A stretch of 64,000 nucleotides of DNA from Amphiura filiformis (lineage: Eukaryota; Echinodermata; Ophiuroidea; Amphilepidida; Amphiuridae): contig NW_027305510.1 of the NCBI RefSeq assembly GCF_039555335.1, forward strand, positions 496,001 through 560,000. The letters are read 5' to 3'. Shown one piece after another: positions 1 through 64,000 of this stretch; positions within the stretch are counted from its first letter, which is position 1; each line of letters starts with the position of its first letter. The notes under the pieces are model-generated. The model was not told where the DNA came from, did no database searches, and saw only the letters and a list, made by a program, of their open reading frames with translations. Both the position numbers and the translations under genes were made by a program.

Positions 1-77
1 ATTTTTCCACCGGATAAAATATTGTTGTATACGGTGATGTTCGTTAACCCAGTCCGTCGTAGTGTGACAGAGCCATT

Positions 78-315
78 ACTTTGGGAAGTAGACGTTAATC
101 CCAAGCAGCAATCACAAGGTGAACAGTCTGCTCAACAAAGTAAAATCACAGCATCTGTTATGTGATTTACTTGTATATACTGTGTTTTACTTTGGGAAGT
201 AGACGTTCATCCCTTGCAGAAATCGGAAGGTGAACAGTCTGTTTCACAAAGTAAAATCACAGCATCTGCTATGTGATTTACTGTTGTGTTTTACTTTGGG
301 GAGTAGACGTTCATC
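78..315. repeat. Three diverged tandem units at the window edge
   Basis: The motif ACTTTGGGAAGTAGACGTT followed by ATCCC or a close variant starts at about 78, 189 and 293. It is followed in the first two copies by GTGAACAGTCTG and AAAGTAAAATCACAGCATCT. The spacing is about 104-111 bp. The array may extend out of the window on the left. No coding potential is visible. Confidence 0.7.
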
Positions 316-350
316 CCGTATAAATTGTTAATTGTTTGGTGCTGCAGTTA

Positions 351-1580
351 AATAAAATAATTGTACAGCAAATCTCTGAATGGAACTCCGCTCCTCACAA
401 AAAATGTTATTTTCTTTACAACAAAATATAGGTGACAATAATATGATAAACTGTTCTTTAAAACTTTATTAAGTATACATCAAAACGTTTCACGAGTACA
501 AAGTGATATCACACTCTTAAAACGGTCTACTTGGTATGACAAGACTCCTAAGTAAAGTAAGATCTCAAATTTGACTTGAGTTGAGGAGAATTTTACACAT
601 TATTGGTAAAACATAACGAGATTATTGCGTGAGAACTTACTTTACTAGGAATCCAGTCAAATGAAAAGATCTCTTTAAGGGATCGAATAGCAACGTTTGC
701 GCAGTACATCTTGTGGGACCATATCAGACACACCAAATTGCATTCTGAATACAAGAGGTCAACATTTTCAAATGATGATCGGCTTTTCCTTTCAACTACA
801 TACACTTTAAGTACATTTCTTTAGATTTTAATATAAAGTATACTTTGAGAACTGTTAAATGTCAAAATATCAATTTCTAATAATTTGCCTTAAAATTTGT
901 ATTATATCGCGAATTTCAAACAATCATTTGATATGAGAAGGACATTCAGATTCAGAATGTAATTCGGTGTATCTGATGTGCTCTAAGGTCCCACACAAAT
1001 ATTATGCAAACATCGCTATCCGATTCTTTAAGAGCGAATGGAAGACATATTATCAAACCTTTTAACTGACTGAGTCAGTTGTTAACTCAGAGTAAGCAAT
1101 AAATAAAATAATACGATAGCGTAAAAACCTATTTTACAATCACGTTTCACCATAACGAAAACATTTACACACAATTACAAAATTTTACACAATAATTCCG
1201 ATAATACTAATATTATAAATGTAATACAAATGGTTCATTTAACCAAACATTTTACACAGATTTTTCTATACTCCGGATCAAAAACAAACAAACAAACAAA
1301 CAAAAAACCTCTTTTGGATTTATATTTCGAATAGGGACAAATAGGGTGTGTAAGCATTTGATTTGAGCAAATTAATAAAATGATCTCTAAATAGGTCAAA
1401 AAGAGAAGGACCAGAGATCGACGAAAGCGAAAAGTGTTTATTATGCTGGTCTGAAATTACATTGCATTTTATTACACAAAATTTCTGCATAAAGATTGTT
1501 CTTAGGTGCATCAAAATAAAATGATCTGTCAGCAGGAGATTTGACTCCTGTGGATGATATTTGTGTCCCACAAGGTGGGT
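351..1580. other. Non-coding; one imperfect inverted repeat (667-755 / 948-1040)
   Basis: No convincing gene. Two segments, about 667-755 and 948-1040, are imperfect reverse complements of one another: the first contains AGCAACGTTTGCGCAG and TTGTGGGACC, the second the reverse of GCGATGTTTGCATAA and GTGTGGGACC. This suggests an old palindromic MITE. A CAAA microsatellite lies near 1285-1305. Confidence 0.5.
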
Positions 1581-1588
1581 AGTGTCAG

Positions 1589-2017
1589 CAGGGGCGTAGC
1601 CAGCTTTCTTGGTCAGGGGGGGCAAAATAAAATTTTGGGGGCACAGACGAAAAAAATTGCAGTTGCATCATCCAATACATAGAGACTGTATGTCTTCGAG
1701 CTTCCCGAAAAGGGCCTTATTGGGATGATGTGCGCGCGTAACGCGAAAAAAATGGTATTTTACACTATTTTCGCCCATTATCCGGCTAAAAAATGGCTTT
1801 ATTGTTACAATATGCGCGTGTAGCGCGGAAAAAATTTGTATTTTACACTATTTTGGCCCTGAATTTTGCTAGAAAAGGGGCTCCTTGCCCTTTTTCTTTT
1901 CCTTTGCCCTCCTGATTTTCTCTTTCATTTTTTGTCAGAGGGGCACTTTTTCTTTCATTTTTTTTGTCAGGGGGGCACTCTGCCCCCCCTGCCCCCCCCC
2001 CGCTGGCTACGCTACTG
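1589..2017. mobile_element. hAT-type MITE, CAG...GCGTAGCCAGC terminal inverted repeats
   Basis: A 429 bp non-coding element. The left end reads CAGGGGCGTAGCCAGC and the right end is the reverse complement of CAGTAGCGTAGCCAGC. It is flanked by a perfect 8-bp duplication AGTGTCAG (1581-1588 and 2018-2025). CAG-type ends plus an 8-bp target duplication are the hallmark of hAT elements. Inside are G/C runs and two CpG-rich motifs, GCGCGCGTAACGCG and GCGCGTGTAGCGCG. No transposase is present, so it would have been mobilised in trans. Confidence 0.85.
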
Positions 2018-2591
2018 AGTGTCAGATGATGAGAGATAAGCAAATGCGGGCGGCAAATCATATCATCTGATTCTTGTTCTCAAAAGAAGTAATCTCATTG
2101 TGGCATCTCATGTCAAAAAGAGGCAAACTACCTTCCCAGCAAACAAGTAAAATGTTTTTGAAACATTATTAGCGTCTTATAAACGTGTTTTGGGGTGGAA
2201 TTTTTTTGTTGGTGTTTTTCGGTAAAAATGTTTTTAAAACAAGTCGGGTTATACGATATAAAGGTATTGAAAACAATTTAAAAACATTTTGTGTGAAAAA
2301 AATAGAACAACATTTTTAAAATGTTGTAGCATGCTTTGGCAAACATATTTGCAAAATATTTTTGCAAATTTCAATAATATTTTGTTCGAATGAGTGAGTA
2401 TTGAAAAAACGTACATAGAAACGATCATAATTGCTATGTACGTAACCAATATCAAAAAGCAATAGCACAGTAATAGTATAATAAGAGTATTCATTGTGAA
2501 ATAAATGATGCGTAAAATATTTCAGCAATTGGAAGACTTTTAAGTTTTTTTATATTCCTGAAATATTTTACGCTCTTCATTTAAAAATGAC

Positions 2592-2940
2592 GAGCTTATT
2601 ACCAAACCGTGTTAATTCCACAAACACATGTTTCTGATTTACCTGTGCGATATTGCAATGGGTTGTGATGCTAGACGTATTATAATTTCAGTTGGATGCA
2701 CCATTACAAAGCAAACAGTGGCTGGATGCACAGTAACAATAATGTGTGAGTCCTTTGGTTCCCAAATGAGAACAATAGTCTGCATATTATTATGCAGTAT
2801 TGTTATGATAAATGATGGCTTGTTGATGGTACAACTCATTGTTGCTTGTCAAATAAACTTGTCAAAGTAATTGTGATTGTATCACACAAGTAAATGAGAA
2901 ACATATGGTTGTGGACTTAACACGGTTTGAAAACAAGCTC
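2592..2940. mobile_element. MITE with ~45 bp terminal inverted repeats
   Basis: The left end starts GAGCTTATTACCAAACCGTG and the right end is the reverse complement of GAGCTTGTTTTCAAACCGTG. Similarity continues through TTAA, TCCACAA and ATGTTTCT. The element is 349 bp, with no coding capacity and no clear target duplication, so the superfamily is not assigned. Confidence 0.7.
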
Positions 2941-3059
2941 TTCAAATACTGATAATAATTTCGGATCAGACTTGGCCCGGATCTGGTTGATTTGTTCCCG
3001 TAATACCTTTTAAAAATGTTAACATAGCTGTATGGATTAGAAAAAAATGGACACTTCGG

Positions 3060-3512
3060 TTGAATAAAAGCGATAAATACAAAAAGTACCTAATTGGCGG
3101 CCATATTAGATTTTTAGGTGTCGGATTTCAAAAGAGTAAAGGGAAACATGCTAAAAACTTATTATTTTTTATATAAAGAAAAAGCAAACTTAAAATATGT
3201 CGAAGTTAGCTTTTTGATAAAACATTCCATTTTCTTAGGGAAAGGTCAAATTAAATTATAGAGAGTGCTATTGAGAGCCAAAGTACGTGTTTTTCTTTAT
3301 TTTCGATTGGTTTTTCCTTTCATTAGATAATGGAATATTTTATAAGTTTGCTTATTATCTTTCATTAAAAAGAATTAGGTTTCTAGCATGTTTAGTTGTG
3401 TAGCTTTACTCTTGTTTTTTCCTTACATTACTCTTTTAAAATCCGACACCCACAAGTCCCAGATGGGCACCAATTAAATATGCAAAATTTTGCATTCTTC
3501 GCTTTTATTCAC
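3060..3512. mobile_element. Palindromic MITE-like element
   Basis: Both ends carry GAATAAAAGCGA, then a diverged stretch around AATTGG, then GGTGTCGGATTTCAAAAGAG (left, 3117) or its reverse complement (right, to 3450). Inside, ACATGCTAAAAAC and its inverse are also paired. About 450 bp and non-coding. Confidence 0.65.
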
Positions 3513-4150
3513 CCCAAGAATCCTTGACAACAAATCAAAGGTAGGTATGCCGACATTTTCCAGATTTTATAGGAACGGGTCACATATTCATAATAAGCAA
3601 TACCTACAAACCTGGCCAAAATGGTTGGAACACTTTGATACGGGTACTTCTAATATGCCCCCATTCCTCCCGGTCAATGTTGCCAGTTGTTTATTGGTTA
3701 TGTACCATAGAGACACTCAACATTTGTTGGTAGGGAAGGGAGGGCTGTAATAGCAGGAAACGGTTCAGACGTTACATCAAAGAAAGTTTTAAATTTCAGT
3801 ATGTCAAGGGTTTAAAACAATCCCACTTTTACACAAATGTTCCATCTACTTACGACCCGGATTGTAGTTTCAATTAAAGCAATATTATAACATTTTCAAA
3901 CAAAATAGATTAGCATTTCTTTGCCATAAAATATTAGCTTTTACTGTCAGATATATCCCCTTTTATTTTTGAGCCGAACAACTACGGCAAAGCAAAGAAA
4001 ATTGGAATTTACTGCCAGCGCACATGTCGCCAATACGTACCACTCCTTCGGCCATGTTGTGGTACGACCCTTTGTTGTGTATAGCACCGTCCCACACGCC
4101 GTGACGTACTGTTAGTCCAGGAGCAAGATCCCACAGGGGGCCTAAATAAG
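3513..4150. other. Non-coding stretch left of the foldback element
   Basis: I see no gene, RNA or repeat that I can support here. The short frames present lack splice-site or family support. Confidence 0.4.
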
Positions 4151-4309
4151 GACTTGGTTCACCCTCCACTACATACAAGGTTTGACACCATAGGTAGTTA
4201 GTATGGACCCTCTAGATCACTGCTAGGTAGGTAGTGGACTCAAATTGTGGTATCACTTTTTTTTTACAGGTCATTTTATGTATGGACGTATAATCGCATA
4301 AAATCACCA

Positions 4310-6720
4310 AAAATAGGACAAAATTAAGGGGTAGGGGAGATATAAATTCCCATAACTCAACTTTTACTCGTGATTTTGAATTCATTTTGGTATCAATATG
4401 TAGCTAAATGATTTTCCTAACTTTCTAGTATTATTTTTAAACAAAAACAGGTTTCATTTGAGCATATTTGGAAGTATATAGTCCATAAATGAGTGGTAAT
4501 CTGATTTTTAAAACCATATGTGTAAAGTTTGACATTGGCCTCAAATCTCACAACTATACCACTTTATATTTTCAAAATTGATTCAGTTTCCATTTTAATT
4601 TTTTAATTTAAATTTTAATGTTTAATTTTGTTTTTAATGTTAAGCATATCAAGGGAAACATTATTGTAACAGTTCCAATCATTATAATATGTATGAGTTC
4701 GTTGGGGTGTCTGTGGGACGAGGTGTGTGTGTGTGTGGGGGGGGGGGTGCTGGGTGTACATAGGGTATGTGTGGGGGTGAGGGGATGAATGTGTGTGTAC
4801 ATGTCTTAATATGTCACTTCACTGCACCAACTTCCATTTAGAAAATCCGTTAAGTTTCCATTGATGTGAATATTTATGTGTAGGACGTGAGTAACCATTG
4901 GGAAAAAGACAAAAAAACTGTTAAAAAAACCCAAAAAAACCCAACAAAAACTGATGTTGATTTCCCTCGTATATCAGCATAACATAGAAAAATATTAAGG
5001 GGTAAGGGAAAATAAATCATCAGAACTCAATATTTTACTCATGATATTGACTTCATCTTGGTATTAATTCTATTCAATTCAATTTAATATGTATATCTAA
5101 TTAATTGTTCTAACTTTTTTGTATTATTTTAAAGCAAAGCGACCATTAGTTGTCAGGTAGATACACAGAAACTGTGAGAAAAGAGTACGTTTTCTATGTC
5201 TAACAGCGTAAATATGACAATATTAAGGGGTAGGGAAATATAAACTGCCATAACTCAACTTTTACTCATTAAAATGAATTCATCTTGGTATCAAAATGTA
5301 TCTAAGTGATTGTTCTAACTTTCTAGTATCATTTTAAAGCAAAGCAACCATTAGTTGTCAGACAGATATACAGAAACTGTGAGGAAAAGGTAACTTTTCT
5401 ATGTCTAACAGCGTGAAGATGACAATATTACGGGGTAGGGGAAATGTAAACTGTCATAACTCAACTTTTACTAATGAAAATGAATTCATCTTGGTATCAA
5501 AATATATCCAAGTTATTGGTCTAGCTTTCTAGTATTATCTTAAAGCAAAGCGACCATTATTTGTCAGGTAGATATACAGAAACTGTGAGGAAAAGGTAAA
5601 TTTTCTATGTCTAACAGCGTAAAATGACAATATTAAGGGGTAGGGGAAATTTATAACTGCCATAACTCAACTTTTACTCATGAAAATGAATTCATCTTGG
5701 TATCAAAATGTATCTAAGTGATTGTTCTAATTTTCTAGTATTATTTTAAAGCAAAGCGACCATTATTTGTCAGGTAGATACACAGTATTTGTGAGGAAAA
5801 GGTAACTATTCTATGTCTAACAGCATAAATAAATATGACAATATTAAGGGGTAGGGGAAATATAAACTGCCACAACTCAACTTTTACTCATGAAAATGAA
5901 TTCATCTTGGTATCATATCAAAATATATCCAAGTGATTGGTCTAGCTTTCTAGTATTGTTTTAAAGCAAAGCGACCATTATTTGTCAGAAACTGAGGAAA
6001 AGGTAATTTTTCTATGTCTAACAGCGTAAAATGACAATATTAAGGGGTAGGGGAAATATATAACTGCCATAAATCAACTTTTACTCATGAAAATGAATTC
6101 ATCTTGGTATCAAAATGTATCTGATTGGCTGTTCTAACTTTCTATAAACAAAGCGATCATTAGTTGTCAGGTAGATACACAGAAACTGTCAGAAGAAGTC
6201 ATTTTCTATATCTAGCAGCGTAATAGACCGTTCACAAACACTTGTAAGGGGAGGGGCCTGATGCAAAAAAATTTCATCGCAAAATATTCTTTCGAGCCCC
6301 CCCTTTACATACCTCAAAAATTGTAGGGCCCCTTTTGACATGAAAATTATGGGTCAACCCCATAGAAAATCATATAAACTCAATTTTTCCAGGAAAATTT
6401 TTGATCATTTTTTTCAGGCCCCCCTTAGGAGGGTCAAAAATTTCAGACACCCCCCTTTTGCATCAGGCCCCCCTTACAAGTGTTTGTGAACGGTCCCTAA
6501 ATATGACAATATCAAGGTAGGGGAAATATAAACTCCCATAACTCAACTTTTACTCTTGATAATGAATTGATCGAACGTTCTGGTATCATTAGTTGTTATG
6601 TAGAAGCAAAGGAAATGTGAGAAAAAACTTCCATGTGTAACAGTGTCAAATATGATAATATTAAGGGTAGGGGAAATATTACCATAACTCAACTTTGGCT
6701 GCATTAACTGTGAAGGGGAA
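4310..6720 (-). repeat. Left-arm tandem units (~205 bp), inverted relative to right arm
   Basis: The motif AAGGGGTAGGGGAAATATAA or a close variant recurs at about 4326, 4997, 5225, 5430, 5635, 5845, 6042 and 6660. Each is followed by ACTCAACTTTTACTCATGA, ATGAATTCATCTTGGTATCA and a TCTAACAGCGTAAA segment. These are reverse complements of the right-arm units. They are more diverged from one another than the right-arm units, and one is interrupted by a MITE at 6224-6497. Confidence 0.85.
6224..6497. mobile_element. MITE inserted in a left-arm unit, TAA duplication
   Basis: Ends are GACCGTTCACAAACACTTGT and its inverse, with AAGGGG/CCCCTT next to them. TAA flanks both sides (6221-6223 and 6498-6500). 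Removing the element plus one TAA restores GCGTAAATATGACAAT, exactly the sequence found at the same place in a neighbouring unit (near 5210). This proves the target duplication is TAA. A related copy lies at 31823-32102. TWA duplications suggest PIF/Harbinger ancestry (inference). Confidence 0.85.
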
Positions 6721-6879
6721 CACAGGAATACAAATCGTTGCACCAAAATTTGAATGTAGTATACGATTGAGGTTTCTTACGTTAATTGGTGCAATTGGAC
6801 CATTTTAAAAATTTGACCTTTATTTATGATATTGATATATTCGACGTTATAACCCCTGAACTAAGCTTCGTAGAACTAT

Positions 6880-7562
6880 GACAATTCGTCGGCTGTATTC
6901 CATAGTGGCGTATAGTGATTTTTGGTCATTTTTTTGAAAATTGGCACATATGTCTTTAATGATGTTCTCTTTCATTTTTCTAAGTCTCATCAGTCATAAT
7001 TAGCTAATTAATTAGTAATTGATTAATTAAATGTGGCGTATAGTTACAAAGTGACATTTTCGTATTCCATAGTGGCGTATCGACCATACGCCACTTTTTA
7101 TACACATTTTATAATTATGAAATATCGGCAAAATGAAAAACATCGTATGTCATAGTGGCGTACGCGTATCGGACCTATACGCCACTATGGAATACGATGT
7201 TTTTCATTTTGCCGATATTTCATAATTATAAAATGTGTATAAAAAGTGGCGTATGGTCGATACGCCACTATGGAATACGAAAAAGGTTAGGGTATTGCGT
7301 TTTGTTCGTTTTCCATAGTGACGTATAGTTTTATTGTCAGTTTGCCAGCAAAAGTATGTATTTATATCTTTTGAAAAATATATAACAATAAAATCTATTT
7401 AGTTTACTACAGAAATTTCACATCATTTACAAAATATAATGAATGTCTGATTTACACAACTCGATTTTAAATTGGCATTTCTTCAAACCCGATTTTCTCG
7501 AAAAGTTGTTTATTCGCGGCGCCCCACTATACGCCACTATGGAATACGGACGACGAATTGTC
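6880..7562. mobile_element. 683 bp palindromic MITE at the foldback apex
   Basis: Ends are GACAATTCGTCG and its exact inverse, followed inward by GTATTCCATAGTGGCGTATA or its inverse. The motif CCATAGTGGCGTAT or its inverse recurs about eight times, including at ~6900, 7065, 7190, 7265, 7310 and 7530. An inner near-perfect palindrome occupies 7059-7281. Non-coding; no clear target duplication. Confidence 0.8.
7059..7281. repeat. Near-perfect palindrome, ~105 bp arms
   Basis: The arms run from about 7059 to 7162 and from about 7177 to 7281 around a ~13 bp centre containing CGCGTATCGG. I find only a two-base mismatch (GTCATAG versus TTCCATAG) over roughly 105 bases. Such arms can extrude as a cruciform and are prone to deletion in cloning and misassembly. 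Confidence 0.85.
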
Positions 7563-7669
7563 TTTTTTTAAATTCTTAGCGATGAGAGGAACAATTTGAG
7601 ATTACAACATTACAACATGATAGGATAATTTTTTAGTATTGGCCCCATTATGACCTTCAACCCCTCGTG

Positions 7670-10600
7670 GGAAACTTAATTGCGTTTAAAATAATGCCAG
7701 AAAATGAGAACAATCAAATAGCTACATATTGATGCCAAAATGGAATTCATTTTCGTCAGTGAAACTTGTGTTTTGGTGATTTGTATGTCCCTTACCCTTA
7801 ATATTGTCATATTTTACGCTGTTAGACATTGAATATTAACATTTTCATACATTTTATGTCTATCTACCTGACAACTAATGAATTTTAAGTTGCTTTTAAA
7901 ATAATACTAGAAAGTTAGAACTATCAAATAGCTACATATTGATACCAAAATGAATTCATTTTCATCAGTAAAACTTGAGTTTTGGTGATTTGTATGTCTC
8001 CTTACCCCTTAATATTGTCATATTTTACGGTGTTAGACATTGAATATTAACATTTTCATACATTTTATGTCTATCTACCGGACAACTAATGGCTTAATTG
8101 CTTTTAAAATAATACTAGAAAGTTAGAACTATCAAATAGCTACATATTGATACCAAAATGGAATTCATTTTCGTCAGTGAAACCTGTGTTTTGGTGATTT
8201 GTATGTCCCCTTACCCCTTAATATTGTCATATTTTACGCTGTTAGACATTGAATATTAACATTTTCATACATTTTATGTCTATCTACCGGACAACTAATG
8301 GCTTAATTGCTTTTAAAATAATACTAGAAGGTTAGACCTATCAAATAGCTACATATTGATACCAAAATGAATTCATTTTCATCAGTAAAACTTGAGTTTG
8401 GGTGATTTGTATGTCCCCTTACCCCTTAATATTGTCATATTTTACGCTGTTAGACATTGAATATTAACATTTTTATACATTTTATGTCTATCTACCGGAC
8501 AACTAATGGCTTAATTGCTTTTAAAATAATACTAGAAGGTTAGACCTATCAAATAGCTACATATTGATACCAAAATGAATTCATTTTCATCAGTAAAACT
8601 TGAGTTTTGGTGATTTGTATGTCCCCTTACCCCTTAATATTGTCATATTTTACGGTGTTAGACATTGAATATTAACATTTTCATACATTTTATGTCTATC
8701 TACCGGACAACTAATGGCTTAATTGCTTTTAAAATAATACTAGAAAGTTAGAACTATCAAATAGCTACATATTGATACCAAAATGGAATTCATTTTCGTC
8801 AGTGAAACCTGTGTTTTGGTGATTTGTATGTCCCTTACCCCTTAATATTGTCATATTTTACGCTGTTAGACATTGAATATTAACATTTTCATACATTTTA
8901 TGTCTATCTACCGGACAACTAATGGCTTAATTGCTTTTAAAATAATACTAGAAGGTTAGACCTATCAAATAGCTACATATTGATACCAAAATGAATTCAT
9001 TTTCATCAGTAAAACTTGAGTTTGGGTGATTTGTATGTCCCCTTACCCCTTAATATTGTCATATTTTACGCTGTTAGACATTGAATATTAACATTTTTAT
9101 ACATTTTATGTCTATCTACCGGACAACTAATGGCTTAATTGCTTTTAAAATAATACTAGAAGTTTAGACCTATCAAATAGCTACATATTGATACCAAAAT
9201 GAATTCATTTTCATCAGTAAAACTTGAGTTTTGGTGATTTGTATGTCCCCTTACCCCTTAATATTGTCATATTTTACGGTGTTAGACATTGAATATTAAC
9301 ATTTTCATACATTTTATGTCTATCTACCGGACAACTAATGAATTTTAAGTTGCTTTTAAAATAATACTAGAAAGTTAGAACTATCAAATAGCTACATATT
9401 GATACTAAAATGGAATTAATTTTCGTCAGTGAAACCTGTGTTTTGGTGATTTGTATGTCCCCTTACCCCTTAATATTTTCATATTTTACGCTGTTAGACA
9501 TTGAATATTAACATTTTCATACATTTTATGTCTATCTACCGGACAACTAATGGCTTAATTGCTTTTAAAATAATACTAGAAGGTTAGAACTATCAAATAG
9601 CTACATATTGATACCAAAATGAATTCATTTTCATCAGTAAAACTTGAGTTTTGGTGATTTGTATGTCCCTTACCCTTAATATTGTCATATTTTACGCTGT
9701 TAGACATTGAATATTAACATTTTCATACATTTTATGTCTATCTACCGGACAACTAATGGCTTAATTGCTTTTAAAATAATACTAGAAGGTTAGACCTATC
9801 AAATAGCTACATATTGATACCAAAATGAATTCATTTTCATCAGTAAAACTTGAGTTTGGGTGATTTGTATGTCCCTTACCCCTTAATATTGTCATATTTT
9901 ACGCTGTTAGACATTGAATATTAACATTTTCATACATTTTATGTCTATCTACCGGACAACTAATGAATTTTAAGTTGCTTTTAAAATAATACTAGAAAGT
10001 TAGAACTATCAAATAGCTACATATTGATACCAAAATGGAATTAATTTTCGTCAGTGAAACCTGTGTTTTGGTGATTTGTATGTCCCCTTACCCCTTAATA
10101 TTGTCATATTTTACGCTGTTAGACATTGAATATTAACATTTTCATACATTTTATGTCTATCTACCGGACAACTAATGAATTTTAAGTTACTTTTAAAATA
10201 ATACTATCAAATAGCTACATATTGATACCAAAATGGAATTAATTTTCGTCAGTGAAACCTGTGTTTTGGTGATTTGTATCTCCCCTTACCCCTTAATATT
10301 GTCATATTTTACGCTGTTAGACATTGAATATTAACATTTTCATACATTTTATGTCTATCTACCGGACAACTAATGGCTTAATTGCTTTTAAAATAATACT
10401 AGAAGGTTAGACCTATCAAATAGCTACATATTGATACCAAAATGAATTAATTTTCATCAGTAAAACTTGAGTTTGGGTGATTTGTATGTCCCTTACCCCT
10501 TAATATTGTCATATTTTACGCTGTTAGACATTGAATATTAACATTTTCATACATTTTATGTCTATCTACCGGACAACTAATGAATTTTAAGTTGCTTTTA

Positions 10601-13600
10601 AAATAATACTAGAAGGTTAGAACTATCAAATAGCTACATATTGATACCAAAATGAATTCATTTTCATCAGTAAAACTTGAGTTTTGGTGATTTGTATGTC
10701 CCCTTACCCCTTAATATTGTCATATTTTACGCTGTTAGACATTGAATATTAACATTTTCATACATTTTATGTCTATCTACCGGACAACTAATGGCTTAAT
10801 TGCTTTTAAAATAATACTAGAAGGTTAGACCTATCAAATAGCTACATATTGATACCAAAATGAATTCATTTTCATCAGTAAAACTTGAGTTTGGGTGATT
10901 TGTATGTCCCTTACCCCTTAATATTGTCATATTTTACGCTGTTAGACATTGAATATTAACATTTTCATACATTTTATGTCTATCTACCGGACAACTAATG
11001 AATTTTAAGTTACTTTTAAAATAATACTAGAAAGTTAGAACTATTGAATGGCTACAAGTTGTATACAAAATGTAATCATTTTCATCAGTAAGAACTTTAT
11101 TTTGGTGATTTATAAGGTCCCTTACCCCTTAATATTGTCATATTTTACGCTGTTAGACATTGAATATTAACATTTTCATACATTTTATGTCTATCTACCG
11201 GACAACTAATGGCTTAATTGCTTTTAAAATAATACTAGAAGGTTAGAACTATCAAATAGCTACATATTGATACCAAAATGAATTCATTTTCATCAGTAAA
11301 ACTTGAGTTTTGGTGATTTGTATGTCCCCTTACCCCTTAATATTTCATATTTTACGCTGTTAGACATTGAATATTAACATTTTCATACATTTTATGTCTA
11401 TCTACCGGACAACTAATGGCTTAATTGCTTTTAAAATAATACTAGAAGGTTAGAACTATCAAATAGCTACATATTGATACCAAAATGAATTCATTTTCAT
11501 CAGTAAAACTTGAGTTTTGGTGATTTGTATGTCCCCTTACCCTTAATATTGTCATATTTTACGCTGTTAGACATTGAATATTAACATTTTCATACATTTT
11601 ATGTCTATCTACCGGACAACTAATGGCTTAATTGCTTTTAAAATAATACTAGAAGGTTAGAACTATCAAATAGCTACATATTGATACCAAAATGAATTCA
11701 TTTTCATCAGTAAAACTTGAGTTTGGGTGATTTGTATGTCCCTTACCCTTAATATTGTCATATTTTACGCTGTTAGACATTGAATATTAACATTTTCATA
11801 CATTTTATGTCTATCTACCGGACAACTAATGAATTTTAAGTTGCTTTTAAAATAATACTAGAAAGTTAGAACTATCAAATAGCTACATATTGATACCAAA
11901 ATGGAATTAATTTTCGTCAGTGAAACCTGTGTTTTGGTGATTTGTATGTCCCCTTACCCCTTAATATTGTCATATTTTACGCTGTTAGACATTGAATATT
12001 AACATTTTCATACATTTTATGTCTATCTACCGGACAACTAATGGCTTAATTGCTTTTAAAATAATACTAGAAGCTTAGACCTTTCAAATATCTACATATT
12101 GATACCAAAATGAATTAATTTTCATCAGTAAAACTTGAGTTTGGGTGATTTGTATGTCCCTTACCCCTTAATATTGTCATATTTTACGCTGTTAGACATT
12201 GAATATTAACATTTTCATACATTTTATGTCTATCTACCGGACAACTAATGAATTTTAAGTTGCTTTTAAAATAATACTAGAAGGTTAGAACTATCAAATA
12301 GCTACATATTGATACCAAAATGAATTCATTTTCATCAGTAAAACTTGAGTTTTGGTGATTTGTATGTCCCCTACCCCTTAATATTGTCATATTTTACGCT
12401 GTTAGACATTGAATATTAACATTTTTCTCATATTGTATGTTTAACTACCTGATAACTAATGGTTTAATTGTTAATATTTTTAAAATAATGCCAGAAAATG
12501 AGAACACTCAAATAGCTACATATTGATACCAAAATGGAATTCATTTTCGTCAGTGAAACTTGTGTTTTGGTGATTTGTATGTCCCTTACCCCTTAATATT
12601 GTCATATTTTACGCTGTTAGACATTGAATATTAACATGTTCGTACATTTTATGTCTATCTACCTCACAACTAATGGTTTAATTGCTTTTAAATAATACTA
12701 GAATAATACGAACAATTAACTACATATTGTTACCAAAATGAATTCATTTTCATCAGTAAAACTTGAGTTTTGGTGATTTGAATGTCCCCTACACCTTAAT
12801 ATTGTCATATTTTACGGTACTACACATGAAAAATTGACATTTTTTTAACATTTTATGTCTTTCCAGCTAACAATTAATGGTTATTTTACTTTAAAAGATT
12901 ACAACAACCAAATAGCTATATATTAATGCCAAAATGAATGAATTATAATGAATAAATGTCGAGTTACGTTGGTTTGTACGTCCCCTAACCTTTAATATTG
13001 TCAGATTTTACGCTGTTACACATTGGAAACTTAACATTTTTATCATATTTTATGTCTATCTTATGGTTTTTCTGTTAAAAATAATACTGGAAAGTTAGAA
13101 CAATCAATTAGCTACATGTTGATACCAAAATGAATTCATTATTATGAGTAAAGGTTGAGTTATGGTGGTTTTATTTCCCCTACCCCTTAATAATGCCATA
13201 TTTGACATGGTTATACATAGAAAAGTAACCTTTTCTCACATTTTATGGCTATCTACCTGACAATTAATGTTTGCTTTGCTTTCAAATAATACTAACACGT
13301 TTGAACAATCAACTAGCTACATATTAATTCCAAAAAGAATTCATTATCATGAGTTGAAGTTGAGTTATGATGGTTTATATTTCCCCTACCCCTTAATATT
13401 GTTACACACGCTGCTACATGTGGAAAAGTAACTATTTTTTTACATTTTCAGTCTATTTTCCTGACAAACAGCGGTTGATCTCACCCCACACATATAAATA
13501 TTCAAAATATTACATGAATGGCAACTTAACAAACAAATTTTGTTAATATAACTTATATAGTTCAGCCGAGTGACATATTAAAACATGTAAAACACCCCAA

Positions 13601-13990
13601 CCCTGAACCCTATACACACCCCGCACCCACCCCCACATACCCACACACACCTACCCCAAACCCACACAACACAAACCAACATGCAAGCAAACATGCACAT
13701 ACATAAATATTTGAACCAGAACATCAAAGTTTGCCTAGATATGCTTGATATTAAAAACAAAATTAAACACCCTGCGCATTGTTGTAAAAAATCTGATTTT
13801 TCACTAGTGTATGGACTGGCCACTTCCAATCATGATCAAATGAAACCTAGGTTTGCTTTCAAATAATACTAGGCAGTTAGAACAATCAATTAGCTACATA
13901 TTCATACCAAAATAAATTCATTATTATGAGTAAAAGTTGAGTTATGAGAGTTTATATTTCCCCTACCCCTTAATTTTGTCCTATTTTTGG
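7670..13990 (+). repeat. Right-arm satellite, ~208 bp unit, >21 copies
   Basis: CCGGACAACTAATG marks successive units from 8078 to 12237 at ~208 bp intervals (21 marked sites). Diverged units flank these on both sides to about 7670 and 13990. Each unit contains AATAATACTAGAA, AGCTACATATTGATACCAAA, GTATGTCCCCTTACCCCTTA, ATTGTCATATTTTACGCTGT and TAGACATTGAATATTAACAT. Variants occur at fixed places: GGCTT or GAATTTT, GTTAGAAC or GTTAGACC, CATTTTCATCAG or CATTTTCGTCAG. No open frame runs through the array. It is not a CRISPR array because there are no unique spacers. Confidence 0.95.
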
Positions 13991-14224
13991 TGATTTTATG
14001 CGATTATACGTCCATACATAAAAAAAAAAAAAAAAAAAAGTGATACCACAATTTGAGTCCACTACCTACCTAGCAGTGATCTAGAGGGTCCATACTAACT
14101 ACCTATGGTGTCAAACCTTGTATGTAGTGGAGGGTGAACGAAGTCATTTTTTTGAGGTTGCTGCTCCTGTACTATGTGTGTTATGAACATCGTGTATGCG
14201 TTCGACTAATAATTCCATCGTAAT

Positions 14225-14252
14225 AATAAAGCGCCGGTTCCGGCGTTTTATT
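14225..14252. repeat. Short hairpin AATAAAGCGCCGG / CCGGCGTTTTATT
   Basis: A 13-base stem with one mismatch and a two-base loop (TT). It lies between the foldback element and the zinc-finger gene. It may be the edge of an unrecognised repeat; nothing shows that it is a terminator. Confidence 0.5.
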
Positions 14253-14807
14253 CAAAATCACGGATTTTGACAAAACTACAGCACCTAGAATCTTGATTTT
14301 TGCAGGGTATATTGGTTTAATAAAGTACAATTTAATCGTGTAAAAAAGGAATTTTAAAAATTCAGTGAGGGCGTCTTCCTCAGCAAATGTTATAATATGG
14401 CTTTAAAGCTAATCGAATTAAAATCCATACACCCCCTATTTGCATAATCACGCATAACGCGCAAACGCAAAATCGGAAGCAACTGAAATGTTGGAAATAA
14501 GCTTTTCTGGTGGATATCTACTCAAACATACCATAAACAGAGATAGATAGAGATGATTTTGGTTTTAATCTGATCGTGTTACAATGACGTTACGTAAAAA
14601 CGATGAGGGCGACGTCATGGCAGTTTGCGCAATGCAATAATGTTTTCGCCGTTGTCCCTCCCGGATCCTGCGTCTCAGTAGCACTGGATAATTTGTATAC
14701 CTGGACGATTTATATACATGTAGTAACCTGGTATTCGTCTCTTTGACACAAAACAAAGTTATCAAGGAGATATCATAAGAAGGCACTATCAGCAGTAGAA
14801 GACCTTA
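14253..14807. other. Non-coding; nothing recognised
   Basis: No gene or repeat that I can support. It lies downstream of the 3' end of the minus-strand zinc-finger gene. Confidence 0.4.
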
Positions 14808-15045
14808 GCGCAAGAAGACCGTAAGTCCACTTGGCCCCTCAACATGTATACACTAAAGTTACGTATAGTTTCTTAGGCTTTTATAATGTTTAATACATGT
14901 TCCAGGGTGAAAACATCATGAAAGGTTGTGAAAGATTTATTTTTGCCCCTGAACATGTATAAAACATTACCAAACTATACGAAACTATACGTAACTTTAG
15001 TGCATACATGTTGAGGGGCTAAGTGGACTTACGGTCGTCTTGCGC
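14808..15045. mobile_element. MITE with ~68 bp inverted repeats in the 3' region of the zinc-finger gene
   Basis: The left end is GCGCAAGAAGACCGTAAGTC and the right end is the inverse of GCGCAAGACGACCGTAAGTC. Pairing continues through CCACTT, CCCCTCAACATGTAT and ACTAAAGTTACGTATAGTTT. The element is 238 bp with a ~100 bp loop. The possible poly(A) signal of the zinc-finger gene lies in the loop. Confidence 0.85.
14936..14941 (-). promoter_or_regulatory. Possible poly(A) signal (AATAAA) of the zinc-finger gene
   Basis: TTTATT on the plus strand gives AATAAA on the minus strand, about 215 bases after the stop codon at 15154. It is the nearest canonical hexamer that I noticed. It lies inside a MITE, so the transcript end may have been supplied by the insertion. 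Position and motif only. Confidence 0.4.
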
Positions 15046-15153
15046 TCATGTCTTCAGTAGCTGTCAGGTGTCACATTTTTAGATGTGTACAGTGTATGTA
15101 ATACAGACATTCTCAAATGTCTATAGAGCAGATTAGAGAGAGGGCCTTCCTTG

Positions 15154-18100
15154 TTATGATGACTTATGTTTCTTCTTCTTATGTTCTTTGTGCTTCTCAC
15201 AATTGGCAGCTCTACGTCCACAATGACATAGATATGGTTTCGAACCTGAATGATGCATTTTTTCATGTATACGCAAAGTCTCCCTCCTTGCATACGTCGC
15301 TTTACAGAACTCGCATTCATACCTGACACCTCGATGCACGCACTGCTCATGTCGCTTTAACAGTGATGACCATTTGAACGCGCTAGAACATCCGGGGTAT
15401 TTGCATTTATACGGTCTTTCCGACGAGTGGCATCTTTCATGGTTAGTTAGGCTACCCGATTCAATAAACCTCATACCGCATGTGAGACATTTAAATGGTT
15501 TCACTCCCGTGTGTATTCTCTCATGACATGTTAAAGAGTACCTCTCGGCGAATCGTTTAGGACAGTGTTTACATTTATGTGGTTTTTCGCCGGTGTGCGT
15601 ACGTATATGTCGCTCAAGACCGGCCCGAACCGCGAAACCTTTATTACAATATTCACAGCGAAGTAGCTGCCGTTTGTCATGAGTCTTCATATGAATACTT
15701 AAATTACTGCGCGATACAAAGCTTTTATCACATTTGGAACACTGGTATATTTTCTTCTTTTGTTTCATATGCAGGTGTCTCTTCATCTCAGGAGTCAGTT
15801 TCTGGGACGTACTTCTGGTATTGGAATTACGAGATTGACGATCTACTTTTTTGCTCGCTTTTAAGCGGCTGGATTTTCGTGACAAGTCGTGATCTCTACC
15901 AAAGTCTTCAAATGGTGATAATGGTGGTGGTTCTTCTTCGGATGTGTACGAGTCTAGAGACGATGCTATATCATCGGGTGGATGGGCTTCAGATATTCGC
16001 GGTGCGTCTCTACGTTTGGTCTGACGATGAGTCTCCAAGTTGGATCTCCTTCGCCGCAGTGGATCTCTATGTTTAGTTTCGTGGTGTGTTTCTTCGTTGG
16101 GTCTCTCTCGCGGTGGGTCTTTATGTTGAGTCTCGTGATGGGTATCAACACTTTGTTTCTCTCGTGGTGGCTCTCTACGCTTATCTTGTGTCGTATCATT
16201 ATAGAAACTATGCGCAGTTTTAGTCCACTGACTGTCAGATGAATCTAAACTTTGAAGAAGTGATTCAAAAGATGACAAACGTTCTTCTTCAACGATAGGT
16301 TGCTGTGATTCCTTAGGGAGGAGCGTCTTTCCGCGTCGATTTCGACGCAGCACATCAGCAATTAGTCTAGCATTCCTTTGAATGCTTTCCAATCGGCTTA
16401 AACTCGTCTTAAAATCCCGATCTTCAGTAGAGAGGCGCGAGGTCTTTCGGAATTCGTCATGTAACTGGACATTGGCATTCCTTTCGATGCTTTCCAACCG
16501 GTTTAAGCTCGTTCTGTAATCCCGATTTTCAGTCGATAGACGCGAGGTCTTTTGATATCGGTCACTTATCTGGATAGGCGATGCTCTGATGGTATCATCG
16601 TCGCTAACGTCATGCTGATTATTAGTAAACGAGTTGGTTTTTCTTTGGGATTGGGCCGTTTTAGATTGTAAAGTTGACTTCAATCTTGAAAACATCTCAT
16701 TCCGTTTATCTCGTTCTGATGAGGAAAAGTGTGTCTGTTGTTCTGAGGTGATTGTTTCCTTCACTTGCTTACCACATGTATGTTTCACTACTATGTTAAC
16801 ATTGGTTTGGGTGACGAAATTCTCAAACACTGATCGTGTTTCACTGATTTCCGTGTCGACTGAGTCGACACTGCGTTGTCTGTGCAGAGAGCGAATACCC
16901 GGATCGGCAGCAATTGCATCCTCATCGGTTGCATATTGATGTGTTAACATTTCAGACCGGCATGTCGGAGGCCTGGGTTTACTATACAACATATCAGTAT
17001 TCCGAGAAATATTTCTAGTGATGTCGCTTTGTTGTGTAGATTTTTCTACAACCGTCGAAGAATTTCTATCGGAAAGCTTCTCATGATGGGCTTTGTTAGG
17101 ATGTTTGCTAATCAAATCTGCTTCATCTGAATCGACATCCCTTTCGAATACATATCTTTCACGATTTTGCCTAATCGCCTGTCCACCATCTTTACTTGAT
17201 ATTGTTCCTCGCGAAGTCATTTTTGAAACCGGTTGGGTGCTACTTTTAACTGGAGCTATAGTTTTGCGGCTTCCTGTCTTCTGTTGTTTCGGAGCTTTGC
17301 TTGTGCCGTCCTCATCCGAGGAAATAGCCTCATCCGATGAGGCGTCATCAAATGCATGAACGTGTTCCTCGTGGATTTTTAAATTAGAACTATCCGGGAA
17401 ACCCTTCCCGCAACGGGGAACACTTAAACGGTCGTAACCCAATGTGCACTGTCTTCTCATGTCTACTACGGTGTGATTTATGTACGAAACGCTTACCGCA
17501 AATTGCGCACGCAAACGGCCTTTCTTTAGTATGCGTTCTGCGATGTTTCGCCACTGAGCTTGGACTTTCGAATTTCTTTCCGCAATATTCGCACGGATGA
17601 ACCCTAGGTCTTGGTCCTGCAGGTTTTGATGGTACGTTCTTGTTCTCTCCCGTGTGACCCTTCTTATGACGTGATAAATGACCTGATGAATGGAATGCTT
17701 CCCCACAGTGACATATATATGGACGTTCACCCGTGTGGTATCTTCGATGACCTACTAACATTCCTTGTAATCGAAATCGCTTATCACAATATTCACATTT
17801 ATACGGTTTCTCGCCTGTATGGTATCGCTCATGAGCTTTTATATTGCGGGTATCCGGAAACCCTTTTCCGCAAATACGACATCGATACGGTAACTTTCCG
17901 GTATGTCTATTCATGTGGTCCCTTAACTTGGATTTATACTGGAAGCATTTTCCGCACACTTTACACTCGTACTTTTTCGGAAGTGAATGTCGTTTTACGT
18001 GACTTTTAAATATTTTTCAAAAGCGAAGTGCTTGCCACATATTGAACAGGAGTATTTCCGTCGTTTTGTCTTGAAGCAAGGAACATTGTGCATATATTTT

Positions 18101-21100
18101 TTGGTCTTTCTCTTCTTTTCTAATTCTATCAACTCTTCTTTTGTCAGGCGTCTCATGTTGGTACGATACTTGTTGGCCTCAGGCTCATTTGCAAGATTCC
18201 TGGCTATTTTCTTGTAATATTCATCTTTCAAATTGTTTTTTGTTTGACCTAAAGATTTGTGCGGTTGCTGTTGCGGCGTTAAAGCTGGTATCTTGTCTGT
18301 TTGCTTCCCGTTTGTTCCATGCATTATATTATCGTGGTTTTCGGTGGGGTTTTTCAATGTTGTACTTGAGGAAGAAGACCTCACCTCGTTCGTATAATCA
18401 CTCAATGCCTCGTCTTCTGATTCATTTTCACTTTTCACTTTGACGACGATTTTGTCTTTGTTGGCAACCAACTTGGGCATTTCATCACCAGAAGATGCGT
18501 TCTCTTCACTTTCCGAATCGTCATCTATCTTGTAGCTTTCATCGCTACTGTGATCTTCTTCGTCAGCAATGTCCCTTTCGTCATCATCGTCAATTGCTTC
18601 TACTGACGCTTGCTTCTTTCCATTACCACTATCATTTCTCTTCCGAAGAGACCATCGAGTGGCAAATCTGCCAAGTGACATACTCGAGTCTTGTGTATCG
18701 GTTTCCCTGTGTTCAGTGTGGTGTACATCGCCTTTCCCATTATTACTTTTATCACCATGACGACCACCATCGTCATCGTTGTCGTAATTATCTATATTTG
18801 CATCTGTCCTCGATTCCTTTCTGTGTTTATATTTTTCTACAGGTTTGAGATTAATAGACCATAGTTTGTCAAGTTTAGTCAAAGAGACGGTCAACTTTGG
18901 AGTGCTCTTGCTTAAGTTCCTCTCTGAAATGTTTGCAACTTTTTCTTCTTTTCTTAGATCTTTGTCCTTACTACCACGGTTTGTAATCACAGGTTTCTCC
19001 GCTACTTCCCTTGCGGTCTTTGTGCTTGGCTTATTTTGATTGCTCTGGTTTAAGTTGGTAGCTGGTGTGTTCTTTGCGACCTGTTTCTCCTTTCTTGGAA
19101 CATTGTCCTTGCTGCCACGTTTCTCCACTACCTCCAAAGTGGTCTGTGTTCTTGGCTTATTTTGATTGCTCTGGTTTAAGTTGGTGGCTGATGTGTCCTT
19201 TGGGGCCTGTTTCTCCTTTCTTGGAACATTGTCCTTGCTGCCACGTTTCTCCGCTACCTCCAAAGTGGTCTGTGCTCTTGGCTTATTTTGATTGCCTTTG
19301 TTTAACTTGGTGCATGTGTTGTCCTTTTGAATCATTTTGTCTTTTCTTTGAACTTTGTCCTTATTACTTCGACTACTACTGCCGGGTTTCTCTGCCGCTA
19401 CTTCCCCGGTGGCATTTACTGTTGACTTATGTTGATTTCTCTTTTTTACGGAAGCATCCTTTTGAAGTTTTTTCTCTTTTCTTGAAACTTTGTCCTTGCT
19501 ATTACGACAACTGGTCGCGGATGTGTCTACTACTTTCCCGGTGGCCCTTGCTCTTGGCTTATTGTTAATACTCTTGTCTAACGTGTTCACTGACGTGTCA
19601 TTTTGTAACTGTTTCTCTTTTCTTTTCTCTTTGCCCTTACTACTACTTTTCTTTGTTACATCCCAGGTGGTCTTTGCTTTTGGTTTAATTCGTAAAGACC
19701 ATCTAGTCCCGAACTTTTCAACGGATGTATCAGAGTTTTGATTAAGACTGTTGACGTCACTTGAATCAGTTCCTGAAGAAGATTTGTCAACTGCGCATGC
19801 GTTCTTTCCTACATCCTCCAGTCCCTTAGTCAATCTACTGTAGTATCCAGCTTTCGGTCTTTTTCTATTTCCGACAGGCGGCAACTCGTTAAGATACCTG
19901 TCTTCCCAGTCGCCATGGTTACCATCCCCCGATTTCTTCCTTCCTACTCTCCCGGTTCCGGTCCCTTTAGGCAATCTTTTCTTGCGTGTTTTCGGAGTAT
20001 TTGTAATGGAAGGTTGTTCATCATCATGTAAAGTTTCTACAATGTTCTGAGTACTTTGGTTTGAAATGTAGGATTGAGATAGTTGTGGATATATATGTAA
20101 TTTTACCAACTCAACGCGAAATGACGATTCATTCCGTACTATATTTCTAACAGCGTCTTGTGTAATTCGGCTTTCCGTAATATCCGCGTCTGCAGTTCCT
20201 GTTTCCGAATGGTCCGATGGCCTGTGACTACCAGGTGTAACAAGGCTAGATTCCTGTCCTTGAATATATTCAACTTTTATGGGAACCACTGGTTGAGGAA
20301 TACGTACACTATTATCATTTAGATCAGGTCCTGTATTTTCAGCAGACGATGTGTCAGAAGCATGCCCTAAGAACTTCCTTGATAGCAAGTCCCCGATTGT
20401 GTAATTGTCATTAGCGACACGTGAGTCTTGCGAAGGTGACTCTTCTGAATCGATCTCTTTCTTTATTTCAACTTCATTGTTTTCTTCAACGAATGTTGAT
20501 GTCTGCGTGACAGGTGGATTGTTTTCAGGAAGGTTTGATGAGGTTGATGGAGATGCATCATATCCAACCTGTTCTTCTTTAACCTCAGTTATCGCGCCCT
20601 CATCGGTTCCTGATGTATCTGTGGTTTTCTTGGAAGACGTAGCATTAGAAGACGTATCATCGCTGTTGTTGTCAGGATCGATTGGGGGAACTTGAAGATG
20701 AGTTACTATTTGTTGGTCAATTGCAATATTTTCAGTCAATTCCGACGTGTTAATGGCTAAAGATACACCACCTGCTGTTACTTCAGCTTCACTATGTCCT
20801 CGATCGTGTGCTAGATTTTCACGAGGTAGTCTCTGTTCTTCTTCTTCATCTGGTATGCCCTCTTCAATAATTCCGTACCTGTCGGAAATAAGCTTTGGAG
20901 ATAAACTACCTGCTGACACTTCGGCTTCATTATGTCCTCGATCATTTATTAGATTTTCACGAAGTATTCTCCCATCTTCTTCTTTATCTTTTATGCTCTC
21001 GTCAACAATTCTGAATGTATCTGTGACTTGCTTTGAAGATTCATTGTCTGAAGTAGTCTTGCTGTTACCTGTATTGTTTTCAGAAAGTCTTTCTCTGTTT

Positions 21101-22202
21101 TTATGCGTATCCATTACACTCTCTCTGTTTTCATGCGTATCCACTAGACACTCTCTGTTTTCATGAGTATCCACTACACTATCTATGTCTTCATGCGTAT
21201 CCACTACGCTCTCTCTGTCTTCATGCGTATCCACTACACTCTCTCTGTCTTCATGAGTGTCCATTACACACACCTCTACAACTTTTGATGTGTTATCTTT
21301 ATGTAGAACTTCTAAGGTTTTTGAGGTGCTATGGCTTTCCCAATCTTTTGATGGACGTACTGTAGTTCTGTTCTGTCCATCTGATAAAGTTGTCGAGGAT
21401 GCAATACTTTCACGATTTTGTGATGGACGTATAGTTCTTTTCTGTCCATCCGATAAAGTTTTTGAGGATTTATTGCTGTCACGATCTTTTGATTGACGTG
21501 CTGCAGTTCTTTTCTGTCCATTTAAATGACCTCCTTTATACCAATGTCTCTCGTACCTTCGTTCATGACTTCGTAGATGTCGATGGTATCGCCAAAACCG
21601 ATGGAAAAATCGACGATGACAGTATTTGCAGGTCTTAGGGCGTAGTGTTGCAGATTTACTCTTGGGTTGGTCTTTAGGAGAGTCGGTGACTTCATGTGTT
21701 TGATTGGTTTTGGCGGAAGATGGTTTAGGAGAGCCAATTGGAGAATCGGTGACTACGTGTGTTTGCTTGGTTTTGGCGGAAGATGGTTTAGGAGAGCCAA
21801 TTGCCGAGTCGATGACTTCATGTGTTTGCTTGGTTTTGACAGACGATGGTTTAGGAGAGCCAATTGTAAAGTCGGTGACTTCGTGTGTTTGCTTGGTTTT
21901 GGCGGAAGATGGTTTAGAAGAGCCAATTGGAGAGTGTGTGTTTTCGTGTGCTTGACTGGTTTTGGCGGAAGATGGTTTAGGAGAGCCAATTGCTGAGTCG
22001 ATGACTTCGTGTGTTTGATTGGTTTTGGTGGAAGATGTTTCAGGAGAGTCAATTGCTGAGTTGGTGACTTCATGCGTTTGCTTGGTTTTGGTGGCGGGTG
22101 GTTTAGGGGAGCCAGTTGCAGAGTGTGTAACTTCGTGTGTTTGATTAGTTTTGGCAGGCAATGGTTCGTTTGTCTCTTGAGCGGTTGTAGCTAACTGATC
22201 TC
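15154..22202 (-). CDS. C2H2 zinc-finger protein, terminal exon (two homopolymer frame breaks)
   Basis: Exon 2 of a two-exon gene. It starts after the acceptor TTATATACTTGCAG at 22203 and completes the split Arg codon of exon 1. In order (residues of the joined ~2,424-residue protein): eight 21-residue repeats around KTNQTHEV and GSPKPSSA (~93-260); a finger C267-X2-C270-X13-H284-X3-H288; six 10-residue DTHEDRESVV-type repeats (~385-445); acidic/Ser-rich linkers; about seven ~41-residue Lys-rich repeats with VPRKEKQ and NLNQSNQNKP (~910-1160); eight C2H2 fingers (~1457-1690); a charged linker with further repeats; and seven C-terminal fingers (~2220-2410), the last degenerate. The frame breaks at 18004-18007 (A4, A5 expected) and again at 17415-17418 (C4, C3 expected); both fall inside fingers and cancel. 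Tandem fingers with TGEKPY-type linkers imply a nuclear DNA- or RNA-binding protein. The family is not recognised; targets are unknown. Confidence 0.9.
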
Positions 22203-23522
22203 CTGCAAGTATATAAAATAAGATAAATTTATGGGTAGATTGTATTAGGAAGGTAACTGTACATTAATAAGAGCCACTGGACATGCTGGATGCGGAGTAT
22301 TCCTGCCCTACTTCTACCAAGGATTCTATTAGTAACCCTTCTTCAATACACAATACAATTTTTTTCTATACTTTTTGTACATGGGTAGAATATTTGCGAG
22401 GGCGTGCTCATATTATGACGTCATAGCGATAATGTGGGGGCATTATGCAAGGAATGTCTGTACTTATTTCGGTATCACTGGATAGAAGAGACCTATGGAG
22501 CTATACATTGGTACCAAATAAAACAGTAAATGACGTTTGTAATAGAAAATAAGGTGGTTACAACAACCCCATGGCCCTTCGTAGTTAGTGTTACAAAATA
22601 TGGCTAATAAGACCAGAGCTAATCGACGTTTCTATGTCAGAAAAAATGAACAGATATCGATAAGCTATGTTAACAACTTTAACAAATGTCCAATGGGGTC
22701 AACAAGGATCAAATGTCATACAACATGATACCCCCTTCTTCCAACTCAACTAAACTAATCAATGGAATGGATACAAATGCAATTGTTTTTATCACTCCAT
22801 TCGTGAAAAATAATGGAGTCAAAAAACAATAGCATGACGTCATAGGTGTGTGCATTAAAGCATTACAATGCTAAAGGGTTTGGTTAATAGGTCAGAACTC
22901 AGGAGAGTTATGTATAATGATGTTGGAATCGGTTTTGACATATTGCCAGTTAGAATTTAGATAAGCAGCAGAATTAACCATCGAGGGCTTCGAGCAAGAA
23001 CTAGCTATGTCCACAATTACATGTTACTCATTTCGGCAACAAATGGACGGTTAACTCTGCCCTCTAAAATATAATGTAAGTGACTTTGGGGGTGTGTAGA
23101 AAGACTCTTGAAATGCCATTTGTTTAATGTTGCCTATGGACTGTAATTTTATTTGGTTTAAGTGTTTATCAGCGCCTTAGTACAATTGTTTGGTTTTAGG
23201 CGCTATATAAATTTCAGTTGTATTGTATTGTATTGTGTACATGGTCACTTGCGTCTTAATTATAACCGTGCTAACTGTTTAAGTGACCATGCATATACCC
23301 CATAGTCACTTGCATTTATTATGGAGGCCTATGGAGGGCAGAATTAACCACCCATTTGTTGCCGAAATGAGTAACATGTTCTTGCTCTTAGAAGCCCTCG
23401 CCATTTTAACAGGGATTTCTAGGGGTAATGGAAGTTATGTCTAACGGAATTTTTGTTGTTTTTCTTTGCCGCGGGGTTTTGTAGAGGTACAAAAAACACA
23501 CATTAATTGTCGAAAAACTTAC
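22203..23522 (-). other. Intron of the zinc-finger gene (1,320 bp, phase 1)
   Basis: The donor is C|GTAAGT at 23523/23522 and the acceptor TTGCAG|GA at 22203/22202. Exon 1 leaves one base (C) and exon 2 supplies GA, making CGA (Arg), so the frames join without a stop. The intron contains a long foldback MITE (22972-23412). Confidence 0.85.
22972..23412. mobile_element. Foldback MITE within the intron
   Basis: The left arm has GCGAGGGCTT-like sequence, then GAGCAAGAAC, ACATGTTACTCATTTCGGCA, CAACAAATGG, GGTTAA and CTGCCCTC. The right arm (about 23270-23412) is its inverse. Arms are ~120 bp with a 17 bp gap in one. The loop includes GGCGCTATATAAATTTCAG followed by a TGTAT microsatellite, a tail type often found at the end of SINE/LINE copies, so an older insertion may sit in the loop. 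Confidence 0.8.
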
Positions 23523-23748
23523 GTAAATTTGCCACTCCTTGTCTTCTACTGACGTTACGTTTCTCTTTTGCATTCTTTTCACCAGAATAGCACCAAAATC
23601 GTTTGTATTTCGATTCATGACTTCGTACGTGCTTCCAATATCCTGTAAATGGCCACTGATAACGTCTAGCGCAGTACTTGCAGATCAACGGACAAAGAAG
23701 GATATATTGACGTTTAGGTCGGCGCTGTTCCCGGAGTTCCTGTGCCAT
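23523..23748 (-). CDS. C2H2 zinc-finger protein, first coding exon
   Basis: This exon encodes the first 75 residues. The start is ATG at 23748 with a good context (TACCATGG), and an in-frame TGA lies 21-19 bases upstream, so the start is well supported. It carries one atypical finger, C23-X2-C26-X13-H40-X3-H44, ending RSHESKYKRFW. This closely matches the first finger of exon 2 (RSHERRYERHW), including the spacing and the following Tyr/Trp residues. The two fingers therefore look like duplicates of one domain. The exon ends at a consensus donor (GTAAGT) in phase 1. An additional upstream 5' UTR exon is possible. Confidence 0.85.
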
Positions 23749-23920
23749 GGTATAGATAACCCCTGGTCACTTCCTCTTTATATATCATATTAATATAATA
23801 TATCTGAAACAGGAAACAATAGATATATTTTCATTACACGATGACTCTGATCAAACAAAACAAAGTAGACTTAAAATTGTAAAACGATAAATTTGATCAT
23901 GGATTTTTATAAGTGCTATA

Positions 23921-24360
23921 ACACCTCAAAAAAAGTAACTACCCCCCCCCCTTAAATAATTGCCATTATTCAAAAACGGACTATTATATTACAATTCTGT
24001 GTAATGCGTTGGAAGCAGAATTTATTCCTGCGCATTTTGACACCTCATTTGATACGATAGCCCAGAAAACAATAAAACACCTGTCAATTTAATGTAGTGA
24101 GGTCCAGATTTGAAAGTTGCACTTACATACAATACAAAAACACTCAGATATCATTACACAGATTTCCTTCCATTACACTGAATACAAAATCAATACAATT
24201 TACTGCAATCTTGGGTTACATTGATTTGCTACAAATTAGGTGTCACAATGTGCAGAAATCAATTCTGGTTCCCACGCATTTTACAGATTTGTAATACAAT
24301 CACCCGTTTTTGAATAATGGTCATTATTTAAGGGGGGTTAGTTACTTTTTTTGAGATGTT
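23921..24360. mobile_element. MITE with ~58 bp inverted repeats, TA duplication, 5' of the zinc-finger gene
   Basis: The left end reads ACACCTCAAAAAAAGTAACT and the right end is the inverse of AACATCTCAAAAAAAGTAAC. Pairing goes on through the C/G run, CCTTAAATAAT, CCATTATTCAAAAACGG. TA flanks both ends, consistent with Tc1/mariner-like mobilisation (inference). It lies about 170 bases upstream of the start codon, so it could contribute to the promoter region. Confidence 0.75.
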
Positions 24361-24414
24361 TAATTATTATGAACTATAGGAGATACAACTTCTTACGTCT
24401 TGGATTATTATGGT

Positions 24415-24418
24415 GGTA

Positions 24419-24451
<33 letters not shown>

Positions 24452-24500
24452 ATTGTTGTTATATTATTAATAATATTATCATCATCATCATTATATCAAT
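24415..24500. repeat. TTG and ATC trinucleotide microsatellites
   Basis: About twelve TTG repeats followed by TTA-rich and CATCAT runs. Low complexity; the polycysteine frame over it is an artefact. Confidence 0.9.
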
Positions 24501-25190
24501 TATCAATATCGGGCTCCGCCTCGTAATCGCATACTGCAGTTATTGTTCATTTTCCTATACACAATACACAGTTGAACAGTAACGTCTCTCACCATTGACG
24601 TATGACCTCTAAAAATAGTGTAGGCCTATGTTAGAGGTAAAGGGCATTGCCTAGTTAACGTCACTGTGTGAAAAATAACCGGCCAATATTTTTGTACTCT
24701 CTGAAATTCTAGAAAATGTAGTTTTGTAACATGTCCTAAATTTTTAGCTAATTTATGTTTGGAAATATTCGCACTTTGGTGTTTTAGTAAGGAAGGGCAC
24801 GGCATGGCCTGCAAAATTCCCTGTGTAAATCGAATGCAACCTTTAGTGACTATTACTCACTTGTGGACCACTCTCCTCCGAAGGGCATTAAAGCTAAACC
24901 ACTTGACGGATATTTTTTGTACTTGCTGTCAATCAAGAATAATGTATACATTACATGTAGGCTAAAAACTGAGTAGGTGGGGCATCTGCAAATGTTCGTA
25001 AATATGTAAATGACAGATAACAGCAAAAACAACTCCCATATCTGTCCATACAACTTTGGTCAGTGGAGCGAGTCCGGGGATTTAAAGTGGGTGATTATTG
25101 ATTGGCAATTGCCATATTTGGGCACAAGTGCAGTCCAATGTGCAGCTGGGCTAGTCTTTATCGATTGATTTTGCTGGAATAATACCCTGT
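24501..25190. other. Non-coding; nothing recognised
   Basis: No open frame, splice pattern, RNA or repeat that I can support. Confidence 0.4.
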
Positions 25191-25285
25191 TAACCAGGTT
25201 TAAGTACTGTAAATGTCGAATCATGTTTGCTGTGCAGCATAACTGCACTATGGAAAGGTTGAGGGTTCGAGCCCCGGCAACGCCA
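25190..25285. repeat. Dispersed repeat with B-box-like sequence, second copy near 30428
   Basis: CAGGTTTAAGTACTG, GTCGAATCATGTTTGCTGTG and TAACTGCACTATGG are shared by 25197-25255 and 30428-30486. In the first copy it is followed by GGGTTCGAGCCCC, a good RNA polymerase III B box, so a tRNA-derived SINE is possible. No A box was found at the right distance. Confidence 0.5.
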
Positions 25286-25292
25286 TCGTGTT

Positions 25293-25399
25293 GTGCCCTA
25301 CCGATTTTCTCTTTCATTTTTGTCAGAGGGACACTTTTCTTTCATTTTTTGTCAGGGGCACTCTCCCCCCCCCCCCCCCCCTTCCCGGCTACGCTACTG
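25293..25399. mobile_element. Truncated copy of the CAGTAGCGTAGCC hAT-type MITE
   Basis: GATTTTCTCTTTCATTTTTG, GTCAGAGGGACAC and GTCAGGGGCACTC match the interior of the element at 1589-2017. The right end is the family terminus (GGCTACGCTACTG). The left half is missing. Confidence 0.75.
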
Positions 25400-26000
25400 C
25401 CGAAATTGTGTATGTTTTGATGGGCCAGTTTGCGTGATCGCGAAGCGCAAAATTTTGCAGTGCAATTTTATCATATTTGGCCAAAAACACGGTGCTTTTC
25501 GATGTACTAAAAAGTTGCACAGGGCAATCATTGCTTTATTTTTTCTGCTAGGATTTTAGGGGATGTTCGGCATAGAAAAAATTACAGGGGTGTACCCGGT
25601 AACCCGGTTCTTCAAGCTTCCTCCGCCTGTAAATGCAAGATGATCCTCTATTATATTCAGTGGTGGTGATAATAAATTAATAATCTGTATATGTATACTA
25701 CCATATAACATTATTGTAAAATTTGTCGAGACTAAAGAAGAACACAACGATATTGCAGCTTTATAGTAATTTAAAGAGAAGAACAGAAGGAACTGACACA
25801 AACCTCAAAGTTAAGTTATAGACAAGACAATTTTTAACACTTCATAATCTCTGACTGTTGAATGACTTATCGAAATACATAAAGCACCTGATCAAACATG
25901 CACCCTTATCTGATGACATGTGCTTTTGTTCTGGTTTTACTGAAACATTTGCGCGGGCGAAAAAAAGTCAGACTGTTTTGTATTTTTTTGCTTCAGAACT
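25400..26000. other. Non-coding; nothing recognised
   Basis: No supported gene or repeat. AT-rich unique-looking sequence. Confidence 0.35.
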
Positions 26001-26179
26001 AATGTTGCTAAAGTTTTACACCCCCCCACTTGCCAAAAAAACCTTTTACCCCCCCCGTTCATACAGACATACGTTCATACACCCAAAACGTTTCACCCCC
26101 CATTCAGGAATCCTAAAATTTTACGGCCCCTACATATTTTCCAGCCCCCACCACCAAAGTATTTCTGAACACTCCCTCA
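26000..26179. mobile_element. Partial MITE ending in the AGGGAGTGTTCAGAAATACT terminus
   Basis: Pyrimidine-rich sequence ends at 26179 in the inverse of AGGGAGTGTTCAGAAATACT. The same terminus opens the element at 28312. The left partner is not found, so the copy seems truncated. Confidence 0.55.
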
Positions 26180-26544
26180 GATTAACAGATGAGCGGACGC
26201 CAGTGCTGCCCACTGCACCCCCCCCACCGGGCCCGACCCCCGCTCCCCCACTGAGACCCTGCCCTGTAGAGAATAATGTTATTGAACAATAATAGCAAAA
26301 TGAAAATATTACCACAAGTTTGATAATGCAGCTGAATTATACTACAGGAACTCAATGATTTCATTTTTAATGCTTCAGTTCAAAGGTTATTATACAATGT
26401 ACATGTCTAAAATATACTAGTATTAGCCTAGAATATCAGAATATCGGACAATCTTGTTAAGTATAATTTTCAAAATATGGGTCGTATAACGTGAAACAAA
26501 ATTATCACGATTCAAAAACTATTGTGTTGTTCATATAATACACT

Positions 26545-26760
26545 GTCGAAAATAAAGGTTCTTAAAATCTTAAAGGCCTTAAAGAAGAACCTTTTCTTGT
26601 CCTCAATATGGAACCCTAAAAAAATTCAAATGAAATAAACCTTTAGATTCATTAGGTTCTTCAACCTTTGCAGAACCACTTTTGGCCTTTAGATATCCTT
26701 TTTGGTTATAGATGGTTCCATTATAGAGGACATATTTTAGAACCCTTTTTTCTAAGAATG
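26545..26760. repeat. Degenerate repeat with GGTTCTT / AAGAACC motifs
   Basis: AAAGGTTCTTAAAATCTTAA at the left, then AAGAACCTTTTCTT, TTAGGTTCTTCAACC, AGATGGTTCC and AGAACCCTTTTTTC. Inverted GGTTCTT/AAGAACC motifs suggest an old palindromic MITE. No clean ends or target duplication. Confidence 0.45.
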
Positions 26761-26779
26761 TAAAGTCGACAAGTCGTTC

Positions 26780-26780
<1 letters not shown>

Positions 26781-26845
<65 letters not shown>

Positions 26846-26903
26846 TAATAATAATAATAATAATAATATTGATAATAATAATTACAATAATAATAACTTT
26901 AAC

Positions 26904-26962
<59 letters not shown>

Positions 26963-26965
26963 TAA
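26781..26965. repeat. AAT trinucleotide microsatellite
   Basis: About 180 bases of ATA/TAA repeats with a few interruptions around 26845-26905. Confidence 0.97.
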
Positions 26966-27102
26966 TTATTATAAATAAGGCCTACATGTGTTAATAAAAT
27001 GTATTATATAATAAAATAAAAGAAAAAAGGTGGTCTAAAGGAATCAGTCCTTTCATTTTATATTAACTTAGGGCCTACAATACGATGGCTTACTTCTAAA
27101 TA

Positions 27103-27106
<4 letters not shown>

Positions 27107-27141
<35 letters not shown>
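27107..27141. repeat. Poly(A) tract
   Basis: An uninterrupted run of more than thirty A. No LINE or SINE body is recognisable upstream, so it could be a microsatellite or the tail of an unrecognised retroposon. Confidence 0.85.
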
Positions 27142-27142
<1 letters not shown>

Positions 27143-27805
27143 ATCTGCGTTTTGCATTATAAATGATACAATATGCACGGTGATTGTAAGCAATAATGGT
27201 TGGCAGCAAATAGTGGCTAGCCTACATTACCATGTAGGTTATATAAATGTATTGCTGTTGTATAGCAGACTCCTTTATTAAAATGCTACTACTAGATATT
27301 TGACCTTATATGGTAAGGTATATATATATATAAACATATATATATATATATCTGAAAATAATATACACACAGTTACCACAGATACGCTTCTACTGTGGTG
27401 GGATGTTGTATTGTGTATTTCAGTTGAACCGAGAAATGGTTGATTAAATATGGGACAATATGGACCTAAAGGCGTGACTGGTGATCGTTAAGCTTACACA
27501 ATGCTTATTACACAAATCGAGGTTCAATGTTTTTTTATTATCACTTACCCATAATTGCAACAGTATACAATAGTATCCAAAGATTGGTAAAATCGTGCTT
27601 CAATATTACAGCATTTGACATGTATTACAAGCAATAGACATCCATGTTAACATACTTTGCACACTATAAAATATATCTTGCGCTACTAAGTACACGTCAT
27701 TCCAAAAAGATATTTGCTGGCCTGGGATATGTTGTGTTGTAGCAGAGCGTTATTTGACATAGTGAACTTTAATACTCAGTAAAAGGTTGTGTGATTTGGT
27801 CGTCA
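27142..27805. other. Non-coding; short TA microsatellite near 27318-27352
   Basis: AT-rich sequence with a TATATA stretch. No supported gene. Confidence 0.4.
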
Positions 27806-27810
27806 GAATT

Positions 27811-28089
27811 GGGCTATTCCATTTAAAATCCACACTACCCCTGTGGAAGATTTAGCTAAAGTCTTCCACAGAGGGAATAAATGTTTTGAATAGAATAGAC
27901 AATTGGGTAACTTCCATTTGAAATACTCCCTCCTGTTGTGGAAGATGTAGGTAAAGCCATTATACAGGGGGAGTATGGGTTTCAAAATGATTAACCCTGA
28001 CCAATTACATTTGAAAAACATACTCCCCCTGTGGAAGATATTTCCAAAATCTTCCACAGGGGGAGTGTGGATTTCAACTGGAACAGCCC
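27811..28089. mobile_element. MITE with GGGCTATTCCA ends, ATT duplication
   Basis: The left end GGGCTATTCCATTTAAAATC pairs with the inverse of GGGCTGTTCCAGTTGAAATC, and pairing continues through CCACACT and CCCCTGTGGAAGAT. ATT flanks both ends (27808-27810 and 28090-28092). 279 bp with internal TGTGGAAGAT direct and inverted repeats. Shares its terminus with 29971-30324. Confidence 0.8.
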
Positions 28090-28311
28090 ATTATATCTTC
28101 CGGGACAGGCCCACGGGGCTTGCGAACATGACGGAATGCCAAGTTTTCTTACTCAGTAAAAGACGAGTCAGTCATGGGATCATTGCCAATATGTTGAGTT
28201 GAATTTGTAGACTTCCTTTTCTGCTTCTGGGTATATTATTCAGATAAAAACGTGAAAATAGCAGAGTTTTCAAATATTAAGTTGAAATGTCAAGCTTCTT
28301 ATTCTGGATAA

Positions 28312-29836
28312 GGGAGTGTTCAGAAATACTTTGGTGGGGGGGGCTGGTAAAAAGGGAGGGGGAAAAGTTTTGGCCCTTAAAAGAGGGGGGACCAAAAAGT
28401 TTTAGGTGGTAGGAAAGGGGTGCCAAAAAGTTTTCCGCTTTAAAACCCACAATTTTCGCGCGCTTCACGCGCATTGGTTGAGACCCTCTATATCACTTTT
28501 AACCATGTTAACATGGGCAAGTTTTGGTTTTCAGTGCTTTTGTTTGAAAAAATGATGGCACTTAAGTTAATGTACATATCTATTAATTAATATAACATTA
28601 AAGATGATCAGCAACATGCAACATCTGGGTTGGTCTAAGAAATACTGGCACTTTTTATTATAGAATTTTATATCTCTTCAAAGTAAGGCCGTATAAAATT
28701 AATGTTTTGGTTCTCGTCCAGAGGATTTTCATGAATTGATGAGGGAGGGAGGGAGGTTTTTTGTTTGTTTTTTTTTTTTTCAATGTAAAATTAGCATTGT
28801 CAGTAGTTTTCGGTCTTCTCCAACAGTGCTCGAGGAAACGATGAGGCCCTTTTTTTTTTTTTTCAAATGTGAGATACTGAACCCCCTAGAGTACCACAAA
28901 AAGACTTGGAAGTGATGCTTGTTCTCTAATAAACTTATTTATATGTATGAAGATTTCATAAATCATTCCAAAGTCTAAAAAAATTGAAAAATCTAAAAAA
29001 AAAAAAAAAATCTGACAAATCCCAGAAATTGAGGAGGGAGGGGACGAGAACCAAAATATTAATTTTACAAGGCCTAAGCTACAAACATGATTACCGGTAG
29101 GGCCTATGTACCAATCTGATCAAAATACAGCTAATATTGATAAATCAAGAAAATATTGCAAATAAATTGGATTTCTTTGCACGTAAACTGCACACTTCAG
29201 TTTACTATTTCTCATTGCAAAGTTATTTTGTACACATAGGCCCATGAGTAGATTGACGATAGGGCAGAGTGGGCACAGGCCCAGATGCCACGGTCTTTGG
29301 GGGCCAAAACTGATACCTGTGTACATTTGCGTGACCAAATTAATTTAATATTTGACCATTAGCTTTTTGCATAAATTAGTTCCATTTTAACAATATTTGA
29401 CCATTCCAGCTTCAATACATAGGCCAAATTTTTTGCGCGGTTCGCGCGCATTTGTACTATCATAATAGCCACGGATCCAAATTATGCTGATGTGCATATG
29501 AACCTCCACATAAATTCTCTATTTCATTTATCCCTGTAAAATCAGATAAACGCCCTGATTTGGGACAAATCTAAATTAATAAAATGAAAATGTCCTTGTG
29601 CTTGTATTTCATGCGCAATTGTCCCACAGGGAATGTTTCAAATACATTTGCCTCCCTCAATGACATGTGACCCAGTTACCACACCACTGGAAACAACACT
29701 ATTAAGTATGTTTGTTATACATTTTGTACGATAATACGGGTCAAAAAAGTTTAGCGGTCCATCGAGGGGGGTCAAAAAAGTTTTCGAGCGAAAAATTTGA
29801 GGAAGAGCAGCCCCCCAAGTATTAATGAACACTCCC
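28312..29836. mobile_element. TIR-bracketed element, GGGAGTGTTC ends, TAA duplication
   Basis: The left end GGGAGTGTTCAGAAATACTT pairs with the inverse of GGGAGTGTTCATTAATACTT at the right. TAA flanks both (28309-28311 and 29837-29839). The 1.5 kb interior is non-coding and includes a nested MITE (28687-29074). It may be one element or two half-copies that happen to face each other; the matching TAA favours one. Confidence 0.6.
28687..29074. mobile_element. Nested MITE, GGCC...TTTTGGTTCTCGTCC ends, TAA duplication
   Basis: The left GGCCGTATAAAATTAATGTT matches the inverse of the right GGCCTTGTAAAATTAATATT, continuing TTGGTTCTCGTCC. TAA flanks both ends (28684-28686 and 29075-29077). 388 bp with poly(T)/poly(A) runs inside. 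Confidence 0.8.
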
Positions 29837-29970
29837 TAATCAGGGAAAACATCTGAACTGTTGAGTGCAAACTAGAAGGTAAAATAATTAGGCCTATAAT
29901 AGGTGCATGCAGGTGCATCATCGATTTCAGCTGATTTCCTACTTTCTGGTTTCTTTGTAAAATAGTTAAT

Positions 29971-30324
29971 GGGCTATTCCAGAAAATAAATGACACCCCA
30001 CCCCCTATAGAGGAGTATTAAACTTTTTAATCAAAGAAATGTCTGGATTTCCAAGTCTGCTTTCTGAAAACGACTGGAATTCCAGTTGCCAATGTCGCTT
30101 GAAAAAGCTTGGAAATCCAATTAAATGAAGGAAAAATCACGGAAATGTCTCAAATGAACTCTCAAATTCAGGATTTCTGACTTTGGATTATTTTTCTGCT
30201 GGATTTTTTTCGCCTTTGGACACTTAAAAAGTCTGGATTTTCAACAATCACGACTGGACAAAAAAAGTCCGGAAATCCGAGGCTCCTCTATATGTGTGCA
30301 TCTAGATATTTTCTGGAATAGCCC
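29971..30324. mobile_element. MITE with GGGCTATTCCA ends, AAT duplication
   Basis: GGGCTATTCCAGAAAATA at the left and its inverse at the right. AAT flanks both (29968-29970 and 30325-30327). Internal GTCTGGATTT and TCCGGAAATCC motifs recur in both orientations. 354 bp, non-coding. Confidence 0.8.
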
Positions 30325-30726
30325 AATGCTGGTTTGTCACTTAGGCCTATCTAGCAAAATTAGCTAAAATTACACGGTCTTGACGGTCCAATAACCAAAA
30401 AAATCATTCGTAAAATACTGCATTCCCAGGTTTAAGTACTGCAAAGGTCGAATCATGTTTGCTGTGCAGTATAACTGCACTATGGGACACCATTTTGACA
30501 TTCTGTGACAATATGGGCCATCGGCCATAGTATTATAAATGAATGCATAGTAATTTCTCGATAATAATTTCCAGGTCTGCCAGTGCCGTCCGCCGCCTGG
30601 TCTGATCATTTCGTTTTACGCACATTGCCCTCTATTGAAAAATAATATTTCCATGGTATAATTTGGATGGCGTAAAAATAATAGGCTATTTTAGAATAAT
30701 TCAAGGCCTTCCTTGTAATTATTTTA

Positions 30727-31210
30727 GGGTGGTGCAATAATTATGTGTACCCCCGGGGTGGTGAATTATAGGGGGGGGGGGGAAAGATTTTTTGGCAGGC
30801 CAAAAGGGGGCAAGCATTTTTGGCAGGTCAAAGGGGGTCAAGCGATTTTAGGCAAGTCAAAGGGGGGGCAAGCGATTTTTGGCACAGATATTTTGGGCAC
30901 CGTTTCTATATTATGCCCTAAAAAGGTGTAGGAAAACGATAGGAACACATTCAAATATGCAAAATTTCCTGCTCGCTGCGCTCGCATTATATGGTAAGAC
31001 AATTTAAGGTTGTAAATTCAGGTTCCCCAAATCTTGCATTGGTAAGGGGGGGCAAAGATTTTTTGGCACATCAAAGGGGGGGCAAAGGTTTTTGGCACGT
31101 CAAAGGGGCCAAAAATGTTTTGGCACGGCCAGTGGGGGAGCAAGCGATTTTTGGCAGACCATTTTGAGAATTCACCACCCCGGGGGTACACATAATTATT
31201 GCACCACCCC
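30727..31210. mobile_element. MITE with GGGTGGTGCAATAATTATG ends, TTA duplication
   Basis: About 42 bp inverted ends, GGGTGGTGCAATAATTATGT then ACCCCCGGGGTGGTGAATT. TTA flanks both ends. The interior has repeated GGGGGCAAGCGATTTTTGGC-like units and GCTCGCTGCGCTCGC. A partial inverted copy lies at 56015-56298. Confidence 0.85.
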
Positions 31211-31355
31211 TTATGGCTCAACTCCAATGGCGGCCTTACGGGGAGAGGGGGTTAAAAGGGGAAATTCTCCCACCTCGAATATTTTTTCTTTCCCCACCCC
31301 ACACTTTTAAAGCATAAACGCCAAAATTACACAAAATTTCACTTTTTGCCCACCT

Positions 31356-31501
31356 CAGTAGCGTAGCCAGGATTTTAGTGTGTGGTGGAAAAGCCAAATT
31401 CGTCCCCTTTTGTCAATTTTCCCCATTTTTAAGTCATCTTGCCGTTCCCATTTAAAAAGTTCAGGGGGGGCAGTTTTCCTCCCAGCTCAATCCTGGCTAC
31501 G
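31356..31501. mobile_element. hAT-type MITE, CAGTAGCGTAGCCAGG end, 8-bp duplication
   Basis: The left end is CAGTAGCGTAGCCAGG and the right is CCTGGCTACG, slightly short. The flanks carry a perfect 8-bp duplication GCCCACCT (31348-31355 and 31502-31509). 146 bp, internally deleted relative to 1589-2017. Confidence 0.85.
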
Positions 31502-31822
31502 GCCCACCTTGACAAAATGAAAAGCCCGGACAAAACCAGCTAACACTTTCTTTTGATCTTTGATCTATTTCTGTTATATTATATCATCAAAAGTAAAATC
31601 ATCTTTATTTATTCTATTTTAAGTTAACTCTATACTATTTTCCTTTCAGTTTCTTATTATATTCTTTTCAATCTTTTCTTTTATAGTGCTTCTGTGGCCC
31701 TTTTCTTTTTCCCTTTATAATGTGCTTTGCGTAGAACTATAAGCTGACAACCAAGTTATTTTTGTTAATTCAGATGCTACATGTATATTTAAATAATATT
31801 TTCTGTCTGTCATGTTGTATTA

Positions 31823-32102
31823 GGGACCGTTCACAAACACTTGTAAGGGGGGCCTGATGCAAAAAGGGGGCCCTGAAATTTTTTGACCCTCCTAGGGGGG
31901 GCCCTGAAAAAATGACCACAAATTTTCCTGGAAAAATTGAGTTTATATGCTTTTCTATGGGGTTGACCCATAATTTTCATGTCAAAAAGGGGGGCCTGGA
32001 ATTTTCGAGGTCTGTAAAGGGGGGAGGGCCCTAAAAATTTTCGCGATAACATTTTTTTGCATCAGGGCCTCCCCCCCCTTACAAGTGTTTGTGAACGGTC
32101 CC
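31823..32102. mobile_element. MITE with GGGACCGTTCACAAACACTT ends, TTA duplication
   Basis: GGGACCGTTCACAAACACTT and its exact inverse, with TTA at 31820-31822 and 32103-32105. 280 bp. Same family as the insertion at 6224. Confidence 0.9.
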
Positions 32103-32385
32103 TTAACCCCATAAGTGCCATAACCTTGAGGCCTGAATTGTAAAAACTGGAGGTGGCGGAAAGAAACTGAAAAAAAAAAAATGTGTATAATTTTGCCAGG
32201 TGGGACGTTCTCCTTCCCCTCCCCCCGATTGAGACCCATTCCCCAAACCCCCGGGATCACTCATAATTATACAAAGTTTGTAAGCATGCTTGTGAATGAA
32301 AACGCGGAATTTGTTGTTGATGCATGATGTGTGGCATAAACAGCAAGTAGTATAGTGAAAGTCAGCTTCCCAAAGTCTGCTTGGG

Positions 32386-32885
32386 CACATCCCGGGGGGG
32401 CACTTCAATATGAAATGGATATAGGTGTAGGGCTGGCACTTTCGCACCAAGGGGCATTCGGTGAGAGCAAAATGTAAAAAATATGGGGTCATTGGGTGAG
32501 AGCATGATTTTTGGCATTCGGTGAGAGCAAAATGTAAACTGGGGTCATTGGGTGAGAACATGACCTTTTTTTAAATGGAATAGTTGGGTGAAAGACGAAA
32601 ACAGCGCCACAGAAACCTCGAAAATCAAATTTCTAGTAGTAAATGGCTTCAAATTTCTTTGTTTTTTTCAAAATAAGTAACAAAATCAGTGATAAATGAA
32701 AGTTGCTGTTCAAATTGAACTAGTAAGGGTCTTTGGGTGACAGATCAAATGGAAAAATAGGGGGTCTTCGGGTGACAGAGCATGTGTTCGTAAAAAAATA
32801 TGGGGTCTTTGGGTGACAGCGACGCTGAAAAAGGGGGTCTTACTCTTAACAGCCCTACATACGTGTCACCTCCAAAGTTGGCACA
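32386..32885. repeat. Repeat with GTAGGGCTG ends and multiple GGGTCATTGGGTGAGAGCA units
   Basis: GGTGTAGGGCTG near 32424 and the inverse of GTATGTAGGGCTG near 32855 may be terminal repeats. Between them, variants of GGGTCATTGGGTGAGAGCA or GGGTCTTTGGGTGACAG occur about seven times with AAAATGTAAA between. Non-coding. Confidence 0.6.
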
Positions 32886-33774
32886 TCCTCGTGTAAAATT
32901 GTTCGAAGACCACCCCCCCAAATCAAATCCTTGTTAAGGGACCGTTCATTATTTATAGGGGAGGGGGGGGCGGGAGGATTTCAAAATTGAGTTCATAAAG
33001 TTACACAACCCCCTATTAGCAGCATCTAAAATTACATAACCCCCCTATTGCCGCCAAAAAAAATGTAACCCCCCTCACATCGAGAAATAAATTTTGCTGG
33101 TATACCATGGCCGGTTTCACCTTTTGATGGCCCCTGGGCATGGCAACATGATTGCCACCTCTGGCTCTTCGTATAGAAGACACCCCTCTCCCCACAATTG
33201 TAAGCCAAGTTTTTTCCCAAGCTGTCCCCAGAAAATATGCTAGTTTCAATGCTAAAATTCAAAGAGAGATGTATCGGAGTCACCGAGCCGGGGGGCAAAA
33301 TTTCCAAATCGTCCCACTGATCTGCTACTAAAAGAACATTACCTGGACAAATGCGCCCAAAGCGAGTGAAAAAAAACTAAAATGAACAAAATTGAGGACA
33401 ATGTGGCCCAAAATCATTCCAAAGGATGATGCATATACATGTAGGGCTTTCACAACTTTTGGTTAATTTAGTCCCAGTATACAAGTTTTATGCTTTTTCC
33501 AAGCATCGGAGGAGCTGCCCTAGCACTCATCTATAATAAATTACTGAGTTTGGCGACTTGGTAAGGCTAAAAACTTCTACGTTTTACATTATTTCGGAAA
33601 ACGGATTTTTGCGTTGCGTAGAGTAAAGTTGTCCGCACCCCAATAAAACGTCCAATTTTGTTTTTGTTTACGTTAAGGGTGTCAAATTATGTTAATTAGT
33701 TTCAAAGCCACTAGCAAAGCACCTGCATACTAAAAAATGTTGACATAGCCTGAATTAGGCCTTCTATCCTGTCA

Positions 33775-33860
33775 TCGGTGTGAGGATATTATACCTGTAG
33801 TCTCAACTATTACATGACACTGTAGAAGTATGCCTGTAGTCTCAACTATTACATGACACA
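33775..33860. repeat. 39 bp tandem duplication
   Basis: CCTGTAGTCTCAACTATTAC followed by ATGACAC occurs twice in a row, with GTAGAAGTATG between. Confidence 0.85.
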
Positions 33861-34059
33861 GTAGAAACTCAATTAACATCTATTGTTTATTCAACTAATT
33901 TATCAACATTAGCATGTATTCTGTGTTTTTATGGAGAACCTATAGTCAACAGTAGATTGTTTGTTTATTGAATTAGTTTGTAAGTGAAACTTTTGAAGGA
34001 CAAATTAATCAGGGTTGTAACTTTATATGAAATAGAGTGTAAGGAAATGAGAATAAAAT

Positions 34060-34440
34060 TGTTTCAGCTGCACAGTGGTGTAGCCAGGACTTTTTCAGAG
34101 AGAGAGAGAGGGGGGGGGGGGCAGGGCAAGGCAAATTTCGGGGATTGTCACAAATGGGCTAAAGAGTACGACAAATTGATCCAAAATGGGCTAACAAATA
34201 AAAAGTACAACAAATGCATAGAAATCTAAAATATCAGATCAGCCAGCAGGCCACAGGGGCCAAGAGGGATGTGAATAAAATTGTGTTCATCTGCTCAGTG
34301 ATGTAGCCAGGACTTTTGCAGGAGGCAGGGGCAGCAAGGTACATTTCAAGGTGGGGGACAAACTTGGATGAAAATGATAAAAAATTAGCTAAAAGGTACA
34401 ACAAATTTGTCCAAAAAGGGCTAACTAGAGCTAATTGCGC
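34060..34440. repeat. Tandem ~215 bp duplication with GTGGTGTAGCCAGGACTTTT
   Basis: TGTAGCCAGGACTTTT recurs at ~34079 and ~34303, each followed by a G-rich tract and by a GGGCTAA-, AGTACAACAAAT- or GGTACAACAAAT-containing stretch. The linker (ATGCATAGAAATCT, CAGCCAGCAGGCCACAGGGG) has another relative near 36065-36120. GTGTAGCCAGG resembles the hAT-type MITE terminus. Confidence 0.6.
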
Positions 34441-35279
34441 ATACACATATACGCGACCTTAGCAATAGCTAATTAACTAGGCATATGGCTAATTAGCCCA
34501 GCTATCTAGCATGCATGCATGTATTAAGGCATATAAACAGCCAGCAGTAGTATAATATGCTGATTTTACTGAGAGATCTTTTTTGAAATGCACTGTAATT
34601 TGAAATTGACCATAGGGACAATGGGAGCAAGGTTAATTTGTTAGCTCACCTATAGCATATGTGAGTTCAAAAGGTCCAGCAGTTTGGTGTAATTCATTGG
34701 AATATACATGTACGAGGGTATAACTATAACAGAAGTTTGTAGTATCATATAATTAGGCCAAGTAAAATAAAAAACATGTTTCAAGTCCAGGTTTTTGTAA
34801 AAAAGGAGGAAGAGGGGGCTTTTTATTTTATATTTTCATGGCAAAATCGGTGTGAATACCCATAATTTGAGCTGTTTTAGCATACACAATAATGCCTGGA
34901 AAAAGGAGGAGGCCTCTTTTATTTTTGTTCTGAGGATATAGGCCGGCCCCTCTAATTTTCATAAAACCTTCCAAAAGTGTTTCTTGTATATTAGCAAGGC
35001 TATAGAAATATTTCTGCTTCCTAGATATATTTTTTGAAAAGTTATAACTAAATAAATATATAATTGAAGAAACCTCAAAAAAGGAAGCGGGAGGGTATGT
35101 GAAACATGTTTATTTTTTTATTTGGCCTTATAATTATTAATTATATTACATAATTATTTTCCATAGTTGTGAAATCATTTTGTTAACCAAAAATTATTCA
35201 ATATGCATGTAAATATTTCTGTGCAACTTTGGTCATGCGCTATTAGAGTGCGACTACCTAAGGTATTCTGCCTCATACT

Positions 35280-35960
35280 GGAAGTAATATCTGTATGACC
35301 TTTGACCCCAATGACCTTTGACCCCAATGGATGAATACAATGTGTAATGTTATCATGCTATAATATAATTTGTGGAATGACTTAGCATTTTTAGTAGCAG
35401 AACAGAAAATCACATCAGCCATAATGACCTTCGTATGACCTTTGACCTCAAGGCTAATGCATGTGTCAAGTGACGTCATCTTGCTGTGTAATTCGTGTTT
35501 ACAGGAGTAGCAGTTTTAGTAAAAATAACAGGAAATAACATTTTCGGCCATAATGACCTTTCCATAACCTTTGACCTTGAGTTGGTCACGTGACGTTTGT
35601 GCCACCAGCTATTGGTCCTGATGACCAAGTAACATTGTTGTACCATATATATTTGCGACAGCAGCAGCATTTTAGGGTATTTGGTCATATACCGGAAGTA
35701 TCCCCTTAATGACCTTTGACCCCAATTCTGGACAATAACTTTTAGACACTGGGTATAGCTGATGCATGTACCCAAGTGCCATCATCGTGCTGTATAATTT
35801 GTGGAAGAAGTAGTATTTTTAGTGAAATCACGTTTTTGGCCATTGACCGGAAGTGGATGACCTTTGACCTGAAGTTGATCATGTTTCATTTGTCCCCCCA
35901 CCCAATGGTCCTAATGACCAACTATGGTCAACATGGCTCAAAGCATATGGCTACGGTGGC
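35280..35960. repeat. Tandem ~150 bp block with repeated TGACCTTTGACC
   Basis: TGACCTTTGACC or TAACCTTTGACC occurs at about 35298, 35316, 35438, 35570, 35711 and 35860. It is part of a diverged tandem unit that also has GCATGTACCCAAGTG-like, GTCATC, TGCTGTATAATTTGTG, GTAGTATTTTTAGT and GGCCATAATGACC segments, in about four to five copies. TGACCTTTGACC matches the DR1 response element of nuclear receptors. The block ends at a GAAA microsatellite near 35980-36005. Confidence 0.75.
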
Positions 35961-35977
35961 TCATTATAAGATTGACA

Positions 35978-36008
<31 letters not shown>

Positions 36009-37108
36009 CTTGACAGAAACAGACCTTAGCAATTTTGCAAATTGCTAAGGAAAAAGTACTGTCGAAACAAATGCATAAAAATCTTAAATATCAGAGCGGC
36101 CAGCATCCCACAGGGGCAAGACTTCTCACGGTGGATATGATATGGTGTCAAGAAGACTTGCTTCGATCAATGATCTAATTTCAAGCCATTGATTTATATG
36201 GAAAAGATACTAAATATTATACTTCTAAGTTCTAAATGATAATCTCCTCTCATACCATTAATCACATTAAATAAAACATTTACATGTACACAAAATATAC
36301 AAAATTTACCAAGCGCGAAAGACCCTGACCGCGAAAGACGGGTGACCGCTAGTATTTATGAATTATAGAATGGATGGAATTATAACTCTCATTTTTGAGA
36401 TTCGTGTTCAAGTTCAAGATTGAAAAAAACACCAGAATTTACAAGGGCACGTCTCGCAGATCTACTCACAGAATGGTTTTTCTGAGATAAATACGCACGA
36501 AGCGCGCGGCAATTTGGCATTTTGATACTAAAAATGGGGATAATTTAGGGTCTAAAATAGACCAAAATGAAGATGCAAATCATAAGTTTTGTCACAATAC
36601 ATCTGTCGACTGAGCAGGGGAGGGGACTGACTTGCCACCTGCCATATGGCTAATGTGCTGATGAACAGTGGCGTAGATTTCTTTATGACAAGAGGTGGTT
36701 AGAACAATTTCTTGAAGTATTATGTGAATCCAGCACCTTTTGGTGAGAGAATAAGTTTATGACACAAATGCGTGCGAAGCGCACAAAAATGTTGCCATAT
36801 TGAAGCTAAACTCAAAATATGGTGCAGGAATAGATTCGCGCGAAGCGCGCAAAAATTGACATTTTTGTGGCTAAAATGGCCAAATATGAGGTAAATATTG
36901 TAGTGAATCATAATCATAGTGAATAATTTAATATTAAATTTCACCTGACCCCCCCTATCAGGAAAAATAAAATCACATAACCCCCCCTGTTTGTCAAAGT
37001 GAAAATCACATAGCCCCCCCTACATTTTTCCCGGCCCCCCCTCCCCTGTAAATAATGAGCGGTCCCTAAGGATAATTTTTTCATCCTTTTCCAAATCCTA
37101 GATAAATG

Positions 37109-37883
37109 GTAGGGGTAACTTGGGGCAAATTGGGACACAGGGTAATTTGGGACAGTGATTTCGGAAATACTTTTATACCTTAAAATAGTCACATTTTGCC
37201 CATTTTTGTATCTTATTAACTTTGATATAATGTCTATTTATATTTCAAACCGTTTAAAAGTACCATTCTTCATTAAACAGGAACTTCTGAGGGCCGTAAG
37301 CAACACATCAAAATAAGTATTCCATTTTTTGTCATGTCTAAGCAGAGGTCACGACTTGTGGCTCAATATCTGAATCAATGGTCCGGATTAGTGTTTCTCA
37401 AATTAAAAAATAACTTCTAAGCTACCCTTTCAATTAAATAAGACAAAAATTGTACCTTTTTTCTTCGAAAATTAGAAAAGCTTTCTTTTAGAAATATGCC
37501 AAATTGGGGTAAAATGGGACGCCATTGATTTACTGTGTGCTAACTCAAACAGCATTTTGCCCCAACAAAAAAAATCCCATAGTAAATCAATGGCGTCCCA
37601 TTTTACCCCAGCTGTCCCATTTTACCCCAGCCTCTGTTACAGAAAAATCTTGCAGTGGGGTAAAATGGGACGCCTTAAAGACACATTAATAAAATAATGA
37701 AGCCGGAAGCCGACCGGCACCAATTTTTGTGAAACGTAAGTCTACTAGACTCTTGGCGATGTACATTTTGTTTTGTAGTGGTCACTTGTCGCAAGTTGCC
37801 GGGTATTAGTATTCATAGCCGAGTAAAATCTGGTGGGGCAAAATGGGACATTAGGTGGACCAATTTGCCCCACTTCCCCCTAC
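37109..37883. mobile_element. 775 bp TIR element with GTAGGGG...GGGGCAAATTGG ends
   Basis: The left GTAGGGGTAACTTGGGGCAA pairs with the inverse of GTAGGGGGAAGTGGGGCAAA. The interior has GGGGTAAAATGGGACGCC several times in both orientations and an inner hairpin around 37505-37612 (CGCCATTGATTTACTGTG versus its inverse). Non-coding. Confidence 0.75.
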
Positions 37884-38550
37884 GTTGTTGAGAGTGCGTT
37901 AATAAGCATGCTTACAACCTTTAATGCCCCCTTCGGACTAAACCCCGGGGACTAAACCCTATAGGATCATATGGGGGACACCCTTGGGACACCCTATAGG
38001 ATGGGGGGGTAAACATGCTCCAATTAAATCCACTCACTGAAACATATCAAATTATTTCTCTGGTCCCTAAGAACCACACCAATATAATGTGCGCGTAAAG
38101 ACATGTATGAGATAATGAGGCTCAACAGGTCTCACGTTCAATTTTAAAGGGTGAAAAGTAAACTTGCTTCGATTTTCGTAAAATGAAGGAGGCAAATTGT
38201 GGACAGTAAAATAATAGTTTGCATTATCTGTGATCACGGCACGGTGAAGTTCAAAAGATAGATGGTAAATAAATACAAAGCCCATTGAATCCAGTTGAAT
38301 CCTAATGATCTTTTAAATCTTCGCTTTGTAACATAGGCCTACTAACCAAATGTTGCAGATAGTGCAAACTGTTCTTCTTCTGAAACTTTTACTTTTGACC
38401 CATATCAGTACAACAAGGCCTTTTGTGTCCCAATGACTTCGTAATTGGGCTTACTTGTAGGTTGCAGCCAGTCTTGTGACGTCCGAGTCTGTTTTGTGTG
38501 GATTGGATGCATTGTAGGCCTATGTGGTTTTATTCAACTTCATTTCATTT
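37884..38550. other. Non-coding; nothing recognised
   Basis: Includes a short CCCTATAGGAT/ATCCTATAGGG-like palindromic patch near 37955-38005. No supported gene. Confidence 0.4.
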
Positions 38551-38555
38551 TATTA

Positions 38556-38692
38556 ATATTTTATTTTATTCTATTTTATTTTATTTTATTTTATTTTATT
38601 TTATTTTATTTTATTTTATTTTATTTTATTTTATTTTATTTTATTTTATTTTATTTTATTTTATTTTATTTTATTTTATTTTATTTTATATT
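38556..38692. repeat. TTTTA pentanucleotide microsatellite
   Basis: About 27 copies of TTTTA/ATTTT. The long frames rich in Phe/Ile/Leu/Tyr over it are artefacts. Confidence 0.97.
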
Positions 38693-41125
38693 GATCAATT
38701 TTACACTGCTAATTTAAAGCTTCGATATACTTACGGTTTTTATGCCATTAAAATTGCTGGTATCAATGATATTTGAACTGACATATTTTTTTTTCTCTGC
38801 TACTTTATTAACATTAGAAAAGGCCTCTATTTTGCCTCCCGGATTTTGCCTAATGCCAATTTTTGTTTGACATGAACATGGTGAACTTGAACATGAACTG
38901 AACTTTTTGCACGTCCTACACATCCCTCCAAAATCATGGTACGTTCCAAAACCAAGCCCCTAAATCTGCCCACAAAATTGGCCAATAACGTACCAATATT
39001 GCCTAATGAATATTAATATTATGAATATTCATATTTTTGCCCTACGTGTACGGAAGTCATGGGGTCATGGACTGGTCACATGGAATAAATACACACGGAT
39101 TTTGCAATCGTCCTCTTTGCTTGTCAAGTCGTACGAGAGATAACACGCACGTGTAAGTACCGGCTGTTTTGTTTACATTTTTATGGAAACTGTATTGATC
39201 CTGTAGAATTAAGTAAGTACATTTGAAGCTGCAGATGGTATTTAGAGTCAAGAAATATAGCAATGAAGAATATTATAGCATGGAAAAATACTCTGCAAAC
39301 GTCGGCGTACAGTCAATATGCGTAGCATGCACGGGAGCATGCATGTTCAAGATGTCGTGTCAACTGTCAGTGACAGTGACTGTCGTAGTGTCGAAAAACA
39401 TGCTCAGTCATTGCATCATAATTCTGTATCTGCTATGATATTATGATCATGGCTATACAAGCTGGGTATACAGGTACCACAGCAGACACAGACGTGATCG
39501 ACATTATAAATTATGTCCATGTGAGCTTAAAACTTTTAAAAAGCAGTATATATGTAAATTGGAATATATCCTATTTTTGAATTTAAGTTAATTTAGTTTT
39601 CATTGATCACATTGTTCTATTTGACTTAGTACACATTGTACAGGTATCTATACAGTGATTTTGTTATTTTGGGTGGATCACCGTATAGGCATTTTACATT
39701 GAAAATACATGTCGCCCATGCACCATGCAATTGAATAGCAGAGCGGTACTGCATATGTGTATCACACAAGACTATAGCGTAATGTACGAAAACTCATTTT
39801 TGTGCACAAAATTTTAGGCCTATAACAAAATGTATATTTTGTACAATTGTACAGCTATCGTTTCTACCCTATGTCTATGACGTATAAAAGTTACCTGTTA
39901 TCAAAGTGTCAGCAGAAAACTGGTCATCGAAAGTATCTTTGTCTTTGATGCTGAAAACTAAGGATATTCACATAGGGACAGGCCGAAAACCTTACCTCGA
40001 TCGTAAAATCCAGCCCATTCATTAAATTCATTATGTAAATGTCAGTGATTGTGTTCATGTATTGTTCCTGCACCTACGAAAGCAATTGTCAAGCTGATTT
40101 TATACTTGATAGCCTAAAAAACGTGGCGCACATATCATAGAATCTGGACGTCGATACCAATTGGTCCTGTCCAGTACTCTTTGTATATACCTTTGGGAAT
40201 TGACGCAAATTTTAAGGTATTAAGCAGTCGTACCTCTAGAAAGGATAAAATTCAAATGGTCGCATGTCATGAACTGGGCATAAAAAGTGTTACACACACT
40301 AAAATGTCAAAAATCACACCGATTTGTATTCAACTGAACCTAACTTTTTATTTTGTACATATCATGTATAGGAAAGTATACATTTTTAGGAAGTCTACAT
40401 TACAAGGATCTCATATGTGGCAAAAACAAAGTCAATATTCAGGGTGGGTAAAATTTATATAGGGTGTAACATAATAATAATTTTAAAATAAATGCAATTT
40501 GTTACACCCTGGTAATTTTTTCCCCATTGATGAATAAGTAAAACAGATATTGATCTAGAAGGATGTAACCATGGCCTTTCATTTAAAAAAAAAATCTGGG
40601 GGCTGATTTCATTGTGGTTCGAACATACAGGGTGGTCAAAATTGTGTATTTTTACCAGGTAAAAAACAAGTTTTCACGCTATATAGTCCCTTGAAAGACC
40701 TGTTTATCTGATGTGTGATTATTTACCATCTAGATAAGTTTAAAAAAATAACATTTGCTTAAAGGTCCGTAACCCGATCGACAGCATCATCCCCGATTTT
40801 TTCATTGTTGATGAGGTTTTGGTATCACATAATAGATACTATTTTTCTCATTACTATCCTGAAATTTGACGCTCCAAGTCGATGTATTTCGGAGAAATCA
40901 TGAAACACAGCGGCTTTTACAGGTATACCAGTTTGTAAACAATGGTAAATACTTTGATTTCTGGGCGGGAATTATGAGCGAAATAGCTCGTAATATCAGT
41001 CGCCTCAACAGCTACTTTGGTTTCGCGTCATACACATTCTGTGAAAAAGCGAACCACACTAACTGCTGAGGAGACGCGTCTAGACGTGTGCCGTATTTAA
41101 TTATAAAATTTCCACGATGGAGGCA
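38693..41125. other. Non-coding; a small GTTACACCCT hairpin near 40456-40512
   Basis: No supported coding frame. AGGGTGTAACA and TGTTACACCCT face each other across ~35 bases near 40459-40510 and may be a tiny MITE. A CpG-containing stretch near 39045-39160 ends in GTGTAAGTACC, which could be a 5' exon donor, but nothing else supports it. Confidence 0.35.
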
Positions 41126-41126
41126 G

Positions 41127-41203
41127 CGGGCGATTAGCTCAGTCGGTTAGCGCGCTTCATGTTTCTACCCAAGAGGTAACGGTTCAAAATCTGGTGTCTG
41201 AAT
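41127..41203 (+). ncRNA. tRNA-like sequence (pseudo-tRNA or SINE head)
   Basis: GGGCGATTAGCTCAGTCGGT contains a perfect A box (TAGCTCAGTCGG). About 40 bases later GGTTCAAAATC stands where a B box (GGTTCGAATCC) belongs. The acceptor and T stems do not pair properly and no convincing anticodon arm forms, so it is not a working tRNA. The T run just downstream would terminate polymerase III. Probably a tRNA-derived SINE head or a tRNA pseudogene. Confidence 0.5.
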
Positions 41204-42134
41204 GTTTTTTTTTTTCCTCTCCATTTTTAACCCAAACTTTTTTATATTCATTTGAAATGTACATATTGCAAGGGAAATATATTTTGTTTCCTTTTTTCTG
41301 AAACGTACGAAAAAAAAAATATTTTTCGTTCAATACGGGCCGGGCATTGATTGTACAGCATGTCAGCATTAAATTAAGTCATCTGAACGGAAATGGTTGT
41401 TGTTGCTTGCCTACCCAGAATGCAATTCACGTATACCAAGGTATTGGATTGCAAATTTGGCTATTTATTCACATTTACGCCGAAAATGCTCTCGTTTTTT
41501 CACAAAGCAGCATAAAGGGGGCGATATTTGATATTATTATGTAATTTTAAAGACAATCCATATCCAAAACCAATAGGGTTACCCCCCTTTAAGTTTCCTT
41601 CTGCTTTGTAGAGCTAGTATTGAGAATACAGGGTGATCCATTAAGCGGAGATGATTTTTGTTGTGCGATGACCAAAAAATCCATCTTCTTCATAATACAT
41701 TGGATTTTGTTGTGTGGTGATAAACAACACATATTAATCTTGTTTTATATTAATCATTTCTGCTCTATTTGGTTATCAATGTTCCAAAACCTAGAAAGGA
41801 AGTATGAACAACGTACACAAAACCCCCACAGAAAATGGGTCAAAATGTAGTTAATTAACAGTCAATTAATTAATTAATAGGTTGCATAACATTCAAAACT
41901 GTTTATATCATTCATAGATCTAGTATCAAGAATACTATGTATGAAATTTGTGGTTCATGCTACTTGTACTTTTCTAAATACAGCATTTCAAAGTTGCTTC
42001 CTTTTTTTCTTTTTGTGTGTAATTCCTATGGTGTGCGACGTCCTCCCATGCGACGTCCTCCGATCCCCCGCAACCCACTCGGACATTTTGACCCCCAACT
42101 TCTTGTTACTAATCCAAATGAGCTATAAATGGTC
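41204..42134. other. Non-coding; nothing recognised
   Basis: No supported gene. AATTAATTAATTAA low complexity near 41850-41880. Confidence 0.35.
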
Positions 42135-42138
42135 TTAA

Positions 42139-43052
42139 GGTAGTATGAACGGCTACGGTGTCATGCTCAGATTTGCTTGAAAATGATACAGAATGTGGAG
42201 ATGGGTGAGAAAAACTCGCCTGCCAATTTTTAATTTTTTCCAAAAGAGCGTTTTTGACTTATGTAATTTTTGGTGTTTGGAAAACCCCATAGACTTTGCA
42301 CACGGCATGTTTTTGGCATGTTGCCAAGTTCTTCAAATCAGCTTCATTTTTTAAAACAAGTACCGGTAATTTGTTTAAATGTGATTTTCTCTCCTTTATA
42401 CCTACTGCATAAATCTGGTTTTTAATTTATTTTATTGCAAAAATGCTACTTAATAAAGGACAGTAATTTTTTCCAAGATATTGGCCTTAACAAAGGAGAT
42501 ATAAAATGGTAATGTTAGTACTTTTTTCAATTTTCTTGACTTTTTCTAGAAACACTAAATTACCTAAATTCAAGAATTTTTTTTGGAGCTAACTATAGGT
42601 CCAATTTCAACAAACAAGGTGTCATATGAAAGGTAATCAAATTTAGAAAATTCTCTCGCCAGCTTTTTTTAATTAAGTGTTTCTATTTTAAGTTATAGGT
42701 GTTTCTAATTTTCCCTAAAATCAAAAATTTAAAAATGATTTTTCTAAAAAATAAACACTTTATCCAAAAAAGCTGGCGAGAGAATTTCGATATTAAGCTA
42801 ATACACCATCCCTGAAAGTTTGGAAACCATAGCACACTCCATGTAGGCAAAAAAAAATTATAATGTGGGAAAATTTAGGTAATTTTCAAAAAATAAAGAA
42901 ATACATAAGAAATAGTAAAATTTTTATGAAACTCTAAAAATAGGTGGAGTGAAGACTTTTCTTTAGTTTGTTCTAAGTTTTAAATTAATACGAAATTCCA
43001 ATTTACTGTTGTGGCTATTTTGCTGCAAGCTTGATTAGCCGTTCATACTACC
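42139..43052. mobile_element. 914 bp TIR element, GGTAGTATGAACGGC ends, TTAA flanks
   Basis: GGTAGTATGAACGGCTA at the left and its exact inverse at the right, with TTAA flanking both ends (42135-42138 and 43053-43056). TTAA targeting is the piggyBac signature, so a non-autonomous piggyBac-like element is inferred. Internal AAAGCTGGCGAGAGAATTT and its inverse form a further hairpin. Non-coding. Confidence 0.8.
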
Positions 43053-44140
43053 TTAAATGAAGGGGGAGATCAATAGCAACAAAATGACACCAAATTTACT
43101 TCTTTAGGGGATGTAATTCTGAAATTAATTGAGACTGAACAATAAAAAACCTATTCACATGTAACAAATCCCCCATATTTGATAGCCCAGTTCACGACAT
43201 GCGACCAAATTGAGAAAATATTCTAGGTATGACTTGTACTACATTTGACTCGAGCCAAACAAATGAGGTACCGGTACTAAAACCTGTTCCCTCAATCGGT
43301 CATCATGATTATCATGACTGAGGCGTAGCGTCGCGATAGACACCCATGATGAAGGATGTTTCTCACTAATTTCATCGCCTACAACAAACTATACATTTTT
43401 GGAATCCTCATGACCATACGAGTATTTTGATATATTAATTGACACAATTGGAGCATACTGAAAATTTGACCCCCATGTGACCTTGATTGACCCCTCCCCG
43501 GAATGGCCAGAAGTTTCAGGAGGTGAGCCCGAGCTAAATTTATTCAGAATCAATAAAAGATCCCAAAATGATCTCAAACTTTTGTTCTATGATTTGGTCA
43601 TGGGGTCTGCAGGCTGGTCCTGTACTATAATTAACTTAAAATATGAGGGGTCAACCATGTCTGTAGGACAAAACTTTTTTTCCAAATTCTGTGACCATCA
43701 TCGACTGTACCTTTATAAATAATGAATTACTGTACAAAAACAAGTAATGCAGTATTTTTCAGCACGGCGATCCATTTTACACAAAAGTGATTTTATTTGA
43801 AAAAATCTTATTACTATCACTGTACATGATAACTTTTGTATCAAGGTATAGGGCCTACCAATTGACAGTTTTTGACTTTCTCGTAAAGTTTCTGGTGTCC
43901 AAATTTCAAGTTTTTGTACTTTCCTATGGGGGATTACACAGAAGCCATTTACATGTATATGGTCACAAGTTGGGTGTTGAAGGAGCCCTCTATGATAGGC
44001 AATATGGGCTTACCTATCTTATGGGTACAACTGACGGCCCAGATTTTAAACATGATTTTTTTTTAAAACATTAAAAAAAATATATATAGTTGTACTTTTT
44101 GTGTTAGTTGACTTTTGGTTTGCAATAGTCGTTTTTTAAT
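43053..44140. other. Non-coding; nothing recognised
   Basis: Short frames only. I see no splice or family support. Confidence 0.35.
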
Positions 44141-44148
44141 GCATGACT

Positions 44149-44363
44149 CAGACCTTCATTTTTGAGGAGCTCAATTGAGCCGGAGCTCCTAGATAGCTCT
44201 CCTGAACAGTATTTCAGGAGCTCAATTTATTGAGCTTCTCACTTCTTGAAAATCCTACATGGTTTAATATTGATATTATATAATTGAGCTCCTTGTCAAG
44301 CTCCTCAGTACACATAGGAGAGTGACTAACTGAGCTCCTGCTATTTTCAGAAATGAAGGCCTG
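44149..44363. mobile_element. hAT-like MITE, CAG(A/G)CCTTCATTT ends
   Basis: CAGACCTTCATTTTTGA at the left pairs with the inverse of CAGGCCTTCATTTCTGA. ATGACT flanks both sides (44143-44148 and 44364-44369), a duplication of six to seven bases and close to the hAT 8 bp. The interior repeats GAGCTC-containing words such as GGAGCTCAATT in both orientations. 215 bp. Confidence 0.7.
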
Positions 44364-44739
44364 ATGACTACAAGTCAACCTGTCACTAAATACTGGGTAA
44401 TTGTATATCCCCAAAGATGACACAGTTCCAGCATTTATATGTCAAAGCTTTCTTAGAAACCTATTTCAGAAATTACATGAGGGCCAGGGGGGCTGCCAAA
44501 ACTGTGTTGCGTAATAATGAGTAAGTACCTTAGTAACATGAGAACACAGAGTAGAACAAAGTTTTGAGATTATTTTGCATAACTTGTTGCTCACTTTTCT
44601 GATCATATCACTTATTTCTGTTCAATGATATTCTGGTGTCAGTAAAGTTTTACCACTTTGTAATAAGATTTGACCCCTATGGCCCACTCTGAAAGTGTGT
44701 GTTTGTTTGTATACATTGGGATTTGTGTGTTTGTATTCA

Positions 44740-45175
44740 AACATTTCAAATATTGGGAAATCCTCAATACTCTGTTCTGGATGCAATAACGTCTCAATCT
44801 GTCTTTATTTCATCATGAGACTTTTTCTTTCTCTCATTGCAGAATCAAAAAGTAAAATGAAGTTCAAAGATATTGGGGATTAAACATACCGTATTGGGGA
44901 ATCCCCAATACTTTGCTCTGAATGCAATATTATGTCTCTTCCGTCTCTAATTTCATCAGACATTTTCTTTCTCATTGCATGATCACAAGATGTTCAAACA
45001 TATTGGGAAATCCCCAATAATAGTTGGTTGGTGCAATAAAAACTTTGCTCTGAATGCAATATTATGTCTCTTCCGTCTCTAATTTCATCAGACATTTTCT
45101 TTCTCATTGCATGATCACAAGATGTTCAAACATATTGGGAAATCCCCAATAATAGTTGGTTGGTGCAATAAAAAA
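44740..45175. repeat. Three tandem ~132 bp units
   Basis: The last two units (44909-45040 and 45041-45172) are nearly identical, with ACTTTGCTCTGAATGCAATA, TCATCAGACATTTTC, GATCACAAGATGTTC and ATTGGGAAATCCCCAATA. The first (about 44745-44885) is diverged. The age difference shows a recent duplication added to an older one. Confidence 0.9.
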
Positions 45176-45393
45176 AAGAACTTTCTCTATCCTCTTGCAT
45201 TGTTTACATTTTAGTGTACTGATTACTTTAGTACTCACTCTTGGCCATAAACCCATGTATATACAATGTGTGTTGACCTGGCAGAACCATGTCCCTGCCT
45301 GCTGAACACATCTGTAATGGTCTGTGGTTCCAATAAAATATTAAACTTAGGGAATGGTGCAATGATAACTTGGGATCTATACCGACTGACTGA

Positions 45394-45652
45394 CAGGGCT
45401 GTCAAATCTCACGCATGGGCCGTGAGTCTCACGCACTGGTCACTTTCTCACGGTCTCACGCCAAGGTAGTATAATCTCACGCAAAAAGCTGGAAAATCTC
45501 ACGCATCGTCATGAATAATTTGTTGCTCCCCGCTTTTCACATTATCGAGCACCGTGGCTCAAAATATCATGGTACAAAATGATCACTGAAGTCGGCAAAT
45601 CCCGGTACGCCTCTGTCTCACGCCAAGCAATTCCAAAAAGTTGACAGCCCTG
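45394..45652. mobile_element. hAT-type MITE, CAGGGCTGTCAA ends, perfect 8-bp duplication
   Basis: CAGGGCTGTCAA and the inverse TTGACAGCCCTG bound 259 bp. CTGACTGA flanks both ends (45386-45393 and 45653-45660). TCTCACGC recurs about six times inside. Diagnostic for hAT; no transposase. Confidence 0.93.
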
Positions 45653-45660
45653 CTGACTGA

Positions 45661-47469
45661 TAGAGTGGTACTGGTACTAAACATGAAAAATGGGATACAA
45701 TTCATGTTTAGCATGCAGCGCTAGGCGTATGGTATCTAGGCTTAGTTGATATCATATCTCAAAAGCGGACACAGACATTGATAAAAACGTCAGCGTCCTT
45801 GCTTCATGTTCCAACACGCACTCTTCATTTCTTTATCTTTTTTTTTTAATTTCAAAATCCCCCCACTTGTATGCACCATGCTTTAAAAGCAGGAACCTCC
45901 AGTGTTAACATGGATTGTACTATGTTCATGTTGACGTCAATTGGTTGTGAGCTGATCTTTGCTTAAATTGTTTTGATTGGAGGTACGTGTGATACGCCTC
46001 TGACATGCCTCCAGAAACCATATTAAATGTAGGTCACAGTGACTATAGATAACTATACTTTGAACTAGACAGATTAGTAATAGAGTAAATAAAACAGGTT
46101 GTTAATTGCATTAGATGACATTAGGCTGGATTGAAACTTGTTTGATTTCTTGATAGACGGCTGTTTGTTTAGATCCAAAATGTACATCATAGAACATTCT
46201 GGCAGCTTAACAAAATGTAAACAACTAATTAATTGCTTTGATTAAAATGTTTGTTCAATATTGCCCAAGATTTATGATAGATTTTCTATTGTGCAATATT
46301 CTATTCTCTAGCTGCTCATGTCAAATGTATGGAATAGAAGGTATGCAATACAACGTCACTCATAACAGAGTCATTCTCATTTAAAAATAAAATTCTGTCC
46401 TACCTTATGCTTAAGGTACCACGCCACAGGAAAATTTGCATGATAATAAAATAAAACATGTGATAGGTATGAATGGTTGTGGAATCGATCTAGAGACCTG
46501 TCCCTCTGTCATCTTTAGTTATCTTAGGACTGTCCTCCAGCATGGCTGCCATTTCAATTGTTATACTGTTGCAGTTAGTTTATTGCATACACTGCCTCAT
46601 TTCAAATATTTAGTTTTAGTTTTGGTTTTGGTTTTGGTCACGTGGTTTCCTATTGTCCTGCCTAACCACTTGAATCATAAGATATCGAACTCATTGTTTC
46701 TACCTTTTGTTTAAAACCGAACATTTGTGTCAGTCAGTTTCGGTTTTGGTTTCAGTTTCTTATAAGTGGTGTGAGTCGTAAAATTATTTGATTTGAAGTT
46801 ACCTACTCTAAGTATACAAAAGAAATGCAATATTCACGAAGAGAGAAATCGAGCATGGTAATCTACATTGAAAGACGTGGTTTACAAAACCGAATAAGCC
46901 TTGGCTAATTCACCTGTAAAAAATATAGACCATCGAAATATTTGCATTCGACATTACAAAAAGGGCCACTATTGTAATTGTATAGGTGCTATAAAAAAAA
47001 TCGATTCATGTCCTTAATCCCATGTACCAGAATCGATGGAAGGCCATTATATGACCTCTAATAACCTAATGACTTTTACTGAAGTAATTTTTACTGCAAA
47101 AAGTAGAAGATAGAGGGGAAAAGAGATTGTGTGGTGTGTGTGTGTGGGGGGGGGGGGGTGGGTGGAGGGCAAGGGGGATATGGGCCGGGAGAGAGAGAGA
47201 AAAACAGATGAGAGAGAGTATTGGAAGTGAAAGAGAAGGGGAGGAGAGCTCGAGATGAAGATATCGAATGTAGGGGAGGAGGAGGGGAAAGGGGTAATTT
47301 AGGGAAGAGGTGGTTATATAGGGAGGGGAGCCCCCTCTTAAAGAGGTATGGGTTGTGCTTCCCGGGGATAATAAACTTATTCATAATCAAATCATCTCCA
47401 TGCATCGTTTATGTTTCATACAAACAAACAAATCCCCCACCCCGCCCCATCCTTCAATATACGCGCATG
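45661..47469. other. Non-coding; GTTTTG repeats and a GT/GA-rich patch
   Basis: GGTTTT repeats near 46610-46640 and a purine-rich G/A tract from 47105 to 47345 with GT and GA microsatellites. No supported gene. Confidence 0.45.
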
Positions 47470-49206
47470 TATATGGTCATTTTCACGGTAAAGGGTGTAA
47501 CTTTGGATTTTTAACATTTTGATCCGTAGTGTTCTAATAAAGCCACAGAATTCCATGATTTTTGGCCACATAAGTCATCTAGTTAGCAGCTACCTTGGGT
47601 AGCATAATCATCTTCGGGAGTTACTGCGTTCAGTTTTAGCAGGCTTAAATGTACCTAATATTGCCATTTTGAAAAACTATAAAAACAGTAACATTTTTGT
47701 AAAACCCTGTGTTTTCTTCAGTTAGTTCATGGATAATTTTTCTTATCCTGAAAATACGGTCATATGTTCAGTAAACACTGCCACATTAGATTTAATTGTG
47801 AACAGCCCTGTATTTTTGAGAACCGGACTTCGAGATTTGTCGTTTCGGAGGCTTCATTTTCCGTTAACAATTGTTAACAAACTTTGTGGGTATAGCTTTG
47901 GTTCATAATTCTTGGTTATTTCTTCACTTCTTCTTGATTCATAACAGTTGATATCTTAACTTGAAATGGGTAACAAAAATTAGTCGATTTGCAAGCTTTA
48001 AAATTTTTAATAAAATCTTGACTTCAAAGAGCCGATTTTCCGTTAACTTTTTTGAAGCCTCCGAAACAAACTGTTCAGCAAGCTTAGGCAAATATAAATA
48101 AAAGAGCTCATCCAATCTATTTATCAAATTGTAGCAAACTAGATCCTCAAGTCACTTGTTTTTAAATCGTGGAGATATATATCACCGTTTGAAAATGGGA
48201 CCCAATACAAACTTTCCGTTAACAATTGAAGCCTCCGAAACAAATGAAGCCTCTGAAACAACAATAAGGTTAATTATCATCTATGCATATATCTAAATTG
48301 GTGTGTTCCATATTGATATCTGCATTGTAATTGTTACATGATATGTGCAGAATGTCATAAATTTAAAAAAAAATTGATATTATGGTTAATGTTTGAAAAA
48401 TATACTGATACCCAAGAAAGTCCGTTTCGGAGGCTTCACATGCAAATAACACCATACTTAACAAATGGGTGAAAAAATTACCATGTTATAAATCTACAAT
48501 ATCTGCTGCATAGAATCATTGATTCAATACACACAAGAAAATAACAGCTTAGATGATCCCAACAGTGCTGTTTTCAAAAAAACTACTTCTGCAATGTTTA
48601 ACCATTGTTAACATGAAGCCTCGAAACAAAAAAAAAAAATGACTTGCTGTGATAATTTAATTTTTGTCACAACTGAAATTCAATACTTAGAAGCAAAGCA
48701 TGAAAATTGGTAATTGTGATATTTTTTACCTATTTTTCATGTCAACTTGTAGTAGTTAGCCAAATATTTTACTTTTATGATCACCTGTGTTGTTAACTGA
48801 AGCCTCCGAAACACAAATCGTTTGAATTGCCAATTCTAAAAAATAACTCCAATTTCTGTGAAACTTGGCTGGGAGGTTCCTTTCATCAAGTAGCATTTGT
48901 ACATGAAGTTAGACATTCAAATTATTTTAGGAACCCAATTAAAACTTTAAAAATATGTTTAAGGTTGGGAAATTTCCATTGCAAATTTATTTATTTATTC
49001 GTTATTTATTCAGGAAAATTCCATCAATACAAAAGTACTGGTCTCCCTGGAAGCCCTGATAACATACATAACATTCATATACAAATAACAATATATAAGA
49101 ATATGAATAATTAATACACAAACATAGAAATAAAGAACAGGTTCAAATTAACAAATTAATGAGGAAGGCTATAATAAGTTACTTGATGTCTTAAACACAA
49201 ACAAAA

Positions 49207-49378
49207 TTATAAGACATTCTTGAACTCATTCAAGCTTAGTGAATCCAAATTGGCACAGAGATTAAAAGGAAGTCTATTCCATGAAGTGGCAGCTCTATAA
49301 TGAAATGTTCTCTGCCCAGAAGATAATTTCCACCTTGGAACAACCAATTTGTTATGTGATTGACTTGAGTGTTCTTAG
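49207..49378 (-). CDS. LINE ORF2, C-terminal tail in shifted frame
   Basis: The alternative frame reads HNKLVVPRWKLSSGQRTF, then HYRAATSWNRLPF, and ends KNVL-stop at 49207. The block around FxYRAxxxWNxLP is the conserved C-terminus of CR1/L2 reverse transcriptase proteins, so this is the true tail. The frame used upstream gives a nonsensical tail. The break lies around CATTCTAAGAACAC (~49375-49385). Confidence 0.8.
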
Positions 49379-50648
49379 AATGAGTAGAGGAGGTGAAAGT
49401 GAATTGAGATGACAAATAATGTGGAGCAATGTTCTTTAGACATTTAAAAACTAAAATAAGTAACTGATTCTCCCACCTACTATCAAGTTTAACCCATTCC
49501 AGGTCTTTCATCATTTTGTCCACTGGTGTTCTTATGTCTGCAGAAAGTAAAATACGGGCAAGTCGATTCTGTAGAATCTGAAGCTCATTTTTGTGACAAG
49601 CACTAAAATTTGACCAAACAGAGCTGCAGTAGTCAAAGTGAGGAAAGACAAGGGCTTGGGCAAGTGTTTTAACTGATCTAAAAGGAAGATACTTTTTTAC
49701 TCTACAAATAACACCAATACGTTTTGATACATTTGAAGAAAGATAACTAACATGCTCATCCCAAGTAAGATGTGGATCAAATGTGACTCCTAAATACTTA
49801 TACTTATCAACTCTTTCAATGCTCACACTTTCATAAATGAGGGATATGTTTTTATAATTAATTAAAGCTTGCCTTGTTCCAAACAACATCAACTTAGTTT
49901 TCTTAGTATTTAGAGTTAAATGATTAGACTGAAACCAGTCAGCAATTTTCTTTAAATTTGCATTAAGATTATTTTCCAGAACAGTGGGGTCAGATGAGCT
50001 TACTAAAATAGTAGTATCATCTGCATACATCACACACTTACAACTACTACTTACGGCCTCTGGTAATGAATTCACAAATATTATAAATAATAAGGGTCCC
50101 AATATTGAGCCCTGTTGAACACCAATATCAATATTTTTTTTTTTTGATAGAGAAGAATTTATATTTACAGCTTGAGATCTACCATTAAGATAAGATCGAA
50201 ACCAAATAAGAGCTTTACCTTTGATACCATATGAGTTAAGTTTTTGAATAAGAAGGTCATGGTTAACAGTATCAAAGGCCTTCTTTAAATCTAAAAAGAT
50301 TGAACCTGTAACTTTGCCATTATTCATGTTAATTAATATATGATCTGTCACATCTGATAGAGTTGTATTAGTACTATGATTACGTCTAAAGCCTGATTGA
50401 CATGAATTTAAAATATTGTTACATGTGAGATAATTATACAGTTGATCATGTACAGCACGTTCTAAGATCTTAGAAATAATAGGTAAAACTGAGATAGGTC
50501 TATAGTTGCTGACATCGCTTTTGTCACCCGCCTTGTATATAGGTGTAACCTTTGCCTTTTTCCATTCATTAGGAAAAGTGGATGTGAACATAGAAAGATT
50601 ACAAATATATGCAAGGGGATGACAAATAATCGGTGCAGAAAGTTTCAA
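49236..50648 (-). CDS. LINE ORF2, reverse transcriptase domain
   Basis: 470 codons as read from the first in-frame M; the frame is open upstream to ~50740. Motifs in order: PIYKAGDKSDVSNYRPISVL (~36-55), SGFRRNHST (~85-93), FLDLKKAFDTVNH (118-130, catalytic Asp), GVQQGSILGPLLF (176-188), and YADD (208-211, catalytic Asp pair), then LTLNTKKTKLMLFG. This is a non-LTR reverse transcriptase of the CR1/L2 kind. The thumb and connection region continue to about residue 425; a further frame break near 49380 diverts the last ~45 residues. Confidence 0.95.
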   Translation of the reverse strand: MKLSAPIICHPLAYICNLSMFTSTFPNEWKKAKVTPIYKAGDKSDVSNYRPISVLPIISKILERAVHDQLYNYLTCNNILNSCQSGFRRNHSTNTTLSDVTDHILINMNNGKVTGSIFLDLKKAFDTVNHDLLIQKLNSYGIKGKALIWFRSYLNGRSQAVNINSSLSKKKNIDIGVQQGSILGPLLFIIFVNSLPEAVSSSCKCVMYADDTTILVSSSDPTVLENNLNANLKKIADWFQSNHLTLNTKKTKLMLFGTRQALINYKNISLIYESVSIERVDKYKYLGVTFDPHLTWDEHVSYLSSNVSKRIGVICRVKKYLPFRSVKTLAQALVFPHFDYCSSVWSNFSACHKNELQILQNRLARILLSADIRTPVDKMMKDLEWVKLDSRWENQLLILVFKCLKNIAPHYLSSQFTFTSSTHSKNTQVNHITNWLFQGGNYLLGREHFIIELPLHGIDFLLISVPIWIH

Positions 50649-50728
50649 AAGTTTAGTACTAACATTACAAATACCTGCAGACTTATTATTAGAGAAATTA
50701 CAAATCTGTTTAAAAACAAATTCAGGTT

Positions 50729-52123
50729 CTACAAAATCAAATGCAAATCATCATGCTCATAATTCACAGAATTATTGTTTCTATAATTACTACACTTAAA
50801 TTTATCAGCCAAGGTATTTCCAATAGACGTAAAATAATCATTAAACTGATTAGCAGTTTCTTTATCATTACACGTAATGCCATCATTAGTTTGAACATTA
50901 GTAACATTGGAAACATTTTTTGGAATTAATTTTCTTATAGTACCCCAAAGCTTCTTTGAATCATTTACATTACTATTAATTGCATCTGTACAGTAGGTTT
51001 TTTTCAAAGTCTTATTTAGTTTATTTACTTGATTGCGAAGTTGTCTTGCCATTTTCCAATCCTGAGAGTCATTAGTTTTGTGAGCTTTTCTGAAAAAATG
51101 GTCCCGATCTTTAGAAAGTTTAATATACTCACTTGTAATCCAATCAGGATACAAGCCTTTGACCCTCTTTTCTTTCACTGGACAATGTAAATTGCACGCT
51201 TGATCAAACATATCTTGGAAATTATTATAGGCATTATCTACATCATCACATTCTAGTACCTTATCCCAATTAGTCTGCTTAATTGTTTCCACAAAATTAT
51301 GCTCATTGAAATTCTTGAAACACCTAGCTTTAATAATCTTTGGAGGAACCTTAACCTTTTTGTTTTTTTTTATAATATATATCAATGAATGGTCAGAAAG
51401 TCCTAAACTATGTACACCTGAACATGATACTTTGTCCTGTTTTGATACAAATGCCAAGTCAATAATAGTTTTAGTAGACTCAGTGATTCTTGTAAAATCA
51501 TTAATTAATTGACAAAGGTTACTGTGTGTTGAAAGTTTCTTGATCTTACTTGCATTACATCGTTTATTTACATCAACATTAAAATCCCCAACAATAATAA
51601 CATCATCATAAAGAGAAGTAGTATTTTGAAAAAGTAAGTCTAATTTGTCCAAGTAATCTGCTGTTGAGTCAGGTGGGCGGTACACAGTGCCAAGTAGGAT
51701 AGGCTTGGTGTAGGGCAGGTTTAGCTCTATCCAGATTGCTTCAACATTACTTTGCAAATCAGACTTTTCTTTGAAAACAATACCATCTTTTATATAGCAT
51801 AAAATCCCACCACCATTTAAATCAAATCTGTCAAATCTACTAATATTGTAACCATTTATATGAACCTCACTATTGTCGATATCATTATTTAGCCATGTTT
51901 CAGTTAAGCATAAAATATCAACGTTATTTTCATCAAGTAAAATTCTAATATGATCAACTTTATTACGCAGACTTCTAATATTGACATGAGCTATTTTAAA
52001 ACCATTAGAAGTACAAAATTTATAATCAATAAAACCTTCATTGAATGGGAGCTCATTGTTGCACATTTTAGTAAAGCAATGGTTACAGATCCAAGAATCA
52101 TTGCTGTCACTGGAAGAATTCAT
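50729..52123 (-). CDS. LINE ORF2, AP-type endonuclease domain
   Basis: 464 codons in the frame that continues from the PHD-like finger. Residues ~43-260 carry the exonuclease-endonuclease-phosphatase motifs: AHVNIRSL (N48), LTETWL (E75), GTVYRPP (Y148), VGDFNVDV (D180, N182) and GLSDHSLI (D244, H245). All catalytic positions are present. A spacer precedes the reverse transcriptase. The frame stops at 50731 in GATTTTGTAG; a one-base shift there gives FDFVEPEFVFKQICNFS and joins the reverse transcriptase, so this stop is a frame break and not the natural end. Confidence 0.92.
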   Translation of the reverse strand: MNSSSDSNDSWICNHCFTKMCNNELPFNEGFIDYKFCTSNGFKIAHVNIRSLRNKVDHIRILLDENNVDILCLTETWLNNDIDNSEVHINGYNISRFDRFDLNGGGILCYIKDGIVFKEKSDLQSNVEAIWIELNLPYTKPILLGTVYRPPDSTADYLDKLDLLFQNTTSLYDDVIIVGDFNVDVNKRCNASKIKKLSTHSNLCQLINDFTRITESTKTIIDLAFVSKQDKVSCSGVHSLGLSDHSLIYIIKKNKKVKVPPKIIKARCFKNFNEHNFVETIKQTNWDKVLECDDVDNAYNNFQDMFDQACNLHCPVKEKRVKGLYPDWITSEYIKLSKDRDHFFRKAHKTNDSQDWKMARQLRNQVNKLNKTLKKTYCTDAINSNVNDSKKLWGTIRKLIPKNVSNVTNVQTNDGITCNDKETANQFNDYFTSIGNTLADKFKCSNYRNNNSVNYEHDDLHLIL

Positions 52124-52213
52124 ATCAGTGCATGATACATGGAAATCAAGGTTACAATTATTACATACAATATATTTACAGTTTTCAATTTTACAAGTAC
52201 ATTCACCACATTT
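52060..52213 (-). CDS. LINE ORF2, N-terminal PHD-like finger
   Basis: Reading into the endonuclease frame from upstream gives KCGECTCKIENC, YIVCNNCNLDFHVSC, then WICNHC: a C4-H-C3-like pattern typical of PHD fingers. It precedes the endonuclease. PHD fingers are known in CR1-like elements. The upstream segment (52214-52442) is open in another frame and ends at an A7 run (AAAAAAACTT), so the true ORF2 start may lie there beyond a further indel. Confidence 0.65.
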
Positions 52214-52402
52214 AATTAAGTTTTTTTGAAGATCTTTTCTTATTTACATTTTTATCCTTGGAGCATTTTTCACGTAATACTTTACAATCTAATGAATTAC
52301 CATATTGATTAAGTTTGGTATTCACATTTGAGCTTTCTGAATTACTAATACATACATTGTATCTAAGTTTGTTTTGATATGCTGCATTACCTTTGGGGAA
52401 CC

Positions 52403-53257
52403 CTATGTTTTTGGTGGGTGTATGGGCACAGGGTTTAAACAAGATATATTGAATACAGCGTTTCTTAAATTAAATAGAAATCTTCCAAGACCGCGATTGT
52501 TCATGTGAGTATAATCTGAATAGAGATCAGTACGTATTAGACCATTCTCTCTAACAAAAGTGTCCTCATGACTTACATATTGTAATCTAACACTGTCATG
52601 ACACTTGCGTTTTAGCAGTTCGTTAAGTTCAATTATAGTCCGGTTTTGAGCATTGCTTCTGTCCAGTGGGATGAGTTTTGGTAAAATTCCAGAAATGATA
52701 ATTTGCGCTGTTGGAAATTTGTCTAAAGTTGTATCTATCAATGTTCTTGCCTTTCTGGCACAATCTTCAGTCGATTCCCGAGATGTATTGTTCGTCCACG
52801 CCTGGAGGATTATATACTCTGGGTCTTTGAACTGGCAGTCCTTAACCATTCTTTGTACATCTACGATGGTAGCGCCTCCTTTTGCAAAAACTTTGGTGGA
52901 TTTACCTCTATAAAAGCGTTGACCATCAATCTCTCTGCAAATTGAATTGCTAAAGATGATGATCTGTGGTGAGTCTGGTGACTGTTGTTGAGCTGTATTT
53001 GAGTTATTCTGAGGTTTAATTTTGGTGGATTCAGCTTGCTTTGTAGATTTTGGGGGACTTGGTTTTCTAGGTGATCTATTTTTAGCTGGCTGTCTGGGTG
53101 ACCTGGGAACTTCAGGGTCAGGTTTAGCATTTGTCCTTACTGGTGTCAAATTAGGTGACCTGGGAACTTCAGGGTCAGGTTGAGCATTTGTCCTTACTGG
53201 TGTCAAATTTGGAGCACTGGGGACAGCTGCAGAGTTAGAAATGTCCTCCACATCCAA
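52403..53257 (-). CDS. LINE ORF1, C-terminal part (SGNH/GDSL-type esterase domain)
   Basis: 284 codons with no genuine ATG at the start, as expected for the downstream piece of a shifted ORF1. A Pro-rich linker contains a 19-residue direct duplication (PNLTPVRTNA...DPEVPRS). Then comes an SGNH-like fold: block I IIIFSNSICREI (SNS instead of GDS), a Gly block FAKGGATIVDV, a third block LQAWTNN, and a final D-x-x-H (SDYTHMNNRG). Esterase domains in ORF1 are established for CR1-like non-LTR retrotransposons. The role is probably in RNP or membrane handling, but it is not settled. Confidence 0.8.
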   Translation of the reverse strand: MDVEDISNSAAVPSAPNLTPVRTNAQPDPEVPRSPNLTPVRTNAKPDPEVPRSPRQPAKNRSPRKPSPPKSTKQAESTKIKPQNNSNTAQQQSPDSPQIIIFSNSICREIDGQRFYRGKSTKVFAKGGATIVDVQRMVKDCQFKDPEYIILQAWTNNTSRESTEDCARKARTLIDTTLDKFPTAQIIISGILPKLIPLDRSNAQNRTIIELNELLKRKCHDSVRLQYVSHEDTFVRENGLIRTDLYSDYTHMNNRGLGRFLFNLRNAVFNISCLNPVPIHPPKT

Positions 53258-54107
53258 GACACTGAATGGATTGTGAACTTGAATTGTGGGGGGACTGGTG
53301 GTGGAAGGTAGATTCTGACTTGGCTGATTTAGCTACAGAAGTGAATTTCATATTTTCCAAATCCATCATACTGTTAACAGTTGCTTGTAGCAGGGCATTT
53401 CTGTCACATTGTTCATTTAGTTGAGTTTTTAGTAGTTTGTTTTCATCTGTAAGTTTGTTTACTTGCTGCCTAAGATCACTGATTATTTCATCCTTGCTTG
53501 ATTTAGTGCTAGTAGTTTCAAGTGCTGTGGATACTGATAAAACCCCAGTACTTGTAGATTTCACTTCTTTGAGTACTGGAGTTGAAGTTATTGGTGAAGA
53601 AAAGTCTACTTCATCATCACTACTAAGAGTGTTATCATCAGCGCTGGCATTGCTATTGACATTGGCCCCAAGATCTAGGTCAAATGACACTGTGTTAGGT
53701 CCATCTTGCATAATTATATCATGTATGTCATTCAATACAGTATCCACCCACAGATAATGTAAAGTTCCCTGAATGGAGAGTCTTGTTGTAGAAGAGTAGC
53801 ATGTGACAGTTACTGTCTTAATTGAGTCATCATCATCATCATGTACTGAACACCTGAAGATATCTCCATGACGAGTCCCTTTCTTTTCAGGTTCTCCATA
53901 CCTTTGTACTAATTCAGCAACAAGTTTATCATAGAAGATGGGGTTTACCGCAATAGTTGTTGATAGCGATTTGGGAACTACTTTCCATGTTGAATTGTCA
54001 AAGATTTCTTCTGATGTAAACCCAGGGAATGACAGATATGACATACTATCTTGAAAAGAAGTTAAAAGTTTCTTTACAGTACTCTTAGTTAAATTGGTTA
54101 GATTCAT
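53235..54107 (-). CDS. LINE ORF1, N-terminal part (coiled coil)
   Basis: Starts at ATG 54107 and runs 290 codons. The N-terminal ~140 residues have no domain I recognise. A Ser/Thr/Asp-rich stretch follows, then a leucine-heptad coiled coil near residues 205-250 (ISDLRQQVNKLTDENKLLKT). In CR1/L2-type elements such coiled coils let ORF1 proteins multimerise on the element RNA. The frame probably shifts near 53290-53345 into the esterase frame, because the sense-looking sequence continues there (PSTTSPPTIQV, VLDVEDISNSA) while this frame ends in 20-odd nondescript residues. Intact elements probably have a single ORF1. Confidence 0.8.
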   Translation of the reverse strand: MNLTNLTKSTVKKLLTSFQDSMSYLSFPGFTSEEIFDNSTWKVVPKSLSTTIAVNPIFYDKLVAELVQRYGEPEKKGTRHGDIFRCSVHDDDDDSIKTVTVTCYSSTTRLSIQGTLHYLWVDTVLNDIHDIIMQDGPNTVSFDLDLGANVNSNASADDNTLSSDDEVDFSSPITSTPVLKEVKSTSTGVLSVSTALETTSTKSSKDEIISDLRQQVNKLTDENKLLKTQLNEQCDRNALLQATVNSMMDLENMKFTSVAKSAKSESTFHHQSPHNSSSQSIQCLGCGGHF

Positions 54108-55328
54108 GATGGCACTGGCAGTATTATGCAGGTGATATTTAGCAAAATAAACCAGTTAAACAAAGTTCCTCAGTTCCAAGTGTACCGGGGGTACACAAAG
54201 TTCATCAGATTCAAATCCAAGTTAGTGTGGACAAAATGTAAGGTGCACACTGGTAGTTAATGTAGAAAATAATTGAAGGACAAAATACAAGTTTCTCAAC
54301 AGTACAGTGTAGAGTGGGGTAGTACATATCAGATGAATACTGTCAGATGAAGGTCAAATATTTAAACAAAAATCCATCCATATATCCAAACTAGGTGATT
54401 ACAAAGTACAAAAAGTACATCAAAATGATCCTGAAGTCAAGTACAACTGCACAATATAAAATATATCCAAGAGGAAGATGATAAACCATAAAATTATTGA
54501 ACTTTTGAAGAGAGACCAAAAATGTGTGTGTTACTCCATGATACTCTCACGTGACTTATGACCCTTGATGTTAAAAATTTTTAAAATTGCAATTACAAAC
54601 ATAGCAAAACATGGTATAAAATTTAACTTATATCTGTTGACTTACTTTGGAATGGGATTTCACATGTATTCCAGCTTTCATGTCATAATTTTCTGAGCTT
54701 ATGTAAAATACATTTTTTCTTAGATTTTAACCAAAATGTTATGGAAATGTCAAATTTTTATCAGAAATCAAAAGGTTTAAGCCTTGAAACATTATTTTAC
54801 TGGAATTTAAGTTGCTTCTATGCATGATTACAGTAAACAGAAACATATTTAAGTGGTTTGAAATTTTGACCCTAAAAATCAAAAGTTACACCCTTTACTG
54901 TGAAAATGACCATATATGATTTCTAGGCCTAGAACTCGTGAGTGTAATATGCCACCTACCTTCGACAGAGAGCATCAACTGTAATATCCATGGGATAGAT
55001 TTCGATATCAATCATGATAATAATTATGTTAGCACAATAGGCTATTGTATACTTCTGGTTATATACCCTATACTGTGTCCTCCCAGCATAATAGTGTTAT
55101 GAATGCAGACCAGATCAGCTCTACTTTTTAATCCCTTGATTTTTGGTTTCTGAACAAAAGAGAAACCAAAACTAAATATTTGAAATGAGGGACTGTATAT
55201 ATACGTAGCCTAGCGGTAGGCCTACTCAATGTAGCCTTATGTAGAGTGTGCTCAAAAAGTGGCCATTCTCCTTCTCCTTTGACATGACACAAAACTTTTA
55301 CCTTGGAATCATCTATACATTAGATTAA

Positions 55329-55678
55329 GGGGGTACTACACCCCTAGCCAATTTTATGCCTATTTTTGCATTTTTCTCAAACATTATAGCGCATTGGTGA
55401 CAAGTAAGATATGTATATTATAGGGGCAAGTACTACAACTACTGTACTGAAAATTCAGCAACTCAAAGCAAGTAGTTATTGATTTATTGATCAAATATTG
55501 GTTTTCCCTCATTTTTGACTGTAACCCCACAACTGTTGTCTGCTGAAATAAAATTTACAGTGCAGTAGTTGTAGTCCTTGCCCCTATAATATACATATCT
55601 TACTTGTCCCCAATGCGCTATAATTTTTAAGAAAAATGCAAAAATAGGCACAAATTTGGGCAGGGGTGTAGTACCCCC
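55329..55678. mobile_element. MITE with ~110 bp inverted repeats, GGGGGTACTACACCCC ends, TTAA flanks
   Basis: Left GGGGGTACTACACCCCTAGC and right inverse of GGGGGTACTACACCCCTGCC. Pairing runs on through TATTTTTGCATTTTTCT, ATAGCGCATTG, ACAAGTAAGATATGTATATT and AGGGGCAAG. TTAA flanks both ends (55325-55328 and 55679-55682). 350 bp, foldback type. Confidence 0.88.
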
Positions 55679-56014
55679 TTAAACATATCGAGGGTTCAGA
55701 ACCAGAAAGCCGTAACTCACTATGACCAGTTATCACAAAATGAGCACAAAGTTGGCTCCTTTTTTTGGTCTTCAAAAATCAGTATATCCTTCACATGTGT
55801 CTTTTGTTTATTATTGAATGTTGCAATGGACTATTTCCATACTGCCTTGGTGACTTTATGCTAATTTTCAATGATGCCAACGCCACGCCTTAGACGCACA
55901 ATTGGGCTACTTGCTGCACAAAAAAATGTTCCGCTTCTTGTCTAAAATTGGGCTAATTTACAAAAGTCAGGTCGCAGCAGTAGTTTGATGTATTTTCCTT
56001 TCAATTTAGCCGAA

Positions 56015-56298
56015 TTTAAAACCTTAAATGTCTTTATAACGCGAGCGCAGTGAGCAGGAAATTTTGCATATTGAACGTGTTCCTAATGTTTTCCTACACT
56101 TTTTTAATTTTAGGGCGGACGTAATATAGAAACGGTGCCCAAAATATTTGTGCCAAAAATTGCTTTCCCCCCTTTCGACCTACATGTACCAAAAAATGCT
56201 AATTGGCTCCCCCACTTTTGGCCTGCCAAAAAATCTTTCCCCCCCCCCCCACCTATAATTCACCACCCTGTGGGTAAACATAATTATTGCACCACCCC
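56015..56298. mobile_element. Partial inverted copy of the 30727-31210 MITE
   Basis: GCGAGCGCAGTGAGCAGGAA, ATATAGAAACGGTGCCCAAA and the terminus ATTCACCACCCTGTGG...ATAATTATTGCACCACCCC match the other copy in reverse. The left terminal repeat is missing. Confidence 0.8.
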
Positions 56299-56917
56299 TT
56301 ATCAATGATCATGTCATATGAATGTTTTTCATTTGCCTAGAACAGATAACAGGATATGTTACCACATACTACATCATATATGTGACGACTTAAAAAATAA
56401 ATTGTAGTGGAAAATTCCATTACCATTTGGTTGACACTGTACACACAGCATGTGTCAATATGCACATGCTGACAGTGAAATCATGGACATAAATTAAAGC
56501 TTTCATTCATTTATAAACATAATAACTAGACATTCAGTGATATAGACATTTTGTGAAAATTCAAAGTGACATGGATTCGTGAAAATGTCATGCTTGTAAA
56601 TAGTCGTCATAAAAAATAACAATTTTGTGAAAATTTCCTTGCAAAAATTTCTACTTATATGCTAAAAATAGTCTTTTTGTGTGATATTAAAGGAGAATAT
56701 TACTGATGAAAACATATGCTTTAATCTGTTATAAACAAAATTATTGAACCCATATATATACACACTGGTTTTACCGAAAACAGGATGATATTTACCACCT
56801 CGACATCAAATAAAATGTACCGTTTCCCACCATGTGATAATTTAAGTCTTGCGCCAGTGCCGAACATGCCGATGGGATAGCTTCACGCTCTAGTGCGGGT
56901 ACACTCGTACAGTGATA

Positions 56918-57159
56918 TGTGATGCGATCAAGCAAAATGAGTCGGATGTCGGGAATATTGATTTTGAGATATAATCAATAATAGTATTGTATTTTATTGT
57001 TCTGAGCAACACTAAAATGGCCATATCTCTGGAACCATAAGTCTAATTATGATGGGGTTTTCAGCAAAATATAGCTCTGAGAATGGCTCATATAATGAGA
57101 TTGAAAACTGAATTTTGATTATGATCGACATCAGACTCATTTTGCTTGATCGCATCACA
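56918..57159. mobile_element. MITE with TGTGATGCGATCAAGCAAAA ends, TA duplication
   Basis: ~35 bp inverted ends, TGTGATGCGATCAAGCAAAA then TGAGTC and GATGTCG, with TA on both sides. 242 bp; Tc1/mariner-like by target preference. Confidence 0.85.
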
Positions 57160-57351
57160 TATGTCATAGCTATTCAAAATCTTTGTGTGTATGACGACAT
57201 CACTGCACACTGAAATGTAAAATAAAATCTGAATATCATGGGGCTGGAACAGACACATTTTATTTGATTTTACAGTAAATGCTGTTTTGTTTTGAGTAAA
57301 ACCAGTGGATATAAATCAATAATTATGTTTAAAAAACATGTTTTCATAACT

Positions 57352-57595
57352 TGCATTCTAAAAAGTGAATACCGTAATGTTAGTAATAAATGCCCTGGGT
57401 GCATTGCATTTTTCCAAAAGGGGCGTTTATTGAAGGTGGATTGTCTGACAGTGAAAAAAACAAATCGGGTCTAAAAAGTGAATACCGTAATGTTAGTAAT
57501 AAATGCCCTGGGTGCGTTGCATTTTTCCAAAAGGGGCGTTTATTGAAGGTGAATTGTCTGACAGTGAAAAAAACAAATCTGGTTAGATTTCCCGA
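57352..57595. repeat. Two tandem ~117 bp units
   Basis: CTAAAAAGTGAATACCGTAA, AAATGCCCTGGGTGC and GGGGCGTTTATTGAAGGTG repeat at ~57358 and ~57472 with a few substitutions. GGGGGCGTTTATTAGAAGGG near 57895-57915 is a related word. Confidence 0.85.
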
Positions 57596-58000
57596 TGGCG
57601 CTCCTGTAGAAAGGAAATATAGTATTATGGCGACGCCCATGGCAATTAATATCATTTTCGTGGTAAATACACCAAAATTACACCCGTAAGTGCATCATCA
57701 AGCAAGAATCTGGTAATTTTACCATAATTAGGTAATGGAATGGATGGAAGTGTGAGTCGTAATAGGTTTTGTCTATGCAATTTAGCGACCGTCACTGACA
57801 AGATCGACATGACTGATGCAACTTCTAAGCTTACTCACACAAAATGGCATGGAAATGTTTGCATTTTTGTCACTTTTTCACAGACAAATTGAAGGGGGCG
57901 TTTATTAGAAGGGGAGCATTTATTACAAACAATACGGTATGTATAAATTGTAATCCCCAGAATGATATTTTTAATCACCTTGTCTTTGTTTTTCTTTCAG

Positions 58001-58245
58001 ATTTGCTCCTTATTCATACCAAATCAAACTACGAGTCGTAAAGAAGTGGAAGCTCATCAAAGCCTGTGTCTCTGTTGAACGGAGGCAAGACCATAGAAGA
58101 CCTGAATCCAACCAATCATGTCTAAAGCCACCCATACCATGAACCATACAGGGGACCATGCATGGATCGCACCTGATGTTCCGTCTAAATGTACATGGCA
58201 TCTAGGAGTTGATAAGAAAGCTAGCCCACATGACCACAGTGCCAA
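58001..58245 (+). CDS. Probable start-codon exon of an unidentified plus-strand gene (CDS from 58118)
   Basis: A polypyrimidine acceptor TTTTTCTTTCAG ends at 58000 and a donor AA|GTAAGA follows 58245. Between them ATG at 58118 is preceded in frame by TGA (58103). The frame MSKATHTMNHTGDHAWIAPD... continues 42 codons plus two bases to the donor, including PSKCTWHLGVDKKASPHDHS. The composition (Trp, Cys, His) and the correct splice signals on both sides argue for a real exon with a short 5' UTR. No signal peptide or membrane segment is visible. I do not recognise the family. No next exon was identified in the remaining 5.7 kb, so the gene probably continues outside the window. Confidence 0.5.
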
Positions 58246-58811
58246 GTAAGAACATGTTCAATTATTTATGGCTGTTCAATTTTGCATTGTTTTATTGTTT
58301 TCATGACCTTTTTTATTGTGTTTGCTGGGTTATATCACAAATTGCACTCAGTGTTTGAGAGAATTGTTCTCTGCTGGTTTTATGTACTGGTACTGTAAAA
58401 GTAGAAATTTTTGTTCGATTAATTTTTTGTGCTTTGCCAATTTTGAACTGTTTTCCTTGTTTTTAAATTCATGATTCTAAGTTTCCTTACACTGACCTAT
58501 ACACAACATTGTTATTTTCGCAAAAAAAGCGAAAATAAATTTAGCGTGGAAGTTTCCACTTTCATGTTTTTTGTGGCTTCTGTGATTATCAGGGATGTAA
58601 ATCTTCAGTAATTTCCTGATTTCTGGAAATTTTGCTTGGAATCTTCCTTGTACAAAGTACAGGGAAATACACATTTTCAGGAAATATTAAAGCAGTTTCA
58701 AGAAATTATGTCCTGAAGTGCTTGTTTTCATCCCTGCTATATGGAGACAATGTATGAGAGCATTCAGTAAATAATACCACATCACCCAGTGAGAAGCCAG
58801 ACCCACACTTA
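58246..58811. other. Presumed intron sequence; nothing recognised
   Basis: Follows the donor at 58246. No coding segment or clear repeat that I can support, apart from TTTCGCAAAAAAAGCGAAAA near 58516, a small hairpin. Confidence 0.35.
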
Positions 58812-59058
58812 GGGACGCACCATTAGACTTCAAGGGGGGTGGAGGAAGTTGGGGTTGGGGCAAGATTTTTTTTTTTCGCCGCCAAAGGCGACAAGTTTTT
58901 TTAAAAATTTTTATTTTTAATATGCATTTATACAGTTGGGTGAGGAAAGGTTTTTTTTGTTGTTTTTTTAGTGTTGGTAGGGAAAGTTTTTTTTTGGGGG
59001 AAGTTTTTTTTTTTTTAAAACTTTCTAACCCCACCCTTGAAGTCTAATGGTGCGTCCC
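58812..59058. mobile_element. MITE with GGGACGCACCATTAGACTTC ends, TTA duplication
   Basis: GGGACGCACCATTAGACTTC and its exact inverse, then AAGGGGGGTGG/CCACCCTT. TTA at 58809-58811 and 59059-59061. 247 bp with long T runs. Confidence 0.9.
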
Positions 59059-59641
59059 TTAGTGTTAAACGCTCAACTCACCATGTTTTAATTAGCAGTG
59101 ATGTGGCAGAGATTGATTCACTAGTAATCAATGTAATACTGGATATTATTTACACTTGTTTCCACTCACTGCCGCTTTCACAAGTGACAAAAATTAATTG
59201 TGCACATTAATTTTATTACCGTATGTCAAAATAAAACTGAACATTACACGCATTGGAATATGTAGAAGTTTATGAATTGGACAGCGGTTTACAGGCTGTA
59301 CATGTATTAAAATGCCTGGTTTTTTTCATGGGCATGGGGCAGTCAGAACTCTTGTCCTCCTCCAGGCTAAGTAAAAACTCAAATTTGAAAAAAAAACCTC
59401 TTTCTGCAGTAATTTTGCACAAAAGTTGTTTATTCCCCCAAACTCACTTTGCCCCCCAAAAAAAGAAATTCTGAGGCCACCACTGTATGTACACAATTAC
59501 TATTACAGTATGTTGACACTGTAAAAAATGACATTTCTCAAATTTCAGTTTTCTAGACAAAAAGTCAATTCAAAGTGTTGGAAAATGTTAAGAGAGATTT
59601 GGGAAAACTGGATCCCTTGTTGTGTGAGATATTACATACAT

Positions 59642-60147
59642 AGGCCATCTTAAATAAATCCTGTGTCTCAAAGCTGCCGTGCGCGTTAGTAAGGGATGAA
59701 ATCAAAACTCGACCGCCGGTTCCGTCCGGTTAGCATTGTTTAGAATAATAGCACCGGACTGAACGGTGAACAACCAACGATCGAGTTTTGATTTCTTCCC
59801 TAAATCGCAATCGTGTGTAGTCCTCTTTGGAAATCAAGAAATTCATTTTTTATCTCTTTATTTTTAACAAAAAGGTGAAAATAAAACTCAAAATTCGTAT
59901 TTGATTTCAAGTTTTCGATTTTTTCGTAAACTTTGGACACAAGTAATAAACAAGTAATTTAGTTTGTAGCTCAGTGACTTTTTTGTCTGCTATTCCCACA
60001 TTTACAACATTGGATTTTTGCACAAAATGCTTGTCCGAAATCCTGTACTGACACATAAAAAAAAAATACTGTAAGAAACACCGCATTCCGCATTAGGTTT
60101 TCAATTTCTCACAAGCTTTGAGACACATGATTTAATTAAGATGGCCT
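59642..60147. mobile_element. ~506 bp TIR element with AGGCCATCTTAA ends
   Basis: Left AGGCCATCTTAAATAAATCC, TGTGTCTCAAAGCT and right inverse of AGGCCATCTTAATTAAATCA, TGTGTCTCAAAGCT. An inner palindrome at ~59690-59806 pairs GAAATCAAAACTCGA with its inverse around CCGGT-rich sequence. Non-coding. Confidence 0.75.
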
Positions 60148-60358
60148 TAGAGAAAAACATTTGTTTCAAGATTGTTCTAAATTTGAAATAACCTTGAGCG
60201 TTATATTCAGTTTTAGAAATTAAAAACTCATTTTTTTGTAATAAAGCGGTCAATACAAAATTGATGTCACAGTGGACATGTATTTTAAACGATAACAATA
60301 TCATACCGTTCTGAATGAACCAACATTCAATCTTGAGCACTGTATAATTTAAAAAATG

Positions 60359-62216
60359 TATATGGTCATTTTCACGGTAAAGGGTGTAACTTTTGATTTT
60401 TAGGGTCAAAATTTCAAACCACTTAAATATGTTTCTGTTTACTGTAATCATGCATAGAAGCAACTTAAATTCCAGTAAAATAGTGTTTCAAGGCTTAAAC
60501 CTTTTGATTTCTGATAAAATATTTGACATTTCCATAACATTTTGGTTAAAATCTAAGAAAAAATGTATTTTACATAAGCTCAGAAAATTATGACATGAAA
60601 GCTGGAATACATGTGAAATCCCATTCCAAAGTAAGTCAACAGATATAAGTTAAATTTTATACCATGTTTTGCTATGTTTGTAATTGCAATTTTGAAAATT
60701 TTTAACATCAAGGGTCATTTGCAATGGAAATTTCCCAACCTTAAACATATTTTTTAAGTTTTAATTGGGTTCCTAAAATAATTTAAATGTCTAACTTCAT
60801 GTACAAATACTACTTGATGAAAGGAACCTCCCAGCCAAGTTTCACAGAAATTGGAGCTATTTTTTAGAATTGGCAATTCAAGCGATTTGTGTTTGGAGGC
60901 TTCAGTTAACAACACAGGTGATCATAAAAGTAAAATATTTGGCTAACTACTACAAGTTGACATGAAAAAATAGGTAAAAAATATCACAATTACCAATTTT
61001 CATGCTTTGCTTCTAAGTATTGAATTTCAGTTGTGACAAAAATTAAATTATCACAGCAAGTCATTTTTTTTGTTTGGAGGCTTCATGTTTACAATGGTTA
61101 AACATGGCAGAAGTAGTTTTTTTGAAAACAACACTGTTGGGATCATCTAAGCTGATATTTTCTTGTGTGTATTAAATCAATGATTCGATGCGGCAGATAT
61201 TGCAGATTTATAACATGATAATTTTTTCACCCATTTGTTAAGTATGGTGTTATTTGCATGTGAAGCCTCGAAGCGGGCTTTCTTGGATATCAGTATATTT
61301 TTCAAGCATTAACCATAATATCAATTTTTTTTAAATTTATGACATTCTGCACATATCATGCAACAATTACAATGCAGATATCAATATGGAACATACCAAT
61401 TTAGATATGCATAGATGATAATTAAGTTTACTGTCGTTTCGGAGGCTTCATTTTCCGTGAACAATTGTTAACTGAAAGGATGTATTGGGTCCCATTTTCA
61501 AACGGTGATATATATCTCCATGATTTAAAAACAAGTGACTTGAGGATCTACTTTGCTACATTTTGATAAATAGATTGGATGAGCTCTTTTATTTATATTT
61601 GCCCAAGCTTGCTGAACAGTTTGTTTGGAGGCTTCAAAAAGTTAACGGAAAATCGGCTCTTTGAAGTCAAGATTTTATAAAAATTTTAAAAGCTTGCAAA
61701 TCAACTAATTTTTGTTACCCATTTCAAGTTAAGATATCAACTGTTATGAATCAAGAAGAAGTGAAGAAATAACCAAGAATTATGAACCAAAGCTATACCC
61801 ACAAAGTTTGTTAACAATTGTTAACGGAAAATGAAACCTCGAAGCGACAAATATCGAAGTCCGGTTCTCAAAAATACAGGGCTGTTCACAATTAAATCTA
61901 ATGTGGCAGTGTTTACTGAACATATGACCGTACTTTCAGGATAAGAAAAATTATCCATGAACTAACTGAAGAAAACACAGGGTTTTACAAAATGTTACTG
62001 TTTTTACAGTTTTTCAAAATGGCAATATTAGGTACATTTAAGCCTGCTAAAACTGAGCATAGTAACTCCCGAAGATGATTATGCTACCCAAGGTAGCTGC
62101 TAACTAGATGACTTATGTGGCCAAAAAGCACGGAATTCTGTGGCTTTATTAGAAAACTACGGATCAAAATGTTAAAAATCCAAAGTTACACCCTTTACCG
62201 TGAAAATGACCATATA
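60359..62216 (-). mobile_element. TIR element copy B, uninterrupted (1,858 bp)
   Basis: TATATGGTCATTTTCACGG then TAAAGGGTGTAACTTT at both ends (inverted). It is a reverse-oriented homologue of copy A along its whole length. At 60715-60730 it reads GGGTCATTTGCAATGG, the empty site for the LINE in copy A. The GAAGCCTC...GAA motif recurs about six times, often lacking one base compared with copy A. It has no open frame longer than about 120 codons and no transposase motif. Confidence 0.9.
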
Positions 62217-62716
62217 TCACTATCAGAATTTAATACATTTTTTTGAGGGAGTCACACAAATACCTGGAATAAAATGCAGGTGAAAGTCACTGTGTGTTTT
62301 GTATTCATTAGAATATTTTGTCACTAGTCCACACTTTCAGACATATGTGTATATGGGCAATTCCAAGCAAAAGTGGACATGACTCCAAAAAATAAAATTG
62401 CCTCTATGTATTTTTTTTAACTTTCATATTATTCCAAACAGATGTAATGTTCAAGTTCTAAACTTTTTTCAGCATTTTTCTAACATTTTGTTTAAAAAAA
62501 AAGAAAAATTTCGGAGAGTGTATTTTTAGTCGAAAAATCCTGTTCAACTTAGATATTTTCCAAATGGGCCTATTTTATTACACAGGGGCACTTTTCTTTT
62601 TAATTTGATACATTTTATATCTATGAAATATGGTCTTCAAGAAATATCCATCACATTTTGAATAGTCCCCCGCTAATTTTTTCCTTTCATTGTATTTTCA
62701 TAGCACTAAATATGGT
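62217..62716. other. Non-coding; nothing recognised
   Basis: AT-rich; no supported gene or repeat ends. Confidence 0.35.
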
Positions 62717-62930
62717 GTAGCACGAGTTACCGAAAGATGCATTTTTTTATATATTTACAAAATGTTGGCAATTTAATTGATGCCACTTATTATTTTCCTT
62801 CTACTAATAGTGCCTTGAGTAAAAATAGGAAATTAATATACAAAACACTATCCATCACATAATAATGACCCATTAAAAACTGTAGCACGAGTTACCAGTA
62901 GCACGAGTTACCGATGTAGCACGAGTTACC
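62717..62930. repeat. Four copies of GTAGCACGAGTTACC
   Basis: Exact copies at 62717-62731, 62882-62896, 62898-62912 and 62916-62930. The last three are spaced 16 and 18 bases. CCCACTTCCCCCT just downstream resembles the end of the element at 37109-37883 (CCCCACTTCCCCCTAC), so this may be a diverged relative. Confidence 0.7.
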
Positions 62931-63194
62931 ATAGCCCACTTCCCCCTGTACCAGCAAAGGTAATGCAATTACCACTTGGCAGCAATAGAGGATCTCCCAA
63001 CTACATGAATATGCATTTATATGTGACCATGGTAACAGCTTTCTAGCAGCAGTGTAGCCAATGGGGGGGGGGGGGGAGTAAAGGGGCAGACTGCCCCATG
63101 ACAAACTCGAATTAAATGCAGTTCGTAATTAAGGTGCCCACACACACACCCCCCACCCCCCACACACAAGTGTGTAAATAACATTAACAAAGGT

Positions 63195-63540
63195 TTGTAA
63201 ATAAAAATAATATGGAATATGCAAATAAGCTCATTAATATTCATAAATATGCAAATAATGACACAAAATTATACAGCACATCAGGCCACCATATCCAACC
63301 AAACCAAGTTTGAAGTTGATTGGTTATTGAGTTTAAGCTGCAGAGTGGATTAATGAAAATGTAGGCAAAATTAGCAAATAAGCTCATTAATATTCATAAA
63401 TACATGTATGCAAATAACATAACAAAAATCTACACAGCACATCAAGCCACCATTATCCTTTCACCATACCGGTACCAAGTTTGTAGTTACATGTATTGTG
63501 TTGGAGCTGCACAGCGGATTAGTGAATTTACTTCCCCCCG
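63195..63540. repeat. Two diverged tandem ~165 bp units
   Basis: GCAAATAAGCTCATTAATAT, TCATAAATA, ATACAGCACATCAGGCCACC or ACACAGCACATCAAGCCACC, CCAAGTTTG and GAGCTGCACAGCGGATTA (or AAGCTGCAGAGTGGATTA) appear twice in order. It ends in a GAAA/CAAA microsatellite near 63548-63575, like the block at 35280-36005. Confidence 0.75.
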
Positions 63541-63575
63541 GATAGCAAAACAAAGAAAGAAAGAAACAAACAACC

Positions 63576-64000
63576 AGGCAAGCACACATATATGTGGGGC
63601 CAAAAATTAAAGAGAAAAGTGCCCTCCTAACCTGCTAACAGGAAAATGAAAGTAAAAATATGGAAGGCAAAGATAGAGAAAGGTTCAAGGAGCCAGTTTC
63701 CACCCGATCATGTGCAAAAATAGTGTAAATACCAAATTTTGCACACACCAATAAAATCCTTTTTGAGACTTTACTTTGTACAGTCTCTCTAAAAAACATG
63801 CTACATGTATACATGTAGTTTATAATATCCCACTAATTAATACAGGTCTGGTCAAAATGATGCAACCAAAATTTTAGTCCCCCCCCAGGATCTCTAGCCT
63901 AAGAACCAATCAATTAATACAGGTATTGGAAATCCTGAGATTAACAGCCACAGTGACATTGTTGATACTGAGATTTGTGTAGGAAATTGGTTGTTGAGTG
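63576..64000. other. Non-coding window end
   Basis: No supported feature. Confidence 0.35.

Follow-up and report, generated by a model that had tools for sequence, protein, structure and literature searches.

A probable foldback-type DNA element with unequal satellite arrays in its inverted arms in the brittle star Amphiura filiformis

Introduction

Can a mobile element carry a satellite in its own arms, and can a single copy preserve the order of events by which that satellite grew? The question is raised by a ~10 kb region within a window of 64 kb, the whole stretch of A. filiformis DNA analysed here, in which tandem arrays lie in opposite orientation around a palindrome. The original prediction, made from the sequence, saw in this region a transposon-like unit that would link mobile elements to satellite birth. 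That link is already in print for Tetris, a foldback element of Drosophila virilis reported to have seeded a satellite (PMC4079207), and in a review Tetris and a Xenopus MITE are counted among the elements whose terminal inverted repeats (TIRs) yielded satellites (PMC9659126). We examine what the arms are made of, how they came to differ, and which explanation accounts best for them.

Results

Overall architecture of the foldback

The window is AT-rich (28–44 % GC per kb) and eukaryote-like, and Rfam and tRNA scans over its 64 kb gave no matches. Inverted BLAST matches, the palindrome and a profile search confirmed the predicted foldback of ~10 kb with inverted, unequal arrays, the palindrome being centred near position 7170. 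From the outside inward, both sides present an end domain that includes a partial unit, a spacer with a GT/CA-rich patch and an array of ~205–208 bp units; less certainly, a degenerate inner domain is also part of this mirrored order. Since modules outside the arrays are mirrored too, the mirror involves more than a pair of arrays in opposite orientation.

BLAST comparison of the region with the window returned an inverted match of positions 4144–4509 with 14152–13787 (367 columns, 88.0 %, E = 1e-129), another of 4619–6223 with 13769–12184 (1685 columns, 70.6 %) and the self-palindrome at 7057–7283 (227 bp, 93.4 %). Exact inverted matching extends over at most 109 bp at the ends, 92 bp at the centre and 30 bp between the arrays. 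Neither arm is a copy of the other: spacers and arrays are only about 70–82 % identical.

The match may extend weakly outward to ~4114/14174 through a 13-base match with 12 identities, for which 28 of 1000 shuffles were as good with 150 bp flanks, 4 of 1000 with 60 bp flanks and 34 of 2000 in a second run. Beyond 4114–4157 and 14139–14174 there is no significant mirroring (219/300 shuffles as good). The similarity of the arms ends abruptly near these limits, not by degrees, and the true outer end is uncertain, lying between 4114 and 4157. Shuffles for the first run of the flank extension, for the resumption of the unit and for a motif common to end and unit kept base composition only; those for its second run, for the stretch beyond the limits and for the mirroring of spacers, GT/CA patches and inner domain kept dinucleotides as well.

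End domains and outer partial units

The left end domain (4157–4338, plus strand) is identical to its mirror on the right (13959–14139, minus strand) except in a T-rich tract: across these outer 182 bp the sole differences, six mismatches and one gap, all fall at 4266–4273. The 109 bp exact run pairs 4157–4265 with 14139–14031, and with the tract at 4257–4276 set aside the identity is 162/163 (100/101 on one side of it and 62/62 on the other). The inner ~28 bp of the end domain are already within the repeat unit. In the profile search, an outer partial unit occupies 4317–4446 on the left (plus strand, model positions 1–130) and 13848–13980 on the right (minus strand, model 1–133). Conservation drops where the end domain stops, the adjoining part of the partial unit (4339–4446) matching its mirror at 90/108 positions, against 162/163 for the end domain (Fisher p = 3e-7). 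These module identities allow free end gaps and trimming and are upper values; a 9/9 obtained for the poly-T tract is an artefact of this procedure. Outer end domain and unit had no motif in common (234/300 and 38/300 shuffles as good). That the ends stayed alike while the rest drifted would fit upkeep by selection or gene conversion.

Spacers

The left spacer (4447–4990, plus strand) contains a GT-rich patch at ~4690–4800 and has a decayed inner limit; the right one (13477–13847, minus strand) contains a CA-rich patch at ~13590–13700 and is flanked by unit positions 133 and 133. Aligned with each other, the spacers reach a score of 218 in inverted and of 41 in direct orientation. Outer spacer, GT/CA patch and inner spacer are each mirrored (0/300 shuffles as good), with upper-value identities between arms of 99/135 for the outer and 75/92 for the inner spacer. 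Ends, patches and units are thus mirrored about ~7.2 kb, as originally predicted, with the qualification that the patches exceed what composition yields only narrowly (score 80 against a shuffle maximum of 75, 0/300).

Directly inside the right spacer the unit resumes as a 69 bp piece (13408–13476, minus strand, model 133–200), with 0/500 shuffles as good. Because the right partial unit ends at ~133 and this piece resumes at 133, the spacer splits a unit at about position 133 of the model. In the left arm no resumption of the unit past the spacer was found (315/500 shuffles as good).

The arrays of ~205–208 bp units

The left array (plus strand) has seven units between 4991 and 6652: L1–L6 at 4991–6223, placed by profile search and unit alignment, and a shortened L7 which, with a stub at 6655–6701 (E = 1.6e-4), makes up the profile-search segment 6505–6701. 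The right array (minus strand) has 27 units running from 13402 to 7810, followed by an inner piece of ~135 bp (7808–7675). Its outermost units, R3–R1 (12808–13402), group with the left units in the tree; R27–R4 (7810–12807) are of a derived type according to identities and tree; and the inner piece corresponds to a partial unit, R28 (7675–7809 in the profile search, model 1–134). The ~7 left and more than 21 right units of the original prediction therefore stand as 7 and 27. Its view that the left units are more diverged also holds, the mean pairwise identity being 89.6 % among L2–L6, 96.0 % among R6–R27 and 78.6 % between these groups (gaps ignored; more than 40 shared positions required).

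In a midpoint-rooted tree of 37 units (34 different), from which the pieces 13476–13408 and 6655–6701 were excluded as they were from the unit alignment, a branch with support 99/97 separates R4–R28 from the seven left units, the two outer partial units and R1–R3. The two outer partial units cluster (91/73), and R5 pairs with R28 (100/97; 96.3 % identical), these two flanking the homogenised core on both sides; most of the inner branches among the left-side units have weak support. As R4–R28 form one clade opposite the left units, the outer partial units and R1–R3, the right arm expanded more recently, and tree and identities together support the predicted one-sided growth. Within the right array, stretches of 331, 304 and 298 bp recur exactly in direct orientation, with lags of 624, 1035 and 1866. 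A higher-order dimer structure, hinted at by a period of 418 bp, was rejected, the mean identity being flat (95.2–96.6 %) across lags 1–11.

Inner domain and central palindrome

The inner domain (6884–7563) consists of degenerate inverted arms, 6884–7056 and 7563–7284, around the central palindrome (7057–7283), whose arms are identical at 104 of 106 positions (98 %). The mirroring of the degenerate arms scores 67, above a shuffle maximum of 57 (0/300). The wider stretches 6702–7056 and 7284–7674 score 97 inverted and 70 direct, part of this match being accounted for by a motif present in both orientations, and between arrays and inner domain (6702–6883 against 7674–7564) the mirroring is not significant (43/300 shuffles). 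The likeness of the palindrome arms may reflect hairpin-mediated correction or a younger duplication.

The motif in question, the 22 bp CGTATTCCATAGTGGCGTATAG, occurs six times in 6894–7548 with 0–2 mismatches, three times per orientation and always in the foldback centre; a scan that allowed up to 4 mismatches found no copy in the rest of the window. Exact patterns for end, unit, MITE end and centre motif were also compared with viral contigs and matched 0, 0, 0 and 2 contigs, respectively. The two contigs with the centre motif are ~91 % alike across 6.4 kb, and the match in one of them, at 5531–5548 inside a 737 aa open frame, agrees with one centre-motif copy at 23/24 bases; we took these matches as due to chance.

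A nested insertion and other features of the window

Between L6 and L7 lies a MITE-like insertion of 274 bp (6224–6497), with TAA at 6221–6223 and at 6498–6500. A second copy (88 %) is found at 31820–32100; both are bordered by TAA and have the ends GGGACCGTTCACAAACACTTGTAAGG, and in an intact unit the sequence at the insertion point is GCGTAAATATGAC, matching the expected empty site. TAA duplications are typical for PIF/Harbinger MITEs. The right arm has no counterpart of the insertion, which suggests that it probably occurred after the arms had separated; loss from the right side would be the other way to the same pattern. A 17 bp stretch of the MITE end, compared with bacterial and archaeal genomes, matched 14 contigs from scattered bacteria, again taken as chance.

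Elsewhere in the window, LINE-like frames span ~4.9 kb on the minus strand (49236–54107), with Lipase_GDSL_2 (lipase-like), endonuclease and reverse transcriptase domains; we take them to resemble CR1/L2 elements. Long open frames, one with C2H2 zinc fingers, occupy 15154–22161 on the minus strand, and a 1388 aa frame among them is internally repetitive, with tandem repeats of 63, 69 and 30 bp (21092–22155). Smaller repeats are a 132 bp unit present twice in tandem with 100 % match (44910–45174), a 113 bp pair with 97 % match (57357–57583) and, at 30777–31126, two short arrays of 28–29 bp G-rich units of similar sequence.

Evidence on mobility

We searched for a target-site duplication with left ends at 4080–4174 and right starts at 14120–14229, covering lengths of at least 6 bp (6 bp exact, or 8 bp with at most one mismatch) with the true end of the element not fixed, and found none in register. 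The sole match was GTGTAT in TTGTGTAT and TCGTGTAT, 27–29 bases out of register. No transposase remnant was recognised in the ten short frames of the element, the frame scan giving one Pfam match below cut-off (AraC_binding, E = 0.028), and neither the ends nor the unit have a second copy elsewhere within the 64 kb window. The predicted transposon-like nature of the region therefore draws support from the foldback anatomy and none from an in-register duplication of at least 6 bp, coding remnants or further copies in the window; we infer its status as a mobile element from anatomy alone.

Discussion

The explanation that we favour, with a probability of about 0.7, is that the locus is a non-autonomous foldback-type DNA transposon carrying a satellite in its terminal inverted repeats. 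It has long TIRs with direct tandem repeats, whose number is unequal between the arms (7 against 27), as in foldback architecture. Each TIR would consist of an end domain of ~180 bp leading into a partial unit, a spacer with the GT patch, an array of ~205–208 bp units and, innermost, a domain that joins its inverted counterpart at the palindrome. The end domain would be the part recognised by a transposase supplied in trans. Since it continues into the first ~130 bp of the unit in both arms, the array was probably born by tandem duplication of the sequence adjoining the end domain; the overlap is directly visible, and the copying may have proceeded in that direction.

In the simplest history, both arms would have held short arrays of the older type and then diverged. 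As tree and identities show, a derived unit type multiplied in the right arm, with older units persisting at its outer edge; in this history the type would also have originated there and spread blockwise. The array likely grew by unequal exchange, judging from the multi-unit duplications, and the ends may owe their likeness to selection for transposition or to gene conversion. More tentatively, and as a possibility that we hold to be rather doubtful, the foldback was caught during satellite birth, with ends kept identical by selection for transposition while one arm alone expanded with derived units. Ends maintained in this way would imply that the lineage could still move until recently.

A second reading needs no transposon: a satellite-bearing segment would have been duplicated locally in inverted orientation, perhaps by fork switching close to the palindrome, and its outer ends later made alike by gene conversion. 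It agrees with the near-perfect central palindrome, the missing target-site duplication and the lack of a second copy in the window. We consider it unlikely, however, since similarity ends abruptly near 4114–4157 and 14139–14174, the best-kept part is the outermost 182 bp, as transposon ends should be, and the order of modules matches that given for Tetris (PMC4079207).

A chimeric foldback, its arms derived from different copies of one family and joined by recombination, would account for the divergence of the arms as well as for the lack of a target-site duplication, and the unit type does differ between arms. There is also precedent in Galileo, where 12 chimeric copies combine TIRs of different groups and have unmatched 7 bp flanks (PMC3573991). 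Here, however, the end domains are identical over 109 bp, the outer partial units cluster with each other (91/73), so that the ends do not look like those of different subfamilies, and R1–R3 cluster with the left units, all of which makes this origin quite improbable. The misassembly of two separate arrays in opposing orientation, named in the original prediction as a result that would speak against it, has very little in its favour: assembly is difficult across palindromes and long arrays, but an artificial inverted copy would be uniformly alike, whereas the uneven identity between these arms (longest exact match 30 bp between arrays against 109 bp and 92 bp) makes a simple inverted misassembly unlikely, the mirrored module order continues past the arrays, and the window contains no N.

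If the locus is a foldback-type transposon, which elements does it resemble most? Drosophila FB elements, foldbacks of the Mutator type, have repeats of tens of bp or less, and sea-urchin TU elements have long inverted arms with arm repeats of ~15 bp and 8 bp target-site duplications. Like TU elements, the locus lies in an animal genome and has tandem repeats in long inverted arms; it differs in its unit of ~205–208 bp, against ~15 bp for TU, and in that no duplication was found. A literature search on sea urchins and echinoderms found no paper dedicated to TU elements. The original prediction held FB and TU to be the nearest architecture, but two Drosophila elements are closer, having repeats of nearly equal length to ours: Tetris (PMC4079207) and Galileo F (PMC3573991).

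Tetris is described as a non-autonomous foldback made of a flanking domain, AT-rich repeats of ~220 bp in arrays of up to 66 copies and an inner domain, with 37 bp common to flanking domain and repeat and target-site duplications of 8–10 bp (PMC4079207). The order of modules is the same at our locus, the overlap between flanking domain and repeat being 37 bp in Tetris and ~130 bp here, and in both the repeats expand to satellite-like arrays. As Tetris is reported to have seeded a satellite, the connection between foldbacks and satellite birth is already published. Our locus differs in that no 8–10 bp duplication was found, that 27 units lie in one arm of one copy, and that the two arms resemble each other far more closely at their outer ends than elsewhere. 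Two of the four published Tetris primers (one per domain, TIR-220 and flanking; PMC4079207) had no match in the window at up to 3 mismatches.

Galileo F of D. mojavensis, of the P superfamily, has direct repeats of ~210 bp in long TIRs, unequal in number between the TIRs of one copy; there are two or three of them, and they are described as growing independently in each TIR (PMC3573991). In D. buzzatii, Galileo TIR repeats contain further transposase binding sites (PMC3688188). Compared by description, our locus shares ~210 bp TIR repeats that are unequal between arms and differs by its up to 27 units, against two or three, and by the 7 bp target-site duplications of Galileo F, none being found here. 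No coding remnant, such as one of a P-superfamily (THAP) transposase, was recognised in this copy. Tm1 of Meloidogyne, a Mutator-type foldback, has 13–15 bp repeats and duplications of 8–10 bp in 45 of 53 elements (PMC3169594). FB and Tm1 resemble our locus in their long composite inverted arms of tandem repeats of unequal length; Tm1 differs by its short repeats, against ~208 bp here, and by its 8–10 bp duplication, not found here. The frame scan detected no Mutator-type transposase in this copy.

The locus works in the manner of Tetris and Galileo; membership of any family is unproven, the target-site duplication that defines these elements having been looked for and not found. We consider it a probable new member of the foldback type with an architecture already known from Drosophila; it does not found a class of its own. 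The locus is a further probable case of satellite growth inside foldback-type terminal repeats, as in Tetris, and brings older and expanded states together in one copy, which lets the succession of events be followed within one locus. If the foldback was indeed caught during satellite birth, the left arm and the outermost right units would keep the earlier state, one locus thereby recording that order, and copies differing in arm length could show the array size at which the element stops moving.
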